Notes under the pieces: generated by a model
What the model was told of the DNA's origin: nothing
Databases searched by the model: none
What the model saw: the letters and a program-made list of their open reading frames with translations, nothing else
NCBI RefSeq assembly: GCF_000504305.1
Contig: NZ_KI632512.1
Coordinates: 2,292,250-2,356,249, forward strand
DNA length: 64,000 nucleotides
Reading direction: 5' to 3'
Source: Nitratidesulfovibrio termitidis HI1
GTDB lineage: Bacteria; Desulfobacterota; Desulfovibrionia; Desulfovibrionales; Desulfovibrionaceae
In this document: one piece after another, positions 1-64,000 of the stretch
Layout of the letters: the number at the start of each line of letters is the position of its first letter
How positions within the stretch are numbered: position 1 is the first letter of the stretch
Translations under genes and position numbers: made by a program

Positions 1-201
1 GCATCCTTCAAGGAATACGGGCTCATCAAGGCCCATCCGTTCAGCTCGATGGTTACCGCCATCCTGCTGTTCGTACTCGTCTCCTCCGAACCCAAGCTCT
101 TGGGTTTCCTGGTGTTCGCGGGCTACCTCATCTCTGGTCCCGTGTACACCTTCGTCATCATTCCCCGCCGCAATCACAAGCTACTACGCAGCCTATCCTA
201 G
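1..201 (+). CDS. pssA: CDP-diacylglycerol-serine O-phosphatidyltransferase, C-terminal part
   Basis: Open from the first base of the window to a TAG at 199-201; the 5' part lies outside. The 66 visible residues hold a hydrophobic stretch (SMVTAILLFVLV), a second one (LLGFLVFAGYLISGPVYTF) and a basic tail. This fits the last membrane helices of a CDP-alcohol phosphatidyltransferase, and the SGPVYTF segment resembles the end of bacterial PssA. The enzyme would condense CDP-diacylglycerol with serine at the inner membrane. Its place directly before leuA matches my recollection of the gene order in Desulfovibrio vulgaris. The catalytic DGxxAR motif is outside the window, so the name rests on the tail and context only. 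Confidence 0.6.
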   Translation, partial: ASFKEYGLIKAHPFSSMVTAILLFVLVSSEPKLLGFLVFAGYLISGPVYTFVIIPRRNHKLLRSLS

Positions 202-429
202 GGTTGTCGTAGCAGCGCCCCGTACCTCCGTGTCAGGAACGCCCGCCGTTCCCGGGCGGACGTGTACCCTCCTCTCAGCCAGAGTCCCGTCTCCCGGGCC
301 GGCGCGCAGCTAACGAACAGATGCAGCAATCCGTCAGGCGCACACGCCGCACGTGACGACCGCGCATCAGCGCCATGGTCCCGCCCCCAACCACAACGGG
401 CGCGGACCGCAGCCAGAGGAGCACGAACC

Positions 430-1974
430 ATGACCATCGAATCCGGTCGCATCCGCATTTTCGACACCACCCTGCGCGATGGCGAACAGTCGCCCGGCGC
501 CACCATGAACCTGCAGGAAAAGATCCGCCTGGCCCGCCAGTTGGAAACCCTGGGTGTGGACATCATGGAAGCCGGGTTCCCGGCATCCAGCCAGGGCGAC
601 TTCGAGGCCGTGCAGGCCATTGCCCGCGCCGTGAAGGGCGTGGAAGTGGCGGGCCTGTGCCGCGCCATGCCCGCCGACATCGACCGCGCATGGGACGCCG
701 TGAAAGTGGCCGAAAATCCGCGCATCCACACCTTTCTCGCCACCTCGCCGGTGCACATGCAGTACAAGCTGCGCAAGGAACCGGACCAGGTGGTGGAAAT
801 GGCCGTGGCTGCCGTGCGCCATGCCGCCAAATACACCAGCAACGTGGAGTTTTCCGCCGAAGACGCCTCGCGCTCCAACCCCGACTTTCTGGTGCGGGTG
901 TTCGAGGCGGTGATCAACGCCGGGGCCACCACCATCAACGTGCCGGACACCGTGGGCTACGCCCAGCCCGAGGAATTCGGGCGGCTCATCAGGTACGTCA
1001 TCGAGCACACGCCGAACAGCCACAAGGCCGTGTTCAGCGTGCATTGCCACAACGACCTCGGCATGGGCGTGGCCAACACCCTTGCCGCGCTGAAGGCGGG
1101 CGCCCGGCAGGCGGAAGTGACCATCAGCGGCATTGGCGAGCGGGCGGGCAACGCATCGCTCGAGGAAATCGTCATGGCCCTGCACACCCGGCGCGACTTC
1201 TACCAGTTGGACTGCGGCGTGGCGACCGAGCAGCTGTTCCCCACCTGCCGCCTGCTGTCCATGATCATCGGCCAGCCCATTCCGCCCAACAAGGCCATTG
1301 TGGGCGCCAACGCCTTCGCGCACGAGTCGGGCATCCACCAGGACGGCATGCTCAAGAACCGCGAGACGTACGAGATCATGACGCCGGAATCCATCGGCAA
1401 GACCAAGACCGACCTGGTCATCGGCAAGCATTCGGGCCGCAACGCCGTGAAGAACAAGCTGGAAGAACTGGGCTACCGGCTGGAGGAAGACCAGCTTGCC
1501 ACCGTGTTCGAGGCGGTGAAGAAGCTGGCGGACAAGAAGAAGCAGATTTATGACGAGGACATCGAGGCGCTGGTGCTTGAAGAGGTCTACCGCCTGCCCG
1601 ACCAGTACCGGCTGGTGAACCTTTCCGTGCAGTGCAGCGACACCGGCATGCCGCCCACCGCCGCCGTGGTCATGGACGTCATGGGCGAGACAAAGCGCGC
1701 CGCCGGCTTCGGCGTGGGGCCGGTGGACGCCATCTTCAACGTCATCGGCGAAATAGTGGGGCGCACGCCCAGCCTTGAACGCTATTCGGTCACCGCCATC
1801 ACCGGCGGCACCGACGCCCAGGGCGAAGTCACCGTGCGCCTGCGACAGAACGGCAGCAGCGCGGTCGGACGCGGGTCCGACCCCGACATCATACTGGCCA
1901 GCGCCCGCGCGTACGTGAACGCGCTGAACCGCTTGGCAAAGAAAGAAGAAGAGCAAGAGAAGGAGGGCATCTAG
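430..1974 (+). CDS. leuA: 2-isopropylmalate synthase
   Basis: First committed step of leucine synthesis: condenses acetyl-CoA with 2-oxoisovalerate. It is 514 residues, the usual length. The DRE-TIM-barrel signature (FDTTLRDGEQSPG) lies at residues 11-23, the metal-binding HCHND near residue 205, and the FAHESGIHQDG loop further on. The last 120 or so residues fit the LeuA leucine-binding regulatory domain, so feedback inhibition by leucine is expected. The reading frame stays open upstream to 262, but the ATG at 430 follows an AGAGGAG ribosome site and starts exactly where family members start. leuC begins on the base after its stop codon. Confidence 0.97.
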   Translation: MTIESGRIRIFDTTLRDGEQSPGATMNLQEKIRLARQLETLGVDIMEAGFPASSQGDFEAVQAIARAVKGVEVAGLCRAMPADIDRAWDAVKVAENPRIHTFLATSPVHMQYKLRKEPDQVVEMAVAAVRHAAKYTSNVEFSAEDASRSNPDFLVRVFEAVINAGATTINVPDTVGYAQPEEFGRLIRYVIEHTPNSHKAVFSVHCHNDLGMGVANTLAALKAGARQAEVTISGIGERAGNASLEEIVMALHTRRDFYQLDCGVATEQLFPTCRLLSMIIGQPIPPNKAIVGANAFAHESGIHQDGMLKNRETYEIMTPESIGKTKTDLVIGKHSGRNAVKNKLEELGYRLEEDQLATVFEAVKKLADKKKQIYDEDIEALVLEEVYRLPDQYRLVNLSVQCSDTGMPPTAAVVMDVMGETKRAAGFGVGPVDAIFNVIGEIVGRTPSLERYSVTAITGGTDAQGEVTVRLRQNGSSAVGRGSDPDIILASARAYVNALNRLAKKEEEQEKEGI

Positions 1975-3231
1975 ATGGCACACACGCTTGCGCAGAAGAT
2001 CCTGCAGGCGCACACCGACGAGGCGATCACGGCCGCGGGGCAGATCGTCCGCTGTCGCGTCTCGCTGGCTCTGGCAAACGACATCACCGCTCCGCTCGCC
2101 ATCAAGTCCTTCCGGGCCATGGGGGCGAAAAAGGTGTTCGATCGCGACAAGGTGGCGCTGGTCATGGACCACTTCACCCCGCAGAAAGACATCGATTCGG
2201 CGCAGCAGGTGAAGCTGACCCGCGAATTCGCCAAGGAAATGGGCGTCACCCACTACTACGAAGGCGGCGACTGCGGCGTGGAACACGCCCTGCTGCCCGA
2301 ACTGGGGCTGGTCGGCCCCGGTGACGTGGTGGTGGGGGCCGACAGCCACACCTGTACTTACGGAGGGTTAGGAGCGTTTGCCACCGGCCTTGGGTCCACC
2401 GACGTGGCCGGGGCCATGGCCCTTGGCGAAACGTGGTTCAAGGTGCCGCCCACCATCCGGGCCACCTTCACCGGCACCCTGCCCAAGTGGGTGGGCGCGA
2501 AGGACCTGATCCTGCGCCTGATCGGCGAGATCGGCGTGGACGGCGCGCTGTACCGTGCGCTGGAATTCGACGGCGCGGCCATCGAGGCCCTGTCCGTTGA
2601 AGGCCGCATGACCATCGCCAACATGGCCATCGAGGCGGGCGGCAAGGTGGGCCTGTTCGCCGCCGATGCCAAGACCCTTGCCTACACCGCCGCGCGCGGC
2701 CGCAAGGACGCCCCCCTGTCCGCCGACCCCGGCGCGACCTATGAACGCGAACTGACCTTCGACGTGTCCGGCATGGACCCGGTGGTGGCCTGCCCGCACC
2801 TGCCCGAAAACGTGAAGCCCGTGGGTGAAGTACAGGGCGTGACCCTGGACCAGGTGGTCATCGGCTCGTGCACCAATGGCCGCATCAGCGACATGCGCGA
2901 GGCGGCGGAAGTGCTGAAGGGCCGCAAGGTGGCCAAGGGCGTGCGCTGCATCGTGCTGCCCGCCACCCCCGGCGTGTGGAAGGAAGCCCTGAAGGAAGGG
3001 CTGATCGAGACCTTCATGGAATCGGGATGCATCGTGGGCCCTGCCACCTGCGGGCCGTGCCTTGGCGGGCACATGGGCATTCTGGCCGACGGCGAACGCG
3101 CCATCGCCACCACCAACCGCAACTTCCGCGGGCGCATGGGCAGCCTGGAGTCCGAAGTCTATCTGGCAAGCCCGGCTGTTGCCGCCGCATCCGCCGTGGC
3201 GGGCATCATCGCCCACCCCGGCAGCCTGTAG
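1975..3231 (+). CDS. leuC: 3-isopropylmalate dehydratase, large subunit
   Basis: Large subunit of isopropylmalate isomerase, an aconitase-family hydro-lyase that interconverts 2- and 3-isopropylmalate using a [4Fe-4S] cluster. It is 418 residues, the shorter LeuC type common in archaea and deltaproteobacteria. Likely cluster ligands are Cys299 in GSCTNGR and Cys359 and Cys362 in ATCGPCLGG. The ATG follows the leuA TAG with no gap and an AGAAGGAGGG ribosome site lies inside the end of leuA, so translation is probably coupled. Its partner LeuD is the next gene. Confidence 0.97.
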
Positions 3232-3286
3232 GCCCCACAGCAGGCCAGGGCCAGTTCCACACGCCACGTATGGAGGTTTACGCATC

Positions 3287-3778
3287 ATGAGCTACACCGG
3301 CACCGCCCACAAGGTGGGCGAGCATATCGATACCGACGCCATCATCCCCGCGCGCTTTCTGGTGACCACCGACACCAGGAAGCTGGGCGAGAACTGCATG
3401 GCAGGCCTTGAGGAAGGCTGGGTGAAACGGGTGAAGCCCGGCGACGTGATGGTGGCGGGGCGCAACTTCGGTTGCGGTTCGTCGCGCGAGCATGCGCCCA
3501 TTGCCATCCTGGGCGCGGGCATGCCCGTGGTCATTGCGCACAGCTTTGCGCGCATCTTCTACCGCAACTCCTTCAACATGGGGCTGTTGCTGCTGGAAGT
3601 GGGCGACGAGGTGGACAAGATCGCCGACGGCGACACCGTGGAAGTGGATGCGGCCAAGGGGCTGATCACCAACCGCACCACCGGGGCCACCATCACCTGC
3701 CCGCCGCTGCCTGCGTCGATGCGGGAGTTGCTGGATAAGGGCGGGCTTGTCCCCTACGTCAAGGAGCGGCTGGCCTAG
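3287..3778 (+). CDS. leuD: 3-isopropylmalate dehydratase, small subunit
   Basis: Small (swivel-domain) subunit that completes the isopropylmalate isomerase with LeuC. It is 163 residues, matching the short LeuD form that pairs with 418-residue LeuC proteins. Typical motifs are [13 protein letters not shown] near the N-terminus and [14 protein letters not shown], the substrate-binding loop. The frame is open further upstream into leuC, but the ATG at 3287 has a GGAGG at 3272-3276 and gives the normal N-terminus. A 55-base spacer separates it from leuC. Confidence 0.96.
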
Positions 3779-4020
3779 CCGAAAGCGTGCTTTTGCCCTC
3801 TGGCTGCGTCAGGCTCGCTCCGTACGGCGGTCACATATGACAAAAATATGCTCCCACCGTCTGGAACTCACCTTCCTTGCCAGAGAACAAAATCCCGGCT
3901 TTCGGGGACGTGCATGCGCCCAACGGGCCAGATAGCCAGAAGAATGAGCGGCGGCGGGCCGTTACACCACGCCGCCGCACCACCCATAGCGCGCATCGGT
4001 CATCGAGAAAGGATATCCAG

Positions 4021-5097
4021 ATGGACATGAAGATCTGCCTGATGCCGGGCGACGGCATCGGCCCGGAAATCGTGGAACAGGCCGTGAAGGTACTGGACAA
4101 GGTGGCCAAGAAGTTCGGCCACACCGTCAGCTACAGCAATGCGCTCATCGGCGGCGCTGCCATCGACGCCACGGGCGGCCCCCTGCCGGACGACACCGTG
4201 GCCGCGTGCAAGGCGGCGGACGCCGTGCTGCTGGGCGCCGTGGGCGGTCCCAAGTGGGATACGCTGCCCACCGCCATCCGCCCGGAAAAGGGCCTGCTGG
4301 GCATCCGCAAGGCGCTGGGGCTGTTCGCCAACCTGCGCCCGGCCACCCTGCTGCCCGAACTGGCCGGGGCCTGCCTGCTGCGCGCCGACATCGCCGCGCA
4401 GGGCCTGGACGTGATGGTGGTGCGCGAGCTGACCGGCGGCGTCTACTTCGGCGAGCCGGTGTGCGAGGAAGAGCTGCGTGACGGCCTGCGCACCAGCTAC
4501 AACACCATGATCTACAATGAAGAAGAAGTGCGCCGCATCGCCCGTGTTGCCTTCGAGGCGGCCCGCAAGCGCAACAAGAAAGTCTGCTCGGTGGACAAGG
4601 CCAACGTGCTGGCCGTGTCGCGCCTGTGGCGCGCCGTGGTCATCGAGGTGGCCAGGGAATACCCCGACGTGGAACTGACCCACATGTACGTGGACAACGC
4701 GGCCATGCAGTTGGTGCGCTGGCCCGCCCAGTTCGACGTCATCGTCACCGAGAACCTGTTCGGCGACATCCTGTCCGACGAGGCGGCGGTAATCACCGGG
4801 TCCATCGGCATGCTGCCCTCGGCCTCTCTGGGTGCGGACGGCCCCGGCATCTTCGAGCCCATCCACGGTTCCGCCCCGGACATCGCCGGGCAGAACAAGG
4901 CGAACCCCGTGGCCACCATCCTTTCCGTGGCCATGATGCTGCGCTACACCTTCGGCCTGGAGAAGGAAGCCGTGGCCATCGAGCAGGCCGTCAGCGGCGT
5001 GCTGCGCGAAGGGTACCGCACCGGCGACATCATGGAAGAAGGCAAGACGCTTGTCGGCACCGTGAGCATGGGCAATCTGGTGACCGAACGGGTGTAA
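4021..5097 (+). CDS. leuB: 3-isopropylmalate dehydrogenase
   Basis: Oxidative decarboxylation of 3-isopropylmalate to 2-oxoisocaproate with NAD+, the third leucine-specific step. It is 358 residues. The N-terminal [14 protein letters not shown], the basic [11 protein letters not shown] region, the metal-binding [15 protein letters not shown] and the NAD-binding [12 protein letters not shown] mark the isocitrate/isopropylmalate dehydrogenase family. The start at 4021 is preceded by GAAAGGAT; the open frame upstream to 3877 shows no family sequence. A 242-base spacer separates it from leuD, longer than elsewhere in the operon. It is followed by a strong terminator. Confidence 0.97.
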
Positions 5098-5154
5098 TGC
5101 CCGCGCGGGCATGGCCCGACATGCGGGCGTAACCCGATTCGAGAAAAAGAATGG

Positions 5155-5200
5155 CGCGTTGCCGTTGCAGAGGTTGCAACGGCAACGCGTTTGTTTTTTT
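5155..5200 (+). terminator. Rho-independent terminator of the leu operon
   Basis: A perfect 15-bp stem (5155-5169 with 5175-5189, 5-base loop gaggt) is followed by a T-rich run at 5190-5200. It lies 57 bases after the leuB stop. Confidence 0.93.
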
Positions 5201-5318
5201 GGGGGGGAGGAAGGCAGGGAGAGGGGAAAAAGAAGTGTCGGGCCTTGTTGACTACGGCTTCTGCGAAGGCAGTCCCCAACAAGGCGCGCCGCCTTTCCGC
5301 CTGTCAACAGAACTCCCG

Positions 5319-7286
5319 CTACCCCTCAAGCCCCATACCTTTCTCCATCACCCTGCCGGACAGTGTCGTCTCGTACCCGCCCATGGCCTCGACCCGCTTC
5401 AGGAACCGCTCGTCCCGCAGCAGGGCCAGCATGCCCTGCACCCGTGCGTCGTCCATGTGCACGGCAGGAATCACGATGTCGTAGCGTTCGCGCGCCAGCG
5501 GCACGAAGTCCAACCCCAGCGCCCGCGCCGCGGCGTGGATGCCCAGGCCGCAGTCCGCCGCGCCGGTCAGCACGTTCACGGCCACGGCCATGTGGGTGAA
5601 TTCTTCCTTGTCGTACCCCTGCACCAGAGAAGGCGCTATGCCCGCCTGCCCCAGGTGCCAGTCGAGCAGGATGCGCGTGCCCGCGCCGCGCTGGCGGTTG
5701 ATGAACCGCACGTCGGAGCGCGCAAGGTCCTCCACCCTCCGGATATTCTTCGGGTTGCCCGCCGCCACGATAAGCCCCTGATGCCGGATGGCCAGGTTCA
5801 CCACCCGCACGTCCATGTCCGGCAGGTACTTGTCCAGAAAGGGAAAATTGAAGTCGCCCGTTTCCGGGTCGAACAGGTGCGCCCCGGCAAAGTGGCACGA
5901 GCCGCCGCGTAGCGCGGTGATGCCGCCCATGCTGCCCACATGGGTTGAGATGAGCCGGAAGGGCCGCTCGCCGCCCATCAGTTCGTCGGCCAGCACGTCC
6001 AGCGTGTTGTCGTGGCTGCCCACGCAGACCAGAATGGAATCCAGCACCGCCTCGGGTACGGTCAGCCGGGCGCGCAGCACTTCGTGCTCGGTGGCGCCCT
6101 CGGACAGGGCGGGCACGCGGGCCACGGCCTGCGCCCGCGACAGCGTGGTGATGTTGCCCGCGCCGCGCCCCAGCGGGGTGCCCACCAGCCGGTTGCCCAC
6201 GCGGCCCACGGCCAGCCGCACGAATTCCTCCACCCCCAGCTTGGACGGCACCTTGCGCGTCAGGTGCACATCGGCGGCGGGCCTGTCAGCGGGCACGGTG
6301 CGGCCCATCCACGCCACCAGCGGGGCCACAAGTTCGTCAAAGCAGACCACCGCGCTGACGGGGTAGCCGGGCGCACCCACCACCAGCCGCCCCCGGCATT
6401 CGCCCAGCAGCGAAGGCTTGCCGGGCATGGCCTGAATGCCGTGCACCAGCACCCGGCCTTCCGCCGCGATGATCTGGCGGGTGAAGTCCTTGCTGCCCGC
6501 CGACGACCCCGCACACAGCACGGTGACGTGCATGCCGTCGTCCAGACTGCGGGCAAGGGCGGCGCGCAGGGTGTCCGGGTTGTCCGGCACCGGGGGAATG
6601 CGTTCCACGATGCAGCCCATGTCGCGGGCCATGGCCGCCAGCACCTGCGAATTGGATTCCACCACCTGCCCCGCGCCCGGTTCCGGCCTGGTGGTGAAGT
6701 CCAGCACCTCGTCGCCGGTGGGGATGATGCGCATGCGCACCCGCTCCCACACCTGCACGTCCCAGATGCCGCCGGACAGCAGCGCGCCCACGTCGCAGGC
6801 GGCCAGTCGGTGGTTGCGCGGGAACAGCAGTTCCGTTGCCACGATGTCCTCGCCAATGCGCCGCACGTGCTGCCACGGAAAGGCCGGGGCCTCTATCTCC
6901 ACCGTATCCGCATCCACCTGGGCCACATGCTCGATCATCACCACGGCGTCACACCCTTCAGGCATGGGGTGACCGGTGTTGACCGGGTGATAGCTATCGC
7001 CCCGGCGCAGGGCCACGGGATGGCCTTCGCGCGCGGCAAAGGTGTCCGCCGCGCGCACGGCAATGCCGTCCATGGCCGCGCTGTGCATGGTGGGCGAGGA
7101 GTAGCGCGCGTACACCGCCTCGGACAGCACCCGCCCGGCGGCCTCGTGCGAGCCCACGGTTTCTGCGCGGACCAGCGTGGTGCGGTCCAGCGCCGCGCGG
7201 GCACGGGCCACGGCTTCCGCGATGGGCAAAGTTTCAAGGTAGATGTTGCGGGTGGCGACGGTGGCGAAGGTATCGGGATGGGACAT
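5319..7286 (-). CDS. moeA: MoeA-type molybdopterin biosynthesis protein with C-terminal PBP-like domain
   Basis: Inserts molybdenum (or tungsten) into the pterin cofactor. It is 655 residues, against about 400 for MoeA alone. Residues 1 to about 410 follow MoeA order: the conserved MHSAAMDGIAV segment, then the MoCF-binding region around CAGSSAGSKDF and MPGKPSLLG, then the C-terminal barrel. Residues from about 430 look like the periplasmic-binding-protein-like domain (PBP_like) found fused to MoeA in many anaerobes, ending with LAREAF-type ligand-domain sequence; it has no signal peptide and should act in the cytoplasm, perhaps sensing the oxyanion. An AAGAGG site precedes the ATG. It is transcribed toward leuB. 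Confidence 0.9.
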   Translation of the reverse strand: MSHPDTFATVATRNIYLETLPIAEAVARARAALDRTTLVRAETVGSHEAAGRVLSEAVYARYSSPTMHSAAMDGIAVRAADTFAAREGHPVALRRGDSYHPVNTGHPMPEGCDAVVMIEHVAQVDADTVEIEAPAFPWQHVRRIGEDIVATELLFPRNHRLAACDVGALLSGGIWDVQVWERVRMRIIPTGDEVLDFTTRPEPGAGQVVESNSQVLAAMARDMGCIVERIPPVPDNPDTLRAALARSLDDGMHVTVLCAGSSAGSKDFTRQIIAAEGRVLVHGIQAMPGKPSLLGECRGRLVVGAPGYPVSAVVCFDELVAPLVAWMGRTVPADRPAADVHLTRKVPSKLGVEEFVRLAVGRVGNRLVGTPLGRGAGNITTLSRAQAVARVPALSEGATEHEVLRARLTVPEAVLDSILVCVGSHDNTLDVLADELMGGERPFRLISTHVGSMGGITALRGGSCHFAGAHLFDPETGDFNFPFLDKYLPDMDVRVVNLAIRHQGLIVAAGNPKNIRRVEDLARSDVRFINRQRGAGTRILLDWHLGQAGIAPSLVQGYDKEEFTHMAVAVNVLTGAADCGLGIHAAARALGLDFVPLARERYDIVIPAVHMDDARVQGMLALLRDERFLKRVEAMGGYETTLSGRVMEKGMGLEG

Positions 7287-7370
7287 GGCGTGCCTCTTGG
7301 TGCTGACGGTATGCGCGCGATGCGGTGAGGTGCGGTGTGGTGACGGCTGGTTACGACCGGTTACGGTCGG

Positions 7371-8690
<1,320 letters not shown>

Positions 8691-8705
<15 letters not shown>

Positions 8706-8723
8706 ATTTTGGTGATTTTCACC
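8691..8723. promoter_or_regulatory. Two adjacent palindromes, candidate PspF enhancer sites
   Basis: ggttgattcaacc (8691-8703) and ggtgattttcacc (8711-8723) are two 13-base inverted repeats with 20-base centre spacing. They sit about 100-130 bases before the pspA sigma-54 promoter, the distance expected for the paired PspF upstream activating sites, and overlap the pspF start, which would allow autoregulation. The binding role is inferred. Confidence 0.6.
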
Positions 8724-8820
8724 AGAGATTGGTATAAATCAATTTTGCAGGCGATGAGCATCGCCCGGCATGTTGAGGTCATTCCCAGTGATTGCTCATG
8801 GTTGCCTCCTGCGAGCCGAC

Positions 8821-8836
8821 TGGCACGGTTGCTGCT
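8821..8836 (+). promoter_or_regulatory. Sigma-54 promoter of pspA
   Basis: TGGCACGGTTGCTGCT matches the -24/-12 consensus TGGCACG-N4-TTGCW at all but one base, with GG and GC twelve bases apart. The predicted start of transcription is about 30 bases before the pspA ATG. Confidence 0.85.
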
Positions 8837-8878
8837 TTCCCGCTGGCACGAATGCACAACGCACCGCAGGAGGCGATC

Positions 8879-9610
8879 ATGGGTATCTTTTCTCGATTCA
8901 AGGACATCGTCAGTTCCAACATCAGCGCCATGCTGGACAAGGCCGAAGACCCGGAAAAGCTGGTCCGGCTGATGATCCGCGAAATGGAGGAAACGCTGGT
9001 GGAACTGAAGGCCGGGTGTGCCTCCAGCATGGCAGAGGCGCGCCGGGTGCGCCGCGAACTGGACGGCGTGCTGGATCAGGTGGACCGCTGGGACCGCCGG
9101 GCCGAACTGGCCGTGACCTCCGGGCGCGAGGACCTTGCGCGCGAGGCGCTGCTGGAACGCCGACGCGAGAACGAACGCGCCGACGCGCTGCGCCGCGAAC
9201 TGGACGAGATCGACGCGCTGGTGGCCCGCACCCAGGGCGACATGGACGTGCTGGACGAAAAGCTGGCCGCCGCGCGCGACAAGCAGCGCATGCTGGTGCA
9301 GCGCCACGTGCACGCCCGGGTGCGCCGTCAGGCCCGCGAGGACGTGCGCCGCGCCGCCTCGCTGGAAGTGATGCACCGGTTCGAGGAACTGGAGCGCCGC
9401 GTGGAGCACATGGAGGCTGAAGCCGACGCCGTGCGCGTGCCGTCAGATGCCCGCAACGGGCTGGACGCCGCCTTCGCGGATATGGAAACGCGCGATGAAC
9501 TGGAGCGCGAACTGGCCGCCCTGCGTGCCCGCGTGGGTGAGCGTGCGACCGGTTCCGCCAAGGGCGACGTCACCCCGCGCCCCGATGAAGTTTCCGGCGC
9601 AGCGGAGTAG
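8879..9610 (+). CDS. pspA: Phage shock protein A
   Basis: PspA/IM30 (ESCRT-III-like) protein that binds and stabilises stressed inner membrane and inhibits PspF. It is 243 residues, slightly longer than E. coli PspA (222). The N-terminus MGIFSRFKDIVSSNISAMLD is the amphipathic membrane helix; then come KAEDPEKLVRLMIREMEETL and long charged coiled-coil helices through about residue 200. The reading frame is open from 8792, but the ATG at 8879 has GCAGGAGG upstream and the true PspA N-terminus. First gene of pspABC, expressed from the sigma-54 promoter at 8821. Confidence 0.94.
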   Translation: MGIFSRFKDIVSSNISAMLDKAEDPEKLVRLMIREMEETLVELKAGCASSMAEARRVRRELDGVLDQVDRWDRRAELAVTSGREDLAREALLERRRENERADALRRELDEIDALVARTQGDMDVLDEKLAAARDKQRMLVQRHVHARVRRQAREDVRRAASLEVMHRFEELERRVEHMEAEADAVRVPSDARNGLDAAFADMETRDELERELAALRARVGERATGSAKGDVTPRPDEVSGAAE

Positions 9611-9627
9611 CCGCCTTGCGCCCGCCG

Positions 9628-9711
9628 GTTGCAGAAGCTAGGTTGGAGGTTGCAGAGGCCGGGCTGGCGGTCGCAGAAGCTAGTCTGGCGATCGCAGAGG
9701 CCAGGCTGGGT
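9628..9711 (+). repeat. Four tandem 21-bp units between pspA and pspB
   Basis: Units at 9628-9648, 9649-9669, 9670-9690 and 9691-9711 share the pattern RTYGCAGARGCYRGBYTGG. Read in one frame they give a heptad of the type VAEARLE. No convincing start codon or ribosome site serves that frame, so it is listed as a repeat rather than a gene. Confidence 0.85.
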
Positions 9712-9890
9712 GCCCGCGCGGCATCGCCCTGGCGGGTACGGGGCGTGCGCCGTCCCGCAGAGGACCGCGCTGCCCGCACCACCTGCGCCGCACGTGTTGA
9801 CGTCCGCGATTCCATCCGGGCTTGCCACCCCGCTGCCCGCGCCATGGGCCACGCCCCGGCGCACGGCGGCACGACAGTTCGAGGCCACGC

Positions 9891-10214
9891 ATGCATGAGC
9901 CATACATGTTCGAGGAAATGTTCGCCGTCATGGCGCAGTTGGGACCGGTCATGATGTTCTGGTTCATGGTATTGCCCGCGTTGGTGGCCGTGCTGCTGCT
10001 GGCCATCCTGTACCGCCTGCTGCGCACCCGCGAGGGGGCCACCCCGGCGCACGACGACGAGGCCCGGATGATCCAGGAGATGTACCGGGCCATGGGCCGC
10101 ATGGAGGAACGGGTGGAGGCGCTGGAAACGCTGCTGCTCGATCCGGACGGCACGGCGGGACGGGCCCGGCATGACGCCGGACGCGATGCCCCCCGCGGGC
10201 AGGGGAGGGAATGA
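9891..10214 (+). CDS. pspB: Phage shock protein B-like membrane protein
   Basis: Small inner-membrane protein that with PspC senses envelope stress and recruits PspA. It is 107 residues (E. coli PspB about 74). One membrane helix (GPVMMFWFMVLPALVAVLLLAI) is followed by a cytoplasmic part with the PspB-like heptad segment ARMIQEMYRAMGRMEERVEALETLL. The extra length is an Arg/Gly/Asp-rich tail. Start chosen at the ATG 9891; a Met at 9906 is also possible, and the ribosome site is weak. Its stop overlaps the pspC start (ATGA). A 280-base spacer with the 21-bp repeats separates it from pspA. Confidence 0.8.
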   Translation: MHEPYMFEEMFAVMAQLGPVMMFWFMVLPALVAVLLLAILYRLLRTREGATPAHDDEARMIQEMYRAMGRMEERVEALETLLLDPDGTAGRARHDAGRDAPRGQGRE

Positions 10215-10762
10215 CCATGGACGGCCACAACGACAGATTCGGCAAGCGCCCCGGCTGGGGCCGGGGCGGGCGGCATTGCCCCAACGGGGCGGGCTGCGAG
10301 GGCGCGTATCGGTCAGACAAGCATGCGTCAGGCTCGCATCAGGAAGACGCCTGGGATGGATTGCACGGCGGGCGGGATGCCTGGCATGACCGTGGCCCCC
10401 GCACCCTGTACCGCGCCCGCGACGGCAAGTTGATGGGGGTGTGCAAAGGGCTTGCGCAACATTTCGGAATGTCGGTATTCATGGTGCGCGCGCTGTTCGT
10501 GGCTGCGGCCCTGTTCACCGGGTTCTGGCCCGTGGTGGGGCTGTACGTGCTGGCCGGGCTGGTGATGAAGCCGCGCCCGGTGCTGCAACCGGCGGACGCG
10601 GGCGAGCGTGACTTCTACGGCAGCTACGTGTCTTCGCGCGGCGAGGCCCTGCGCAGGCTGAAGGAAAAGTTCGACCGACTGGAAGGCCGCATCCGCCGCA
10701 TGGAGGATGTGGTCACGAGAAGAGATTTCGACTGGGACCGCAGGTTCGGCGCACAGCGATAG
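10211..10762 (+). CDS. pspC: Phage shock protein C
   Basis: Membrane component of the phage shock system. It is 183 residues. A hydrophilic, Gly/His/Asp-rich N-terminus of about 65 residues precedes the PspC domain: RTLYRARDGKLMGVCKGLAQHFG, then one long or two short membrane segments (VFMVRALFVAAALFTGFWPVVGLYVLAGLVM), then a coiled-coil tail (RRLKEKFDRLEGRIRRMEDVV). The ATG overlaps the pspB stop and follows AGGGGAGGGA, so the genes are translationally coupled. Confidence 0.92.
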   Translation: MTMDGHNDRFGKRPGWGRGGRHCPNGAGCEGAYRSDKHASGSHQEDAWDGLHGGRDAWHDRGPRTLYRARDGKLMGVCKGLAQHFGMSVFMVRALFVAAALFTGFWPVVGLYVLAGLVMKPRPVLQPADAGERDFYGSYVSSRGEALRRLKEKFDRLEGRIRRMEDVVTRRDFDWDRRFGAQR

Positions 10763-10885
10763 CGCCGGGGCGCGGTGGGCGCTGGCGCGAAAAAGGCGGA
10801 GACGCGGGAAGCGTGCCGCACTGGACGGCGCACAGGCCGGGCGGTTCCGGACAGCATAGTCCTTAGGGATGGAGAGGCGTCTCCG

Positions 10886-10919
10886 GACGGGGGCGAGGGC
10901 GAAAGTTCTCGTCCCCGTC
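10886..10919 (+). terminator. Hairpin after pspC, possible terminator
   Basis: gacgggggcgag (10886-10897) pairs with ctcgtccccgtc (10908-10919), one G-T pair, 10-base loop. No T run follows, so termination is uncertain. Confidence 0.35.
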
Positions 10920-10992
10920 GTCGTTGGAAAAGGGTGTTCACTACAACGGCATGGACGACACCACCGACCCTGCCTGCATACGTGCGGCGGGC

Positions 10993-11703
10993 CTAATTGC
11001 CGGACGCCAGCCCGTCCCCGTGCTCAAGGACCATGCCCAATACTCCAACATGGAACGGATGTGTTCCCGCCTTGTAAACACAAGAAAACCGGTCCGTGAG
11101 CAGCGCTATACGAAACAGCGAAGGGCTTACCCACAGGATCAATTGCAGAATCCTCATGTGCTGGTCTGGCAAATCCCTGAAATACCAAATCGGCTCATGA
11201 TGAAATATCCTGTTCCTGAGCATTCGCGCCTTGTTCAAGGCCTCGCTTAAAAACTCGCGGGTGCGGCACCCTTTTTCCACACAGCGAAAAGCATCCTTCA
11301 TCAGCACGGGCACGAGACTCGGAGCGTATTTCTTGTGCAGCAACGCCGTCCAGAAGCCAAATTCAAGTTCGGCAATAATTTTCCCCGCCCCATACCCTAC
11401 CGGAAGGCCTATCTTGCGCCGCGCCTTGTCTACCTGCTCCACTTGAAACGCATGTAAAAGCTCGGGGGTGTCAAACCAGAACTCCGTGCCATATTTAACC
11501 GTCAGCGCCTCATGCATCGCGTTGCGTAGCGCCACTTCAAGATGCTGAAGGGGTGCGTAAAACGATGCGCTCAATTCGGTATTCCAAAGATACCTGAGCA
11601 CTGCGTCAACATCCGTATCCCCAGGATATCGTCGATATGCCCGCAACCGTTCTTCGGAAAGCACGCCCTCAATGAATAGTGGAAATACCCCTTGCAAAGA
11701 CAT
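10993..11703 (-). CDS. Abi-like HEPN-family protein
   Basis: Resembles the Abi_2/AbiD-F abortive-infection family, HEPN-superfamily proteins that are often RNases acting against phage. It is 236 residues. Features are RYLWNTELSASFYAPLQHLEVALRNAMHEAL in the first third and RNRIFHHEP at 163-171, an RN-x3-H motif typical of HEPN active sites; a second RN-x2-H occurs at 60-64. Start is the ATG at 11703 with GGGGG just before it; the frame is open beyond, but that part is antisense to the next gene. Base composition is clearly lower in GC than the neighbours and no partner gene is adjacent, which suggests transfer. Antiphage function is inferred from family only. Confidence 0.75.
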   Translation of the reverse strand: MSLQGVFPLFIEGVLSEERLRAYRRYPGDTDVDAVLRYLWNTELSASFYAPLQHLEVALRNAMHEALTVKYGTEFWFDTPELLHAFQVEQVDKARRKIGLPVGYGAGKIIAELEFGFWTALLHKKYAPSLVPVLMKDAFRCVEKGCRTREFLSEALNKARMLRNRIFHHEPIWYFRDLPDQHMRILQLILWVSPSLFRIALLTDRFSCVYKAGTHPFHVGVLGMVLEHGDGLASGN

Positions 11704-11788
11704 GCCCCCGTGGTTAAATTTACTGCGCAACGCTTGGGAGCAACCCCTCTTGGCCCTGTGCCGATGATGTCCCCAAGCTCTTGAAAAC

Positions 11789-11812
11789 AAACCCCGCTTC
11801 GGCGGGGTTTTT
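11789..11812 (-). terminator. Terminator of the EamA transporter gene at 11817
   Basis: aaaccccgc (11789-11797) and gcggggttt (11802-11810) form a 9-bp stem with a TTCG tetraloop. T-rich sequence follows on both strands, so it may work in both directions. It lies just after the stop of the minus-strand transporter gene. Confidence 0.85.
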
Positions 11813-11816
11813 CCGT

Positions 11817-12812
11817 TTACTTCCGGCGCTGCAACAGGTTGCCCGCCACGATAAGCACCAACCCCGCCAGCGTGGTGGGCAGTATCCGCTCGCCCAGCAG
11901 CAGCGCAATGAACACCAGCGACAGAAACGGCGAAAAGAAGATCAGGTTGCCGATGCGCGCCGCAGACGCCGTCAGCCGCATGGCCTTCAGCCAGAACACG
12001 AAGGCAATGCCCATCTCGAACGCCCCCACGTACGCGGCAGCGGCAAGCCCCGGCAGCAGTTCCGCCTGCAGCGGCAGCGTGGAGAAAATGCACGTGGCCG
12101 CCAGCACCAGCGGCAACCCCGCCGCAAAGTTGCAGAACAGCCCCAGCACCGGCTCCAGCGGGCTGCGCGCATTGCCAATCCAGTACAGCGCCCAGATCAC
12201 CGTGCTCACCAGCGCCAGCGCCACCCCGGTCACGTTGCCCCCGGCCAGCGCGGTCACGTCGCCGCGCGTGGCGATGACCACCACCCCGGCATAGCTCACG
12301 GCCACGGCCAGCAACTCGCGCCGGGTCACCCGGTGCCCCAGCAGCGGTACGGAAAGCAGCGTCAGGGTAATGGCCCAGGTATAATTCACCGGCTGGGCCA
12401 CCTGCGCGGGCAGCAATGCATACGCCTTGAACAGCACGATGTAGTAGGCGAAGGGGTTCAGCACCCCCAGCAGCGCGGCGCGCAGCACTTCACGCCGGGG
12501 CGTGGCCGCCAGTTCGCGGACCAGCCCGCGCGCACCATGACGGACCAGCAGGATGGCCGTCAGCACCAGCAGCGAAACCGACGTGGACACCAGCAGCAGC
12601 TGCAACGGATCCAGTTGACGCAGGGCCAGCTTGAAGGCCGTGGCCACCGTGGACCAGATGGCCACCGTGGCAATGCCGTACAGATAGGCCTTGCGCTGGT
12701 CGGGGCTCTGCCCGCCAGTGCCAGACGAAACAGGCGGCACAGTCGCGGAGCCAGCCGACGAGCCACTCGAACCCGTCGTGCCGCCAGACGAACTGCCGTG
12801 GATAGTGGTCAT
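11817..12812 (-). CDS. EamA/DMT-family transporter
   Basis: Inner-membrane drug/metabolite transporter of the DMT superfamily; substrate unknown. It is 331 residues with about ten predicted membrane helices arranged as two EamA repeats; the first begins YLYGIATVAIWSTVATAFKLAL and the second near GVALALVSTVIWALYWIGN. A Ser/Gly-rich N-terminal tail of about 45 residues is unusual. An in-frame ATG lies two codons earlier at 12818, but the GCAGGAG ribosome site is correctly spaced for the ATG at 12812. A terminator follows directly. Confidence 0.85.
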   Translation of the reverse strand: MTTIHGSSSGGTTGSSGSSAGSATVPPVSSGTGGQSPDQRKAYLYGIATVAIWSTVATAFKLALRQLDPLQLLLVSTSVSLLVLTAILLVRHGARGLVRELAATPRREVLRAALLGVLNPFAYYIVLFKAYALLPAQVAQPVNYTWAITLTLLSVPLLGHRVTRRELLAVAVSYAGVVVIATRGDVTALAGGNVTGVALALVSTVIWALYWIGNARSPLEPVLGLFCNFAAGLPLVLAATCIFSTLPLQAELLPGLAAAAYVGAFEMGIAFVFWLKAMRLTASAARIGNLIFFSPFLSLVFIALLLGERILPTTLAGLVLIVAGNLLQRRK

Positions 12813-12977
12813 GTGCATCTCCTGCCGCGAGTACTAGCATCGCCGGACAGACAATGCCAATGGTGGCGCTACCCTGCACCCGATGCCGGACCGAATGCAA
12901 TGGACAGCGCCTTTGCGCAATCCGGATTCCTGCTGTATGCTTGGTGGCACTACGCATCGCCAGAACCGGAGACCGTC

Positions 12978-13682
12978 ATGCCCATCTACCATACCCCGGC
13001 CGCACCGCACACGGACACTCAGACCGCAGCAACAGTACGGCCGGCGCCATGCCCCTCGCTCGTTCGCCAGCCGCGCTCAACGGTCGCTCTCCTGCCGCTG
13101 CTGCGCGCCCTGCTGCTGGCCGCCCTGCTGGCGCTGTTGCCCGCCTGCGCCGCGCCCACCCTGGCGGAGCCGGTTCCTGCCAGTACCCCCTTTCCGGATA
13201 TCCCCCTGGAAAACGCCGCCCTGCCCGCCCAACTGACCGCGCTGGGCCTTTCCGGCGAGGGACCGTGGAAGCTCTCGGACATCCACCCGGCCTCGGGAAG
13301 TACGGCGCCGCTGGTGCTCATCGAAATCTTCAGCATGTACTGCCCGCACTGCCAGCGCGAGACGCCGCACATGAACCGCCTTGCCGAACTGCTGGCCGCA
13401 TCGCCCCTGAAGAATCGCATCACGATCATCGGCGTGGGCGCGGGCAACACCCCCATGGAAGTGGACCTGTTCCGCGAACGCTACGGCGTGACCATCCCCC
13501 TGTTCGCCGACCCGGACCTGATCGTGCATGAACAGGTAGGCGAACCCGGCACGCCGCATTTCTTTCTGGTTTCGCTGAAAAACCGCGCGGCCCCTGCCAC
13601 GTTGTTCTCGCGCACGGGCCGCATGGCCTCGCCGCAGGCCTTTCTGGACGAACTTTCCGCCATCGCCCGGCGCAACGACTGA
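12978..13682 (+). CDS. Thioredoxin-like exported (lipo)protein, TlpA/ResA type
   Basis: Predicted periplasmic thiol-disulfide protein of 234 residues. A hydrophobic segment (LLRALLLAALLALLPAC) ends in a lipobox-like LPAC with Cys57, so it may be a lipoprotein. The thioredoxin-fold active site is CPHC (122-125) after VLIEIFSMY, and a cis-proline-like GTPHFFL follows. CPHC is typical of oxidising DsbA-like centres, while the overall layout is TlpA-like; reductase and oxidase roles cannot be told apart. Start at 12978 has GGAG upstream. It lies 51 bases before a second redoxin gene and probably shares its transcript. Confidence 0.75.
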   Translation: MPIYHTPAAPHTDTQTAATVRPAPCPSLVRQPRSTVALLPLLRALLLAALLALLPACAAPTLAEPVPASTPFPDIPLENAALPAQLTALGLSGEGPWKLSDIHPASGSTAPLVLIEIFSMYCPHCQRETPHMNRLAELLAASPLKNRITIIGVGAGNTPMEVDLFRERYGVTIPLFADPDLIVHEQVGEPGTPHFFLVSLKNRAAPATLFSRTGRMASPQAFLDELSAIARRND

Positions 13683-13733
13683 TTCCGGCGGGCAGGCGTC
13701 CCCCTTGCCACCACCCCGCGAAAGGTAACCGCC

Positions 13734-14567
13734 ATGCTGCACAAGACCGGATATTCCGCGCCCAGGCGGCCCATCCACACCGGGCTGCCCCGCCCGTGCC
13801 CCGCCTGTGTCCACCGTCTGCCTGCCCGCGTGCTGGCTGCGGTCGCCCTGGTCCTGGTCCTGCTGGGGGGCTTGTCCGCCGCCACGCCAGCGCGGGCCGT
13901 GGGACTGCAGGACCTGATCTACCCCGAGGCACCCCGCAAGCCGGTGGACAGCGTGCTGAAGGTGGCCGTGGGCGACCCCGCGCCCGACTTCGCCCTGCCC
14001 GCCCTGCCCGGCCCGTACACACCGGCCAGCGGCCCCGACACCGGCACAATCCGGCTGTCCGACTTCCGGGGCAAGCGTGCCGTGGTGCTCTCGTTCGTGC
14101 CTGCCGCGTTCACCCCGGTCTGTTCCGGGCAATGGCCGGGCTACAACATCGCCCGCGAGGAATTCGAACGACGCGGCGCGGTACTGCTGGGCATCACCAC
14201 CGACAACCTGCCCTCGCTGTACGCCTGGACCCGGGAAATGGGCGAACGCATGCCCGGCAATGGCAACGCCGGGGGACACGATGCTGGCGGTGACGGCGCG
14301 GGCCAGTCCTCTGCGCCCCCCCGCGCTACCGGCAACACCGCTGGCAGTCCGGCCAGTGGCGTATGGTTTCCGGTGCTGTCCGACTTCTGGCCGCACGGCG
14401 CGGTTGCCGCATCCTACGGCCTGCTGCGCAGCGACGGCACGACGGAGCGTGCCCTTGTCATCATCGACAGGCAGGGCATCATCCGGCACATTCACGTATC
14501 CGACGTGAACAAGCGCCCCCCTCTGGACATCATCCTGCGGGCGCTGGACGCACTGCCCGCGCCCTAG
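13734..14567 (+). CDS. Exported peroxiredoxin (AhpC/TSA family)
   Basis: Predicted periplasmic thiol peroxidase of 277 residues. A long N-terminal region ends in a signal-like segment (VLAAVALVLVLLGGLSAATPARA). The redoxin fold starts with VAVGDPAPDFALPALPG, and the peroxidatic motif PAAFTPVC puts the active cysteine at 130. No later cysteine is seen, so it would be a 1-Cys type needing an external reductant, possibly the thioredoxin-like protein encoded just upstream. A Gly/Ala/Ser-rich insert of about 35 residues (235-base region near 14250-14355) interrupts the second half of the fold. Peroxidase activity is inferred. Confidence 0.8.
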   Translation: MLHKTGYSAPRRPIHTGLPRPCPACVHRLPARVLAAVALVLVLLGGLSAATPARAVGLQDLIYPEAPRKPVDSVLKVAVGDPAPDFALPALPGPYTPASGPDTGTIRLSDFRGKRAVVLSFVPAAFTPVCSGQWPGYNIAREEFERRGAVLLGITTDNLPSLYAWTREMGERMPGNGNAGGHDAGGDGAGQSSAPPRATGNTAGSPASGVWFPVLSDFWPHGAVAASYGLLRSDGTTERALVIIDRQGIIRHIHVSDVNKRPPLDIILRALDALPAP

Positions 14568-14606
14568 CCTGCCCCGGCATCACCAACGCCACTCCCAGGA
14601 GCACCA

Positions 14607-15221
14607 ATGCCCCGCTATACCGGCTTCAACCATCTGGCCATGGTCACCGGCGACATGGAGTCCACCGTACGCTTCTGGCGCGACCTGCTGGGCATGCGCA
14701 TCGTGGCCGGACTGGGCCACCCCGGCTACCGCCAGTACTTCTTCGAGGTGTCGCCCGTGGACATGATCGCCTTCTTCGAATGGGACGGCGTGACCCCGGT
14801 GGAGGAAAAGGACCACGGCTCGCCCGTGCGCGGGGCCGTGGTGTTCGATCACATTTCCGTGGGCGTGGCGGCTGACGAGGATCTGTGGGAGCTCAAGGAC
14901 AAGCTGGAGGCCGCCGGGTTCTGGTGTTCGGAACTGGTGGACCATGGTTTCATCCATTCACTGTACAGCTTCGACCCCAACGGGCTGGCCATCGAGTTTT
15001 CCGCGCCGGTGCCCGGCGTGGATGTGCGGGCGGCCCCGCGCATGACCGATACCCAGCCCGTGCCCGCCGCACAGGAGGGGCCGGACCCCATGCCCGGACA
15101 GTGGCCCGCAGTCACCACACCCACGCCGCTGGCCGACCGCCGGGTATACCCCGGAGAGGGTGACGACTTCCTGCGGACCAAGCGCAACGCCTGGAATACC
15201 CTGAAACGCGACCCGGCATGA
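14607..15221 (+). CDS. VOC-family protein (glyoxalase/dioxygenase fold)
   Basis: A 204-residue member of the vicinal-oxygen-chelate superfamily. The first 130 residues hold the paired beta-alpha-beta-beta-beta modules: TGFNHLAMVTGDMESTVRFWRDLLGMRI begins one and FDHISVGVAADEDLWELKDKLEAAGFW the other, ending FDPNGLAIEFSAP. Candidate metal ligands are His in NHLAM, His in FDHIS and Glu in AIEFS. A Pro-rich C-terminal tail with LADRRVYPGEGDDFLRTKRN follows. The substrate cannot be read from sequence. AGGAG precedes the ATG; a hairpin terminator lies downstream. Confidence 0.82.
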   Translation: MPRYTGFNHLAMVTGDMESTVRFWRDLLGMRIVAGLGHPGYRQYFFEVSPVDMIAFFEWDGVTPVEEKDHGSPVRGAVVFDHISVGVAADEDLWELKDKLEAAGFWCSELVDHGFIHSLYSFDPNGLAIEFSAPVPGVDVRAAPRMTDTQPVPAAQEGPDPMPGQWPAVTTPTPLADRRVYPGEGDDFLRTKRNAWNTLKRDPA

Positions 15222-15619
15222 CGCCCGGCCGGGGCGCGCGACCATTCTCCGGCATGGCCTCGCGTATCCCCAACCTTCTCCTCGCGCGATTACCGCATGC
15301 GCGCACTCCATATCCCGCGAGTGCCAAAACCCATTCGCCGCTCCCTGGCCGCCTCCGGGAGCGGCGTTGCGTTTTCATCAACTGCCACGAAGCACCCTGT
15401 GTATTACGTTGCATGCAAAAAAATAATGGTATTGCGTATCGCATGGTGATAATGCAGTGCGCGTGCGCGTTGCTAAGCTTTGCGGCGCATGATGTTTACC
15501 GGAAAAACGGTGGGTCATGCAGCAGGCGAAACCGCTTCCCGCATGCGGAGTGCGATGGTGTCGGCCAGCGGGGCCCCATCGATGACGTTGCACATCCGCC
15601 ACCGCAAAGGAGAACCAAA
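15222..15619 (+). other. 398-base spacer before the MucR-type gene
   Basis: Holds the hairpin at 15337-15375 and then AT-richer DNA (15400-15460) that probably carries the promoter of the regulator gene. No convincing coding sequence and no clear -35/-10 pair is visible. Confidence 0.6.
15337..15375 (+). terminator. Terminator after the VOC gene
   Basis: gccgctccc (15337-15345) pairs with gggagcggc (15357-15365), 11-base loop, followed by gttgcgtttt. Confidence 0.7.
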
Positions 15620-16021
15620 ATGGAAGAATATCTCAAGCAGGCCCTCGACATCGTGAAGGCACAGGCCGGCGTCCGCACCATGACCGAGGAAGAGATCAGC
15701 TCCATGGTGCAGAAGATCGCGCTGGCCGTTCGCCAGATCAGCGAAGGCGTTACCGCCGAGGAACAGGCCGCACCTGAAGCGCCGCTGCCCGACGCCGCGA
15801 AGGCGTTGAAGGAAAAGTCCATCACCTGTCTGGAATGTGGCAAAACCTTCAAGATTCTGACCCGCAAGCACCTGGCCTCTCACGACCTCACGCCCGACAG
15901 CTACCGGGACAAGTACGGCTACCGCAAGGACATGCCCCTGGTCTGCAAGTCGCTGCAGCGCGAGCGCCGCAAGAAGATGAAGGACATGAAGCTGTGGGAG
16001 AAGCGCCGCAAGCAGGCGTAG
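15620..16021 (+). CDS. MucR/Ros-family zinc-finger transcriptional regulator
   Basis: DNA-binding regulator of 133 residues. The N-terminal half is helical and acidic, with EEYLKQALDIVKAQAGVRTMTEEEISSMV similar to the MucR oligomerisation region. The C-terminal half holds the Ros-type zinc finger with Cys70, Cys73, His84 and His88, followed by DLTPDSYRDKYGYRKDMPLVCKSLQRERRKKMK, the conserved MucR basic region. The start has GCAAAGGAG upstream. MucR proteins silence AT-rich and surface-polysaccharide genes in alphaproteobacteria; targets here are unknown. It is a single gene followed by a GC-rich hairpin. Confidence 0.9.
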   Translation: MEEYLKQALDIVKAQAGVRTMTEEEISSMVQKIALAVRQISEGVTAEEQAAPEAPLPDAAKALKEKSITCLECGKTFKILTRKHLASHDLTPDSYRDKYGYRKDMPLVCKSLQRERRKKMKDMKLWEKRRKQA

Positions 16022-16518
16022 CGACCGGCGGACAAGCCGCCTCGCCCCCCCTTCCTCGCCCCCCTTGACCCTGTTCAGTACCCTTCATGCCTCGCATGAC
16101 GGATCCCGGACGCCCCGGCGGCACCTGCCGCCGGGGCGTCGCCATTGGCATGTCCGTCATGACCATCGCGCTGGGCGTGACTGGCGTGTCTGACCTAACT
16201 GGCGCGCCTGGCGTGACGATCACGCCGGACGGACGCACACCCCTGCATCACCCCTGCCCCCGCGGAGATGCGCCGCACCGCGCTGCCTGGCAGGAGCGGC
16301 GCCGCAGCGAAAGCGCCGCCCCTGCCCATGCCAGTGGACACCCGGACACCGCACGGATAGGGTGCGCCCACCGATCATTTCTCCGGCGATGTCCGGAGCA
16401 TTGACCGGCATTTTCTGAGGCAACGCTTACGGATATAGCCCTTGCAGCCCGAATGGCAGCCGCCCCCCGGCATCCCGGCGCGGCGCGCGCCCCGCACCCC
16501 TTTGCGCCAACAACCGCC
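16022..16518 (+). other. 497-base spacer between mucR-type and transporter genes
   Basis: Contains the strong hairpin at 16109-16140. A reading frame at 16087-16404 has no recognisable features and is not called. If the transporter starts at 16453 instead of 16519, the spacer is shorter. Confidence 0.5.
16109..16140 (+). terminator. GC-rich hairpin after the MucR-type gene
   Basis: gacgccccggcgg (16109-16121) pairs perfectly with ccgccggggcgtc (16128-16140). No T run follows, so it could be a terminator without U tract or an mRNA-stabilising hairpin. Confidence 0.55.
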
Positions 16519-17466
16519 ATGCCCGCACCACGCACCGCCCCCGTTTCATCCGCCACGCTGGCGCTCCTGCTGGCCATGCTGCTGTGGAGCAGTTCGTTCA
16601 TCGCCATGAAGGTGGCGCTGGAAGGATTCGACCCCATGGTGGTGGTATTCGGCCGCATGGGCATTTCGTCGGCGGTATTCCTGGCCCTGTGGCGCAACTT
16701 TCGCCACGTGCGCTACCGCAAGGGCGACTGGAAGCGCCTGGGCGCCATGGCCCTGTGCGAGCCGTGCCTGTACTTCGTGTTCGAGGCCTACGCCCTGCGT
16801 CACACATCGGCCTCGCAGGCGGGCATGATCGTTTCCGTGATGCCGCTGTGCGTGGCCGTGGCCGCATGGATCGTGCTGGGCGAGCGACTGGCCCGCCGGG
16901 TGTGGTTCGGCTTCGTGCTGGCCATAGTCGGGGTGGTCTGGCTGAGCCTTGGCGGGTCCAGTTCCGACAACGCGCCCAATCCGCTGCTGGGCAACCTGCT
17001 GGAAATGTGCGCCATGGTCAGCGCCACCGGCTATGTCATCAACGCCAAGAAGCTGTCCGCCACGTATCCGCCGCTGTTCATCACCGCCGTGCAGTCGCTG
17101 GCGGGCAGCGCGTTCTTTCTGCCGCTGCTGTTTTTGCCCACCACGCACCTGCCCGAGGCCTTTCCGCCGCTGCCCACGCTGTCCGTGGTCTATCTGGGCA
17201 CGTGCATCTCGCTGGGCGCCTACGGACTGTACAACTTCGGCGTCAGCCGCCTGCCCGCCGGGCAGGCATCGGCGTTCATCAACCTGATTCCGGTGATCAC
17301 CCTGCTCATGGGCCGGGCGCTGCTGGGCGACCAGTTGACGCCGCAGCAGTACGCGGCATCCGCCCTGGTGCTGGTGGGCGTGCTGCTCTCGCAGGGCCGG
17401 GCCGCCACAGAGCCCGAAAGGGCCGCGCCGGACGACACCGCGCCGCAGTCGGGCGGGGAAAAATAG
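16519..17466 (+). CDS. EamA/DMT-family transporter
   Basis: Second DMT-superfamily transporter of the window, 315 residues, about ten membrane helices in two EamA repeats (ATLALLLAMLLWSSSFIAMKVAL; LLGNLLEMCAMVSATGYVINAKKL). It is not closely similar by eye to the one at 11817 and is encoded on the other strand. The substrate is unknown. The start is uncertain: the ATG at 16519 places the first helix near the N-terminus, but an in-frame ATG at 16453 would add 22 residues; neither has a clear ribosome site. Confidence 0.85.
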   Translation: MPAPRTAPVSSATLALLLAMLLWSSSFIAMKVALEGFDPMVVVFGRMGISSAVFLALWRNFRHVRYRKGDWKRLGAMALCEPCLYFVFEAYALRHTSASQAGMIVSVMPLCVAVAAWIVLGERLARRVWFGFVLAIVGVVWLSLGGSSSDNAPNPLLGNLLEMCAMVSATGYVINAKKLSATYPPLFITAVQSLAGSAFFLPLLFLPTTHLPEAFPPLPTLSVVYLGTCISLGAYGLYNFGVSRLPAGQASAFINLIPVITLLMGRALLGDQLTPQQYAASALVLVGVLLSQGRAATEPERAAPDDTAPQSGGEK

Positions 17467-17495
17467 CACACAGCCGGAGCCCCGACGCCCTTGAC

Positions 17496-17534
17496 GCAAA
17501 AAGCCGCCCCCCAATCCGGGAGGCGGCTTTTTGC
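17496..17534. terminator. Bidirectional terminator between the transporter gene and flgE
   Basis: gcaaaaagccgcc (17496-17508) pairs with ggcggctttttgc (17522-17534). A-rich and T-rich flanks make it suitable for both converging genes. Confidence 0.88.
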
Positions 17535-17554
17535 ATGCCTGCATTTTCTGGCGG

Positions 17555-19060
17555 TTACGACCGCTTCAGCTCCAACGCCTTCTGGATCATGGAATCCGCC
17601 GTCATGATCGACTTGGAATTGGTCTGGAAGCCGCGCTGGTAGATGATCATGTTCACGAACTCCCGCTCCATGGACACGTTGGACTGTTCCAGGCTCTTGG
17701 CGGCCACGGTGCCGTAGTTCTCGGTGTCGGGCAGGCCCTCTTCCGCCGCGCCGGACTCCTTCGTGGCAGAGAAGTGGTTCATGCCTTCGCGGCGCAGGCC
17801 GTCCTCGCTGGTAAAGCGGTACAGGGTGATACGGTACAGGTCGTCGGTCTGGCCGTTGCTGTACCGCCCCGTGACGATCCCCTCGGAGTTGATGTCGATG
17901 CCCGCAAGGAATCCCTCTGCGTAGCCGTCCTGCTTCGCGCGCAGTTCCGACGAACTGCCCCCGTAGGCTGTGGTGCTGACCGCCGCCAGGGTGGCCCCCG
18001 CCATGCCCATCAGGCTGGTGGCATTGGAACCCACCGCCGCCGGGCTGCCCGCCCCCGCCGTCCAGGTTCCTGTGGACGAGGACAGGCCAAGGTCCAGCCC
18101 CACCACCTGCGCTCCACCGCCGTTCGCGAAGGTGGCGGTGAATTGCGGCAATCCGTCCGCGCCGAACGAGGCCGGGGCCCAGTTGCTGAGGTTGGTGGCG
18201 TCGGTGCTTGTCGGCGTGTAGGCCGACATGTTCACCAATTGCCCGGACGAGTTGAAGGTAAGCGTGCCGGACATCAACAGCCCCGCGGCCGATGTCCCGG
18301 CCATGCCCGAACCGTCGTGCGCCGGGTCCATGCCCACCACGAACTCGAAATACTTGTTGCCGCCGCTCTGCCCGGCGCCGTCGAAATAGATGGTCACGTC
18401 GTGGGCGTTACCCGTGGCGTCGTAAACCTTGATGGACTGCTTGTACGTGTAGGACGAATCGCCCAGCGGGCTGTCCGCCGTGCCGTTCCACCTGGACAAC
18501 AGCGAAAAGTACGGGTTGGCCGCGTCGGACGATCTGTCGCCCGAGCCCAGATTGTTCAGCGCCGTGATGGACGTGGTGGCCTTGGGGGGCATGACGTTGC
18601 GCCCGTTGTCGCCCGGCGGCAGGCTGATGGGACCGGTGGCGCCCTCCACTCCGTCGGTGATGGCCTTTCCGTTCAGCACGAAACCGTTGGGGTCCACCAG
18701 GTTTCCGTCCTTGTCGAACCGGAAGTTGCCCGCGCGGGTGTAATGCGTCTTGCCGTCCAGCGTAACCTGAAAGAACCCCTTGCCGTTGATGGACAGGTCG
18801 GTGATATCGGTGCCCGATTCGTACGATCCCTGCCCGTACAAGGTCCGGATGTCCGTCAGGCGCGTGCCCAGACCCACCTGGCTGATGGAGGTGGATGCCG
18901 AGTTGCCCGTGCCCGCGTACTGGCTCATGAGATCCTCGAACAGCGCCTGCTGTTGCTTGAACCCCACGGTGTTCACGTTGGCCAGGTTGTTGCTGACCGC
19001 CTGCATGCCCTGCGCCAGGGTTTTCATGCCGGTGGCGCCGGAATAGAGGGCGCGTAACAT
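17555..19060 (-). CDS. flgE: Flagellar hook protein
   Basis: Structural protein of the flagellar hook, exported through the flagellar type III system. It is 501 residues. The N-terminus MLRALYSGATGMKTLAQGM with SNNLANVNTVGFK is the flagellar rod/hook signature; LSINGKGFFQV and the central D1/D2 region (SYTYKQSIKVYDATGNAHDVTIYF) are hook-specific; the C-terminus has LEQSNVSMEREFVNMIIYQRGFQTNSKSIMTADSM. GAGGAG precedes the ATG at 19060. A sigma-54 promoter lies 110 bases upstream. No other flagellar gene is adjacent, so it forms its own transcript here. Confidence 0.95.
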   Translation of the reverse strand: MLRALYSGATGMKTLAQGMQAVSNNLANVNTVGFKQQQALFEDLMSQYAGTGNSASTSISQVGLGTRLTDIRTLYGQGSYESGTDITDLSINGKGFFQVTLDGKTHYTRAGNFRFDKDGNLVDPNGFVLNGKAITDGVEGATGPISLPPGDNGRNVMPPKATTSITALNNLGSGDRSSDAANPYFSLLSRWNGTADSPLGDSSYTYKQSIKVYDATGNAHDVTIYFDGAGQSGGNKYFEFVVGMDPAHDGSGMAGTSAAGLLMSGTLTFNSSGQLVNMSAYTPTSTDATNLSNWAPASFGADGLPQFTATFANGGGAQVVGLDLGLSSSTGTWTAGAGSPAAVGSNATSLMGMAGATLAAVSTTAYGGSSSELRAKQDGYAEGFLAGIDINSEGIVTGRYSNGQTDDLYRITLYRFTSEDGLRREGMNHFSATKESGAAEEGLPDTENYGTVAAKSLEQSNVSMEREFVNMIIYQRGFQTNSKSIMTADSMIQKALELKRS

Positions 19061-19170
19061 GCGTGTCTCCTCGGGCGCGAAGTGCCCCGGCCCGTGACGC
19101 GCTTCCCCTGCCTTCCCGGTGGAAGGCGGGCACGCGGAACCGGGGAAGATTCTTCCCTGAGAGTTCGCAA

Positions 19171-19186
19171 AGCACGAGCCGTGCCA
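19171..19186 (-). promoter_or_regulatory. Sigma-54 promoter of flgE
   Basis: On the minus strand TGGCACGGCTCGTGCT matches TGGCACG-N4-TTGCW with one mismatch and correct GG-GC spacing. Sigma-54 control is usual for hook genes. Confidence 0.85.
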
Positions 19187-19323
19187 GTGTTGGGCAATAT
19201 TTCGCAACGCTTTGGAATGTAAAGACAGGCAACCTTGGCAAAGGGCGCAAAGCGGCAGGAACTGCCCGCAAGGGCTCCACCGTTTTTTCTACCGTGCAGT
19301 CCGGACACCCGCCGCAACGGCAG

Positions 19324-19347
19324 CGGGGTCATGCCTCCATGACCCCG
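19324..19347 (-). terminator. Hairpin after the methionine-rich gene
   Basis: cggggtcatg and catgaccccg form a 10-bp stem with a 4-base loop, 62 bases after the stop codon. There is no T run; a terminator role is possible. Confidence 0.4.
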
Positions 19348-19408
19348 CCCGAAAAGCACACCCTGCATCGGACTGCCTCTGGCTGCGTCCGACCGGAGCG
19401 GCTCGCCG

Positions 19409-19798
19409 CTATTGTTTCGGAGCCCCGGCGGCCTCCATGTCCATCATCTTCTTGCCATCCATCATCATGGTATGGCCTTCCATCATCATCTTCTTGCCCT
19501 GCATCATCTTGTCATGTCCTTCCATCATCTTCTTCCTGCCGGGGGTCATGGGGGCGTTCTTGTCCATCATCCCCTTGCCCTGCTGCATCATCATCTCACC
19601 TTTGGACATGTCCTTCATATGCATCATGGTGTCGGCACCATCCATCATCATTTTCGGTCCCTCGCCAGCAGGCTTGGCGTCGTGGGCGCCATGGTCGGCC
19701 TCGGCGGGCGCCGCCGCTGCCGCGTAACCAACAGACGGCAGGGCCAGAGCTAACGTGATCATTGCCGCAAACACCATCTTTTTGAATACGTTGCACAT
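19409..19798 (-). CDS. Methionine-rich exported protein
   Basis: A 129-residue protein with a typical Sec signal peptide (MCNVFKKMVFAAMITLALALPSVGYAAA). The mature part is hydrophilic and extraordinarily rich in Met: 26 of roughly 100 residues, in repeated blocks such as KMMMDGADTMMHMKDMSKGEMM and KKMMEGHDKMMQGKKMMMEGH, with His and Lys between. Clustered Met/His residues in periplasmic proteins commonly bind Cu(I) or Ag(I), so a metal-binding role is a reasonable inference, but no named family is recognised. The start at 19798 follows AAGGAGG; the frame is open for 30 more codons upstream without support. It is a single gene. Confidence 0.75.
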   Translation of the reverse strand: MCNVFKKMVFAAMITLALALPSVGYAAAAAPAEADHGAHDAKPAGEGPKMMMDGADTMMHMKDMSKGEMMMQQGKGMMDKNAPMTPGRKKMMEGHDKMMQGKKMMMEGHTMMMDGKKMMDMEAAGAPKQ

Positions 19799-19910
19799 AG
19801 CAATGCCTCCTTGCAGTGTTTCAAAGCCGTCGGCACGCACATGCGTGACACTGTGCTTACATGCTACACCGCAAGCATGAACGTGCATAGCGCAACCCGC
19901 AAATAATCAA

Positions 19911-19941
19911 CGCGCCGCACGGGCATTACCCGCGCGGCGCG
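19911..19941 (-). terminator. Terminator of folD
   Basis: On the minus strand cgcgccgc and gcggcgcg form the stem around a GC-rich loop, followed by ttgattattt, 29 bases after the folD stop. Confidence 0.7.
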
Positions 19942-19969
19942 CATACCGAAAATCGAACCGGAATCCGGG

Positions 19970-20833
19970 TCACGCCACAGCGGTGCGGCCCTTCCACGAG
20001 ATCACGGTGTTGATGAGCAACTGGGCGATGGTCATGGGCCCCACGCCGCCGGGCACCGGGGTCATGGCTGCGGCGATGCAGCTGATGTCGTCGTACTTGC
20101 AGTCGCCCACCAGCCCTTCATCGGTGCGGTGAATGCCCACGTCCACCACCACCGCGCCGGGCTTGACCATCTCCGAGGTGACCAGGCAGGGCCGCCCGGC
20201 CGCCACGAACAGGAAGTCCGCCTGACGGCATTCCTCGGCCAGGTTCGGCGTGCCGGAATGACACACCGTCACCGTGGCGTTGGCGTACTTGCCGGGCGCG
20301 CCCAGCATCAGCGCCAGCGGCTTGCCCACGATGTTGCTGCGCCCCACCACCACGGCCTTCTTGCCCGAGGGCGAAAGGTCATAGCGCTCCAGCAGGGTCA
20401 TCACCCCCGCCGGAGTGCACGGACGAAAGCCCGGCAGCCCCAGCGCCAGACGCCCCATGTTCTCGGGGTGAAAGCCGTCCACGTCCTTTTTCGGGCTGAT
20501 GCGCTCCAGGCAGCGCTGGCTGTTCAGCCCCCTGGGCAGCGGCAGTTGCAGCAGGATGCCGTCGATGTCCGGACGCCCGTTCAGTTCGTCGATGAGCACT
20601 TCCAGCGTTTCCTGCGTGGTGTCCGCAGGCAGGCGAAACGCCTCGGACCGGATGCCCGCCTCTTCGCAGCCGCGCTCCTTGTTGCGCACGTACACCTGAG
20701 AAGCTGGGTCCTCGCCCACCAGGATCACCGCCAGCCCCGGCGCGCGGCCCGCAGCCGCAAGCCCCGCCGCCACTTCTTCCTTCAGTTCCGCGCGAATGGC
20801 CGCAGCCGTCGCCTTGCCGTCGAGCAGCAACAT
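19970..20833 (-). CDS. folD: Methylenetetrahydrofolate dehydrogenase/cyclohydrolase
   Basis: Bifunctional cytoplasmic enzyme converting 5,10-methylene-THF to 10-formyl-THF with NADP+. It is 287 residues, the usual size. Motifs are [17 protein letters not shown] with the catalytic Lys, QLPLPRGLN, the second signature [14 protein letters not shown], the Rossmann segment [17 protein letters not shown] and [15 protein letters not shown]. The start at 20833 ([10 protein letters not shown]) has GGGAGG upstream. The frame continues 30 codons upstream without family similarity. Confidence 0.96.
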
Positions 20834-21149
20834 GTCTCCAACCTCCCGAAATCCGGCGCGCGTGCGCGCCGCCTGTCTGATTCCGCTGCCCGGCACGTCT
20901 CGCGTTCCGGTCGCATCCGCCATGTGTCGCTGCCTGCTTCCTCATGAGAGAACAGGCGGCCTTTGAAATATCGGGGCGCTGCCCCGTGCCCCGCCGGGGG
21001 AGCATGCTCCCCCGGACCCCCTGCTTGGGGCGGGTTCAAACCGAAATTTTCTGCCGGACTGCGTGCAACGCTCTTCCGCGCTTGCACCACCCGAAAGCAA
21101 AAGGGAGGGAGCCACGCAGGCCCCCTCCCCAAAAACACGCCACAGTGCG
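20834..21149 (-). other. 316-base spacer between eno and folD
   Basis: Holds a perfect 22-base palindrome at 20994-21015 next to a second small stem (20973-20985). The region should contain the eno terminator and the folD promoter; no clear promoter is visible. Confidence 0.55.
20994..21015. repeat. Perfect 22-base palindrome downstream of eno
   Basis: An 11-bp self-complementary sequence centred on gcatgc with ccggggga/tcccccgg arms. Likely folds in RNA; termination or mRNA 3'-end protection of eno is possible. It looks like a dispersed intergenic palindrome, which only a genome search could show. Confidence 0.6.
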
Positions 21150-22625
<1,476 letters not shown>

Positions 22626-22666
22626 AAATATCTGCAACTACGAGCCTGTCCCATGGGGCCAGCCTC

Positions 22667-23455
22667 CTATCGGGCGTCACGCTCCAGATACAACAACCGC
22701 AGGCCCTCCAGCAGAAGGTCGGGCCTGACGTGGTCGAAACAGCGGCTCACCCGCGCGATGTCCCGGGCGAATCCGCCCGTGGCCACCACCTCGATGGGGC
22801 CGGGCAGCACGCCGCCAAGGCGGGCCAGCACCCCTTCGGTCATGGCGGCAAAGCCGAAAATGAAGCCGTGGTTCAGGCTGGTGGTGGTGGACCGGCCAAT
22901 GACCGGCGAATCCTCTTCCACTTCCAGGCTGATGCGCGGCAGCTTGGCCGTGCGCGACGACAACGCCCCGGCGGACGACAGCACGCCGGGACAAATCAAA
23001 CCACCAAGATACGCACCGCCTTCCACGCAGTCAAACGTCGTAGCGGTGCCGAAATCCACGGACACCAGCGACCGGGGGCCGGGGTACAGCCGCCGGGCGG
23101 CATAGGCCGCCACCAGCCTGTCGGCGCCCACTTCGGCGGGCCGCTCGTAGCGGTTCTCCAGCGGGATGGGGATGTCGCCGGGCGCGAACAGCAGCTTGCG
23201 GTACAGATAGCGTTCGCAGGCGCGGCGGATCAGCGGATTGACGCCGGGCACCACCGAACTGGCCACGCAGGCCTCCACGTCCGCCGGGCCCAACCCCGCA
23301 TGGCGCAGCACCTCCAGCAGGCGCAGGCCTATGGAGTCTGCCGTCTGGCCGGGGTCGGTGGGCAGCACGTACGAGGTCAGCACGGCGGTTTCCACCGCGA
23401 TGCCGATCTTGACGTTGGTGTTGCCGATGTCGAACAGCAGAAAATGCTGGGTCAT
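22667..23455 (-). CDS. coaX: Type III pantothenate kinase
   Basis: First step of coenzyme A synthesis: ATP-dependent phosphorylation of pantothenate. It is 262 residues. The ASKHA-fold phosphate-binding loop FDIGNTNVKIGI is at the N-terminus; further on are the ligand region ENRYERPAEVGADRLVAAYAA and the second phosphate motif SVDFGTATTFDCVEGGAYLGGLICPG. GGAAG precedes the ATG. It lies upstream of eno on the same strand with a 212-base gap filled by palindromes. Confidence 0.95.
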   Translation of the reverse strand: MTQHFLLFDIGNTNVKIGIAVETAVLTSYVLPTDPGQTADSIGLRLLEVLRHAGLGPADVEACVASSVVPGVNPLIRRACERYLYRKLLFAPGDIPIPLENRYERPAEVGADRLVAAYAARRLYPGPRSLVSVDFGTATTFDCVEGGAYLGGLICPGVLSSAGALSSRTAKLPRISLEVEEDSPVIGRSTTTSLNHGFIFGFAAMTEGVLARLGGVLPGPIEVVATGGFARDIARVSRCFDHVRPDLLLEGLRLLYLERDAR

Positions 23456-23847
23456 GCCGCTTCCGGTATGTCCTGTATGTATGGATGGGGCCGCTGCCGT
23501 CCCGTGCGCGATGCGCCTTTGCGCAAGTGTAGCCTGTTCGGACGGAAACGCAACCGTGGCGCGCCGCTTCGCCTACCTCAAAGCGGCCCGCTTCGCAACG
23601 GTTTGCGACAAACCGGGGCGTGCCGCGCCGTGACGGAAAATTTCGTGGCCGCGCCTGCCATCCGCCCCCGCAATAACCAACACCACCCCGAAGCCCCAAG
23701 CCCCCCCCCGACACCAAGCCATCCCCGACACCGGGCCTCTCCGGCACCGGATCGGACAACGCGGGCACGGTCTGCGGGACACGCGCCTCTTTGCACGTCC
23801 CTTGCAACACCATCCCGGCATACGGAAAAAACTTCCAGGAGGCCGCC
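23456..23847. other. 392-base divergent spacer coaX / small gene
   Basis: Divergent promoter region with no recognisable -35/-10 pair, operator or coding sequence. A C-rich stretch lies near 23690-23760. Confidence 0.5.
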
Positions 23848-24129
23848 ATGACCACGGGCATCACCACCATTTCGCAGGATACCTTCTCGCGCATCGACAC
23901 GCTGCTGGCGCAGGCCCGCGAAACGACCGAAGCCAAGCGTTCCTCGCTCGACGCCACCGGTTCCCAGCCCACCCAGGCTGGCCAGACAAGGCTGGCATCC
24001 AACGCCGACGTGCCCACCGCAGAGGCAGACCAGGCCTACAGCGCGGTCATGGACATGCTGGCCGCCCCCTCCGGCGACGCACACCGTTCGCTGGACCCGG
24101 AACGGGTGGCCCGCCTGCTGGACCTGTAG
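23848..24129 (+). CDS. Small protein of unknown function
   Basis: A 93-residue, hydrophilic, Ala/Thr/Ser-rich protein without membrane segment or signal peptide. The first 35 residues could form a helix (FSRIDTLLAQARETTEAKRS), the middle is low-complexity, and the C-terminus ends SLDPERVARLLDL. The size, the charged helix-disorder-helix layout and the end recall FlgM-type anti-sigma factors only loosely, so no name is given. The CCAGGAGG ribosome site before the ATG is strong and GC composition is native, so I consider it a real gene. It stands alone, divergent from coaX. Confidence 0.65.
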   Translation: MTTGITTISQDTFSRIDTLLAQARETTEAKRSSLDATGSQPTQAGQTRLASNADVPTAEADQAYSAVMDMLAAPSGDAHRSLDPERVARLLDL

Positions 24130-24254
24130 GCACCCCGCCCCGTCCGCCTGCGGGCAGTCCGCCACGGTCCGCACCATCCACGGGATGTGGCCGCTGCCGC
24201 CCCCCCCTGCGGGCACAGGCGTGCGGCCACGGCATTTCTTCCCCGCGCCGCAAC

Positions 24255-24307
24255 GGCACGACGCCCTCATGCATGCGAACGTTGCGCGTGCATGAGGGCG
24301 TCGTGCC
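24255..24307. terminator. Long perfect hairpin between convergent genes
   Basis: Arms of 19 bases (24255-24273 and 24289-24307) pair perfectly around a 15-base loop. It sits between the ends of two convergent genes and could be a bidirectional terminator, though no T run follows on either strand. Confidence 0.6.
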
Positions 24308-24411
24308 TGCCGGATTTCCGTCACACATCCACTGCCAGCCACTGCCAATCCGGCGCGCCCGGATTCAGACAACGCCGGGGGAGCCGGGCAGTGCCGGTCG
24401 CTGCCGGGGCA

Positions 24412-25044
24412 TCACGCCGGATCGGGCTCACCCTTGCTGCGGGCCAGGGCCGTATCGTGCACCCGAGTGGCCTGCGCCTTGTCCGGGTCCACCTCCATGG
24501 CCTTGCGCAAATGGCGCAGGGCGCGCTTGGGTTCGCCCGCCTCCAGCATGGCCCGGCCCATGAGCAGGAACAGCCGGTGCTCGTTGCGGTAGAACCCCGT
24601 GGCCTCGGTGAAGGCCTCGTCCGCCTCGGCCACCTTCTTGTGTTCCAGCAGCCGCCTGCCGTGCAGCAGCAGCTTGTCCAACTGCTGCTTGCGGGCAATG
24701 GCCTGCTCGTAGGTTTCCTGCTCCTGCTCGTCACGCATGGACCGCAGAATGCGCGCCAACATGACCAGCAACTGCTTCTCGGCCCCTTTCTCGAAGGCCA
24801 GCCCGCGCGGCGAAATGGCCGTGGCCCGCGCCTTCACGTCCTCGTCACGCGAGAGCATCTGCACCATCTCGCGCAGCGCGCCGTGCAGTTCGGCCAGGTC
24901 GCGCCCGACGATGCCGCCGTCCACGATGGGCTGCACCCCGGCGGCGGTGGCCGCCAGGGCACGGGGCACGTCGTGCCTGTGAAAATATGCCTTGGCTCGC
25001 GCCAGGTATCCGCGCGCCTGGCGCGCATCGCCTTTGGGTGACAC
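24412..25044 (-). CDS. TPR-containing protein of unknown function
   Basis: Predicted cytoplasmic helical protein of 210 residues. Residues about 5-30 (ARQARGYLARAKAYFHRHDVPRALAATAAG) and 135-195 (LLEHKKVAEADEAFTEATGFY; HRLFLLMGRAMLEAGEPKRALRHLRKAMEVDPDKA) have tetratricopeptide spacing, so it probably mediates protein contacts. The GTG at 25044 is chosen because GGAGG lies 7 bases before it; an ATG at 25107 would add 21 residues but has no ribosome site and would place the start inside the ferredoxin promoter. It is divergent from the ferredoxin gene. Confidence 0.75.
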   Translation of the reverse strand: MSPKGDARQARGYLARAKAYFHRHDVPRALAATAAGVQPIVDGGIVGRDLAELHGALREMVQMLSRDEDVKARATAISPRGLAFEKGAEKQLLVMLARILRSMRDEQEQETYEQAIARKQQLDKLLLHGRRLLEHKKVAEADEAFTEATGFYRNEHRLFLLMGRAMLEAGEPKRALRHLRKAMEVDPDKAQATRVHDTALARSKGEPDPA

Positions 25045-25085
25045 CGGGTTGCCTCCGCTACGCTGGACGCCGTGCGCCCCGCCCG

Positions 25086-25115
25086 TTGTGCTCGACGCTT
25101 CGACCATGCTATACT
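25086..25115 (+). promoter_or_regulatory. Sigma-70-type promoter of the ferredoxin gene
   Basis: TTGTGC (25086-25091) and TATACT (25110-25115) with an 18-base spacer. The start of transcription would be near 25122, about 20 bases before the ATG. Confidence 0.6.
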
Positions 25116-25143
25116 ATGGAGCAAACAGCCCAAGGAGGCCACC

Positions 25144-25338
25144 ATGGCGAAGTATCTGTACCTCGATCAGGACGAATGCATGGCGTGCGAATCGTGCGTC
25201 GAACTTTGCCCCGAGGCGTTCAGAATGTCCAGCGCGGGCGAATATGCGGAGGTCATCGACCCCAACACCACTGCGGAATGCGTGGAAGACGCCATCTCCA
25301 CCTGCCCGGTGGAATGTATCGAGTGGCGCGAGGAATAG
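25144..25338 (+). CDS. Ferredoxin of the Desulfovibrio single-cluster type
   Basis: Small electron carrier, 64 residues. Cysteines are at 12, 15, 18, 22, 46, 54 and 58. The first six have exactly the spacing I recall for D. gigas ferredoxin II (8, 11, 14, 18, 42, 50), where 8, 11, 14 and 50 bind the cluster and 18-42 form a disulfide. By analogy Cys12, 15, 18 and 54 bind a [4Fe-4S] (or [3Fe-4S]) cluster and Cys22-Cys46 pair. Cys58 is extra. Many acidic residues suit docking to cytochromes and oxidoreductases. CAAGGAGG precedes the ATG. Confidence 0.95.
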   Translation: MAKYLYLDQDECMACESCVELCPEAFRMSSAGEYAEVIDPNTTAECVEDAISTCPVECIEWREE

Positions 25339-25423
25339 CCCCGCGTCCCCAAGTCCACCAGCGCCGCAGCGCGCGGTCACTCCGCCCGGCGGCAAGCCCC
25401 TTCCGCCCGTTTCGACAACCTCA

Positions 25424-25465
25424 CACGCGGGCCGCACGCCTTTGCCGGGACGTGCGGCCCGCGTG
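25424..25465 (+). terminator. Hairpin after the ferredoxin gene
   Basis: Perfect 15-bp stem, cacgcgggccgcacg (25424-25438) with cgtgcggcccgcgtg (25451-25465), 12-base loop, no T run. Confidence 0.55.
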
Positions 25466-25677
25466 CAGTACAGCACCCTTCCGGCGCTTCACACCGCGCG
25501 AATCCGCCCAGTTCCCCGCATCCCAGGCGTTTCCGGACCGTGTCGCACCTCTGCGCGGCAACAACGGTCAGTGGACGCGTTTCGCCACATTTCCATTCAA
25601 CTCCCCAGCCGCTGAAATTTCCTGCAAACACGCTGCCCCCCGCGAAGCGGAACAAAAATCACACGCCTCGTGTTGAC

Positions 25678-25696
25678 AATGAAAATCGTTTTCATT
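25678..25696 (+). promoter_or_regulatory. Fur box overlapping a promoter
   Basis: aatgaaaatcgttttcatt is a 19-base 9-1-9 inverted repeat with one mismatch, close to the classic Fur operator. It begins inside TTGACA (25673-25678) and runs to a weak -10 (TTAAAC, 25695-25700), so bound Fur would block RNA polymerase. Iron repression of the next gene is predicted. Confidence 0.85.
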
Positions 25697-25739
25697 AAAC
25701 AGGACAAAACGACGCGAGACTCGTCGGAAGGAGCCTCCC

Positions 25740-26018
25740 ATGTGCGCAGCACTCATCGGCGGAATGGACAGACTGAAGCGCGACTACATCAATGCGGCCC
25801 TCGCCAGCGGCGTGGACCTGAAGGTGTTCACGGGCAAGGAAAATCGCATCGCCGACAAGCTCGGCCAGGCGGACCTGGTCATCGTGTTCACCAACAAGAT
25901 CTCGCACGCTGCCAAGCGCGAGGTGGTGCAGCACGCCAAGGCCAACAGCATTCCCGTGCAGATGCTGCACAGCTGCGGCGTTTCCACGCTGCGTCAGGCC
26001 CTGGACACCACCAACTAG
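25740..26018 (+). CDS. DUF2325-type small protein, Fur-controlled
   Basis: A 92-residue protein resembling DUF2325 proteins: MCAALIGGMDRLKRDYINAALASGVDLKVFTGK, then ADLVIVFTNKISHAAKREVVQHAKANSIPV, a small Rossmann-like alpha/beta layout of unknown role. Cys2 and a second Cys in LHSCGVSTLR are the only cysteines. GGAAGGAG precedes the ATG. The Fur box 45 bases upstream predicts induction under iron starvation. It probably shares a transcript with the next small gene, which also begins MCAA. I recall a similar Fur-controlled hypothetical pair in D. vulgaris, but could not check it. Confidence 0.8.
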   Translation: MCAALIGGMDRLKRDYINAALASGVDLKVFTGKENRIADKLGQADLVIVFTNKISHAAKREVVQHAKANSIPVQMLHSCGVSTLRQALDTTN

Positions 26019-26041
26019 AATTTTCGAGCACGACGACGCCA

Positions 26042-26135
26042 CCGTCGCGGAACCCCGGCGCGCACCCGCAAAGCACGCGGAGGCGACCCGCCCGGCGCAT
26101 CCGCACCCCGCTTCATGCCGGGGGTTCCGCGACGG
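26042..26135 (+). repeat. Long inverted repeat between the two Fur-controlled genes
   Basis: ccgtcgcggaacccc (26042-26056) pairs perfectly with ggggttccgcgacgg (26121-26135). The 64-base loop is GC-rich. In the transcript this gives a large stem between the two cistrons. Confidence 0.8.
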
Positions 26136-26217
26136 CGTCCCCATCGCGCCGCACACACGGGGCGCACGGACCACGCGCGACCAACGCATCACATTTTCAG
26201 GATCAAGGACAAAGACC

Positions 26218-26544
26218 ATGTGCGCAGCAAGCCAGATCGGCGCTTTGAACAGGCAGGGCATGCAGGCCCTTTCGGAAGGCAACCTCGCCAACGCGGACTT
26301 CCTGCTCTCGCAGGCCCTGCGCCAGGCCACGGCCCTTGGGCTTGCCGGATTCGAGGCCAAGATTCGCAACAATCTCGGGCTGGTCTGCCGCCTGCGTGGC
26401 CGCACGGACGAGGCCGTCTCCCATTTTTCCGCCGCCCTGGCCCATCTGGAGGCCAAGGTGGGCACGCAGCACCGCGTCTACGCCACCATCGCGGGCAATC
26501 TGGACGCCACCAGGGCGGAAGCCGCCGCCCGCGTCCTGCACTAG
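26218..26544 (+). CDS. Small TPR-like protein
   Basis: A 108-residue, all-helical protein with about two and a half tetratricopeptide-like repeats: ALNRQGMQALSEGNLANADFLLSQALRQA, then FEAKIRNNLGLVCRLRGRTDEAVSHFSAALAHLEA, then a partial third. The NNLGLVCRLRGRTDEAVSHFSAAL segment is a near-consensus TPR. Likely a protein-binding adaptor in the cytoplasm. CAAGGAC precedes the ATG. Probably transcribed with the DUF2325-type gene from the Fur-controlled promoter, 199 bases downstream of it. Confidence 0.75.
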   Translation: MCAASQIGALNRQGMQALSEGNLANADFLLSQALRQATALGLAGFEAKIRNNLGLVCRLRGRTDEAVSHFSAALAHLEAKVGTQHRVYATIAGNLDATRAEAAARVLH

Positions 26545-26945
26545 GGGCAACGCGCGGTCATACGGCTCGACCCGGTTCCTGCTTGCCCGCCGCACACGGG
26601 GTGTGTCCCGGCAGCTTCGCACGCGCACGGGGTGACCTGCACCATGTTGCGCGTGGTCCGCGCCAGTTCCGCATGGCGCTGGAACACCCGCGCGCACGAT
26701 TCGCCTTCACCGCCCGCATGGTGCATGCCCCGGGCATGTGTTGCGCCTGCCGCGTGCAGCGCCACACCCCAGCGCCGCAGTTTCCGCCATTGCCCGGGGC
26801 CGGGAGCAGCGTTTCCCGGCCATTTGCGTGAAACGAGCGCCTTGACACTGGACGGCCCCCGCCCGTTTCCAGTAGGCTGTTCAGTGCGCCTCCGCCACCC
26901 CGCCACATCGCGGAGGGGGGATCGCCTACCGTCAAGGAGCCAACC
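26545..26945 (+). other. 401-base spacer before the CheX-like gene
   Basis: GC-rich non-coding DNA. A TTGACA at about 26842 lacks a properly spaced -10. No hairpin with a T run and no convincing gene are seen. Confidence 0.45.
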
Positions 26946-27410
26946 ATGAGCAGCGGCATCGAAGTCGCAAAGCCCTTCGTCGCGGCCACCATCAACGTGC
27001 TGTCCACCATGGCGGGCATCACGCCCACGGCTGGCGCGCCCTATGTCAAAAAGAACAACGTGGCCAAGGGCGACGTGTCGGCCGTCATCGGCATTACCGG
27101 GTACAAGAACGGCACCATCTCGGTGACCTTCACCAAGAAGTGCGCCATTGCCCTGGTAAAGGCCATGCTGGGCGACGACATCCAGGACATCGTCCAGGAC
27201 ATCAAGGACGCCGTGGGCGAGGTGACCAACATGATCTCCGGTCAGGCCCGCGCGGGCCTTGCCGAGATGGGCATGACCTTCCAAGGGGCCACCCCCTCGG
27301 TGATCATGGGCGACGGGCACACCATCAGCCACATCACCAAGGCGCCCATCATCGCCATTCCCTTCGGCACGCCCCACGGCGACTTCACCGTGGAGTTCTG
27401 CTTCGAGTAA
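26946..27410 (+). CDS. CheX-like chemotaxis protein
   Basis: A 154-residue protein of the CheC/CheX/FliY family, which in other bacteria dephosphorylates CheY-P. Similarity is in the N-terminal VAKPFVAATINVLSTMAGI, the central DIVQDIKDAVGEVTNMISGQARAGL, which corresponds to the conserved E-x2-N active-site helix (Glu-Val-Thr-Asn), and the C-terminal IPFGTPHGDFTVEFCFE. The single E-x2-N motif fits CheX rather than CheC. CAAGGAG precedes the ATG. It is a single gene with no other chemotaxis gene near; its response-regulator partner is unknown. Confidence 0.85.
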   Translation: MSSGIEVAKPFVAATINVLSTMAGITPTAGAPYVKKNNVAKGDVSAVIGITGYKNGTISVTFTKKCAIALVKAMLGDDIQDIVQDIKDAVGEVTNMISGQARAGLAEMGMTFQGATPSVIMGDGHTISHITKAPIIAIPFGTPHGDFTVEFCFE

Positions 27411-27519
27411 CCCCGGGCAGTTCCCGGCACCCGGCAACGATGCCGCTGGCACACGTGCGGGAACGCACGAGAGTTTTCCACCGGCAACCTGTCCACATCC
27501 CGCTGCCCTGCTGTGTACG

Positions 27520-27550
27520 GCGCCGCCGGAATTCCGGCGGCGCATGTTTT
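27520..27550 (+). terminator. Terminator of the CheX-like gene
   Basis: A perfect 24-base palindrome (12-bp arms, gcgccgccggaa/ttccggcggcgc) at 27520-27543 is followed by atgttttt. Confidence 0.8.
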
Positions 27551-27755
27551 TCCTCAATGCAAAATTCACACGGCATCCACTTGGAATCACGGAAAATCAT
27601 ACCGCAGCCCCTGATCATGCAGGGCAGCAGCAAGCCTGGGCCGCACCACATGTGGAGAATGCCGCGCGCAGGCTGTGAAAAGACAAAAACGAAGGTCCGG
27701 CAACACCCTGGCAAAGGCGAAAAACCGGGAAAAAATAGCCCGGTATTCCACCCCC

Positions 27756-27847
27756 TAACGGGTTAAGGACTGGCTTTTCCAAAACACCCCACTATACAAA
27801 AAAAATGGGGTGCAGTAGGCTTCGGCTCGAACTAACCCGCTGGGTTA
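27756..27847 (+). promoter_or_regulatory. Inverted repeats in the nrdGD upstream region
   Basis: taacccgctgggtta (27833-27847) is a perfect 6-3-6 inverted repeat; a shorter related sequence, taacgggttaa, lies at 27756-27766. Between them cacccca (27785-27791) pairs with tggggtg (27806-27812) around an A-rich loop that includes cactatac, a weak match to one NrdR half-site. These are candidate operators or a leader structure for the ribonucleotide reductase genes. Confidence 0.45.
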
Positions 27848-27965
27848 AAAATTTACTAGACACTCTCTTGACGGCGCGGAGCACCGCAACGCATCTGCCG
27901 CAAGGCGCCGCCAAAGGGCTTTTCGTTTCCGGAATCTCGCCACCCGGACAAGGATACTTCCCGTC

Positions 27966-28682
27966 ATGTCCTCCGCATGGAATCATGTGCATGGCTTCGA
28001 GCGCCTGAGCCTCTGTGACTGGCCCGGCTACAGCAGCTGCGTCATCTTTCTGGGCGGCTGCAACATGCGCTGCCCCACCTGCCACAACTGGCAGCTGGCC
28101 TGGCACGCCGACACCCTGCCCGTGCTCTCCCGCACCGCCATCGAGACATACATCAAAGCCCGCCGCCACTGGCTGGACGGGGTGGTCGTGACCGGGGGGG
28201 AAGCGACCACCGTGGAAGGCTTCGCCGACCTCCTGCGCGATCTGCGCCGCTTCGGCCTGCCCGTGAAGGTGGACAGCAACGGCCTGCGCCCCGACGTGGT
28301 GGAACTGCTGCTGCGCGACGGCCTGGCTGACGCCTTTTCCATCGACGTCAAAGGCCCCTTCGCCCTCTACCCGCGCCTGTCCGGCGGCACCACCAGCCCG
28401 GACGAGGCCCGCGCCGCGCTTACGCGCATCTTCGCGCTGGCCCAGGTGCAGCCCGACGCGTTCATGTTCCGCCTCACCCGCGTTCCCGTGCTTTCCGATG
28501 ACGACGTGGAGGCGGCCCGCGGCCAGCTTCCCGCCGGATTCGAACTGAAGATACAGGATTACGTGCCCCCCCGGAGGAAGCATGCCGAAGCAGATTCTGA
28601 AACGCGACGGACGGCTGGAGACGTGGTCCACGGACCGCATCGCGGAAGCCATCCTGAAGGCCCTGAAAGCAAACGGCATTAA
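27966..28682 (+). CDS. nrdG: Anaerobic ribonucleotide reductase activating protein (radical SAM)
   Basis: Radical SAM enzyme that makes the glycyl radical on NrdD. It is 238 residues. The cluster-binding CNMRCPTC (Cys32, 36, 39) follows FERLSLCDWPGYSSCVIFLGG, and the SAM-binding VVVTGGEATT is present. The last 34 residues (after DYVPP) are His/Arg/Glu-rich, unlike the family, and are read from bases that also encode the start of nrdD in another frame: the two genes overlap by 101 bases. AAGGA lies 11 bases before the ATG. The pairing with nrdD supports the name over pyruvate formate-lyase activase. Confidence 0.9.
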   Translation: MSSAWNHVHGFERLSLCDWPGYSSCVIFLGGCNMRCPTCHNWQLAWHADTLPVLSRTAIETYIKARRHWLDGVVVTGGEATTVEGFADLLRDLRRFGLPVKVDSNGLRPDVVELLLRDGLADAFSIDVKGPFALYPRLSGGTTSPDEARAALTRIFALAQVQPDAFMFRLTRVPVLSDDDVEAARGQLPAGFELKIQDYVPPRRKHAEADSETRRTAGDVVHGPHRGSHPEGPESKRH

Positions 28683-30627
28683 GGACCCGCTGCTCTCCAG
28701 GCGCATCGCCCACAGGGTGGAGCTGAAGCTCGCGGACTGCGACATTCCCGAGCAGGAACAGGTGCAGGACACCGTTGAACAGGTGCTGATGGAATCGCGC
28801 CTGTACGCGGTGGCCAAGCGGTACATCATCTACCGCGAAACGCGCCGCACCCTGCGCGAGCAGAAGGCCGCCTTCCTCGACATTTCCGAGACCATCGACA
28901 ACTACCTCACCAAGGCCGACTGGCGCGTGAACGAGAACGCCAACATGACGCACTCGTTCCAGGGCCTGATGCTGCACCTTTCCGGCACCTTGCAGGCCAA
29001 GTACGCGCTGGAGAAGTACCCCGAGGAAGTGCGCCAGGCCCACGACCACGGCTACTTCCACATCCACGACCTGTCCTTCGGCCTTGCGGGCTACTGCGCA
29101 GGCTGGAGCCTGCGCGACCTGCTGCTGGAAGGGTTCAACCTGGAGAACCGGTCCAGCGCCGGGCCCGCCAGGCATCTGGACACCGCCATGGGCCAGATGA
29201 TCAACTTTCTCGGCACGTTGCAGAATGAATGGGCAGGCGCCCAGGCCTTCAACAATGTGGACACCTACCTCGCCCCCTTCGTGCGCAACGACGGCCTGAC
29301 CTACAAGCAGGTACGCCAGGCCATGCAGAAGTTCGTGTTCAACCTGAACACAACCTCGCGCTGGGGCGGCCAGAGCCCGTTCACCAACCTGACCTTCGAC
29401 CTTGTGCCGCCCAAGCACATCGCCACCGAACCCATCATCATCGGCGGCGAATACAAGGATTCGGTCTACGGCGAATACGCGCCGGAAATGGAAATGCTGA
29501 ACCGCGCCTTCCTGGAAGTGATGCTGGACGGCGACCACCACGGACGCATCTTCTCCTTCCCCATTCCCACGTACAACGTCACCAAGGACTTTCCGTGGGA
29601 TTCGGAGATCGGCGACCTCCTGCTCAAGCTCACCGCCAAGTACGGCGCGCCCTACTTCCAGAACTTCATCAATTCCAACCTCAACCCCGAAGACGTGCGC
29701 TCCATGTGCTGCCGGTTGCAGATGGACCTGCGGCAGTTGCGCAACAAGGTGGGGGGGCTGTTCGGCGCGGGCGACCTGACCGGGTCCATCGGGGTGGTTA
29801 CCCTGAACCTGCCGAAGCTCGCCTATCTCGCGCAGGGCGAAGAGGACTTTCTGGACATGGTGACCGAATACGCGGAACTGGCCCGCGATTCGCTGGAATT
29901 CAAGCGCAAGCTGGTCACCGCCAACCTGGAGCGCGGCATGTTCCCGTGGTCGCGCCGGTACCTCAAGAACGGCTTTGCCGGGCACTTTTCCACCATCGGC
30001 CTCGTGGGCGGGCACGAAGCCTGCCAGAACCTGCTGGGCAAAGGCATAGAAACCGAGGCGGGCGTGCGGCTGATGCAGCGCACCCTGAACCACCTGCGCA
30101 ACCTGACCGCGCGCTTTCAGGAAGAAACCGGCACCCTGTATAACCTGGAAGCCACCCCCGCAGAAGGCACCAGCTACCGCCTGGCCAAGATCGACAAGTC
30201 GCTCTACTCGGAAATCAAGGCCTCGGGCAACGGCACCCCGTACTACACCAACTCCACCGCCCTGCCCGTGGGCATGACCGAAGACGTGTTCGCCGCGCTG
30301 GACCACCAGAACAAGCTGCAACCGCTGTACACCGGCGGTTCGGTGTTCCACACCTACCTCGGCGAGTCCGTGGCCGACACCGAGGCCCTGAAGAAGTTCA
30401 TCATCAAGGCCTTCACCCAGACGCGCCTGCCGTACCTTTCCGTCACCCCCACCTTCTCGGTGTGCAAGGACCACGGCTATCTGCAGGGCGAACAGCATGC
30501 ATGCCCGGACTGCGGCCAGACCACGGAAGTGTACACCCGCATCGTGGGCTACTACCGCCCCGTGTCCCAGTGGAACAAGGGCAAGCAGGTCGAATACGAC
30601 GACCGCGTCTGCTACAACGGGTTTTAG
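28582..30627 (+). CDS. nrdD: Anaerobic (class III) ribonucleoside-triphosphate reductase
   Basis: Reduces ribonucleoside triphosphates to deoxy forms under anaerobic conditions using a glycyl radical. It is 681 residues. An ATP-cone (MPKQILKRDGRLETWSTDRIAEAI) at the N-terminus gives allosteric control. The ten-stranded barrel region includes FNLNTTSRWGGQSPFTNLTFD and SMCCRLQMD. The C-terminus has a zinc site (CKDHGYLQGEQHACPDCG) and the glycyl-radical loop RIVGYYRPVSQW, placing the radical near Gly656. GGAGGAAGC precedes the ATG, inside nrdG. A hairpin lies downstream. Confidence 0.97.
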   Translation: MPKQILKRDGRLETWSTDRIAEAILKALKANGIKDPLLSRRIAHRVELKLADCDIPEQEQVQDTVEQVLMESRLYAVAKRYIIYRETRRTLREQKAAFLDISETIDNYLTKADWRVNENANMTHSFQGLMLHLSGTLQAKYALEKYPEEVRQAHDHGYFHIHDLSFGLAGYCAGWSLRDLLLEGFNLENRSSAGPARHLDTAMGQMINFLGTLQNEWAGAQAFNNVDTYLAPFVRNDGLTYKQVRQAMQKFVFNLNTTSRWGGQSPFTNLTFDLVPPKHIATEPIIIGGEYKDSVYGEYAPEMEMLNRAFLEVMLDGDHHGRIFSFPIPTYNVTKDFPWDSEIGDLLLKLTAKYGAPYFQNFINSNLNPEDVRSMCCRLQMDLRQLRNKVGGLFGAGDLTGSIGVVTLNLPKLAYLAQGEEDFLDMVTEYAELARDSLEFKRKLVTANLERGMFPWSRRYLKNGFAGHFSTIGLVGGHEACQNLLGKGIETEAGVRLMQRTLNHLRNLTARFQEETGTLYNLEATPAEGTSYRLAKIDKSLYSEIKASGNGTPYYTNSTALPVGMTEDVFAALDHQNKLQPLYTGGSVFHTYLGESVADTEALKKFIIKAFTQTRLPYLSVTPTFSVCKDHGYLQGEQHACPDCGQTTEVYTRIVGYYRPVSQWNKGKQVEYDDRVCYNGF

Positions 30628-30687
30628 GCGACTGCGCTTCGGCAGTTTCCGCGAATGCGGACTGCCCTCTCTCCGGACAGAAATCCA

Positions 30688-30712
30688 GAGCCGCCTACCG
30701 GGCGGCTCTTTC
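30688..30712 (+). terminator. Terminator of nrdGD
   Basis: gagccgcc (30688-30695) pairs with ggcggctc (30701-30708), 5-base loop, followed by tttc. It is short of a full T run. Confidence 0.7.
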
Positions 30713-30762
30713 ACGTACGCGGGCAGTTCCCGCCAAACCCGACGCCCACGTCACCCATCGCC

Positions 30763-31980
30763 ATGCCCGACCACAACTTCGACTTCGACCACGCCCCCGA
30801 CCGACGCAACACCGGCAGCCTGAAATGGGACGACATGGGGCGCATGTTCAACCTTTCGCCACAAGAAGCCGCCACCGCCATCCCCCTGTGGGTGGCCGAC
30901 ATGGACTTTGCCTCGCCCCCGGCGGTGTGCGATGCCGTGGCCCGCCTGGCCGACCACGGCGTGTTCGGCTACCCGGCGGAGGGGGGCGCCTGCCGCGAGG
31001 CTGTCACCCGCTGGCTGGCCGCCCGGCACGGCTGGACCGTGAACCCGCGCCACCTGCTGCCCCTGCCCACGGTGGTGGCCTCGCTGTGCCTGGCGGTGCG
31101 GCTGTTCACCCGGCCCGGAGACGGCGTGGTCATCCAGACGCCCATCTACCCGCCCTTCCGCGCTGCGGTGCAGGATGCGGGCTGCCGGGTGCTGTCCAAC
31201 CCGCTGGCGCTCACCACCGATGCCGACGGCAACCCCTTCTACGAAATGGATTTCGACGCGCTGGATACGGCCCTTGCCGACGGAGGGCGCGGGGCCAAGG
31301 TGTTGCTGCTGTGCAGCCCGCACAACCCCGGCGGCCGGGTGTGGACCCGCGCGGAACTGACCCGTGTGGCCGAACTGTGCCTGAAACACGGCACGCTGAT
31401 GGTCAGCGACGAAATCCACCACGACCTGCTGCTGCCCGGCCACGCGCACACCGTGCTGGCCAGCCTGTCGCCGGAAGTGGCCGAACGGACCATCACCACC
31501 GTTTCCGCCGCAAAAACCTTCAACCTGCCCGGCGCTGGGCTTGCGCACGTGATCATCACGGACGAAACCCTGCGCCGCACCTTCCGCGCGGAACTGATGG
31601 GCCTTGGCATCCGCCACCCCAACATGTTCGGGCTGGCCACCACCGAGGCCGCCTGCCGCCACAGCGGCCCATGGCTGGACGCACTGATGCGCTACATCGC
31701 TGGCAACGCCGCACTCGTGCGCGACGTGCTGGGGCAGCGCCTGCCCGCAGTCCGCGTCATGCAGCCGCAGGGCACCTATCTTTCGTGGGTGGACTTTCGC
31801 CCGCTGGGCCTTGCGGAGGCGGACCTGCTGCACCGGGTGCGCTTTGATGCGGGCGTGGTGCCCAGCCCCGGCTCCAGCTTCGGCCCGGAAGGCGAAGGCT
31901 GGCTGCGCCTGAACCTGGGCTGCCCGCGTGCGCTGCTGCGCACCGCGCTTGAACGCATGGCGGATGTGCTGGGCAAGTAG
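30763..31980 (+). CDS. MalY/PatB-type PLP-dependent C-S lyase or aminotransferase
   Basis: Fold-type I PLP enzyme of 405 residues. IPLWVADMDFASPPAV at the N-terminus is the hallmark of the MalY/PatB (cystathionine beta-lyase) group. Other motifs are VIQTPIYPPF, LLLCSPHNPGGRVW, VSDEIHHDLLLPGHAHT and the PLP lysine in TTVSAAKTFNLPGAGLAH. Likely cleaves cystathionine or another cysteine S-conjugate; in methionine-synthesis terms it could serve as MetC, but aminotransferase activity is also possible. The frame is open upstream to 30655; the ATG at 30763 matches the family start but lacks a clear ribosome site. Confidence 0.9.
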   Translation: MPDHNFDFDHAPDRRNTGSLKWDDMGRMFNLSPQEAATAIPLWVADMDFASPPAVCDAVARLADHGVFGYPAEGGACREAVTRWLAARHGWTVNPRHLLPLPTVVASLCLAVRLFTRPGDGVVIQTPIYPPFRAAVQDAGCRVLSNPLALTTDADGNPFYEMDFDALDTALADGGRGAKVLLLCSPHNPGGRVWTRAELTRVAELCLKHGTLMVSDEIHHDLLLPGHAHTVLASLSPEVAERTITTVSAAKTFNLPGAGLAHVIITDETLRRTFRAELMGLGIRHPNMFGLATTEAACRHSGPWLDALMRYIAGNAALVRDVLGQRLPAVRVMQPQGTYLSWVDFRPLGLAEADLLHRVRFDAGVVPSPGSSFGPEGEGWLRLNLGCPRALLRTALERMADVLGK

Positions 31981-32017
31981 CCACGGAATCGGCTCCTGCT
32001 CCTCCCTACACATCAAA

Positions 32018-32061
32018 AAACAGCAAAATCCTCCGGAACTATCCGGAGGATTTTGCTGTTT
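32018..32061. terminator. Strong bidirectional terminator
   Basis: A perfect 20-bp stem (32018-32037 with 32042-32061) around a 4-base loop, with A-run and T-run edges. It separates the aminotransferase gene from the convergent YwgA-like gene. Confidence 0.93.
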
Positions 32062-32092
32062 CTCTCGCCGCCCCAACGGGCGCAGGGGCAGT

Positions 32093-32623
32093 TTACGCCG
32101 TCAGATGCAACTCCAGGTTCTGAATGGCGGCGCGCACCTTCGCATCGGGATACGTATCGCCTTTCCACGCCTTGAACTGCTTCAGAATCGCGTCCTCGGT
32201 GACATCTTCTTCCGCTGCGGCCTTGAGCGCGTTCCGGCAGTACAGCACGGTGCCGTAGATTTCCATCTCGTCGAAGCTGGGTGCTTTCTTGCCAAGTACG
32301 GCATCATACAGGGCTGTCACGCATGCACGAATACGCGCCTTTTCCTCCACCCGCAAATCCGGGCGTTCGGGAAGTTCGCGCACTTCGTATGCCTTATCAC
32401 CCTTCTTCGCCAAGTTGTCCCAGAAGGCGAGGTCTTCGAGGCAACGCGACAACTCGCCCGAATATGGACCATACGTATAGGGACGGAACCGCAATCCCAG
32501 CGACACGCCCCACGCCGTCAGAAAATACGCGGTCTTCTGAATGTTGATCTTCGTCAACTCCACGCCGTGTTCCTGCATGACGTCCAGCAATCCGCAGACT
32601 ATCTGCCGATTCAGGTCAGCCAT
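32093..32623 (-). CDS. YwgA-like protein of unknown function
   Basis: A 176-residue cytoplasmic protein. The segment KINIQKTAYFLTAWGVSLGLRFRPYTYGPYSGEL resembles the start of Bacillus YwgA and related proteins, which have a conserved Y-GPYS motif. The rest is helical and charged. AGAAGGAG precedes the ATG and overlaps the stop of the upstream HD-domain gene, so the two are one operon. In Bacillus subtilis ywgA also lies beside the HD-domain gene ywfO, so the pairing appears conserved; I recall this order but could not check it. Function is unknown. Confidence 0.7.
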   Translation of the reverse strand: MADLNRQIVCGLLDVMQEHGVELTKINIQKTAYFLTAWGVSLGLRFRPYTYGPYSGELSRCLEDLAFWDNLAKKGDKAYEVRELPERPDLRVEEKARIRACVTALYDAVLGKKAPSFDEMEIYGTVLYCRNALKAAAEEDVTEDAILKQFKAWKGDTYPDAKVRAAIQNLELHLTA

Positions 32624-32635
32624 ATCCTGCTCCTT

Positions 32636-33945
32636 CTAGCGCGTTTTCCTGCAGGTCTTCCTGACCAATTCTTCTGCCAAGAGCCTGTGTGTTTCGGTAG
32701 TATAAATCCGGTAGATTGTCACCGGGCGAAGGGCGGAAAGAATAGGCGAATACGACATGATGTCAACAAGCCCGGCGTCTTTCGTCCGGACATAAATCGT
32801 TTCCTGGTTTGGCCGTGAGCCGCTCCCTTCATCATTGGCAGCTATCAGCTTGGACACCTGCTCTTCTCTCATCCAGTGAAAAAAATCCTCGCCCTCGCAC
32901 AACCCCGCAGCTTTTAGCTTCTCGATAATTGTTTTGTACGCTCGCTTGGCCCCGCGCACCTTGCTGGTTGTATCATACACAGGGCAAAGATGTCCGCCGC
33001 GCAACAACATTTTCGCCCAGGGGTTTCCTGCGCGCGCCTGCTCCTTGATACGCCCGAAAATCGTATAATCGTCGAACCATTCAAACTTGTCGATGTCGGC
33101 ACGAGTGAATCGCCCGTTGGCAACGTCCAACCCTAGCTGCGCCTCTTCCCACGTATGCAGAAATTCCCCGAGAAAACGTTTGAGAACAAGATCATATCCT
33201 GTTCGTGTCCGGTGATATGGAACCTGCATGTTGTAATGATACCGCGCATCAGGAACGCTTCGACAACAAACACGTCACGCTCGTTGACGAACAGCTTGAG
33301 CATGCCGCCCTGCCGCGTGGCCCCGAACGCTTGCATGTAACGCGCCACGTCGTATTCCCCGTACTTCACCCCGCACGCGTGGGAATCGCGCATCAGGTAA
33401 TCGGCACGGTCCGCATCCAGATGTCCGGAAATGATCTGGTGCAGCAGCTGGTATTTCTCAAGGAACTGCTCCGAAAGAATGCCGATTACCGGCGTAGCGT
33501 GCTCATCCAGCACGTCCGCTATGGGGGCATAGTTCTCTATGATATGCCACCCCAAGTGCTCATGTTTGAGCGGCGAGAGAATCATCTTTTCTGCTGCGTG
33601 CGAAAACGCCACATGCCCGATGTCGTGCAGCAAGGCGGCGAATCTCAACCTTCGCAAGCTGGTAAGCATGTCTCCGTGATCAAGCCCCATTTCCTTGGCA
33701 GAGTTGTTTACGATTCCCGTAAAAATCTGCGTTGCGCAGTGCATGGCTCCCAAGGAATGGACGAAGCGCGAATGTTCGGCGGCAGGATACACATACTTCG
33801 TCAGCGCAAGCTGACCCACCCGCCGCAAACGCTGAAAAATCGGCGTATCGATGATTCTTCGTTCATCTTCGTTAAGATACACATACCCGTACAACGGATC
33901 GCGTATCTTCCGGTCGGCTTTAAGACCCTGCTGCCAATCCCACAT
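32636..33945 (-). pseudogene. HD-domain phosphohydrolase (YwfO/dNTPase type), frameshifted
   Basis: Metal-dependent HD phosphohydrolase related to dGTPases. The first frame starts at 33945 (GAGGGAAG upstream) and holds HSRFVHSLGAMH, the HD pair in LLHDIGHVAFSHAAE (His107-Asp108) and DADRADYLMRDSHACG. Near 33244-33250 the family sequence jumps to another frame: reading ...VVEAFLM, then RYHYNMQVPYHRTRTGYDLVLKRF, the expected conserved continuation, down to the stop at 32636. Adding one base (atgGcgcgg for atgcgcgg) gives an intact protein of 436 residues, the normal length. As written, translation ends at 33133. It may be a recent mutation, a sequencing error or programmed shifting. Confidence 0.85.
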
Positions 33946-34017
33946 GGTTCTTCCCTCGCAGTGGCAGGAAACGCACATCCTGCATCTTCATCAGGCTCTT
34001 TGGCCGCGTCGCTCCCG

Positions 34018-35037
34018 CTACACCCGCCCTTCCTCCACGCCATGGCAGGCCACCAGCGCGCCGCCGTCAAGCTGGCGGGCCTTGGGCACTTCCTGCATGC
34101 AGCGCGCATTGGCGTGCGGGCAGCGGCCATGAAACACGCAGCCGGTGGGCAGGTTGATGGGCGTGGGCACGTCGCCGGACAGCTTGATGTGCCCGGCGGC
34201 CTTGCCGCCAATGCGCGGGATGGCCGACAGCAGGGCCTGGGTGTACGGATGGCGCGGGTTGCCGAACAGATCGGCGGCGCTGGCCAGTTCGCACAGGCTG
34301 CCCAGGTACATCACGGCCACGCGGGTGGAGATGTGCTCCACCACCGAAAGGTCGTGGCTGATGAACAGGTAGGTCAGGTTGCGCTGCTCCTGCATGTCCA
34401 TCATCAGGTTCAGCACCTGCGCCTGAATGGACACGTCCAGCGCAGAAATGGGCTCGTCCGCCACGATGAACTCGGGGTCCACCACCAGCGCGCGGGCAAT
34501 GGAGATGCGCTGGCGCTGCCCGCCGGAGAATTCGTGCGGGTAGCGAACGCCCCACAGCGGGTTCACGCCCACCTGCTCCATGACGGCGGCCACGCGGGCG
34601 CGCACGTCGGCGTCGGAGATGCCGGGGTTGTGGAAACGCACCGGCTCTTCCAGTATCTCGCGCACCTTCATGCGCGGGTTCAGCGAGGCGTAGGGGTCCT
34701 GAAAGACCATCTGCATGCGGGTGCGATAGGGCAGCATGCCGTTGTCGCTCAGATTGTCGATGCGCTCGCCCCGGTACAGGATTTCGCCGGCAGTGGCCCG
34801 GTACAGGCCGATGACGGTGCGCGCCAGGGTGGACTTGCCGCAGCCCGATTCACCCACCACGCTCAGGGTCTCGCCGGGCAGGATGTCGAAGCTCACGTCG
34901 TTGACGGCATGCACCACGGTGCGCTTGCGGGTGATGCGGCCGCCGGACAGGCGCAGCTGGTCCAGCAGCCCGCCGGATATGTCGAAATGCTTGACGACGT
35001 TGCGCAGCGAAAGCAGTGCGGTATTCTGGTTGGTCAT
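34018..35037 (-). CDS. Oligopeptide/dipeptide ABC transporter, ATPase (DppF/OppF type)
   Basis: Cytoplasmic ATPase of a peptide or nickel-type importer, 339 residues. Walker A is VGESGCGKSTLARTV, the Q-loop MVFQDPYASLNPRM, the ABC signature SGGQRQRISIARAL and Walker B FIVADEPISAL. The C-terminal oligopeptide-type extension has TGCVFHGRCPHANARC, a cysteine pattern that in relatives binds an Fe-S cluster. The start at 35037 (MTNQN) follows GGGGGAT; Met codons at 35052 and 35100 are alternatives. It is the last gene of the five-gene operon and is separated from the other ATPase gene by a 146-base palindromic insert. Confidence 0.92.
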   Translation of the reverse strand: MTNQNTALLSLRNVVKHFDISGGLLDQLRLSGGRITRKRTVVHAVNDVSFDILPGETLSVVGESGCGKSTLARTVIGLYRATAGEILYRGERIDNLSDNGMLPYRTRMQMVFQDPYASLNPRMKVREILEEPVRFHNPGISDADVRARVAAVMEQVGVNPLWGVRYPHEFSGGQRQRISIARALVVDPEFIVADEPISALDVSIQAQVLNLMMDMQEQRNLTYLFISHDLSVVEHISTRVAVMYLGSLCELASAADLFGNPRHPYTQALLSAIPRIGGKAAGHIKLSGDVPTPINLPTGCVFHGRCPHANARCMQEVPKARQLDGGALVACHGVEEGRV

Positions 35038-35053
35038 ATCGGCATCCCCCATA

Positions 35054-35199
35054 GGGGTTGTTTCCAAATTAGGATTTTCGTTCGTTGGCAAGAAAAACAA
35101 GCCTGCCAGAAGGGAGCATACTCTTATCGTATTCGACCGATATGGCAGGCGAAGTTTGACGCAGCCAACGGGCGAAAAGACAATTTAGAAACAACTCCT
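35054..35199. mobile_element. MITE-like palindromic element
   Basis: Outer arms of 17 bases (35054-35070 and 35182-35198) pair with two mismatches, the next 17-18 bases (35073-35089 and 35164-35181) also pair, and a central gcctgcca/tggcaggc stem closes the fold. The unit is flanked by TA on both sides (35052-35053 and 35200-35201), as expected for an element moved by a TA-targeting transposase. It has no coding capacity. Its right edge touches the stop codon of the upstream ATPase gene. Confidence 0.65.
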
Positions 35200-36200
35200 T
35201 AGGCTACCATGTGGCAGGCGGCCAGCCGACCATCACTCTTCACTTCGAGCAGCGGCCGGGTGGTGGTGCACACGGTTTCGCACAATTCGCAGCGGTTGTT
35301 GAACGGACAGCCGCGCGGCACGTCGGAAAGGCTGGGCATGCTGCCGGGAATCTGGTTCAGCCGGCGGCGCACCCGGGGGGCAGCCACATCCGCAAGGCCA
35401 CAGTCGGCCTTGTCCGCACACTGCGGCAGCGCGCCCAACAGGCCCCGCGTGTAGGGGTGCAGCGGCTCGCCCACCACCTTCGCGGTGTCGCCCATTTCCA
35501 CGATGCCGCCCGCGTACATCACCGCGATCTTCTGGGTGACCTGCGAGACCACGCCAAGGTCGTGGGTGATCAGGATCAGGCCCATGTCCTCCGACTGGCA
35601 CAGCTCCAGCAGCAGGTCCATGATCTCGGCCTGGATGGTCACGTCCAGCGCCGTGGTGGGTTCGTCGGCAATGATCAGCGACGGCGACGTCAAGAGCGCG
35701 ATGGCGATGACGATGCGCTGGCGCATGCCGCCCGAGAATTCGTGCGGGTACTGGGCCAGGCGGCGTTCCGGCGAGGGAATGTAGACCTTGCGCAGCTTGT
35801 CCAGGGCAATGGCCTCGGCTTCCTTGCGGGTGACCTTCTTGTGGGCGCGGATGGTTTCGATCATCTGCGTGCCCACGGTCAGCACCGGGTTCAGGGTCAT
35901 CATGGGATCCTGAAAGATCATGCTGATGCGGTTGCCGCGTATGTCACGCAGGGTATCCACGCTGGCCGTGGTCAGGTCCTTGCCCTCGAACAGCACGGAC
36001 CCGCCCGCGATGAAGCCGGGCTTGGACACCAGATTGAGGATGGAGAAGCCGGTAACGGACTTGCCCGCGCCCGATTCGCCCACAAGGCCCAGGCGCTCCC
36101 CCTTGCCCAGGGTGAACGAGACATCGTTGACGGCGGTAAGCGCAGTGTCGCGCAGCGCGAACTTGACGGTAAGGTTGGATACGTCGAGCAGCGGTTGCAT
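35199..36200 (-). CDS. Oligopeptide/dipeptide ABC transporter, ATPase (DppD/OppD type)
   Basis: Second ATPase of the importer, 333 residues. Walker A is GLVGESGAGKSVTGFSIL, Q-loop ISMIFQDPMMTLNPVL, signature SGGMRQRIVIAIAL, Walker B LIIADEPTTALDVTIQ, H-loop LILITHDLGVV. The C-terminal GCPFNNRCELCETVC is the cysteine cluster typical of DppD. It follows the permease gene by three bases, so translation is coupled. Its TAA stop lies at the edge of the palindromic insert. Confidence 0.93.
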   Translation of the reverse strand: MQPLLDVSNLTVKFALRDTALTAVNDVSFTLGKGERLGLVGESGAGKSVTGFSILNLVSKPGFIAGGSVLFEGKDLTTASVDTLRDIRGNRISMIFQDPMMTLNPVLTVGTQMIETIRAHKKVTRKEAEAIALDKLRKVYIPSPERRLAQYPHEFSGGMRQRIVIAIALLTSPSLIIADEPTTALDVTIQAEIMDLLLELCQSEDMGLILITHDLGVVSQVTQKIAVMYAGGIVEMGDTAKVVGEPLHPYTRGLLGALPQCADKADCGLADVAAPRVRRRLNQIPGSMPSLSDVPRGCPFNNRCELCETVCTTTRPLLEVKSDGRLAACHMVA

Positions 36201-36203
36201 GGG

Positions 36204-37124
36204 CTAGTCCTTGTACAGCTTGGGATTCAGGAAGTCCCGCAGCCAGTCGCCAAGCAGGTTGATGGACAGCACCAGCAGGATCAGCACCACGCCCGGAAAC
36301 AGCGTGATCCACCAACTGCCGCTGAAAAAGTACTGGAAGCCCGACTTGATCAGCGAACCCAGCGACGGCTTGGTCACCGGCATGCCCAGGCCCAGGAACG
36401 ACAGCGCCGCCTCGCTCATGATGGCGTTGGCCACCTGCACGGTGGAAATGACCAGCACGGGGGTAAGCGTGTTGGGCAGGATGTGCCGCCACATGATGCG
36501 GAATGGCCGCAGCCCGATGACCCGCGCCGCCTCCACGTATTCCTTCTTCTTCTCCGCCAGCACCGATGCGCGCACGGTGCGCGCGTACTGGGGCCATTCG
36601 GCCAGGCCGATGACCAGCACCAGGAAGGGTACGGCCACCTGCTCGTAGCGGCCCACCCCAAAGGTCATCTGCACGATGGCCCCCAGAAAGATGGCCACCA
36701 TGTAGGACGAGAACGACAGCTGCACGTCGGCGATGCGCATCAGGATGTTGTCCAGCCTGCGGCTGCCGTAGCCGGACAGCAGGCCCACCATGATGCCGAT
36801 GCACGCCTGCATGGCCACGGCCCCCACCCCGATCAGCAAGGAAACGCGCATGCCGTACAGGATGGCCGAGAACAGGTCGCGCCCCTGGTTGTCGGTGCCC
36901 AGCAGAAAGGCGGGGTTGCCGCCGTCCTTCCACAGGGGGGGCGTTTCCGCGTCCATGATGTCGATGTTGGCGCCGTCGAACGGGTTGTGCGGGGCAATGA
37001 CCGGGGCCAGCAGGGCCGACAGGGCCAGGATGACGAACAGGGCGAAGCTGGTCACCGCCACCGGGTCGCGCAGGAAGGAATACAGGAAGTACGACTGGCG
37101 GAAACGCTTGAAAAGACCGGCCAT
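36204..37124 (-). CDS. Oligopeptide/dipeptide ABC transporter, permease (DppC type)
   Basis: Inner-membrane permease of 306 residues with about six helices. The N-terminal OppC segment (FLRDPVAVTSFALFVILALSALLAPVIAPHNPF) is followed by FLLGTDNQGRDLFSAILYGMRVSL, typical of DppC. The EAA loop, which contacts the ATPases, is EYVEAARVIGLRPFRIMWRHILPN. It lies one base after the DppB-type gene and just before the DppD-type gene. Confidence 0.93.
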   Translation of the reverse strand: MAGLFKRFRQSYFLYSFLRDPVAVTSFALFVILALSALLAPVIAPHNPFDGANIDIMDAETPPLWKDGGNPAFLLGTDNQGRDLFSAILYGMRVSLLIGVGAVAMQACIGIMVGLLSGYGSRRLDNILMRIADVQLSFSSYMVAIFLGAIVQMTFGVGRYEQVAVPFLVLVIGLAEWPQYARTVRASVLAEKKKEYVEAARVIGLRPFRIMWRHILPNTLTPVLVISTVQVANAIMSEAALSFLGLGMPVTKPSLGSLIKSGFQYFFSGSWWITLFPGVVLILLVLSINLLGDWLRDFLNPKLYKD

Positions 37125-37125
37125 G

Positions 37126-38103
37126 CTACTTCCTCCCCGCGATGCGGACCATGGGATTCACGAAACCGTAGATCAGGTCCACCACCGTGTTCACGGTGAC
37201 GAAGATGGCCCCCACAAAGATCAGGTAGGCCACCAGCAGCGCCGTGTCGGCGCGTTCCACGGCCTCCACGAACATGAAGCCCATGCCCTGCCACTGGAAC
37301 ACCGTCTCGGTCAGGATGGTGAAGGCGATCATGATGCCAAGCTGCACGCCCCCCACGGTAATGACCGGCAGAAGGGTGTTCTTGAAGGCGTGCACCATCA
37401 CCACGCGCCATTCGGGCAGGCCCTTGGCCCGCGCGAATTTCACATACTCTGTTTCCAGCGCTTCCTTCATCTCGGCGCGGATCAGCCGGATGAACAGCGG
37501 CAGCATGATGGACGACAGGGCGATGGAAGGCAGGATGATGTGCTTGAAATTGGCCCAGGTGGTCAGCACCGATGTCCACCCCGGGAATATCTCCACCGGG
37601 TTGCCGCGCCCGAACGAGGGCAGCCAGCCAAGGTGCACCGAAAAGATGTAGATCATGAAGATGGCCGTCAGGAACACCGGCACCGAAACCCCCACGATGC
37701 TGATGCCCATGAACAGGCGCGACAGCACCGAGCGCGGGCGGCAGGCGGAATACACGCCCACCGGCACGGAGATCAGCACGATGATGCACTGGGCCACGAA
37801 GACCAGTTCCAGCGTGGCCGGGGCTTTCGCCAGAATCACGTCCAGCGCGGGCTTGCGGTAGAAGTACGAGGTGCCCAGGTCGCCCTGCACCGCGTTCTTG
37901 GTAAAGCGGGCCCACTGGACCAGGTACGGATCGTTCAGCCCCAGCTTTTCGCGCAGGGCCTCGCGCTCCTTGACGGATACGGACACGCCCACCATTTCGC
38001 GCGTGGGGTCGCCGACGGACTGCTTGATGGCGAACCCGATGAAGCTGATGATGAACATGACCAGCAGGGCTTGCGCCACCCTGCGGACGATGAATGCGAA
38101 CAT
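37126..38103 (-). CDS. Oligopeptide/dipeptide ABC transporter, permease (DppB type)
   Basis: Inner-membrane permease of 325 residues with about six helices. MFAFIVRRVAQALLVMFIISFIGFAI is the classic DppB/OppB N-terminus; the periplasmic loop has GDLGTSYFYRKPALDVI; the EAA loop is EYVKFARAKGLPEWRVVMVHAFKN. The frame stays open upstream to 38382 but the family start is the ATG at 38103; the ribosome site is weak. A 518-base gap separates it from the binding-protein gene. Confidence 0.93.
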   Translation of the reverse strand: MFAFIVRRVAQALLVMFIISFIGFAIKQSVGDPTREMVGVSVSVKEREALREKLGLNDPYLVQWARFTKNAVQGDLGTSYFYRKPALDVILAKAPATLELVFVAQCIIVLISVPVGVYSACRPRSVLSRLFMGISIVGVSVPVFLTAIFMIYIFSVHLGWLPSFGRGNPVEIFPGWTSVLTTWANFKHIILPSIALSSIMLPLFIRLIRAEMKEALETEYVKFARAKGLPEWRVVMVHAFKNTLLPVITVGGVQLGIMIAFTILTETVFQWQGMGFMFVEAVERADTALLVAYLIFVGAIFVTVNTVVDLIYGFVNPMVRIAGRK

Positions 38104-38621
38104 GTGCGTCTCGTTGCCGGTAACGGCGTTGCTGGTTGCCGCGGAGCCGCAGGCCGCGCGCCCACTCCCCACCATGCGCACCCGCACGATGCGGGAGCGG
38201 GACAGGGGGACGGGAGACGGCGGCAGCGCCCACGCGCGAAGGCCGGATGCGCGCTCGCCCGCCCGGAACCGCCCTGCAACGACAGGAACGGTGAAGGCGG
38301 AGCGCAGGCGAAGGCCACGAAAGCGCGAAGGCGCGAAACGGCGTGCGCGGCGTTGTCCGCAACCCGGCCTCGATCGGCGCACCGTGCTCCGGTGGGCCTG
38401 CTGGGAACGCCCGCCGCGTGTCCGGGCAGGCTGGCAGAATGCCCAGCCGAAAGCCGGAATGCGGGGGCGGCGGAATGCCGCGCGTCGGTAACGGGGTAAT
38501 CCCCGCCCGGTGGGCTACAAAATTTCGGCGGGGCAGGCAAGGGGTGTTCCCCTGCCCGCCCGCCTGCACAAAACCGTCGAAAAGGCGCGGAAGGCTTGCA
38601 ACCCACCGCGCCCGTTCATTG
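38104..38621 (-). other. 518-base spacer between binding-protein and permease genes
   Basis: Very GC-rich non-coding DNA. A hairpin at 38532-38557 follows the binding-protein gene. A partial terminator or processing site here would explain higher binding-protein than permease levels, as is common for such operons. No gene is seen. Confidence 0.5.
38532..38557 (-). terminator. Hairpin after the binding-protein gene
   Basis: On the minus strand gggcaggggaacaccccttgcc folds with gggca/tgcc and gggg/cccc pairing, about 65 bases after the stop. No T run follows; an attenuating or 3'-end-protecting role is likelier than full termination. Confidence 0.4.
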
Positions 38622-40184
38622 TTACTTCATCACCACGTCGCCGAAGTAGGGGAAGTCCTGCACGTTGATGATCGCTTTCGCGTTCGTCACCGTCTTGCGG
38701 GCAGCCCACGACAGCGGTTCCATGTGCAGCGGCACGAAGGCGGCCTCGTCGTAGGCCAGCTTTTCGGATTCCTGCAGCAGGGCGTCGCGCTTCTTGGGAT
38801 CGGTGGTGCGGTTGGCTTCCTCGATCAGCGCATCGTACTTCTTGTTGCAGTAGTTGCCGCTGTTGTACTGGCCCATGCCGGTGTCCTTGTTGGGGCACAT
38901 CAGCAGGTATTCGCCGTAGTTGGCGGTGTCTTCGGTATCCGGGTGCCAGCCGATCATCTGGATGTCGGCAACCTGGGCGTCGTACTCATCCCAGTACTGG
39001 GCCTTGGGCATGGTCTTCAGGTTCACCTTGATGCCGATCTTGGCCATCATGGAAACGAAGGCCTGGGCCACCTTTTCGTCGTTCACGTAGCGGTTGTTGG
39101 GCGCGATCATGGTCAGTTCCAGACCCTTCTCGTAGCCCGCTTCCTTCATCAGCTTCTGGGCCCTGGCGAGATCGAAGCGGGGCTTCAGGTCGGCGATGTA
39201 GCCGGGGTAGTCCTTGGGCGCCTGCTGCTGGGTGACCACGGTGTAGCCCTTCATGATCTTGGCCACGATGCCCGCATGGTCGGTGGCGGCAATGATGGCT
39301 TCACGCACCTTGGGGTTGGCCAGGGCGGGGTTGCGCTTGCCGTTCAGCTGGAAGGTGATGATGCGGGTGCTGGCCATGGTGATCAGCTCCACATCGGGGT
39401 TCTTGGCAAGCTGGTCATAGTCCTGCACGGGCACGGGGGTGATGAAGTCCACGTCGCCCTTCAGGATGGCGGCCACGCGGGTGGCTTCGTTCTTGATGGG
39501 GGTGAGTTCGATGGTGTCGACGTTGCCGCGCTTGCCCCAGTAGTTGGGGTTGGCCTTCAGCACCAGCTTCACGCCCTGTTCACGATGAGCCACCATGAAC
39601 GGACCGGTGCCCGAGGCGTTCTCGTTGGCGAACGAGGGGCCGTTCTTCACCACGGCGCCCTTGGGCTGGCCCGCGGCGTCGGTGCCGGTGTAGAACTTGG
39701 AGTCCATGGGGAAGATGTAGGTGGCCAGGTTCATCACGAGGCCGTAGGGTTCGGTGGTGATGATATCGATGGTGCTGTCATCCACCACCTTGGGCTCGGC
39801 GAACTTGACGTACAGGCCCTTGAAATCGGGGGATTCCTTCAGGCGCTTCACGGTCCAGGCCACGTCGGCGGCGGTGAGCGGGTTGCCGCTATGGAACTTG
39901 ACGCCCTTGCGCAGGTGGAAGCGCATGGTGGTGGGGTTGACCTGTTCCCACTTCTCGGCCAGGCGCGGCTCGAACTTCATGTCCTGGGTCCAGCGCACCA
40001 GGGGATCGAACACCCAGTGCGAGTAGGCCAGCATGGGCCCGGAAAGCTGCATGTGCGGATCGAGCGATTCAGGGTCGGACGAAATGCCGACGCGGAAGGT
40101 CTTGCCTTCGGCGGCTTCGGCCTTGGGGCCGAACGCCAGCACGGCCGCCAACATCATCAGAAGCAGTACGAGAGTCCGTTTCAT
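38622..40184 (-). CDS. Peptide-type ABC transporter, periplasmic binding protein
   Basis: Solute-binding protein of family 5 (DppA/OppA/NikA), 520 residues. The signal peptide is MKRTLVLLLMMLAAVLAFG ending near AEA. The mature part has SSDPESLDPHMQLSGP, the family signature region RFHLRKGVKFHSGNPLTAADVAWTV and the ligand-domain end EPLSWAARKTV. Ligand is most likely a di- or oligopeptide, but the family also binds nickel chelates and glutathione. GGAGG precedes the ATG. First gene of the operon with DppB-, C-, D- and F-type genes. Confidence 0.93.
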   Translation of the reverse strand: MKRTLVLLLMMLAAVLAFGPKAEAAEGKTFRVGISSDPESLDPHMQLSGPMLAYSHWVFDPLVRWTQDMKFEPRLAEKWEQVNPTTMRFHLRKGVKFHSGNPLTAADVAWTVKRLKESPDFKGLYVKFAEPKVVDDSTIDIITTEPYGLVMNLATYIFPMDSKFYTGTDAAGQPKGAVVKNGPSFANENASGTGPFMVAHREQGVKLVLKANPNYWGKRGNVDTIELTPIKNEATRVAAILKGDVDFITPVPVQDYDQLAKNPDVELITMASTRIITFQLNGKRNPALANPKVREAIIAATDHAGIVAKIMKGYTVVTQQQAPKDYPGYIADLKPRFDLARAQKLMKEAGYEKGLELTMIAPNNRYVNDEKVAQAFVSMMAKIGIKVNLKTMPKAQYWDEYDAQVADIQMIGWHPDTEDTANYGEYLLMCPNKDTGMGQYNSGNYCNKKYDALIEEANRTTDPKKRDALLQESEKLAYDEAAFVPLHMEPLSWAARKTVTNAKAIINVQDFPYFGDVVMK

Positions 40185-40549
40185 CCAGTACCTCCAGCGG
40201 TTGTTGCTGCAATGACGCCGCGCGGGCCAAGCGGAACCGATCAGGACCGGTGCGGACGGCCCGTCCCGTGGCCGTCCGGCCAGCACCCGCGACGATCGTG
40301 ATGCCCACGATGCGTTATCCAGAGTAATGAGACCGACAGTCCTGTAGACCATCCGGCGGCAGGTGCGTCAAGCTGCGCGCCGTGCGAATATTGTCAAATC
40401 GCGCTACGTAAATGTGCCGTGAAATCAGCCTGTAGGCGAAACATGCCAGGGCCGCCGCGCCCTGCACGGGTGCGGCGGCCCTGGCTGAAGAACCTCGGAA
40501 GACAGGAGCGGGGGCCGCACGCACGGGCGGCGGAACGGCCAGTGCGCTT
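40185..40549 (-). other. 365-base spacer with the transporter promoter region
   Basis: Holds the PilZ-gene hairpin at 40445-40485 and AT-richer DNA (40380-40440) likely to carry the transporter promoter. TTGACG and TTGACA hexamers occur on the minus strand but have poor -10 partners. Confidence 0.5.
40445..40485 (-). terminator. Terminator-like hairpin after the PilZ gene
   Basis: gccagggccgccgc (40445-40458) pairs perfectly with gcggcggccctggc (40472-40485). On the minus strand it is followed by atgtttcg, a weak T run. Confidence 0.65.
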
Positions 40550-41539
40550 CTACTGGGCACGCACCTTGCGCATGTACTCCATATATACGGCATTCACCCA
40601 CTGGGCGACGCGGTACACCCCGTCGCGCACGGGCACCCAGGTCACCGTGCCGTCGGCGTCGATCTTGCCGTCGAACAGAAACTCCACGCCCACGTCCACC
40701 CCGCCGGCCACGCTGCCCGTGTGCATGCGGGTGGAAACCTCCGCCTTCAGCAGCACGTCCAGGGGCTGATGCGCGCCGCCAGGCCAGTGCAGGATGGCGC
40801 GCAGCACCACCTTGTCGCCGCGCGCCAGCGGCCCCTTTTCGCCGTCCTCGCCCGCGCGGGCCGCAATGCAGGCACGCAGCCCCCCGGCAGAAACGTCCAC
40901 AAGGGCGGGCTGCGGGTCGCTGGCCGGGCTGGATGCGGCCACGGCGGCCCGGGGCGGGGCAGGGGCCGGAGCAGGGGCCGGAGCAGGGGCAGGTGCGGGC
41001 GCAGCAAGGGCCTCGCCCTCCAGCGGATTCTGGGCAACCACCCCGATGATGCGCTGGTAGCCGTCCAGCGCGGCCAGGGGCAGCGGGCCGTCGTCGGGCG
41101 ACTGGTCGCGGCGCACGTCCAGCAGGCCCACCAGTTCCGGCACGGGGCGCACCCGCACGCTGCGGCGGCGCTGGCCCGATTCGATGGCGGCGGGCTTTTG
41201 CAGTTCCACGATGAGCCCGGTGGACAGGGCGCGAATGTCGAGAATGCGCGAGGCGAACATGAAGTGCTGTTCCGTGCGCTGGGGGGCCATGGCCACGATG
41301 CGGAAGTAGCATTCCACCGTCTGCCCCTTCCACGCCGAGGAAAGCCGCACCCCGCTGGACATGTCGATGAGCAGGGTGGGCCCTTCGTACGATTCGATGA
41401 GCCCGGGCAGCGAATGCTGCTTGCCGTCGCGGGTGCGCACCACCACGTAGAACCGCGCCCGGCGGTCCGCCGCAAGGCGCAGTTGCTGGAACACCAGGTT
41501 TGTCGCGTGCTCCTCGTCCTTCTTGCCGAACAATGCCAT
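40550..41539 (-). CDS. PilZ-domain protein, probable cyclic-di-GMP receptor
   Basis: A 329-residue cytoplasmic protein. Residues 1-140 resemble the N-terminal flagellar-brake-type beta domain (SLPGLIESYEGPTLLIDMSSG). The PilZ domain begins with the arginine motif RRRSVRVRP and has the second binding motif in DVSAGGLRACIA. Between them is an Ala-Pro repeat linker (six or more AP pairs), so the PilZ domain is split by about 50 residues. It should bind cyclic-di-GMP and alter motility or secretion. AGGAGC precedes the ATG at 41539. It is a single gene, divergent from the glycan cluster. Confidence 0.8.
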   Translation of the reverse strand: MALFGKKDEEHATNLVFQQLRLAADRRARFYVVVRTRDGKQHSLPGLIESYEGPTLLIDMSSGVRLSSAWKGQTVECYFRIVAMAPQRTEQHFMFASRILDIRALSTGLIVELQKPAAIESGQRRRSVRVRPVPELVGLLDVRRDQSPDDGPLPLAALDGYQRIIGVVAQNPLEGEALAAPAPAPAPAPAPAPAPPRAAVAASSPASDPQPALVDVSAGGLRACIAARAGEDGEKGPLARGDKVVLRAILHWPGGAHQPLDVLLKAEVSTRMHTGSVAGGVDVGVEFLFDGKIDADGTVTWVPVRDGVYRVAQWVNAVYMEYMRKVRAQ

Positions 41540-42144
41540 TGATGCTCCTGCAACATGCCCTGGCGCGTGGCATGCCCCGAAAGATCGTGCGTCCGTGGTG
41601 TCTCGCGCGCGGCGGCCTGAACTCCCCCGAGCGGGGCCTTGCCCCTGCGCCGCGCGTTCATGAGCACTGCCCCGGAAGCCGCCGTGCGTCAAGGATAACC
41701 GCTGCCCAACGGGGCCGGGGTTCGGTGAGGCGCCACTCCGCACCCGGCAAAACCCGCCGCCGCACCGCGCGCATGCAACGCCGGTGCCGTGGCCGGGCCG
41801 TGCCGCCGGTGCCGATCGCCCCGTCATTAGCCCACTGCTCCGCCGGGGCCTGGCGGCATCCGCATGGCTACAGGCGCATGGCTACAGGCGCACGGCAACA
41901 TTCCGTGTGAATGTTCGTATTGCCACAGCTCCGGGGCGACATGATGACGGTGGCCTTCCCTTCGGCTGCCCTGCCGTTCGATACCCTTGCCCGCGCACCT
42001 GCCCCCTGGCGCAACCCTGCGCGGGCATGGCCCATGGCCCGCCAGACCGCGCCATCCGTGAATTTTCCGCACCATGCTTGACACAGCCTCCCTGGCCTGC
42101 CAAAATCGATCATAAACATACTGAACGATTTTTCGGGGGGCCTC
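41540..42144. other. 605-base divergent spacer before the glycan cluster
   Basis: Contains a tandem 14-base duplication at 41862-41889 and the promoter candidate at 42078-42106. Several open frames occur but none has a ribosome site or recognisable sequence. Confidence 0.55.
42078..42106 (+). promoter_or_regulatory. Sigma-70-type promoter of the glycan cluster
   Basis: TTGACA (42078-42083), 17-base spacer, CAAAAT (42101-42106). An inverted repeat aaaatcg (42102-42108) / cgatttt (42126-42132) overlaps the -10 and the likely start of transcription and could be an operator. Confidence 0.6.
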
Positions 42145-42822
42145 ATGTTCTTCCAGGGCAAGGACTACATCCGTCCGTCCAAGAAACTGCGCCTGTTGTC
42201 CGTGGTGCAGGCGCTGACCGAAAACGAACGGCTCAGCCAGACCCAGCTGGCCCGGTTCAGCCGCACCAGCAGCGCCATGGTCAACCAGTACCTGGCGGAA
42301 CTGCACCGCGAAGGCATGGTCCAGTTCGCCCCGGTGAACCGCAAGAGCTTTGCCTACCGGCTGACCGACAAGGGGCAGGAGGCGCGGCGCAACATGATGG
42401 AACAGTACTGCGCCGAGATGGTGCGCGGGTTCGCCTCCATCAAGGAACTGGTGCGGCGGCGGCTGGAACCGCTGACGGAACGGCGCGACGCGCAGAACGC
42501 CGGGGCCCAGCCCTCCCCTCACACCACCCCGCTGCGCATCGCGCTCTTCGGCGCTGCCGAAACGGGCGAAGTGGTGCTGGCCGCGCTGGAGGGCACCCCC
42601 TTCGAGGTGACCATGGTGGTGGACAACGACATCGCCAAGCACGGCACCCCCTTCCACGGGCACGCCGTGCAGCCCCCGGCGGCGCTGCTGGCCGCCCCAG
42701 GCCAACTGGCCGTGGATGCGGTGGTGGTGGCCTCGTTCGCGCACCAGCGCGCCATCCAGCAGCAGTTGCTGGCCATGCCCGGCATGCCCGAATCGGCGCG
42801 GGAGGTCGTCGTGCTGTTATGA
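42145..42822 (+). CDS. Winged-helix protein with Rossmann-like C-terminal domain
   Basis: A 225-residue protein that begins the glycan cluster. Residues about 15-75 form a winged helix-turn-helix (SVVQALTENERLSQTQLARFSRTSSAMVNQYLAELHREGMVQF), similar to MarR-type folds. Residues about 130-225 (LRIALFGAAETGEVVLAALEGTPFEVTMVVDNDIAKHGTPFHG) look like a nucleotide-binding Rossmann domain of the kind found in sugar-modifying enzymes. It may be a ligand-sensing regulator of the cluster. Its stop overlaps the next start (ATGA), so it is coupled to the NeuB-type gene. No exact family name is known to me. Confidence 0.75.
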   Translation: MFFQGKDYIRPSKKLRLLSVVQALTENERLSQTQLARFSRTSSAMVNQYLAELHREGMVQFAPVNRKSFAYRLTDKGQEARRNMMEQYCAEMVRGFASIKELVRRRLEPLTERRDAQNAGAQPSPHTTPLRIALFGAAETGEVVLAALEGTPFEVTMVVDNDIAKHGTPFHGHAVQPPAALLAAPGQLAVDAVVVASFAHQRAIQQQLLAMPGMPESAREVVVLL

Positions 42823-44036
42823 ACGCACCCGCCAACATTCCGGACGGCACCGCCGCCCCCTGCATCACCCTGGCCTCCGGCAGGCGCATCGGTCCCGGTT
42901 GCCCGTGCTTCGTCGTGGCCGAGGTGGGCAACAACCACCAGGGCGACATGGAAACCGCACGGCGCATGGTGCGCGAGGCCGCCCGCGCCGGGGCGGACGC
43001 CGTGAAGTTCCAGAAACGCGACACCTCCGCCCTGCTCACCACCGAGGGCGCGCGTGCCGCCTACGGCGGCCCCAACAGCTTTGGCCCCACCTACGGCGAA
43101 CACCGCGACGCGCTGGAACTTTCCGCCGCCCAGTTCGCGGAACTGAAGCAACTGGCGGAATCGCTGGGCATGGTCTTTTTCGCCTCTGCCTGGGACGCGC
43201 CCAGCCTTGCCGTGCTGGCCGACCTGAAGGTGGAACTGCTGAAGGTCTGCTCCGCCGACGTGGTCAACGTGCCCATGCTGCGCCGGATGGCCGCGCTGCA
43301 CCTGCCGGTGGTGCTGTCCACGGGCATGAGCACCCTTGCCCAGGTGGACCGGGCCGTGGCCGAGCTTTCCGTCAGCCGGGGCGGCGTGGTGGTGCTGCAC
43401 TGCAACTCCAGCTATCCCTGCGACGAGGCGGACATCGCCCTGCCGGTGATGGACCAGCTGGCCCTGCGCTACGGCCTGCCCGTGGGCTATTCCGGCCACG
43501 AGCGAGGCATCGGCCCCAGCGTGGCCGCCGTGGCGCGCGGGGCGTGCCTTGTGGAACGCCACTTCACGCTCGACCGCACCCAGCGCGGCACCGACCATCA
43601 GGCCTCTCTGGAGCCGGACGATCTGGCCTGCATGGTCCGCATGATCCGCGAGGTGGAGCGGGCCATGGGCGTGACCGAAAAGCGCGTCACCCCGCACGAG
43701 GCGGCCATGGCCGTAAAGCTGCGCAAAAGCCTGGTTGCCGCGCGCGACCTGACGGCGGGCACGGTGCTGAGGCCGGACGACCTTACCGTCAAAAGCCCCG
43801 GCGACGGCCTGTCGCCGGAACTGTGGGACGCGGTGATCGGCAATTCCCTGACCGTGGACCTGCCGCGCGACGGGCAGCTTTTGCCCGACATGCTGGCCAT
43901 GCCCGTGCAGACCGGCGATGCGGGAGAAGCGGGGGACGGGGGGAATGAAGAGGTAGGACAGGACGGCGGCGACAGCGGGCCGGATTCCGGGGCCGGGACA
44001 GGGGCCGGAGCTGGGGCCGGAGCCGGGGCCGCGTGA
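42819..44036 (+). CDS. NeuB-type nonulosonate (sialic-acid-like) synthase
   Basis: Condenses phosphoenolpyruvate with an N-acyl hexosamine to a nine-carbon sugar acid. It is 405 residues. FVVAEVGNNHQGDMETARRMV (31-51) starts the NeuB TIM barrel; GADAVKFQKRD, LKVCSADVVNVPML, VLSTGMSTL, LHCNSSYPC and GYSGHERGI follow, and VERHFTLDRTQRGTDHQASLEP is the conserved active-site region. A C-terminal SAF (antifreeze-like) domain covers about 290-355. The last 35 residues are a Gly/Ala/Asp repeat tail not found in the family. Product could be a neuraminic, legionaminic or pseudaminic acid; sequence does not decide. Confidence 0.9.
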   Translation: MNAPANIPDGTAAPCITLASGRRIGPGCPCFVVAEVGNNHQGDMETARRMVREAARAGADAVKFQKRDTSALLTTEGARAAYGGPNSFGPTYGEHRDALELSAAQFAELKQLAESLGMVFFASAWDAPSLAVLADLKVELLKVCSADVVNVPMLRRMAALHLPVVLSTGMSTLAQVDRAVAELSVSRGGVVVLHCNSSYPCDEADIALPVMDQLALRYGLPVGYSGHERGIGPSVAAVARGACLVERHFTLDRTQRGTDHQASLEPDDLACMVRMIREVERAMGVTEKRVTPHEAAMAVKLRKSLVAARDLTAGTVLRPDDLTVKSPGDGLSPELWDAVIGNSLTVDLPRDGQLLPDMLAMPVQTGDAGEAGDGGNEEVGQDGGDSGPDSGAGTGAGAGAGAGAA

Positions 44037-45214
44037 TGCGCGTCGTCCATTTCGCCATAACCCCGCTGGCGGGCGCTCCGCTGCGCCTTGTCCGGGCGCT
44101 GAACGCCCACCTGCCCGGCTGCACGGCCCGGCTGGTGGACCTGACGCGCTACGGCAGCGAGGACTTCGGGCAGGACGTGGTGTTCGACGAAACGCCCGGC
44201 CTTGCCCGTGAACTGGCGGAAACAGCCGACATCCTGCACTTTCACAACTATCTGGACCTGGATTCGCGCCACTTCGCCCCCATCGACTTCCGGGCGCTGA
44301 CGGAAAGGGGCGCGCTTGTGATCCGCCAGTTCCACAGCGAGCCGGGGCTGGTGGCGGGCCGCATGGGCATCACCCCCGCCGCGCTGCTGGCCCAGCCCAT
44401 CCCTGCGCTGGTGGTGGGCCAGTTTCAGGAACGCTGCTACCCCCGCGCGCGGGTGGTGCCCAACCCCCTGCCCATCCACGACGCGGATCACCTGCCGCAC
44501 GACCCGGCCCTGCACGGCCCATTGCGCCACGACGTGTTCCTGTCCCCCACCCGGCTGCACTCGGCCTGGGCCGACCGCTGGAACACCAAGGCCCGGCCAG
44601 AGGCCGAAGCCGCCGTGCGTGCCGCCTGCCTGCCGCGCGGAGCAAGCTGGCACCTGATGCACAAGACGCCGCTGGCCGCCACCCTTGCCGCCAAACGGCT
44701 GTCCCGCATCGTGGTGGATGACCTTGTCACGGGCAGTTGCCACCTGACCGGGCTGGAAGGTCTGGCGCAGGGCAAGCCGGTGCTGGCCCATCTGGATGGC
44801 CGTTGCCGCCGCGTGCTGACCCGCATGGCGGAAACCGATGCCTGCCCGTTCATCGACGTGCGGCTGGAGGATGCGTCCCACGTGCTGGGACACTTGCTTG
44901 ACCATCCTGAAGACGCGCAAGAGGTGGGGCGCGCAGCGCGCGCGTGGATGGAGGCCCACTGGCAGCCGGAGCGCATTGCCGCCGCCTACGGCGCGGCCTA
45001 CGCAGATATGGCGCGCGATCCCGTGGCCGCCGCCCGCGACTGGCGGCAGCCGGACCTTGCGCTGGACACCCCGGCGGAACGATTTTTTGCCGTGACCCTG
45101 CCGGATGTGGTGCATGCGGCACGGCGTCAGGCGGCGCGGGGTGACGGGGCTGCGCCCGTCGCTACTCCATCCGCCGCCGCGAAAGCTGCACCTGCTGCTG
45201 GGGGTCGGGCATGA
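44036..45214 (+). CDS. Glycosyltransferase-like protein
   Basis: A 392-residue protein with a GT-B-like layout: an N-terminal Rossmann half (RVVHFAITPLAGAPLRLVRALNAHL, with ADILHFHNYLDLDSRHF) and a C-terminal half with VLAHLDGRCRRVLTRM and a helix that returns to the first domain. The donor-site E-x7-E of GT4 enzymes is not obvious, so activity is inferred. The ATG at 44036 overlaps the stop of the previous gene (TGATG); a GTG at 44033 is also possible. The Ala/Pro-rich end overlaps the next gene by four bases. Confidence 0.65.
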   Translation: MRVVHFAITPLAGAPLRLVRALNAHLPGCTARLVDLTRYGSEDFGQDVVFDETPGLARELAETADILHFHNYLDLDSRHFAPIDFRALTERGALVIRQFHSEPGLVAGRMGITPAALLAQPIPALVVGQFQERCYPRARVVPNPLPIHDADHLPHDPALHGPLRHDVFLSPTRLHSAWADRWNTKARPEAEAAVRAACLPRGASWHLMHKTPLAATLAAKRLSRIVVDDLVTGSCHLTGLEGLAQGKPVLAHLDGRCRRVLTRMAETDACPFIDVRLEDASHVLGHLLDHPEDAQEVGRAARAWMEAHWQPERIAAAYGAAYADMARDPVAAARDWRQPDLALDTPAERFFAVTLPDVVHAARRQAARGDGAAPVATPSAAAKAAPAAGGRA

Positions 45215-47181
45215 GCGCGCGTCATCCCCTTGCGCCCGTGCAGCCCGATCTGGCGGACCTGGCCCCCCTGCCCGGTCTTGCCCACTTACCCGGTCTTGCC
45301 CATTTGCCAGATCCGGCCACCATGCCCGCCGAGCAGTGCGTGCTGGCCGTGACGGAATCGTGGCTGGGCCGCGCGGACAGCGCCGTACGCCGGGTGCTGG
45401 CCCACGGCCTGCCCTCATCCACCCTGTACGACTGGATCATGGGCTGCGGACAGGTGCGCCACCAGCGCCTGTGCGACCCGGCCCGGCGCGACGTGAACAT
45501 CCCGCGCGCGGACTGGGACGTGGTGGCCGTCATTGCCGCGCGCGGCGGTTCGCGCGGGGTGCCCCGCAAGGCGCTGCGCACGGTGGGCGGCGTGCCGCTC
45601 ATCGCGCGGGCCGTGACGGCCTGCCGGTCTGTGGCGTCCGTCACGCGGGTCATGGTCAACACCGACTGCCCGGACATCGCGGCAGCGGCCCGCGCCGCCG
45701 GGGCGGACGTGCCGTTCCTGCGTCCGGCGGAACTGGCCACGGACGAGGCATCGCCGCTGGACGCCTGGGTCTTCGCGCAGGTGTGGATGCTGCTGGTGGA
45801 GCGGCGCGTGCCCGACTTTCTGCTGTCCGTTTCCGCCACCCACCCCTGCCTGCATCCGGACGAAATGCAACGTGCCGTGGACAGGCTGGCGGCGGCCAAC
45901 CGCCCCGCGCTCCAGACCGTGGCCCGGCTGCCCGCCGTATCGCTGGAATTCCTGACCCCGGATTTCCGCAACCTTCGGAATGTGGACGGCGGGCCGACCC
46001 CGGCGGAAGGTAGCGGGCCGGAAACCGATAGCCCGGACGGCGAACGGTTTCTGCAATGCGGGGCGTTTTCCATCACCTGCAACCGCCCGTACTACCATGT
46101 GCAGCCGTGGTTCCGGCAGCACATGACCGACATTCCCGCGCCCCCGGCGGACCCCATGGCCCACGTACTGTCCGCCCGACAGGGCGTGGACATCGACGAG
46201 CCGTGGGACCTCGCCACCTGCCGCCTGCTGCTGGACGGGGACGACCCGTTTCCGGCGTGCACCCCGGCGGACGTGGCCGCGCACGGCATCCCCGATGCGG
46301 GGAGCATGACGGCCCCTGCCGACCTTGCCTGCGTGGTGGTGCTGCCGCCCGAAGGGCCGGGCGGGCCAGATGAAACCGATCAATCGGATGAGATGAACAC
46401 ATCCGAAAGCGCCAAGGACACGGACGGCCCGTACCTGCACATCGCCGGTATTCCCGCGCCGTGCCGGGTGCTGGACGCGGTACGCACCGCGCTGCCCCAT
46501 GCCCCGCTGGCCGTGTGCGGCGAAGGGGCCATGGCCCGCGCCGTGGCCCGCCGTTACGGGCTGGACCTGCTGCCCCTGCCGGAATCTCTCGCGCAACGTC
46601 GCGCCGCATGGCCGGTACCCCTGCTGGCCGCTGGCGACCTTGCAGTGGGCAGCGCGGTCTGGTCCCTTCTCTGGGCAGGCCGCACCACCGCCGCGCCCGA
46701 ATGTTCCGGGCGGGACATCCTGTGCATCGACGGACGGGCCGCCCTGCTGGATGCGGACACTCTGCGCGACTTCGTCAGCTCGGCGCGGACCGCCCCTGCC
46801 CCCGCAAACGCCGGATGCGGCCTGCCCGCATGTTCCGTATCGCCCGCGCCCGTCCACCCCGCCCACCTCAAGCAGGTGGACGGCGCAGGCTCCGTGCTTT
46901 CCGCGCCGGGCGTTCCGGCCCGGCGGCAGGACCTGCCCGAAGTGCTGTGCCGCGACGGCGCGCTGACCCTGCTGCGCGCGGGGGGCAACGGTGCGGATGA
47001 CGCCCCCGGCATGTCCGCCTCCACGGAATCCCCCGCTCTGGGCTATCAGCCCATCCCCATGGGCCGCGCCCAAGCCACCCTGGTGGCCTCGCACCTCGAC
47101 GCCGCACGGGGCATGGCCCTGGCCACCCATGACGGGCACCCCGACATCACGCCCCAAGCCGCCACAGGAAACGCCTCGTGA
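45211..47181 (+). CDS. NeuA-type cytidylyltransferase with long extensions
   Basis: Activates a nonulosonic sugar as its CMP derivative. It is 656 residues, against about 230 for NeuA alone. Residues about 103-345 are the cytidylyltransferase: VVAVIAARGGSRGVPRKALRTVGGVPLIARAV is the CTP-binding motif, then VNTDCPDIAAAARAAGADVPFLRP, LSVSATHPCL and VDIDEPWDL. The N-terminal 100 residues include a doubled PGLAHL repeat. The C-terminal 280 residues contain a second, weaker nucleotide-binding-like region (PLAVCGEGAMARAVARRYGLDL; ILCIDGRAALLD) of unknown role. Start ATGA overlaps the previous stop. Confidence 0.85.
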   Translation: MSARHPLAPVQPDLADLAPLPGLAHLPGLAHLPDPATMPAEQCVLAVTESWLGRADSAVRRVLAHGLPSSTLYDWIMGCGQVRHQRLCDPARRDVNIPRADWDVVAVIAARGGSRGVPRKALRTVGGVPLIARAVTACRSVASVTRVMVNTDCPDIAAAARAAGADVPFLRPAELATDEASPLDAWVFAQVWMLLVERRVPDFLLSVSATHPCLHPDEMQRAVDRLAAANRPALQTVARLPAVSLEFLTPDFRNLRNVDGGPTPAEGSGPETDSPDGERFLQCGAFSITCNRPYYHVQPWFRQHMTDIPAPPADPMAHVLSARQGVDIDEPWDLATCRLLLDGDDPFPACTPADVAAHGIPDAGSMTAPADLACVVVLPPEGPGGPDETDQSDEMNTSESAKDTDGPYLHIAGIPAPCRVLDAVRTALPHAPLAVCGEGAMARAVARRYGLDLLPLPESLAQRRAAWPVPLLAAGDLAVGSAVWSLLWAGRTTAAPECSGRDILCIDGRAALLDADTLRDFVSSARTAPAPANAGCGLPACSVSPAPVHPAHLKQVDGAGSVLSAPGVPARRQDLPEVLCRDGALTLLRAGGNGADDAPGMSASTESPALGYQPIPMGRAQATLVASHLDAARGMALATHDGHPDITPQAATGNAS

Positions 47182-47924
47182 ACGCCGTATCCATCAACGC
47201 CGAACAGGGCGACCCGCGCCCCCGCTACCCCGACATCACCGACGCGCTGTTCTGGGACGCCTATTTCGCGTGGCGCGACGCCTCGCTGCTGTCGGTGGAA
47301 CGCTTCCACGCCCTGTACCTGGCCCTGCGCCACATCACGGCCCCTGATGCGGTTGATGCGGCTGATGCGGTTGATGCGGCCAGTGTGCCCGGCGCCTTGC
47401 TGGAATGCGGCGTGTACCGGGGCGGCTCGGCCTGCTTCTGCGCCGCCGTGCTGGCCGCGCTGGGGCAAACGGACCGCGACCTTTTCTGGTGCGACACCTT
47501 CCGGGGATTCCCCGACGGGGTGGAAGAAGCCTCCATCACCGGCGAAACCCTGCAAGCCTTCCCCAAGGACGACGTGCTGCCCTTGGCCATGGCCAACTTT
47601 GCCCGCACCGGCTACCCGGCGCAGCGGCTGCACGTGCTGCGCGGCCCGGTGCAGACCACCATTCCCGGCGGCCCCCTGCCGGATGCCATCGCCCTGCTGC
47701 ACCTGGATACCGACGACGCGGCCTCGGTACTCCACGAACTGACCCACCTCTACCCGCGCCTGTCGCCGGGCGGGGTGCTGTGCATCGACGACTACGGCCA
47801 CTTTCCTGGCGTGGGCCGCGCCGTGGACGCCTATTTCGCGGACCTTGCCCGCGCCGGGGGCACCCCGCCGCTGCTGACCCGCACCGACTACACGGGCCGC
47901 ATGGGCGTGAAGCCCCGCGCCTGA
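47178..47924 (+). CDS. TylF/MycF-like O-methyltransferase
   Basis: SAM-dependent methyltransferase of 248 residues resembling macrocin O-methyltransferase (TylF). LLECGVYRGGSACFCAAVLAAL is the SAM-binding first motif, FWCDTFRGFPDGVEE the conserved TylF D-T-F-G-F-P segment, and LLHLDTDDAASVLHELTHLYPRLSPGGVLCIDDYGHFPG contains the metal-binding Asp residues. Substrate is probably a sugar hydroxyl of the glycan. It starts with GTG overlapping the previous stop (GTGA). A DAVDAADAVDAA repeat lies near residues 56-67. Confidence 0.85.
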   Translation: MNAVSINAEQGDPRPRYPDITDALFWDAYFAWRDASLLSVERFHALYLALRHITAPDAVDAADAVDAASVPGALLECGVYRGGSACFCAAVLAALGQTDRDLFWCDTFRGFPDGVEEASITGETLQAFPKDDVLPLAMANFARTGYPAQRLHVLRGPVQTTIPGGPLPDAIALLHLDTDDAASVLHELTHLYPRLSPGGVLCIDDYGHFPGVGRAVDAYFADLARAGGTPPLLTRTDYTGRMGVKPRA

Positions 47925-48051
47925 ACGAGGCACCGGACTCGCCCCTGCCCCGACTGAACCAGACCTAATCAGACCGGACCAGACCGGCCCCTGACCCGCG
48001 CGCCGTCCGCTGCCGCACATAACCGCCCGCACCTGCAGGACACCACCCCGC

Positions 48052-51000
48052 ATGACCAGCACGACAGACACCATCATGGCCGACACTTCCCATACCGCCG
48101 CCATACCAGACATGGCGGGCCTGTCCCGCTGCAATCCCCGGCTGGCCGCGTGGTTCGCCTGGTCGCACGACGATTGGCAGGGTGCGGACGCCGCCGGGGC
48201 TCACGTACATCTGGGCTGCGGCGGCGCGGTGCTGGACGGTTTCGTGAACCTGGACTTCCTGCCCCACGACGAACGGGTGCGCGAATGCCGCCTGCTGGAC
48301 GTATGGCCCCGCCGCCTTGCCGGGCAGGTGGCCGCCTTCTATGCGGAAGACGTCATCGAACATTTCTATCTCACCGAGCAACTGTACATCCTGTGCTCCA
48401 TGAACGTGCTGCTACGGCCCGGCGGCGTGGCCCGGCTGCTCACCCCGGACATCGGCCAGTTGTGGACCTACGGGCAGCGCTTCGACCCCGCCACACTGGT
48501 GGGCAGCGGCGACTATTTCGCCGACGTGATGCGCTGCCGCAACGGCATGGACGCCGTGAACACCGGCCTGCGCATGGGCGGCCACCGCTGGCTGCACGAC
48601 TTCACCAGCCTGCGCCGGGCAGCGGCGGAATGCGGCTTTACCGCGCGGCGTACCCCCTGCGCCGCGTCGGACGACCCCAAGCTGAGCAACATCAACCTGC
48701 GCGACGAATCGGGCATTTCCTTCGCGGCGGAGATGCGCAAGACGCGCCCCCTGCGCCACCTGCTGGTGTGGCCGGAACACATCGCCAACGCCGTGCCCGT
48801 GGCGGGGGGCGATCCCGGCGCATCCCCGAATGTCGCGCTGCCCAGCTGCCTTGACGGCAGTGTGGACGCCATCCAGCCGGTGTTCCGCGCCGTCACAGGC
48901 GACCCCGGCATCACCTACCGCCTGCCCGACGTGGCCGTGCAACGCATCGCCATGGTCAACGTGCGTTCGGCCAACCTGTGCGAATTCCGCGAACACAACT
49001 TCGCCAAGGCCTACTTCCGGCTGGAGGAAAGCGGCGCCGTGTACGCCGACCGCACCCTGCATTCCGTGCCGCACATGAACGGCTTCACCCGCGCCGATGT
49101 GGAAACGGCCATGCGCGGCGAAGGGGTGCTGCGCTCCGTCCGCTTCGACCCTTCTGAGCGGGAGGGCGACCTGTTCACCGTGGGGCCGCTGGAGCTGTTC
49201 CTGTACGACGATGCACCGGAAGGTGGCGACGGCGGGGACGGTGGCAACGGGGACCGTGCGACGGGCGCGGGCGAGCGGCCCAAAGGCCGGAGCATGACGA
49301 CGGTTGGAGCCAACGTGGCCGCCACGCAGGACGCCCCGACAAAGAGCGCCCCGTCCGGCAACATGACATCAGGCACCGCCGGTACCGGCACCCTGCCCCC
49401 GCACCTCGAAGACCACGTTATGGCCACCCCGTGCCGTCAGGGCGTCATCCATCATTTCGACTTCGACGGCCCGGTAGGCATGGCGTTGGCCATTTACGGC
49501 GAATGGGCGCAGGCGGAACTGGACGCGCTGGCCCCCTACGTGCCTGCGGGGGGCCGCGTGCTGGACGTGGGGTCCAACGTGGGCACCCACGCCGTGGCCT
49601 TTGCCCGCATGATCGGGGGGACCGGGCCAGTCGGGTCGGGCGGCCACGTCACCGCGCTGGAACCGCAGGCAGAGGTATTCGCCCTGCTGCAACGCACCGT
49701 GGCCGTGAACGGCCTTGCGGACGTGGTCACCCCGATACGGGCCGGGGCGGCGGGACGGGCGGGCTCGGCGCGGGTGCCGCGCATCGCCGCGCCGGAAGGG
49801 CAGAATCTGGGCGCAGTGCGCCTGCTGGATGCGGACACCGCACCGCAGGACACGACCCACCCCACGGACGAAGTTCCCCTGCTGACCATCGACGGGCTGG
49901 GCCTGCACCTGCCCGTGCCGGAAAGGCTGGGTACTGGCGGACGGCTGGACCTGATCAAAGTTGACGCCGAAGGGGACGAGGCCGCCATCCTGCGCGGCGC
50001 GGCAGACACCATCCGAACCTGCCGCCCGGTGCTGCATCTGGAATGCCCCGGCTTTTCGCGGGCCTGGCCCTGCGCACGGCAGGCGCTGGCCTGGGACTAC
50101 GCGGTGTTCCACCTGCGCCTGCCCGCCTTCAACCCCGCCAATTTCCGAGGGGCCAGCCGCAACGTGTTCGGCGCGGCGGAAGAAGGCGCGCTGCTGTGCA
50201 TCCCGCGCGAACGGCTGGAAGACGGCAGCCTGCCCGCGCCCTGCGGCACGGAAATCCGCGACCCTGCCCATCTTGCCCGCGCCCTGCTGGAAACCCGCGC
50301 CTACGGCCAGCCGGAAGAACGCGTCCCCGCCGCCGTGCGGCTGGACCTGGCCCTGTCCGATCTGCGCCGCAAGCGGGCGGAGGAACACTGCGTGGCGGCC
50401 AACGCCCGCTCCGGCCGCCAGCACGGGCGCATCACCACCCTGCGCACGGCAGCCAGCGCGGCGGAAGCCCTGCTGGCCGGGACGGCGGGGATGGAGGGCA
50501 CAACGGCGACCGCCCCGGCAGCCCCGACAGTTTCGTCAGTCACGGAAGACGCCCGTGCCCGCCTGCTGGCCGCGCTGGACGCCACCGCTCCGGAACGCCC
50601 GGCCATCGACGAGCCGGACACCCGCGAGCCGTGGCCCGCCCCGCCCGACATTGCAGATGCAACCATCTGGACCGGACTGGCGGCGCGCCGGGCAACGCTT
50701 TCTGCGGTATCAGACAATACGCCGCAGCGCCCGGTCATCGACGTCATCGTGCCGGTGTACGCGGGAACGGACCAGACCCTGGCCTGTCTGCACTCCGTGC
50801 TTGCCGCCGACCCTGAACCGGCAGACGCCGCCGCGCCCCGCGCCCACGTGGTGGTCATCAACGACGCCAGCCCGGAACCGGGACTGGCGCAGGCCCTGCG
50901 CCGCCTTGCCGGGCTGGGGCTGGTGGAACTGGTGGAGCACCCGGCCAACCGGGGCTTCGTGGCCTCGGTCAACACGGGCATGGCCCTGCACCCGGAGCGC

Positions 51001-53034
51001 GACGTGGTGCTGCTGAATTCGGACACCGTGGTCTTTCCCGGCTGGTTGCCCCGCATGGCGGCACACCTGACCGCCCGGCCCGACGCGGGCAGCGTCACCC
51101 CGCTGTCCAACAACGCCACCATCTGCAGCTACCCGGTGACCGAGCGCGACAACCGCGCCGGGCTGGAACTGGACTCCGCCGCGCTGGACGCGCTGGCCGC
51201 CACGGTCAACGCCGGAGTAGCCGTGGACATTCCAACGGCGGTGGGCTTCTGCATGCTGATCCGCCGGTCCTGCCTGACGGAAACCGGTCCCTTTGACGAA
51301 GCCACCTTCGGCAGGGGCTACGGCGAGGAAAACGACTTCTGCATGCGCGCCGCCGCGCGGGGCTGGCAGCATCTGCTGGCCGCCGATGTCTTCGTGCGCC
51401 ACGCGGGCGAGATGTCATTCGGAGATGATGCCGCACCGCTGAAGGAAGCAGCCTTTGCGACCATCCAGCGGATGTATCCCGACTATCTGCGCACCGTGGC
51501 CGCCCACTGCGCGGCGGACCCGGCCCGCCCGGCCCGCCGGGCGCTGGACCTTGCCCGGCTGCGCGGCGCGCTGGCGCGGCGCTTTCCCGCCACGGCGCAC
51601 ACGTCTGGCACAACTACGGCGCACACGCCTGGCACCGACACAGTCCGCCCGGTGCTGATGGTCACCCACAACTGGGGTGGCGGCACCGAACGCCACGTGC
51701 AGGACCTGTGCGACCGGCTGGCGGCGGAAGGCACGCCCGCGCTGGTGCTGCGCCCGCGCGGGAACGACGCGGGCTGCGTGTGGACCCTGAACCTGCCTGC
51801 CTCCGCGCATGGGTCTGCCCCTGCCTGCGGCGCTGGCCAGAACTGCGGCGCTGGCCCCCTGCACCTGCCCAATCTGGCCTTCGACCTGCCGCCCGACTTC
51901 GGCGCGCTGCTGGAAGTGCTGGCCGAACTGCGCGTGGCCCACATCCACGTGCACAACCTGGCCGGATATCCCCACGCCACGCCGGAACTGCTGCCGCTGA
52001 TGGCCCGACTGCTGGAAATCCCCTGCGACGTCACCGCACACGACCTGTCCGCCCTGTGCCCGCGCATCACCTGCATCGGGCCGGACGGCTATCCCTGCCC
52101 CACGGCGCAGGGCGATGACGGCGGAAAGGCGCATGGCGCACCGTGGCGTTGCGGGGCCTGCATCGCTGCGGAAACGCCGCAACTGGGCAACACGGACATC
52201 GTGCGCTGGCACGCGGCATGGAGCACGCTGCTGGACGACGCGCGCGCCATCTTCACGCCCAGCGGCGACACGGCGCGGCGGCTGGCTGCCCATTTTCCCG
52301 CCTGTGCGGCGCGCATCACCGTGCGGCCCCATCCGGAAACATCGCCCCTGTCCCAAGCGGTCATGGCCCATACGGCCATGCCCCGACCCGAGATCACCGC
52401 CGCCCCTACCCCGCGCAAACCCGGCGAAGCGCTGCGGGTGGCGGTGATCGGAGCCATCGGCCCGCACAAGGGATCGCACGTGCTGGAAGCCTGCGCCCGC
52501 CACGCCCGCGAGGCCGGGCTGCCGCTGCACTTCACCGTGGTGGGCTACACCGACCGCGACGAGGTGCTGCACGATCTCGGGGTGACCATCACGGGCCGCT
52601 ACGACGCGGACGAACTGCCGGGCCTGCTGGTCCCTGCAGGTGGGAACGGGACGGACGAAAACGGGGCGAGCGGCTACCACCAGGCCTTCCTGCCCGCCGT
52701 GTGGCCCGAAACATGGTCCTACACCCTGTCCGAGGCGGTGCTGGCCGGGCTGTATCCGGTAACCTTCGACCTGGGCGCGCCCGCCGAACGCATGGCCGCG
52801 TGGGACTACGGCCTGCGCCTGCCGGTGGATATGATGCGCGACCCGGCAGCCATCAACGCCGCCCTGCTGGCCTGCACGCCCGCAGCCCCGCCAGCAGGAC
52901 TGGCGCACGCCATCCTGAGCGCCGGGGACTACCCCGTGCCGTTCCGGGCCAGTTACTACGGCCTTCCGGATGCGGAAAAATCCTGGGGGGATACCGTGGA
53001 GAGCGCGGCACCGCCCGCCCAGGAACGAACATGA
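48052..53034 (+). CDS. Giant fusion: two methyltransferase and two glycosyltransferase domains
   Basis: A 1660-residue cytoplasmic protein. Residues about 45-240: class I methyltransferase (VHLGCGGAVLDGFVNLDFL; AEDVIEHFYLTEQ). About 280-390: unassigned. About 470-740: FkbM-type methyltransferase (RVLDVGSNVGTHAVAFARM near 500; DLIKVDAEGDEAAIL near 633). About 890-1150: GT2 glycosyltransferase (IDVIVPVYAGTDQT; VLLNSDTVVFPGWL near 990; GRGYGEENDFCMRA near 1087). About 1200-1645: GT4-like domain (VLMVTHNWGGGTERHV; GAIGPHKGSHVLEAC near 1465; WPETWSYTLSEAVLAGLYP near 1547). Low-complexity linkers join them. It may build and methylate a short oligosaccharide in one complex. CAGGA precedes the ATG weakly; a Met at 48076 is an alternative. 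Confidence 0.85.
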   Translation: MTSTTDTIMADTSHTAAIPDMAGLSRCNPRLAAWFAWSHDDWQGADAAGAHVHLGCGGAVLDGFVNLDFLPHDERVRECRLLDVWPRRLAGQVAAFYAEDVIEHFYLTEQLYILCSMNVLLRPGGVARLLTPDIGQLWTYGQRFDPATLVGSGDYFADVMRCRNGMDAVNTGLRMGGHRWLHDFTSLRRAAAECGFTARRTPCAASDDPKLSNINLRDESGISFAAEMRKTRPLRHLLVWPEHIANAVPVAGGDPGASPNVALPSCLDGSVDAIQPVFRAVTGDPGITYRLPDVAVQRIAMVNVRSANLCEFREHNFAKAYFRLEESGAVYADRTLHSVPHMNGFTRADVETAMRGEGVLRSVRFDPSEREGDLFTVGPLELFLYDDAPEGGDGGDGGNGDRATGAGERPKGRSMTTVGANVAATQDAPTKSAPSGNMTSGTAGTGTLPPHLEDHVMATPCRQGVIHHFDFDGPVGMALAIYGEWAQAELDALAPYVPAGGRVLDVGSNVGTHAVAFARMIGGTGPVGSGGHVTALEPQAEVFALLQRTVAVNGLADVVTPIRAGAAGRAGSARVPRIAAPEGQNLGAVRLLDADTAPQDTTHPTDEVPLLTIDGLGLHLPVPERLGTGGRLDLIKVDAEGDEAAILRGAADTIRTCRPVLHLECPGFSRAWPCARQALAWDYAVFHLRLPAFNPANFRGASRNVFGAAEEGALLCIPRERLEDGSLPAPCGTEIRDPAHLARALLETRAYGQPEERVPAAVRLDLALSDLRRKRAEEHCVAANARSGRQHGRITTLRTAASAAEALLAGTAGMEGTTATAPAAPTVSSVTEDARARLLAALDATAPERPAIDEPDTREPWPAPPDIADATIWTGLAARRATLSAVSDNTPQRPVIDVIVPVYAGTDQTLACLHSVLAADPEPADAAAPRAHVVVINDASPEPGLAQALRRLAGLGLVELVEHPANRGFVASVNTGMALHPERDVVLLNSDTVVFPGWLPRMAAHLTARPDAGSVTPLSNNATICSYPVTERDNRAGLELDSAALDALAATVNAGVAVDIPTAVGFCMLIRRSCLTETGPFDEATFGRGYGEENDFCMRAAARGWQHLLAADVFVRHAGEMSFGDDAAPLKEAAFATIQRMYPDYLRTVAAHCAADPARPARRALDLARLRGALARRFPATAHTSGTTTAHTPGTDTVRPVLMVTHNWGGGTERHVQDLCDRLAAEGTPALVLRPRGNDAGCVWTLNLPASAHGSAPACGAGQNCGAGPLHLPNLAFDLPPDFGALLEVLAELRVAHIHVHNLAGYPHATPELLPLMARLLEIPCDVTAHDLSALCPRITCIGPDGYPCPTAQGDDGGKAHGAPWRCGACIAAETPQLGNTDIVRWHAAWSTLLDDARAIFTPSGDTARRLAAHFPACAARITVRPHPETSPLSQAVMAHTAMPRPEITAAPTPRKPGEALRVAVIGAIGPHKGSHVLEACARHAREAGLPLHFTVVGYTDRDEVLHDLGVTITGRYDADELPGLLVPAGGNGTDENGASGYHQAFLPAVWPETWSYTLSEAVLAGLYPVTFDLGAPAERMAAWDYGLRLPVDMMRDPAAINAALLACTPAAPPAGLAHAILSAGDYPVPFRASYYGLPDAEKSWGDTVESAAPPAQERT

Positions 53035-53073
53035 GCCAGGAACAGGCATGAGCCAGACACAGGCATGAGCAAG
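53023..53073 (+). repeat. Three tandem 17-bp units at a gene junction
   Basis: Units at 53023-53039, 53040-53056 and 53057-53073, each containing atgagc. The first holds the stop codon of the giant gene and the last leads into the ribosome site of the next gene. Confidence 0.85.
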
Positions 53074-53081
53074 GAGCAGCC

Positions 53082-54104
53082 ATGAACCCGGACCAACACC
53101 TCCATGCCGCCACCCGCTCCGGCCATCCGCTGATCTCGGTGGTGGTGCCCAGCTACAACCATGGGCGGTACATCGGGGCCTGCCTCGATTCGCTGATGTT
53201 CCAGGACTACCCCAACTTGGAAGTCGTCATCACCGACGACGCCTCCACCGACGATTCCGTGGCGGTAATCCGGCGCTTTCTGCGTGACGTGGCCGGGGCC
53301 ACCGCCTCGTACGCCTGCCATTACGACGCGAAGACGGACGCCATAGAGCGCACCGTGCACCCCCGCTACGCCCGCACGGGCCGCCGCATCGTGTTCCTGC
53401 GGGCCGAGGCCAACGGCGGCTCCACCGCCAACTACAACCGGGGCCTTGCCCAGTGCACGGGCGAGTACTGCACCTTTGTCCCGGCGGACGACATCTGCCA
53501 CCCGCAGCTGTTCTCCACCCTGGCCCGCCCGCTGCGGGACGACGAGGCCGACTTTGCCTACGCCGACATGTTCGTGGTGGACGACGACCTGCGCATCCTG
53601 CGCGAATTCCGCCTGCCGGAGCATTCCTTCGACGCGTCGTTCCGCGACTGGTACCTGTGCGGCGTGGCCAAGCTGTACCGCCGCGCCCTGCACGACCGCT
53701 TCGGCCCCTTTGACGAAACCGCCGACGCCGACGACCACGAATGCTTCCTGCGCTTTGCCCTTGGCGGGGCACGCTTTGTCCATGTACCGCACACCCTGTA
53801 TTCGGTGCGCAGCCACGAAGGGCGCGAAAACGGCCTGCACGCGCCGGGGCGCTTTGCCCGGCTGCTGGAGCATTCCAAACGGCTCACCCTGATGGCGCGC
53901 GAACGGGAACCCGCCGCGCCCGGCGCGTGGCGCGAGGAAATGGTGAGGGCGGGCGCCTCGGACGGCACACAGGTTGCCAGCGGTCCGCTCCCGGTGGCCG
54001 AGCGCGTGGTGCTTACCGTCGAGGAACGCAGCTTCTTCACGGAAGGAAACGGCGCGGCCACGCCGCCGCCCCTGTCAGACGACGAGGAGGCCCGCCGTGG
54101 GTGA
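53082..54104 (+). CDS. GT2-family glycosyltransferase
   Basis: Inverting glycosyltransferase with a GT-A fold, 340 residues. LISVVVPSYNHGRYIGACLDSLMFQ is the N-terminal donor-binding motif, EVVITDDASTDDSVAVI follows, and the metal-binding D-x-D region is FVPADDICHPQL. FDETADADDHECFLRFALGG corresponds to the acceptor-side ED motif. The last 70 residues are low-complexity. AAGGAG precedes the ATG. The stop overlaps the GTG of the next gene by eight bases. Confidence 0.9.
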   Translation: MNPDQHLHAATRSGHPLISVVVPSYNHGRYIGACLDSLMFQDYPNLEVVITDDASTDDSVAVIRRFLRDVAGATASYACHYDAKTDAIERTVHPRYARTGRRIVFLRAEANGGSTANYNRGLAQCTGEYCTFVPADDICHPQLFSTLARPLRDDEADFAYADMFVVDDDLRILREFRLPEHSFDASFRDWYLCGVAKLYRRALHDRFGPFDETADADDHECFLRFALGGARFVHVPHTLYSVRSHEGRENGLHAPGRFARLLEHSKRLTLMAREREPAAPGAWREEMVRAGASDGTQVASGPLPVAERVVLTVEERSFFTEGNGAATPPPLSDDEEARRG

Positions 54105-55572
54105 CCTGGCCCTGCCGCACATCCTGCCCCGCGTGCGCGATGCCCGGCGAGAGGCGCGCAAGTATGCAAACTTCCTGCTGGTCCTGCGCTCCCGCCGTGC
54201 CGGGGTCGCGCGCGTGGCGCACCACCCCTTCGACCTCACCGTGGACTGCGCAACCCTGTGCCAGTTGCACTGCCCGTACTGCGCCGTGGGCAACGCCACC
54301 ATCCGCCGCAAACCCTCCCTGATGGACGCCGCCCTGCACGAACGGCTGGCCGCGGACGTGGCCCCGGACCTGTTCCTGGCCTGGTACTTCAGCGCCGGTG
54401 AACCGCTGCTGCACCCGCGCCTGCACGAACACCTGGCCCGCACCGCCGGGGAAGAAGCGTTCACCGTGGTTTCCACCAACCTCAGCGTCCCCCTGACCCC
54501 GGCCCGGCAGGAGGCCTTGCTGCGCTCCGGCCTCGGCATGCTCAGCGCATCCGTGGACGGGGCCAGCGCGGCGACCTATGCCCAATATCGGCGCGGGGGC
54601 GACTTTGGGCTGGTCATGGACAACCTGGCGGCACTGGCCCGGCGCAAACGGGAAATGGGGCTGCAATTTCCCCTGCTGGAATGGCGCTTTCTGCTGTTTG
54701 CCCACAACCAGCACGAGGTTGACGCGGCCCGCGCCATGGCCACGGACATGGGGCTGGATCTGCTGGAATTCTTTCCCGGTTATGCCCTGCCACCCGGCGA
54801 CCCCGGCGAACAGGGGGTGCACCCCATGACCATCCCCATGCCGGGGCAGCCCATTTCCGGCCCGGCCTACGAGGCGGGCCTTGCCCGGCGGGAGACGCTG
54901 GTGCAGCGACTGGTGGCGGACGGCATGCCGCCCGCGCCCGCCCCTGTGGACACGGCGGTCGATACGGCGGAGGAGACTGCGGAAGGCAGTGGGGCAGAAG
55001 GACGCGGTGGAAAGGACAAGGCCCGCCGCCGTTGCGACTGGCTGTACTACAGCGGCATGATCTACCCGGACGGGGCGTTCGGTCCGTGCTGCGTGGCCAC
55101 CGACGCCGACGACGACTTCACCCGGCTGGACGCGTACCCCGACTTTAGCGCGGCGTGGAACGCCCCGGCCTTTCTGCGCTCGCGCGCGGCCTTTGCGGCG
55201 GGCGATGCGGGAAATGGCGCGAAGGACCGCGCAGGCGAAAATCTTTCCGGCACCGGCGGCTCGGCAGGCACGGTGTGCGACCGCTGCCCCCTGCCGGTGG
55301 CGCAGGAACTGCAATTCGTGCAGAAGGTGCGCGGCATCCTGCGCAACGCCCCGGACTGGGTGGTGCGCATCCTGGCCGCAGCACCTGGCGAATTCTTCCT
55401 GCCCGCCGACCAGCGCAGGCTGCCCGTGGAACTGGCCGCCCTGCACCAGCCAGAGGCCCGCGCCCTGCCGCCCGACCCGGACGCGCTGGCCCGGCTGCGC
55501 GCGCTGGCGGCATCCCATCCCGACCCCGCACTGACCCGTTGCGCCGACATTCTGGAGCACGGTCATGCCTGA
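54097..55572 (+). CDS. Radical SAM/SPASM-type protein
   Basis: Radical SAM enzyme of 491 residues. The 4Fe-4S motif is CQLHCPYC (Cys55, 59, 62) after DLTVDCATL; LFLAWYFSAGEPLLHPRL follows as in SPASM enzymes. The C-terminal half has further cysteines (RRRCDWLYYSGMIYPDGAFGPCC; VCDRCPLP) that probably bind auxiliary clusters. The GTG at 54097 is chosen because AGGAGG lies 6 bases before it; no ATG is available at a suitable place. The substrate is unknown; position in the cluster suggests modification of a sugar or carrier. Confidence 0.85.
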   Translation: MGDLALPHILPRVRDARREARKYANFLLVLRSRRAGVARVAHHPFDLTVDCATLCQLHCPYCAVGNATIRRKPSLMDAALHERLAADVAPDLFLAWYFSAGEPLLHPRLHEHLARTAGEEAFTVVSTNLSVPLTPARQEALLRSGLGMLSASVDGASAATYAQYRRGGDFGLVMDNLAALARRKREMGLQFPLLEWRFLLFAHNQHEVDAARAMATDMGLDLLEFFPGYALPPGDPGEQGVHPMTIPMPGQPISGPAYEAGLARRETLVQRLVADGMPPAPAPVDTAVDTAEETAEGSGAEGRGGKDKARRRCDWLYYSGMIYPDGAFGPCCVATDADDDFTRLDAYPDFSAAWNAPAFLRSRAAFAAGDAGNGAKDRAGENLSGTGGSAGTVCDRCPLPVAQELQFVQKVRGILRNAPDWVVRILAAAPGEFFLPADQRRLPVELAALHQPEARALPPDPDALARLRALAASHPDPALTRCADILEHGHA

Positions 55573-55632
55573 CGCCCTGCGCTCCCCCGGCCTTCACCCC
55601 TTCCGCATGCCCCGCGCGCAGGAGATGCCCGC

Positions 55633-56823
55633 ATGACACAGGATCGCAGCACCCGGAACGACAACACCGGAGACGCCCCCTGCTCCGCAGAACACCCCGG
55701 AGCAGCCCCGAGCGCATCACCGGGCGCAGCCCGACCCTTCCTTGCATGGCTGGCTGACCAGCGCACCCAGGACGGCATACTGCTGCTGGGCGATGCCCGC
55801 CCGTTCTTCCATGACGAGGCCGCCTACACCGCCCACCACGGCGAAGATCCCGCCCCGCTGGACGCGGGGCAGGGGCTGGCGGCCCTGCTGCGGGCCACGG
55901 GTGCGGACATGTCCGCCCCGGCGCTGGAGATAGGCTGCGGCTTCGGCTACCTGAGCCTTGGCCTTGCGGTGGACAATCCCTTTCCGCTGCTGCTGCTTAC
56001 CGATACCTCACCGGGCTTCCTGCGCATTCTGGGTGATCGGCTGAACGCCCACGGCGTGGCGTGGCAGGCAGGCGACGACGCCCAGGCCACCCCCGGCATG
56101 CGCGCCCCCGGCATGTCTGCTCCTGACATGTCCGCTCCTGACATGTCCTGCACCCGCATACCGGTCCCCGACATGTCCGGCCCCGGCGCCGTCCGGCTGG
56201 GCATCCTTTCCGGCGACGCCATGCAGGAAATTCCCGACGCCAGTCTGTCGTGCATCGCCATGCGCGCCACCCTGCACCATGTGGCCGACGTGGACGCCTT
56301 TCTGGCCCAGGCGGCGCGGGTGCTGCGGCCCGGCGGTCACCTGGTGTTCGAGGAACCCTGCCGCGAGGCCCTGCTGCTGATGGGCGTGCTGGTGGCCCAG
56401 ATGCCGGAGCTGGCCGCCGCGCGCGGGGTGGAAGTGACCCCGCGCCAGCTGGAACTGGTGGACCTGTTCCGGCGCATGGTGGAATTCTACTGCCGCCAGG
56501 ACATCGACAAGAGCACGGCGGAAGACAAGCACCTGTTCCACCCCGTGGAAATCGCCGCGCGCTGCCGGGCGCACGGCTTCGACACCGCCGTCTACGCCAA
56601 CACCACCCTGGCATCGCTGAAGTACCTGCACGGCGAATCGCCCCTGCCGCCCACCTTCTTCCACGACACCACCCGCGCCTACATCGGCGAGGTGTGCCGC
56701 ATGCCGGAACTGGTCCCCCTGTTCGACGCCACCATCGCCGCATCGTGCGCCTACATCGACGCCTGCTCGCGCGGGGGGCGCGGCCCGCACTACATCAGCG
56801 TGTTCGACGCGCGGCGGGGGTAG
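55633..56823 (+). CDS. SAM-dependent methyltransferase (class I)
   Basis: A 396-residue protein. SAPALEIGCGFGYLSLGLAVDN is the SAM-binding motif, LSCIAMRATLHHVADVDAFLAQAARVLRPGGHLVFEEPC the post-motif region typical of Methyltransf_11/25 domains. The second half is helical with an unknown fold (RRMVEFYCRQDIDKSTAEDKHLF). Between the motif and the rest lies a repeated APDMS-type insert (about residues 155-190). AGGAG precedes the ATG. Last gene of the high-GC part of the cluster. Confidence 0.82.
   Translation: MTQDRSTRNDNTGDAPCSAEHPGAAPSASPGAARPFLAWLADQRTQDGILLLGDARPFFHDEAAYTAHHGEDPAPLDAGQGLAALLRATGADMSAPALEIGCGFGYLSLGLAVDNPFPLLLLTDTSPGFLRILGDRLNAHGVAWQAGDDAQATPGMRAPGMSAPDMSAPDMSCTRIPVPDMSGPGAVRLGILSGDAMQEIPDASLSCIAMRATLHHVADVDAFLAQAARVLRPGGHLVFEEPCREALLLMGVLVAQMPELAAARGVEVTPRQLELVDLFRRMVEFYCRQDIDKSTAEDKHLFHPVEIAARCRAHGFDTAVYANTTLASLKYLHGESPLPPTFFHDTTRAYIGEVCRMPELVPLFDATIAASCAYIDACSRGGRGPHYISVFDARRG
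56101..56145 (+). repeat. Three tandem 15-bp units in the methyltransferase gene
   Basis: cgcgcccccggcatg, tctgctcctgacatg and tccgctcctgacatg (56101-56145) encode (R/S)APxM pentapeptides; a diverged unit recurs near 56170. Unit length and the terminal catg resemble the pspF repeat at 7816-7935. Confidence 0.75.
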
Positions 56824-57180
56824 GACCCTCCTTGCCCCCTCTCACTTGATGAACCGACATGGCATCGCGTTACGGGCCTCGCAAAAAACACTCGCCGGAC
56901 GCGCCCGCACGGCATACGGCAAGCGTCTCCCACCAATGCCCACATCGCACAGCACGACATTTGCATATAAACGCTGCGTCATGTAACTTCTGTCAAACTC
57001 ACAACGCCAAGAACCTGAAATATGACACTGCGTGATGTCTCCTCGACATTGCACAAGGGATAGGCAACACGCACCTGCGGCCAGGCCACGCCCTCAACGC
57101 CACGGAAACACCACAATTTCAGCATGTTAAATGGCGTCCCAACAAGCGCCGCGTTTCATCCGAACCATAAAGGGAAAACC
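56824..57180 (+). other. 357-base spacer at a base-composition boundary
   Basis: GC falls sharply across this stretch. It includes AT-rich sequence (ttgcatataaac near 56960) that may hold a promoter for the following low-GC genes. No gene or repeat is recognised. Confidence 0.5.
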
Positions 57181-57393
57181 ATGGGAGATCTGATCCGCCA
57201 TCTTGGGAAAGCACTTCTACAAGACAACAATAACAGCTTCTACAATATCGAACTCAACAAAGGAGACAAGGAGGATATCATACACATTCAAACACCATCG
57301 TTTCGTATGGAGCTCACCGAAGATGAGTTCAGGGAAATTGCCATATCCGTTATAGAAGCTGAAAGAAAATTACGCAGTTACAAAAATATATGA
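57181..57393 (+). CDS. Small protein of unknown function
   Basis: A 70-residue hydrophilic protein (GDLIRHLGKALLQDNNNSFYNI, then IIHIQTPSFRMELTEDEFREIAISVIEAERKL). It has no cysteine, signal or membrane segment and no recognised family. The ATG at 57181 follows AAAGGGAAA; an upstream ATG at 57124 would add 19 residues. Base composition is far lower in GC than the genes before it. Its stop overlaps the next start (ATGA), which argues that it is expressed. Confidence 0.65.
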   Translation: MGDLIRHLGKALLQDNNNSFYNIELNKGDKEDIIHIQTPSFRMELTEDEFREIAISVIEAERKLRSYKNI

Positions 57394-58388
57394 AAATAAT
57401 CTTTCCGAATTTCCACTATGATCTACTCAAGCAGATGAGCTACATATTCGGCTCGCAACTTGGGTGGACTGTCGGGCTGATGGGAGCAAACGAGTTTGCT
57501 TTTTTCAACATTGAAAAAGCAATGTCCGACCCTGACGGCTTCGACAGAATATCGCAGCAGCACTGGATAGCAGATGCGTTGCATATGGAACTCTGTGACA
57601 GCAAAAAATCAGTTTCCGATGCGGACTTGATACTTGTCACTACGCCATTTCACTATAACGTCTGGACATCCTACGCAAAAAAGCACCACATAAACGCAAA
57701 GATCATATTTTATTGCGGGAACGGAGACACCGGAACACCTCCGCAGTATCACATGGATAATTTTTGGACTGCAAATTATCCGGCCTACTGTGCATCAAAA
57801 TCACGCAATAAAATATACTGGCAGGGCATCTTCTGTGATGCATACCCAGACTACCAAACAATCCCTTCATCACCACATCACGAAGGATTTGCATCTTTTG
57901 TCAACAGAATACAAGAAATATACCCCGCATCGTATGATTTCATAAAGAAATCGCAATCCATATACAACGCGTGTGGCGGCGAAGAAAGCGTATTTTTCTA
58001 CGGGCAACGCAATGCCCACGGCATGCTTAATATGGGCAAATACGGCAATGAAGATGAAGTCTACCAGAAAATGGCAAACTCCATCGCCGTCCTGCACATA
58101 AAGGACACGGACGCTCCGGGATTCACCATAATGCGAGCCCTCGCACTGGGAAAGCCGCTGATTGTAACACGAAAATTTATCGACAACACACAACTCTCCA
58201 CTTTGCTCAACGAAAACACATGCATCATTGTCGACACACCGGAAGACATGTCCAAGGCAATGCTAAGCCTGGACAATGATATTTCCGCCCGCAATATCGG
58301 GGTACATGGAGCAGTTCACGTTCACAATCATTGCACCTGGAGCATATTCCAGAAACAATTCATTCCGTGGCTGAGCAACTTGAAATAG
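57390..58388 (+). CDS. Glycosyltransferase-like protein, low GC
   Basis: A 332-residue protein with a GT-B-like layout. The N-terminal half (MKIIFPNFHYDLLKQMSYIFG; ADLILVTTPFHYNVWTSYAKK) could be the acceptor domain. The C-terminal half has SIAVLHIKDTDAPGFTIMRALALGKPLIVTRKF, which resembles the donor-site E-x7-E region of GT4 enzymes with Asp/Gly changes, then ENTCIIVDTPEDMSKAM. No closer family is recognised. It is coupled to the preceding small gene. Confidence 0.6.
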   Translation: MKIIFPNFHYDLLKQMSYIFGSQLGWTVGLMGANEFAFFNIEKAMSDPDGFDRISQQHWIADALHMELCDSKKSVSDADLILVTTPFHYNVWTSYAKKHHINAKIIFYCGNGDTGTPPQYHMDNFWTANYPAYCASKSRNKIYWQGIFCDAYPDYQTIPSSPHHEGFASFVNRIQEIYPASYDFIKKSQSIYNACGGEESVFFYGQRNAHGMLNMGKYGNEDEVYQKMANSIAVLHIKDTDAPGFTIMRALALGKPLIVTRKFIDNTQLSTLLNENTCIIVDTPEDMSKAMLSLDNDISARNIGVHGAVHVHNHCTWSIFQKQFIPWLSNLK

Positions 58389-58404
58389 AAAACCGGACCA
58401 CACC

Positions 58405-59673
58405 GTGAAAAACACCCTCGAGCATCTCCTTAAACGCATCGCAGACGCCCCTCCCTTCCGCGACAACACATTCCATACGTTCTCTCCCGTCATCACTACA
58501 CTCCTTGACGCATTACCCGACGGAATCAACGTCCTGGAATGGGGACCCGGAAAGAATACCGAGCTGTTTCTTGCCTCTCCCAAAGTCCGGCAGGTTGCAA
58601 GCTACGAAAGCGACGGCGTATGGTTTGAAAAATACAAGGCGCAGTTCGCGCAACATGCAGACAGGCTCGACCTCAGCCTTGTGCCCTTCAACGTTCAGAA
58701 ACCGGTCAGCCACGACATAGTGCACGACAATTACAACCCTCTTCACCCATACATGCTGGACCCCCTTGCCCGCTTTGGCGAAGGACACTTCGACATCGCC
58801 TTTGTTGACGGGGCCGGATACAGGACTGACTGCGCGGAAATAGCAAGACTTCTGGTCAAGAAAAACGGCTTCATCATCTGGCACGACATTCTTTCATGCC
58901 GGGAGAACAATCCAGAATTCCCCAGCGGCAGGACATATCAACAGGTTTTCTCAAGATTCCACAATTATCAGTACTATGACCGGCACAGAACCCTGCTGAT
59001 CATAAACAACGACGACAAGGACGTACTCGCGCTGACAAGCGCCAAAAGACGTGCCCTCGAACAAACCTTCGCAGCTCTCATAGAGTCGGATATCAGGTAC
59101 GTTGTACTGCGAAACTTTGGAGACATTCCCCTCCGCTGCTCCCTTGAAAACGACATAGACATACTCATCCATAAGGATGATTTCACGAGAGCGCATACCG
59201 CTTTTCTGCAACTTGGGTTCACGCACACCCAGGATGGAACATCTGGCACAGCCATGCTGTACGGCGCATCTCCTCACAATCACTATAAAATCGCCAGCCT
59301 TGATATACATATTGATGTGGTAAACGGCCTTTATTACACAAGCCCGAACAACAATGAGAAAGTGGCAATAAACCGCACCCTGCAAAACCTAATTTTTGAA
59401 CGTAAAAGACTGACAAATGACATCTGGCACTATATTCCGCACCCAAACGACCTTTTTTTGCATATTTTTTGTCATGCAGTCTTTGACAAAGGTGAAATAT
59501 CAGACGAATACGGCACCGCCCTCGAAGAACTTCTGGACATAGTGGACAGCTCAACGATTGCTCACGAATTGGAGTCTATCGTATTCAGCTTTTCCAAAGT
59601 AGCACTGGATACGATAAAGAAGAAAGCAACAAAAATGCTTCCTGAACTCTATTTACGCTTCAGCGAGTACTAA
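58405..59673 (+). CDS. Methyltransferase-like / nucleotidyltransferase-like fusion
   Basis: A 422-residue protein. Residues about 35-205 look like a Rossmann methyltransferase without obvious GxGxG (NVLEWGPGKNTELFLAS; FDIAFVDGAGYRTDCAEIARLLVKKNGFIIWHD). Residues about 225-420 resemble nucleotidyltransferase-like proteins found in polysaccharide clusters (IRYVVLRNFGDIPLRCSLENDIDILIHKDDF, where D-x-D is the catalytic pair, and LDIHIDVVNGLYY). The combination is unusual. Low GC. It is 16 bases after the previous gene and one base before the next. Confidence 0.65.
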   Translation: MKNTLEHLLKRIADAPPFRDNTFHTFSPVITTLLDALPDGINVLEWGPGKNTELFLASPKVRQVASYESDGVWFEKYKAQFAQHADRLDLSLVPFNVQKPVSHDIVHDNYNPLHPYMLDPLARFGEGHFDIAFVDGAGYRTDCAEIARLLVKKNGFIIWHDILSCRENNPEFPSGRTYQQVFSRFHNYQYYDRHRTLLIINNDDKDVLALTSAKRRALEQTFAALIESDIRYVVLRNFGDIPLRCSLENDIDILIHKDDFTRAHTAFLQLGFTHTQDGTSGTAMLYGASPHNHYKIASLDIHIDVVNGLYYTSPNNNEKVAINRTLQNLIFERKRLTNDIWHYIPHPNDLFLHIFCHAVFDKGEISDEYGTALEELLDIVDSSTIAHELESIVFSFSKVALDTIKKKATKMLPELYLRFSEY

Positions 59674-59674
59674 A

Positions 59675-62600
59675 ATGCCAAGAAAGATAGTAATCAGTGG
59701 CAAGTATATCTCCGAGAAAGACTTTCAGCGCGTCTCCGGAGATACACCACTCTCGTTTGTAGTGCTCCCCAAGCTGGCAGAGATGTCGGAACATGACATC
59801 CAGAGGCTTCATACCGAAGCCCGCGACGCCGATCTTGTGATCATGGCCATGTTCGGCAGCAACCCTTCGCGCCTCGCCGAACTCAAACTTGACGCCATCA
59901 AGACTCCGAAGGCGTATTGGAGCTTCGACTCGCACCACCAGTGGCCAGCCGAGCGCAACATCCAGCATTTTTTTGACAAACTTTTCATCTCGCACTCGCC
60001 ATATCGAAAATTCTTTCCGGCCCACATGACGGAGTGGCTGCCTTGCTGCTTTGTGCGGTTTGGAACTGACGAACTGATCCAGCTCATCCTTACCGCCAAC
60101 AAAGCCAGGAATCTTGATATCGCATTTCCGCACAAGCCGTACAACATAGGCAACCGCAACGCCATTGCGCATGCCATCCACAGCACGCTCAAAAGCACGC
60201 GGTTGCGATACCATGTCGGGCCAGTAGATTCTGGTGATCCGTACATGAGACTTATCCAGAATGCCCATGTCGTGCTCAATGTCTCGCTGATAGACGACCT
60301 TAACATCAGAAACTTTGAAGCATGGGCACTCAACAGAATTCCCCTGGCAACCCCCACTCCCGACCATGGTCTTCTCGGAGAACTCGGAAACGCTGCGGTG
60401 TTTTTCCGTAGATCACTTGAAGACTTTGAAGAACGTCTTGGTGATGCATTGGATATCGCAAGGAGCCAAGACTTCAATACTGCTCCGCTCATTTTGAACG
60501 GGCATCTCCAGGTGCATCGCTATGTGCAAATGGTAAACACAGTACTCAACACAAACTATACCGTAAAACCCGTCACCATTCCTTCACTTGGCCCAGAAAA
60601 ATTCCCTGAAATCACAGCGCCTGCCCCACGTCAAACTTCTTTCAATGCCCACGGAAGCAATATTGGCGTCATTGCACTTTCTCACGCTGAAATCTCGCCA
60701 ACACCCTTCTTTTGCAATACACGCCTTCAGATAGAAGACAACATCGGCGAAGCAATACATATCCATTGGAGGAACATCAGGCTTGATTTCACCATGCGCG
60801 ATTTCCTGAGCCTGAGCCAACAGTTCAAGACCGCCCTTGCGGCCCTTGGCCCCAAGCGCCCCCCCGCAACAGAAGGCCAGATCAGCCTTCCCGATGCCTA
60901 TGCCCGCGAACTAGGCCCCCTTGCCCACGCCATTACCGGCGCCTCCATCGAGCATGTGCGCCTGAACGACCTGAAGGTCGTCGCCTGCACCCAAGACGGC
61001 CCCACACTTCGGTGGACAGCAAAGGACATTCCGCAATCCACGGCCTACGCCTACCTTGAAGGGGATACGCAAGCATACGTGGCGTATCACAACACGGCTA
61101 AAGATCTGCAGCATCACAACGCGCACAACTTCGAAACACTCTTTCATTCCATCCTGAAGAATGGCTACCCCTACAATGGAGAGTTCATCACGCTTCACGG
61201 GGATGAACCCTACATACGCGACGGGCAGCACCGCGCGTGCATCCTGCATCATGTTTATGGCAACATCCGTATCCCGATCTTGCGGTTGCACTTCAGGGAT
61301 GGCGCCGCATGGCGCATGAAAATTTCCCCTGGCACTGCCATGCCGCAAGAAGACGCCGCCTCCGAAGCCAAGACTCTCGACGAACTGCTCTACGTACACG
61401 CGAAAACCGCCACCTCTCCCTGCTCCATTTTGATAGCCCAACCCGTGACTGACGAGATTCCCAAACTTGTGGGCGCACTGTTCAGAAAAAAAAGGGCAGC
61501 CATTCATGTGGCTACCACTGACAACACGCCCTTTCCCTTGCCCCGGCAAAACGCGCAAGTCCCTGTCGTTCACACTGTGACAGGTCAACTCGGCGATATC
61601 CTCGATCGGTGGAAAACACCACTCGACCTCCTGATCATTGAAGACACTTCCGGACTGACCGCGCCTGACATCAGGAAGTGCAAAACCCTGCTTACGCAAA
61701 ACGGGATATGGGCCTTTGCGAATTCTGAAAACGACGCACTTTCTCCGTACAGAAAAAATGCCGTCACCCACAATGGCACGACCTTCTTTCACGGAACCAG
61801 TGACGCGCTCTGCCCTGAACCCCGGAAGGCCGCGCAACATGGCGCAGTCCCGGCAGATGCAGGCGCCGAAGCCCAATACCAACCCTGCGCCTCGAACCAT
61901 GGCAAGATACTTATTGTCCGCGCCGATGCCATTGGCGACGGCATCATTTTCTCGTCAGCACTTTCCGCAATCCGCAACCGCTTTCCGGACTCGCAAATCG
62001 ACCTGCTGTCAAAGAAGGGCTCTGCCGAACTATACGAGCACTGCCCTCATATCGACAGAGTCATCCCGTTTGAAGAAAAGGAAATCGCCAATAACCACAC
62101 TGCGGCAAAGGCTCTCATTGAAAGGCTGCGGGCCACTCACTACGACCTCTCCATAAATTCCGTCTTTTCGCGCGACTACGTATCAGACCTGCTCGCAACG
62201 GAGTGCCTTGCAGGTTGCAGGATCGCGTTCCGTGGCGATATGTGCAATGTCCGCCACGAGTTCCACAATGCGTTCACCAGCGCCTACACGCATTTTATTG
62301 ACACTACGGAAAGCGTCGAGCTTCACAGATACAACGACCTGCTGCGCGCACTGGGCGCAGATACCCGCGAGCCCCTGCATCCTCAGGTATGGCTGTCTCC
62401 GGATGATGAGGCAGCAGCAGAAAAACTGCTCCTGGCCGCCAAGAGCCGAAAGCTTATCGCCGTCTTTCCTGGAGCGCTCCACTATCACAAACGCTACCCC
62501 AGGCTCGGCGAGGCGCTTGAAGACTATGCGGACCATACTGCCGTCGTGCTTGGTGGTCCCGACGCCCTGCAGGGCCAGGACACCTTTTGTGCTGGCTTTC

Positions 62601-63100
62601 CCGGCCAAACCCTCAGGCTCGTTGGCAAGACCACCGTGCGCCAGATGATAGCGATCATCAGAAAATGCGCATTCTACGTAGGTTCGGACTCTTCTGGTGC
62701 GCATGCCGCCTGCGCAGCGAAAATTCCGAACATTGTGCTTCTCGGCGGCGGCCATTTTGGAAGATTTTTCCCTTACTCCAACCTTACATCTGTAGTTTCC
62801 GTTCCTCTTTCATGCTATCAATGCAACTGGAAGTGCCCTTACCCAAGCGCTTATTGCGTCTCTGGCATCTTGCCGGAAGTCTTGTCCTTCAGCATTGCGG
62901 AAACGCTTCGGACAAAAAGCGTGAAACCGCGCATTTTCATTCAAGGACATACGCTTTGGCCACAGGCCAAGGAGCAGCCTGCATGGCGAGGTGAGCAGGC
63001 GCAGATCAACTTTGCGGAAGTGATTCCCGTAACGAAGGCGCACCTGTCCACCCGTATGCGCCCGTGTACGCCCGTATGCGCAGATGACCCTTCCCGGTGA
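59675..63100 (+). CDS. Multidomain protein: GT-B glycosyltransferase, ParB-like segment, GT9 domain
   Basis: A 1141-residue protein. Residues 1-300: CgeB-like GT-B glycosyltransferase (KAYWSFDSHHQWPAERNIQHFF; NIRNFEAWALNRIPLATPTPDHGLL). About 455-550: a ParB/sulfiredoxin-like segment (EFITLHGDEPYIRDGQHRACILHHVYG near 505). About 560-720: methyltransferase-like remnant. About 740-1080: GT9 heptosyltransferase-type domain (GKILIVRADAIGDGIIFSSALSAIRNRFP; IAVFPGALHYHKRYP; YVGSDSSGAHAACAAKIPNIVLLGG). It has no good ribosome site and starts one base after the previous stop, so it depends on coupling. Confidence 0.8.
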   Translation: MPRKIVISGKYISEKDFQRVSGDTPLSFVVLPKLAEMSEHDIQRLHTEARDADLVIMAMFGSNPSRLAELKLDAIKTPKAYWSFDSHHQWPAERNIQHFFDKLFISHSPYRKFFPAHMTEWLPCCFVRFGTDELIQLILTANKARNLDIAFPHKPYNIGNRNAIAHAIHSTLKSTRLRYHVGPVDSGDPYMRLIQNAHVVLNVSLIDDLNIRNFEAWALNRIPLATPTPDHGLLGELGNAAVFFRRSLEDFEERLGDALDIARSQDFNTAPLILNGHLQVHRYVQMVNTVLNTNYTVKPVTIPSLGPEKFPEITAPAPRQTSFNAHGSNIGVIALSHAEISPTPFFCNTRLQIEDNIGEAIHIHWRNIRLDFTMRDFLSLSQQFKTALAALGPKRPPATEGQISLPDAYARELGPLAHAITGASIEHVRLNDLKVVACTQDGPTLRWTAKDIPQSTAYAYLEGDTQAYVAYHNTAKDLQHHNAHNFETLFHSILKNGYPYNGEFITLHGDEPYIRDGQHRACILHHVYGNIRIPILRLHFRDGAAWRMKISPGTAMPQEDAASEAKTLDELLYVHAKTATSPCSILIAQPVTDEIPKLVGALFRKKRAAIHVATTDNTPFPLPRQNAQVPVVHTVTGQLGDILDRWKTPLDLLIIEDTSGLTAPDIRKCKTLLTQNGIWAFANSENDALSPYRKNAVTHNGTTFFHGTSDALCPEPRKAAQHGAVPADAGAEAQYQPCASNHGKILIVRADAIGDGIIFSSALSAIRNRFPDSQIDLLSKKGSAELYEHCPHIDRVIPFEEKEIANNHTAAKALIERLRATHYDLSINSVFSRDYVSDLLATECLAGCRIAFRGDMCNVRHEFHNAFTSAYTHFIDTTESVELHRYNDLLRALGADTREPLHPQVWLSPDDEAAAEKLLLAAKSRKLIAVFPGALHYHKRYPRLGEALEDYADHTAVVLGGPDALQGQDTFCAGFPGQTLRLVGKTTVRQMIAIIRKCAFYVGSDSSGAHAACAAKIPNIVLLGGGHFGRFFPYSNLTSVVSVPLSCYQCNWKCPYPSAYCVSGILPEVLSFSIAETLRTKSVKPRIFIQGHTLWPQAKEQPAWRGEQAQINFAEVIPVTKAHLSTRMRPCTPVCADDPSR

Positions 63101-63118
63101 CGCGTAACGGAGCAGCAT

Positions 63119-63172
63119 CTGCACCCGCTGCCCCCGCTGCTCCCGCTGCTCCCACTGGTCCCACTGGTCCCG
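63119..63172 (+). repeat. Six tandem 9-bp units
   Basis: Units of the type ctgctcccg (ctgcacccg, ctgcccccg, ctgctcccg, ctgctccca, ctggtccca, ctggtcccg), directly after the end of the glycan cluster. Confidence 0.85.
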
Positions 63173-63500
63173 TTGTCGCCCTGCTTCCCTTCGGCAGTGC
63201 CCCGCAGCCGGCGTGACGCGGCGGCCCCGCAATGCGCGGGCAATCATTTCGGTGCTTGCGTGTGCAGCGCTCCTCCCCTGTACTGCGGCGGGAGAACTCT
63301 CATCCTGTGCGGATACAGTAACGATGCGCGTCAAATGCGCCCCGGGAACAGGGCTTGAAAGGAGAGATTCCGGGCACGTCGGCCTTTTGAGCCCGCGCCG
63401 CCAACAGAACGTCCACCCGTCAAACCCGGCAGTCGTCCTTCCACATGCTCGAACTTACTGGCGCGCCGTCCCCCTGCCGCACAGGCAGTCCGCAAAAAAG

Positions 63501-63535
63501 AAACCCGGGCACGACTGGTCGTACCCGGTTTTTTT
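63501..63535. terminator. Strong terminator between convergent genes
   Basis: aaacccgggcacgac (63501-63515) pairs with gtcgtacccggttt (63518-63531) with small bulges, followed by a T run to 63535. It also has an A run on the other side and can serve both the glycan cluster and the minus-strand gene. Confidence 0.85.
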
Positions 63536-63611
63536 CCGGCCATGCCGGACTGCCAGCGGCAGCGTGATACACGCGAGAACCCCGGCGCGCCGCCACGGAT
63601 GCGCGCGGGGA

Positions 63612-64000
63612 TCACCCCCTGTCGAACACCACCAGCGTTTCCTCGGTGTCGCGCAGCCAGTACAGGGGGTCAACCGGGGCCATGTACCCCTCCATGACCG
63701 ACGAGGGGCAGAACAGCGGTTCCGCGCCCGCCTTGGGCGTGCGGTTCAACACCTGTGCAAGGGCCGAGGTAAGCGGTTTGAGGTAGCCGTGGCAACCGCC
63801 GTCGCCGGTCACGAGGCCCGCCAGTTCGGGCGCAAGCCACGACACGGCCATAAGCAGCAGGCGCGTATTGGTGGTGCGATTCCACTGCACCGGGTGCTCC
63901 ACGTGCAGGGCCACGGGAGAATGGCAGAACGAACGGGGCACGCCGCACCGCGCCGCCCAGGCGGGCAGAAAGACGTCCCAGGCTGGCTGACCGATAACGA
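63612..64000 (-). CDS. Unidentified protein, C-terminal part
   Basis: The frame is open from the window edge (VIGQPAWDVFLPAWAARCGVP at the edge) to a TGA at 63612-63614; the N-terminal part lies outside. The visible 128 residues include CHSPVALHVEHPVQWN and a C-terminal TEETLVVFDRG. Sequences of the form PAWD-x-LP-x(8)-GVP ... HxxHxxxW occur in uncharacterised proteins near polysaccharide genes, but I cannot name it. A GTG or internal start at 63941 is possible but the coding character runs to the edge. Confidence 0.6.
   Translation of the reverse strand, partial: VIGQPAWDVFLPAWAARCGVPRSFCHSPVALHVEHPVQWNRTTNTRLLLMAVSWLAPELAGLVTGDGGCHGYLKPLTSALAQVLNRTPKAGAEPLFCPSSVMEGYMAPVDPLYWLRDTEETLVVFDRG

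Follow-up and report, generated by a model that had tools for sequence, protein, structure and literature searches.

A 1660-residue fusion of predicted methyltransferase and glycosyltransferase modules in a conserved gene cluster of Nitratidesulfovibrio termitidis

In Nitratidesulfovibrio termitidis HI1, one long reading frame appears to join several enzymes of glycan synthesis, and the locus raises the question of whether a single protein could both assemble and methylate an oligosaccharide. The frame lies in a window of 64,000 nucleotides, the whole stretch of DNA that was analyzed (contig NZ_KI632512.1, positions 2,292,250 to 2,356,249). The initial annotation, made from the letters alone, had recognized a class I methyltransferase, an FkbM-type methyltransferase, a GT2 and a GT4-like glycosyltransferase (GT) joined by low-complexity linkers, with an unassigned block at about residues 280–390. 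It had proposed a single machine that builds and methylates a short glycan, possibly on flagellin or on a surface polysaccharide made from the sugar of the neighboring NeuB and NeuA-type enzymes.

Our analysis bore out the four enzyme domains and the linkers within one open, uninterrupted frame, and the unassigned block, here called U, proved to be real (Table 1). Full-length orthologues are present in four further species of the genus (G001, G004, G005 and G006), with 85–88.5% identity over all pairs of the five sequences. The presence of the fusion in five species rules out an artefact of a single assembly. A chance frame in GC-rich DNA is likewise rejected, given the five-species conservation, the homology of the modules and the purifying selection acting on each of them. 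The ratio dN/dS, averaged across all 10 pairings among the full-length sequences of the five species, was 0.10 for the N-terminal methyltransferase (MT1), 0.20 for U, 0.22 for FkbM, 0.24 for GT2 and 0.38 for GT4, and every module is under purifying selection. Linkers 1, 2 and 3, which are short, rich in Ala, Gly, Thr, Ser, Pro and Asp and, from composition and orthologue comparison, strongly variable among species, gave 0.63, 0.58 and 0.59, indicating a much weaker constraint than on the modules.

Table 1. Features of the fusion gene and its gene cluster, in window positions.
Feature	Positions	Strand	Description and basis
Winged-helix regulator-like gene	42145-42822		Cluster start
NeuB-type nonulosonate synthase	42819..44036	+	PF03102, E 1e-73; start codon assigned by eye; in cluster in 5/5 full-length genomes
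GT-like protein	44033-45214		Between NeuB and CMP-sugar synthetase
CMP-sugar synthetase, PseF/NeuA-like	45211..47181	+	C-terminal extension; PF02348, E 8e-14
TylF-type O-methyltransferase	47178..47924	+	PF05711, E 6e-30
Whole fusion gene	48052..53034	+	1660 aa, MT1 - U - FkbM - GT2 - GT4; uninterrupted frame; full-length orthologues in 4 further species
MT1 module, class I SAM methyltransferase by homology	48187..48786	+	Residues 46-245; HLGCGG = residues 53-58; homology to L161 frame; dN/dS 0.10
U block, probable beta-sandwich, carbohydrate-binding-like	48874..49215	+	Residues 275-388; conservation, dN/dS 0.20, profile likeness, very low-confidence model
Linker 1, low complexity, hypervariable	49216..49395	+	Residues 389-448; composition; dN/dS 0.63 (390-448)
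FkbM methyltransferase module with C-terminal extension	49396..50451	+	Residues 449-800; Pfam core 505-665; dN/dS 0.22
Linker 2	50452..50715	+	Residues 801-888; composition; dN/dS 0.58
GT2 module	50716..51546	+	Residues 889-1165; D938, N989 and D991 of NSD, EEND 1092-1095, H1117; dN/dS 0.24
Linker 3	51547..51645	+	Residues 1166-1198; composition; dN/dS 0.59
GT4 module	51646..52941	+	Residues 1199-1630; GG 1210-1211, HD 1330-1331, K1473, E1553; dN/dS 0.38
Separate GT2 glycosyltransferase	53082..54104	+	PF00535, E 1e-25
Radical SAM protein	54097..55572	+	Start codon assumed; PF04055, E 9e-11, on longer frame 53974-55572
Separate class I methyltransferase	55633..56823	+	PF08241, E 2e-12

Five of the eight genomes examined in the genus carry the full fusion; the remaining three consist of two broken contigs and one shorter variant. 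The variant, found in G002 on a metagenome contig of 4879 bases, is an in-frame version of 888 aa that comprises FkbM and GT4 and lacks MT1, U and GT2, so these three modules can apparently be lost. Its neighbors match those of the other genomes, a CMP-synthetase-like gene on one side and a GT2 gene on the other, and no TylF match was found there. One broken contig (G003, 5698 bases) stops about 100 bases past its NeuB match and is uninformative on the fusion; its apparent absence was set aside as an argument against conservation. The other genome, G007, yielded the end of GT4 followed by the GT2 and radical SAM genes on one contig, and NeuB with the GT-like gene on another; these fragments agree with the fusion and fall short of proving it.

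Pfam directly matched FkbM, GT2 and the N-terminal half of GT4, and MT1, without a direct family match in Pfam or NCBIfam, was placed through homology; a PDB sequence search with the whole fusion protein as query returned no matches at E 0.01. MT1 aligns over 196 aa with a frame of 214 aa from another genome of the phylum (L161), the two being 30% identical (E 1e-16), and this frame matches Methyltransf_11 barely above the cut-off (22.2 bits against 21.2). The two share an LGCG...NLD...EDVIEH...LRPGG...TPD pattern, with conservation of the LGCG loop, an acidic residue past the next strand, ED/SHxxEH, and LRPGG...PD. Because it is homologous to L161, itself a Methyltransf_11 protein, and keeps the SAM-binding pattern, MT1 is, by homology, a class I SAM methyltransferase, and its dN/dS is the lowest of all modules.

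The FkbM module scores above its family cut-offs for PF05050 (residues 505–665, E 4e-13, 50.2 bits against 22.7) and for TIGR01444 of NCBIfam (E 2.5e-16, 60.4 bits against 37.7). It carries a GSNVG loop and a DAEG stretch, which we take to be motifs of the FkbM family. Residues 670–883 gave no direct Pfam match. In the GT2 module, PF00535 (Glycos_transf_2) matched residues 898–1013 (E 9e-13, 48.9 bits against 23.3), and Glyco_tranf_2_3 reaches residue 1120. For GT4, PF13439 covers the N-terminal half (residues 1210–1427, E 2e-7, 31.8 bits against 28.5); the C-terminal half contains GPHKG and PETWSYTLSE stretches and has no Pfam match of its own. Fourteen motif residues were scored in an alignment of the GT2-GT4 core with 58 rows, namely the fusion, its four orthologues and 53 others. 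All 58 rows are identical at D938, N989, D991, E1092, E1093, N1094, D1095 and H1117 of GT2 and at G1210, G1211, H1330, D1331, K1473 and E1553 of GT4; the DXD-type motif of GT2 is NSD at 989–991, its N and D being invariant throughout. At E1561, where the EX7E motif of GT4 has its second glutamate, only 9 of the 58 rows carry that residue. Key catalytic residues are not missing from several domains: the motifs are intact and the modules are under selection.

The U block is 91–97% identical across the four other species, and no Pfam or NCBIfam model matched residues 262–392, which contain it. When a profile of MT1 plus U was run against 395 genomes of the phylum, 12 genomes besides its own matched, and none of those matches extended to U. 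An LRxDPxxRxG-type pattern occurs behind the N-terminal methyltransferase in all ten fused methyltransferase-GT2-GT4 proteins found outside the genus (Comamonas, Azoarcus and others), with DL replacing DP in L056, and in seven of these ten blocks, aligned with U, the pattern is in register. A motif taken from U itself served to select these blocks; it matched 16 loci outside the genus, ten of them with the fused protein. A hhalign comparison of the U profile with eight of these blocks (the seven of fused proteins and that of L102, which lies in a separate frame of 686 aa) covered 58 columns with a probability of 27.6% and a P of 6.5e-4, a P flattered by the motif-based choice of blocks. The controls, which share this selection, scored lower than the observed 28.1: the best column shuffle scored 19.3 (none of 100 as high), the best of 23 decoy windows 13.1, and the reversed block 10.0. 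At the profile level U therefore shows a likeness to the region that follows the N-terminal methyltransferase in other such proteins, which we regard as suggestive only, since the compared blocks were chosen by a U-derived motif. An AlphaFold2 model of MT1 and U, built with five close orthologues, had very low confidence (mean pLDDT 37.7) and displayed scattered strands, in the U region only. U is probably a beta-sandwich and a putative acceptor-binding module.

To place the fusion among its relatives, 84,980 species genomes were scanned with six peptide patterns, giving 353 stretches that encode relatives. The best 80 of these 353 correspond to 78 loci, of which three belong to the genus (L029-L031) and 75 lie outside it. 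All 75 outside loci, which are the best-scoring ones and no census, have GT2 and GT4 in one frame. A class I methyltransferase fused at the N-terminus, detected by a profile grown from L055, was present in 10 of the 75 (L038, L040, L052, L055, L056, L057, L058, L059, L065 and L069). In five (L052, L062, L068, L078 and L097) a methyltransferase gene lies less than 1 kb from the GT2-GT4 gene, as judged by the iterated MT1 profile at E <1e-20; Methyltransf_11 was matched in all five neighboring genes, that of L052 being on the opposite strand. In a single locus of the 75 (L085) an FkbM gene overlaps the GT2-GT4 gene by 4 bases. The profiles detected neither a fused L055-type methyltransferase nor FkbM at 64 of the 75. 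Outside the genus, the un-iterated MT1 profile detected only L161, L056, L160, L052 (5e-4) and L097 (0.03), so that the neighboring genes from Sphingobium (L068, L078 and L097) are at most candidate orthologues of MT1.

In a survey of 348 genomes of the order, those of the listed matches outside the genus that span both GT2-GT4 halves lie in frames of about 660–880 aa. A search at E 1e-5 of the frames of at least 100 aa around 11 of these order loci (L149-L159) revealed no homologue of MT1, U or FkbM. In a tree of 93 GT2-GT4 core sequences, the genus formed one clade (support 1.0) that stands away from the GT2-GT4 proteins of the taxonomic family to which it belongs; it adjoins a group from Alphaproteobacteria, a placement that is weakly supported (0.69). 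This would point to a different origin of the GT2-GT4 core; the tree is not relied on here.

These comparisons bear on the reading that some modules are dead or structural, with MT1, for example, serving as a SAM-binding scaffold and the GT2-GT4 half alone being active. The GT2-GT4 half is indeed the widespread form, seen at every one of the best-scoring outside loci, and MT1 has diverged past Pfam detection; however, MT1 is the most constrained module, its SAM-site pattern aligns with that of relatives, and FkbM exceeds its family cut-offs. We therefore hold this reading to be very improbable.

The view that these families usually act as separate proteins was half right, as GT2-GT4 in one frame is common and proteins with a methyltransferase and two GTs are already known. 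WsaE of Geobacillus stearothermophilus is described as comprising a methyltransferase and two GTs, and as building and capping an S-layer glycan (PMC2943079). Compared by published description only, the fusion resembles WsaE in being one protein with an N-terminal methyltransferase and two GT modules, WsaE being soluble and both building and methylating its glycan (PMC2943079); in module make-up the fusion conforms to the WsaE type. Unlike the fusion, with its two unrelated methyltransferases, U, GT2 and GT4, WsaE is described as one methyltransferase with two rhamnosyltransferases. FkbM genes are reported in Geobacillus islands (PMC5109656).

A second precedent is ORF6-O7 of Klebsiella pneumoniae, a protein of at least 1414 residues described with a methyltransferase, a kinase, an Ig/CBM-like domain, a coiled coil and two GT2 modules, the Ig/CBM-like domain sitting between the terminator and the GTs (PMC11231755). 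By that description, it shares with the fusion its large size, an N-terminal methyltransferase and two C-terminal GTs, its Ig/CBM-like domain is comparable to the putative binding module U, and the NXD of its second GT2 resembles the NSD of the fusion; in one of its GT2 modules N-x-D, taken to be the metal motif, was changed by mutation (PMC11231755). It differs in its kinase, coiled coil, two GT2 modules and wzm/wzt neighbors (PMC11231755), whereas the fusion has FkbM and GT4. GpsX of Xanthomonas citri, a protein of 675 aa whose mutation alters EPS and LPS, is described as a GT2 followed by a GT-B-type domain; it is like the fusion in this pairing and unlike it in having no methyltransferase modules in that description (PMC3364877). 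The Comamonas and Azoarcus-type proteins, like the fusion, carry a class I methyltransferase and the GT2-GT4 core in one frame. Unlike the fusion, no FkbM was found in them, and their GT2 and GT4 modules are 50–55% and 29–35% identical to those of the fusion; three of the outside proteins (L038, L040 and L055) further differ by a long coiled-coil-like segment, recognized by eye. On this analysis, the closest precedents are WsaE and Klebsiella O7 ORF6, and the novelty would lie in the combination of two unrelated methyltransferases, the GT2-GT4 core and U. No account of this combination was found in the open-access literature searched, which covered Desulfovibrio glycan genes and multidomain GT/methyltransferase proteins.

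The genetic setting of the fusion is itself conserved. The NeuB, GT-like, CMP-synthetase, fusion, GT2, radical SAM and methyltransferase genes occur together in all five genomes with a full-length fusion. TylF is full-length in four of them, and G004 keeps remnants of it by tblastn, a C-terminal piece of 94 residues and a piece of 32 residues. The conserved part of the cluster extends from NeuB to the last methyltransferase, and the frames downstream differ among the species compared. The cluster encodes at least four methyltransferase modules, of which the fusion contributes two. The best NCBIfam model was NeuB_NnaB for NeuB (322 bits, under the cut-off of 400) and PseF for the synthetase (78 bits, under 206); both scores are too low to put a name to the nonulosonic acid.

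No flippase, polymerase or ABC transporter was recognized in a Pfam scan of the predicted genes at 42145-63100, and those ABC transporter genes that the scans located near the cluster belong to the oligopeptide type. Neither an exporter nor an acceptor protein was recognized next to the fusion. Elsewhere in the genome, a Wzx-like PF01943 match above the cut-off, at 2427735, follows a second NeuB at a distance of about 4 kb; another, below the cut-off, is at 4085092, and a Wzy_C match is at 4019663. The transporters matter for the reading of the fusion as a chain-terminating polymerase of the WsaE or ORF6-O7 type, in which GT2 and GT4 would polymerize a repeat, the methyltransferases would cap the chain, and an ABC transporter would export it. 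The layout of one or more N-terminal methyltransferases followed by two C-terminal GTs matches the available descriptions of both known proteins; yet the nearby transporter genes are of the wrong type, and Wzt_C gave no match in the organism's own genome, a point softened by the fact that some Wzt proteins lack this domain. In addition, a coiled-coil ruler parts the terminator from the GTs in the Klebsiella protein as described, whereas the linkers here, judged from composition, are short, of low complexity and hypervariable. We consider this reading quite unlikely.

A further reading is that the enzyme glycosylates flagellin, building a methylated glycan directly on it in the cytoplasm. The cluster does combine nonulosonate synthesis and several methyltransferases with no recognized flippase or polymerase, and the genome has seven flagellin-domain matches. 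Moreover, by the available account, many GT41 proteins of flagellin islands in Enterobacteriaceae contain methyltransferase domains, and some islands carry sialic-type sugar genes (PMC4875605). Those proteins, compared by description only, are like the fusion in joining a GT and a methyltransferase in one protein; unlike it, they are described as mostly GT41 rather than GT2-GT4 and as linked to flagellar genes (PMC4875605). Against this reading, the window holds no flagellin gene, the nearest match (2124783-2125193) lying about 167 kb before it; we found no flagellar genes linked to the locus; and a Maf/MptE-like gene, at 4139545, is about 1.8 Mb from the cluster. The suggestion of flagellin as the target is therefore left unsupported, and we regard this reading as doubtful.

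The explanation that we favor, and consider fairly likely on the sequence evidence, is that the fusion is a modular oligosaccharide synthase, which would add two sugars and O-methylate the product, with modules tethered by linkers and U holding the acceptor. The C-terminal GT2 and GT4 would add two sugars in sequence, from NDP donors, onto a glycan being built in the cytoplasm, and FkbM and MT1 would O-methylate the growing glycan. The acceptor would probably be held by U, and the variable low-complexity linkers would tether the modules and let intermediates pass between them. The short product would form one portion of a glycan, on the surface or on a protein, that also carries the nonulosonate from the neighboring NeuB and CMP-synthetase, joined to the same glycan, probably, by another enzyme. 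GT2 and GT4 enzymes normally use NDP-sugars, not CMP-sugars, which is why attachment of the NeuB sugar is assigned to a different enzyme. A short glycan finished in the cytoplasm is likelier than a long O-antigen, because no recognized exporter lies beside the fusion and there is no obvious coiled-coil ruler. We infer that the modules act in this order, that sugars are what is O-methylated, that U has a binding role and that the product is short; the acceptor may be the core of LPS, a carrier lipid, flagellin or some other protein.

Of the original proposal, the single machine that assembles and methylates an oligosaccharide is favored by the intact, selected modules in five species, and some relatives, which have modules of the same kinds as neighboring genes or in other fusions, fit it. 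The link to the NeuB/NeuA sugar survives in part: CMP-nonulosonate genes do stand in the same conserved cluster, but transfer of a CMP-sugar by the fusion itself is unlikely. A bolder version of the modular synthase is tentative and, in our estimate, holds a minority chance: the fusion might be a self-contained line, adding two sugars, methylating two sites through unrelated methyltransferases and using its own binding module. Such a line would make the central part of a nonulosonate glycan that this genus of sulfate reducers methylates heavily, and species would gain or lose modules to alter the glycan.

The fusion indicates that a common GT2-GT4 core can be combined with a putative binding module and with two methyltransferases unrelated to each other, and that selection can keep such a combination across a genus. 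The cluster, conserved at its start and differing downstream, may offer an entry to the little-known glycans of these sulfate reducers.

On a metagenome contig from the window's genus (G002, L025/L031), an 888-aa in-frame FkbM-GT4 version lacks the N-terminal class I SAM methyltransferase module (MT1), the conserved, probably carbohydrate-binding-like block U behind it, and the GT2 module; it is flanked by the same kinds of neighbours as the fusion gene, and the fusion modules seem to be lost as whole units. In G004, TylF is reduced to remnants, one 94-residue and one 32-residue piece (L022, 13547-13831) lying between the CMP-sugar synthetase and fusion genes, unlike in the other four full-length genomes of the genus.

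The first gene of the cluster, which encodes a winged-helix protein, overlaps the start codon of NeuB, and its product is a possible cluster regulator. The C-terminal half of this protein contains a nucleotide-binding (Rossmann)-like stretch, as judged by eye.

Coordinates of the winged-helix gene and of other large multi-module frames
Feature	Position	Strand	Description
Winged-helix protein gene	window 42145-42822	+	first gene of cluster
Second large fusion of the region	window 59675-63100	+	1141 aa; Glyco_trans_1_2 GT and heptosyltransferase-like GT9 domain
Large glycan fusion	L164 8303-12283 (~window 65053-69033)	-	1326 aa; two GT2 stretches and CDP-glycerol glycerophosphotransferase domain
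Large frame in G170, another genome of the phylum	L160 4277-12934	+	2886 aa

Other large glycan fusions were detected nearby. GC content is 0.44-0.56 at 57-63 kb of the window versus ~0.7 directly upstream, so the second large fusion of the region may have been recently acquired. The L164 frame lies shortly past the window end. In the L160 frame of G170, three GT2 and two GT1/GT4 stretches occur alongside TPR repeats, a domain for capsule synthesis and a methyltransferase that resembles MT1. In the window's own genome, a locus at 2423363-2428511, ~67 kb past the window, has a second NeuB match followed after ~4 kb by a Wzx-like match; this locus is perhaps a separate nonulosonate system.

No fewer than four modules of methyltransferase type (TylF, MT1, FkbM and 55633-56823) are gathered in a single cluster at window 47178-56823, which also has a radical SAM gene; the product of this cluster is probably heavily methylated.
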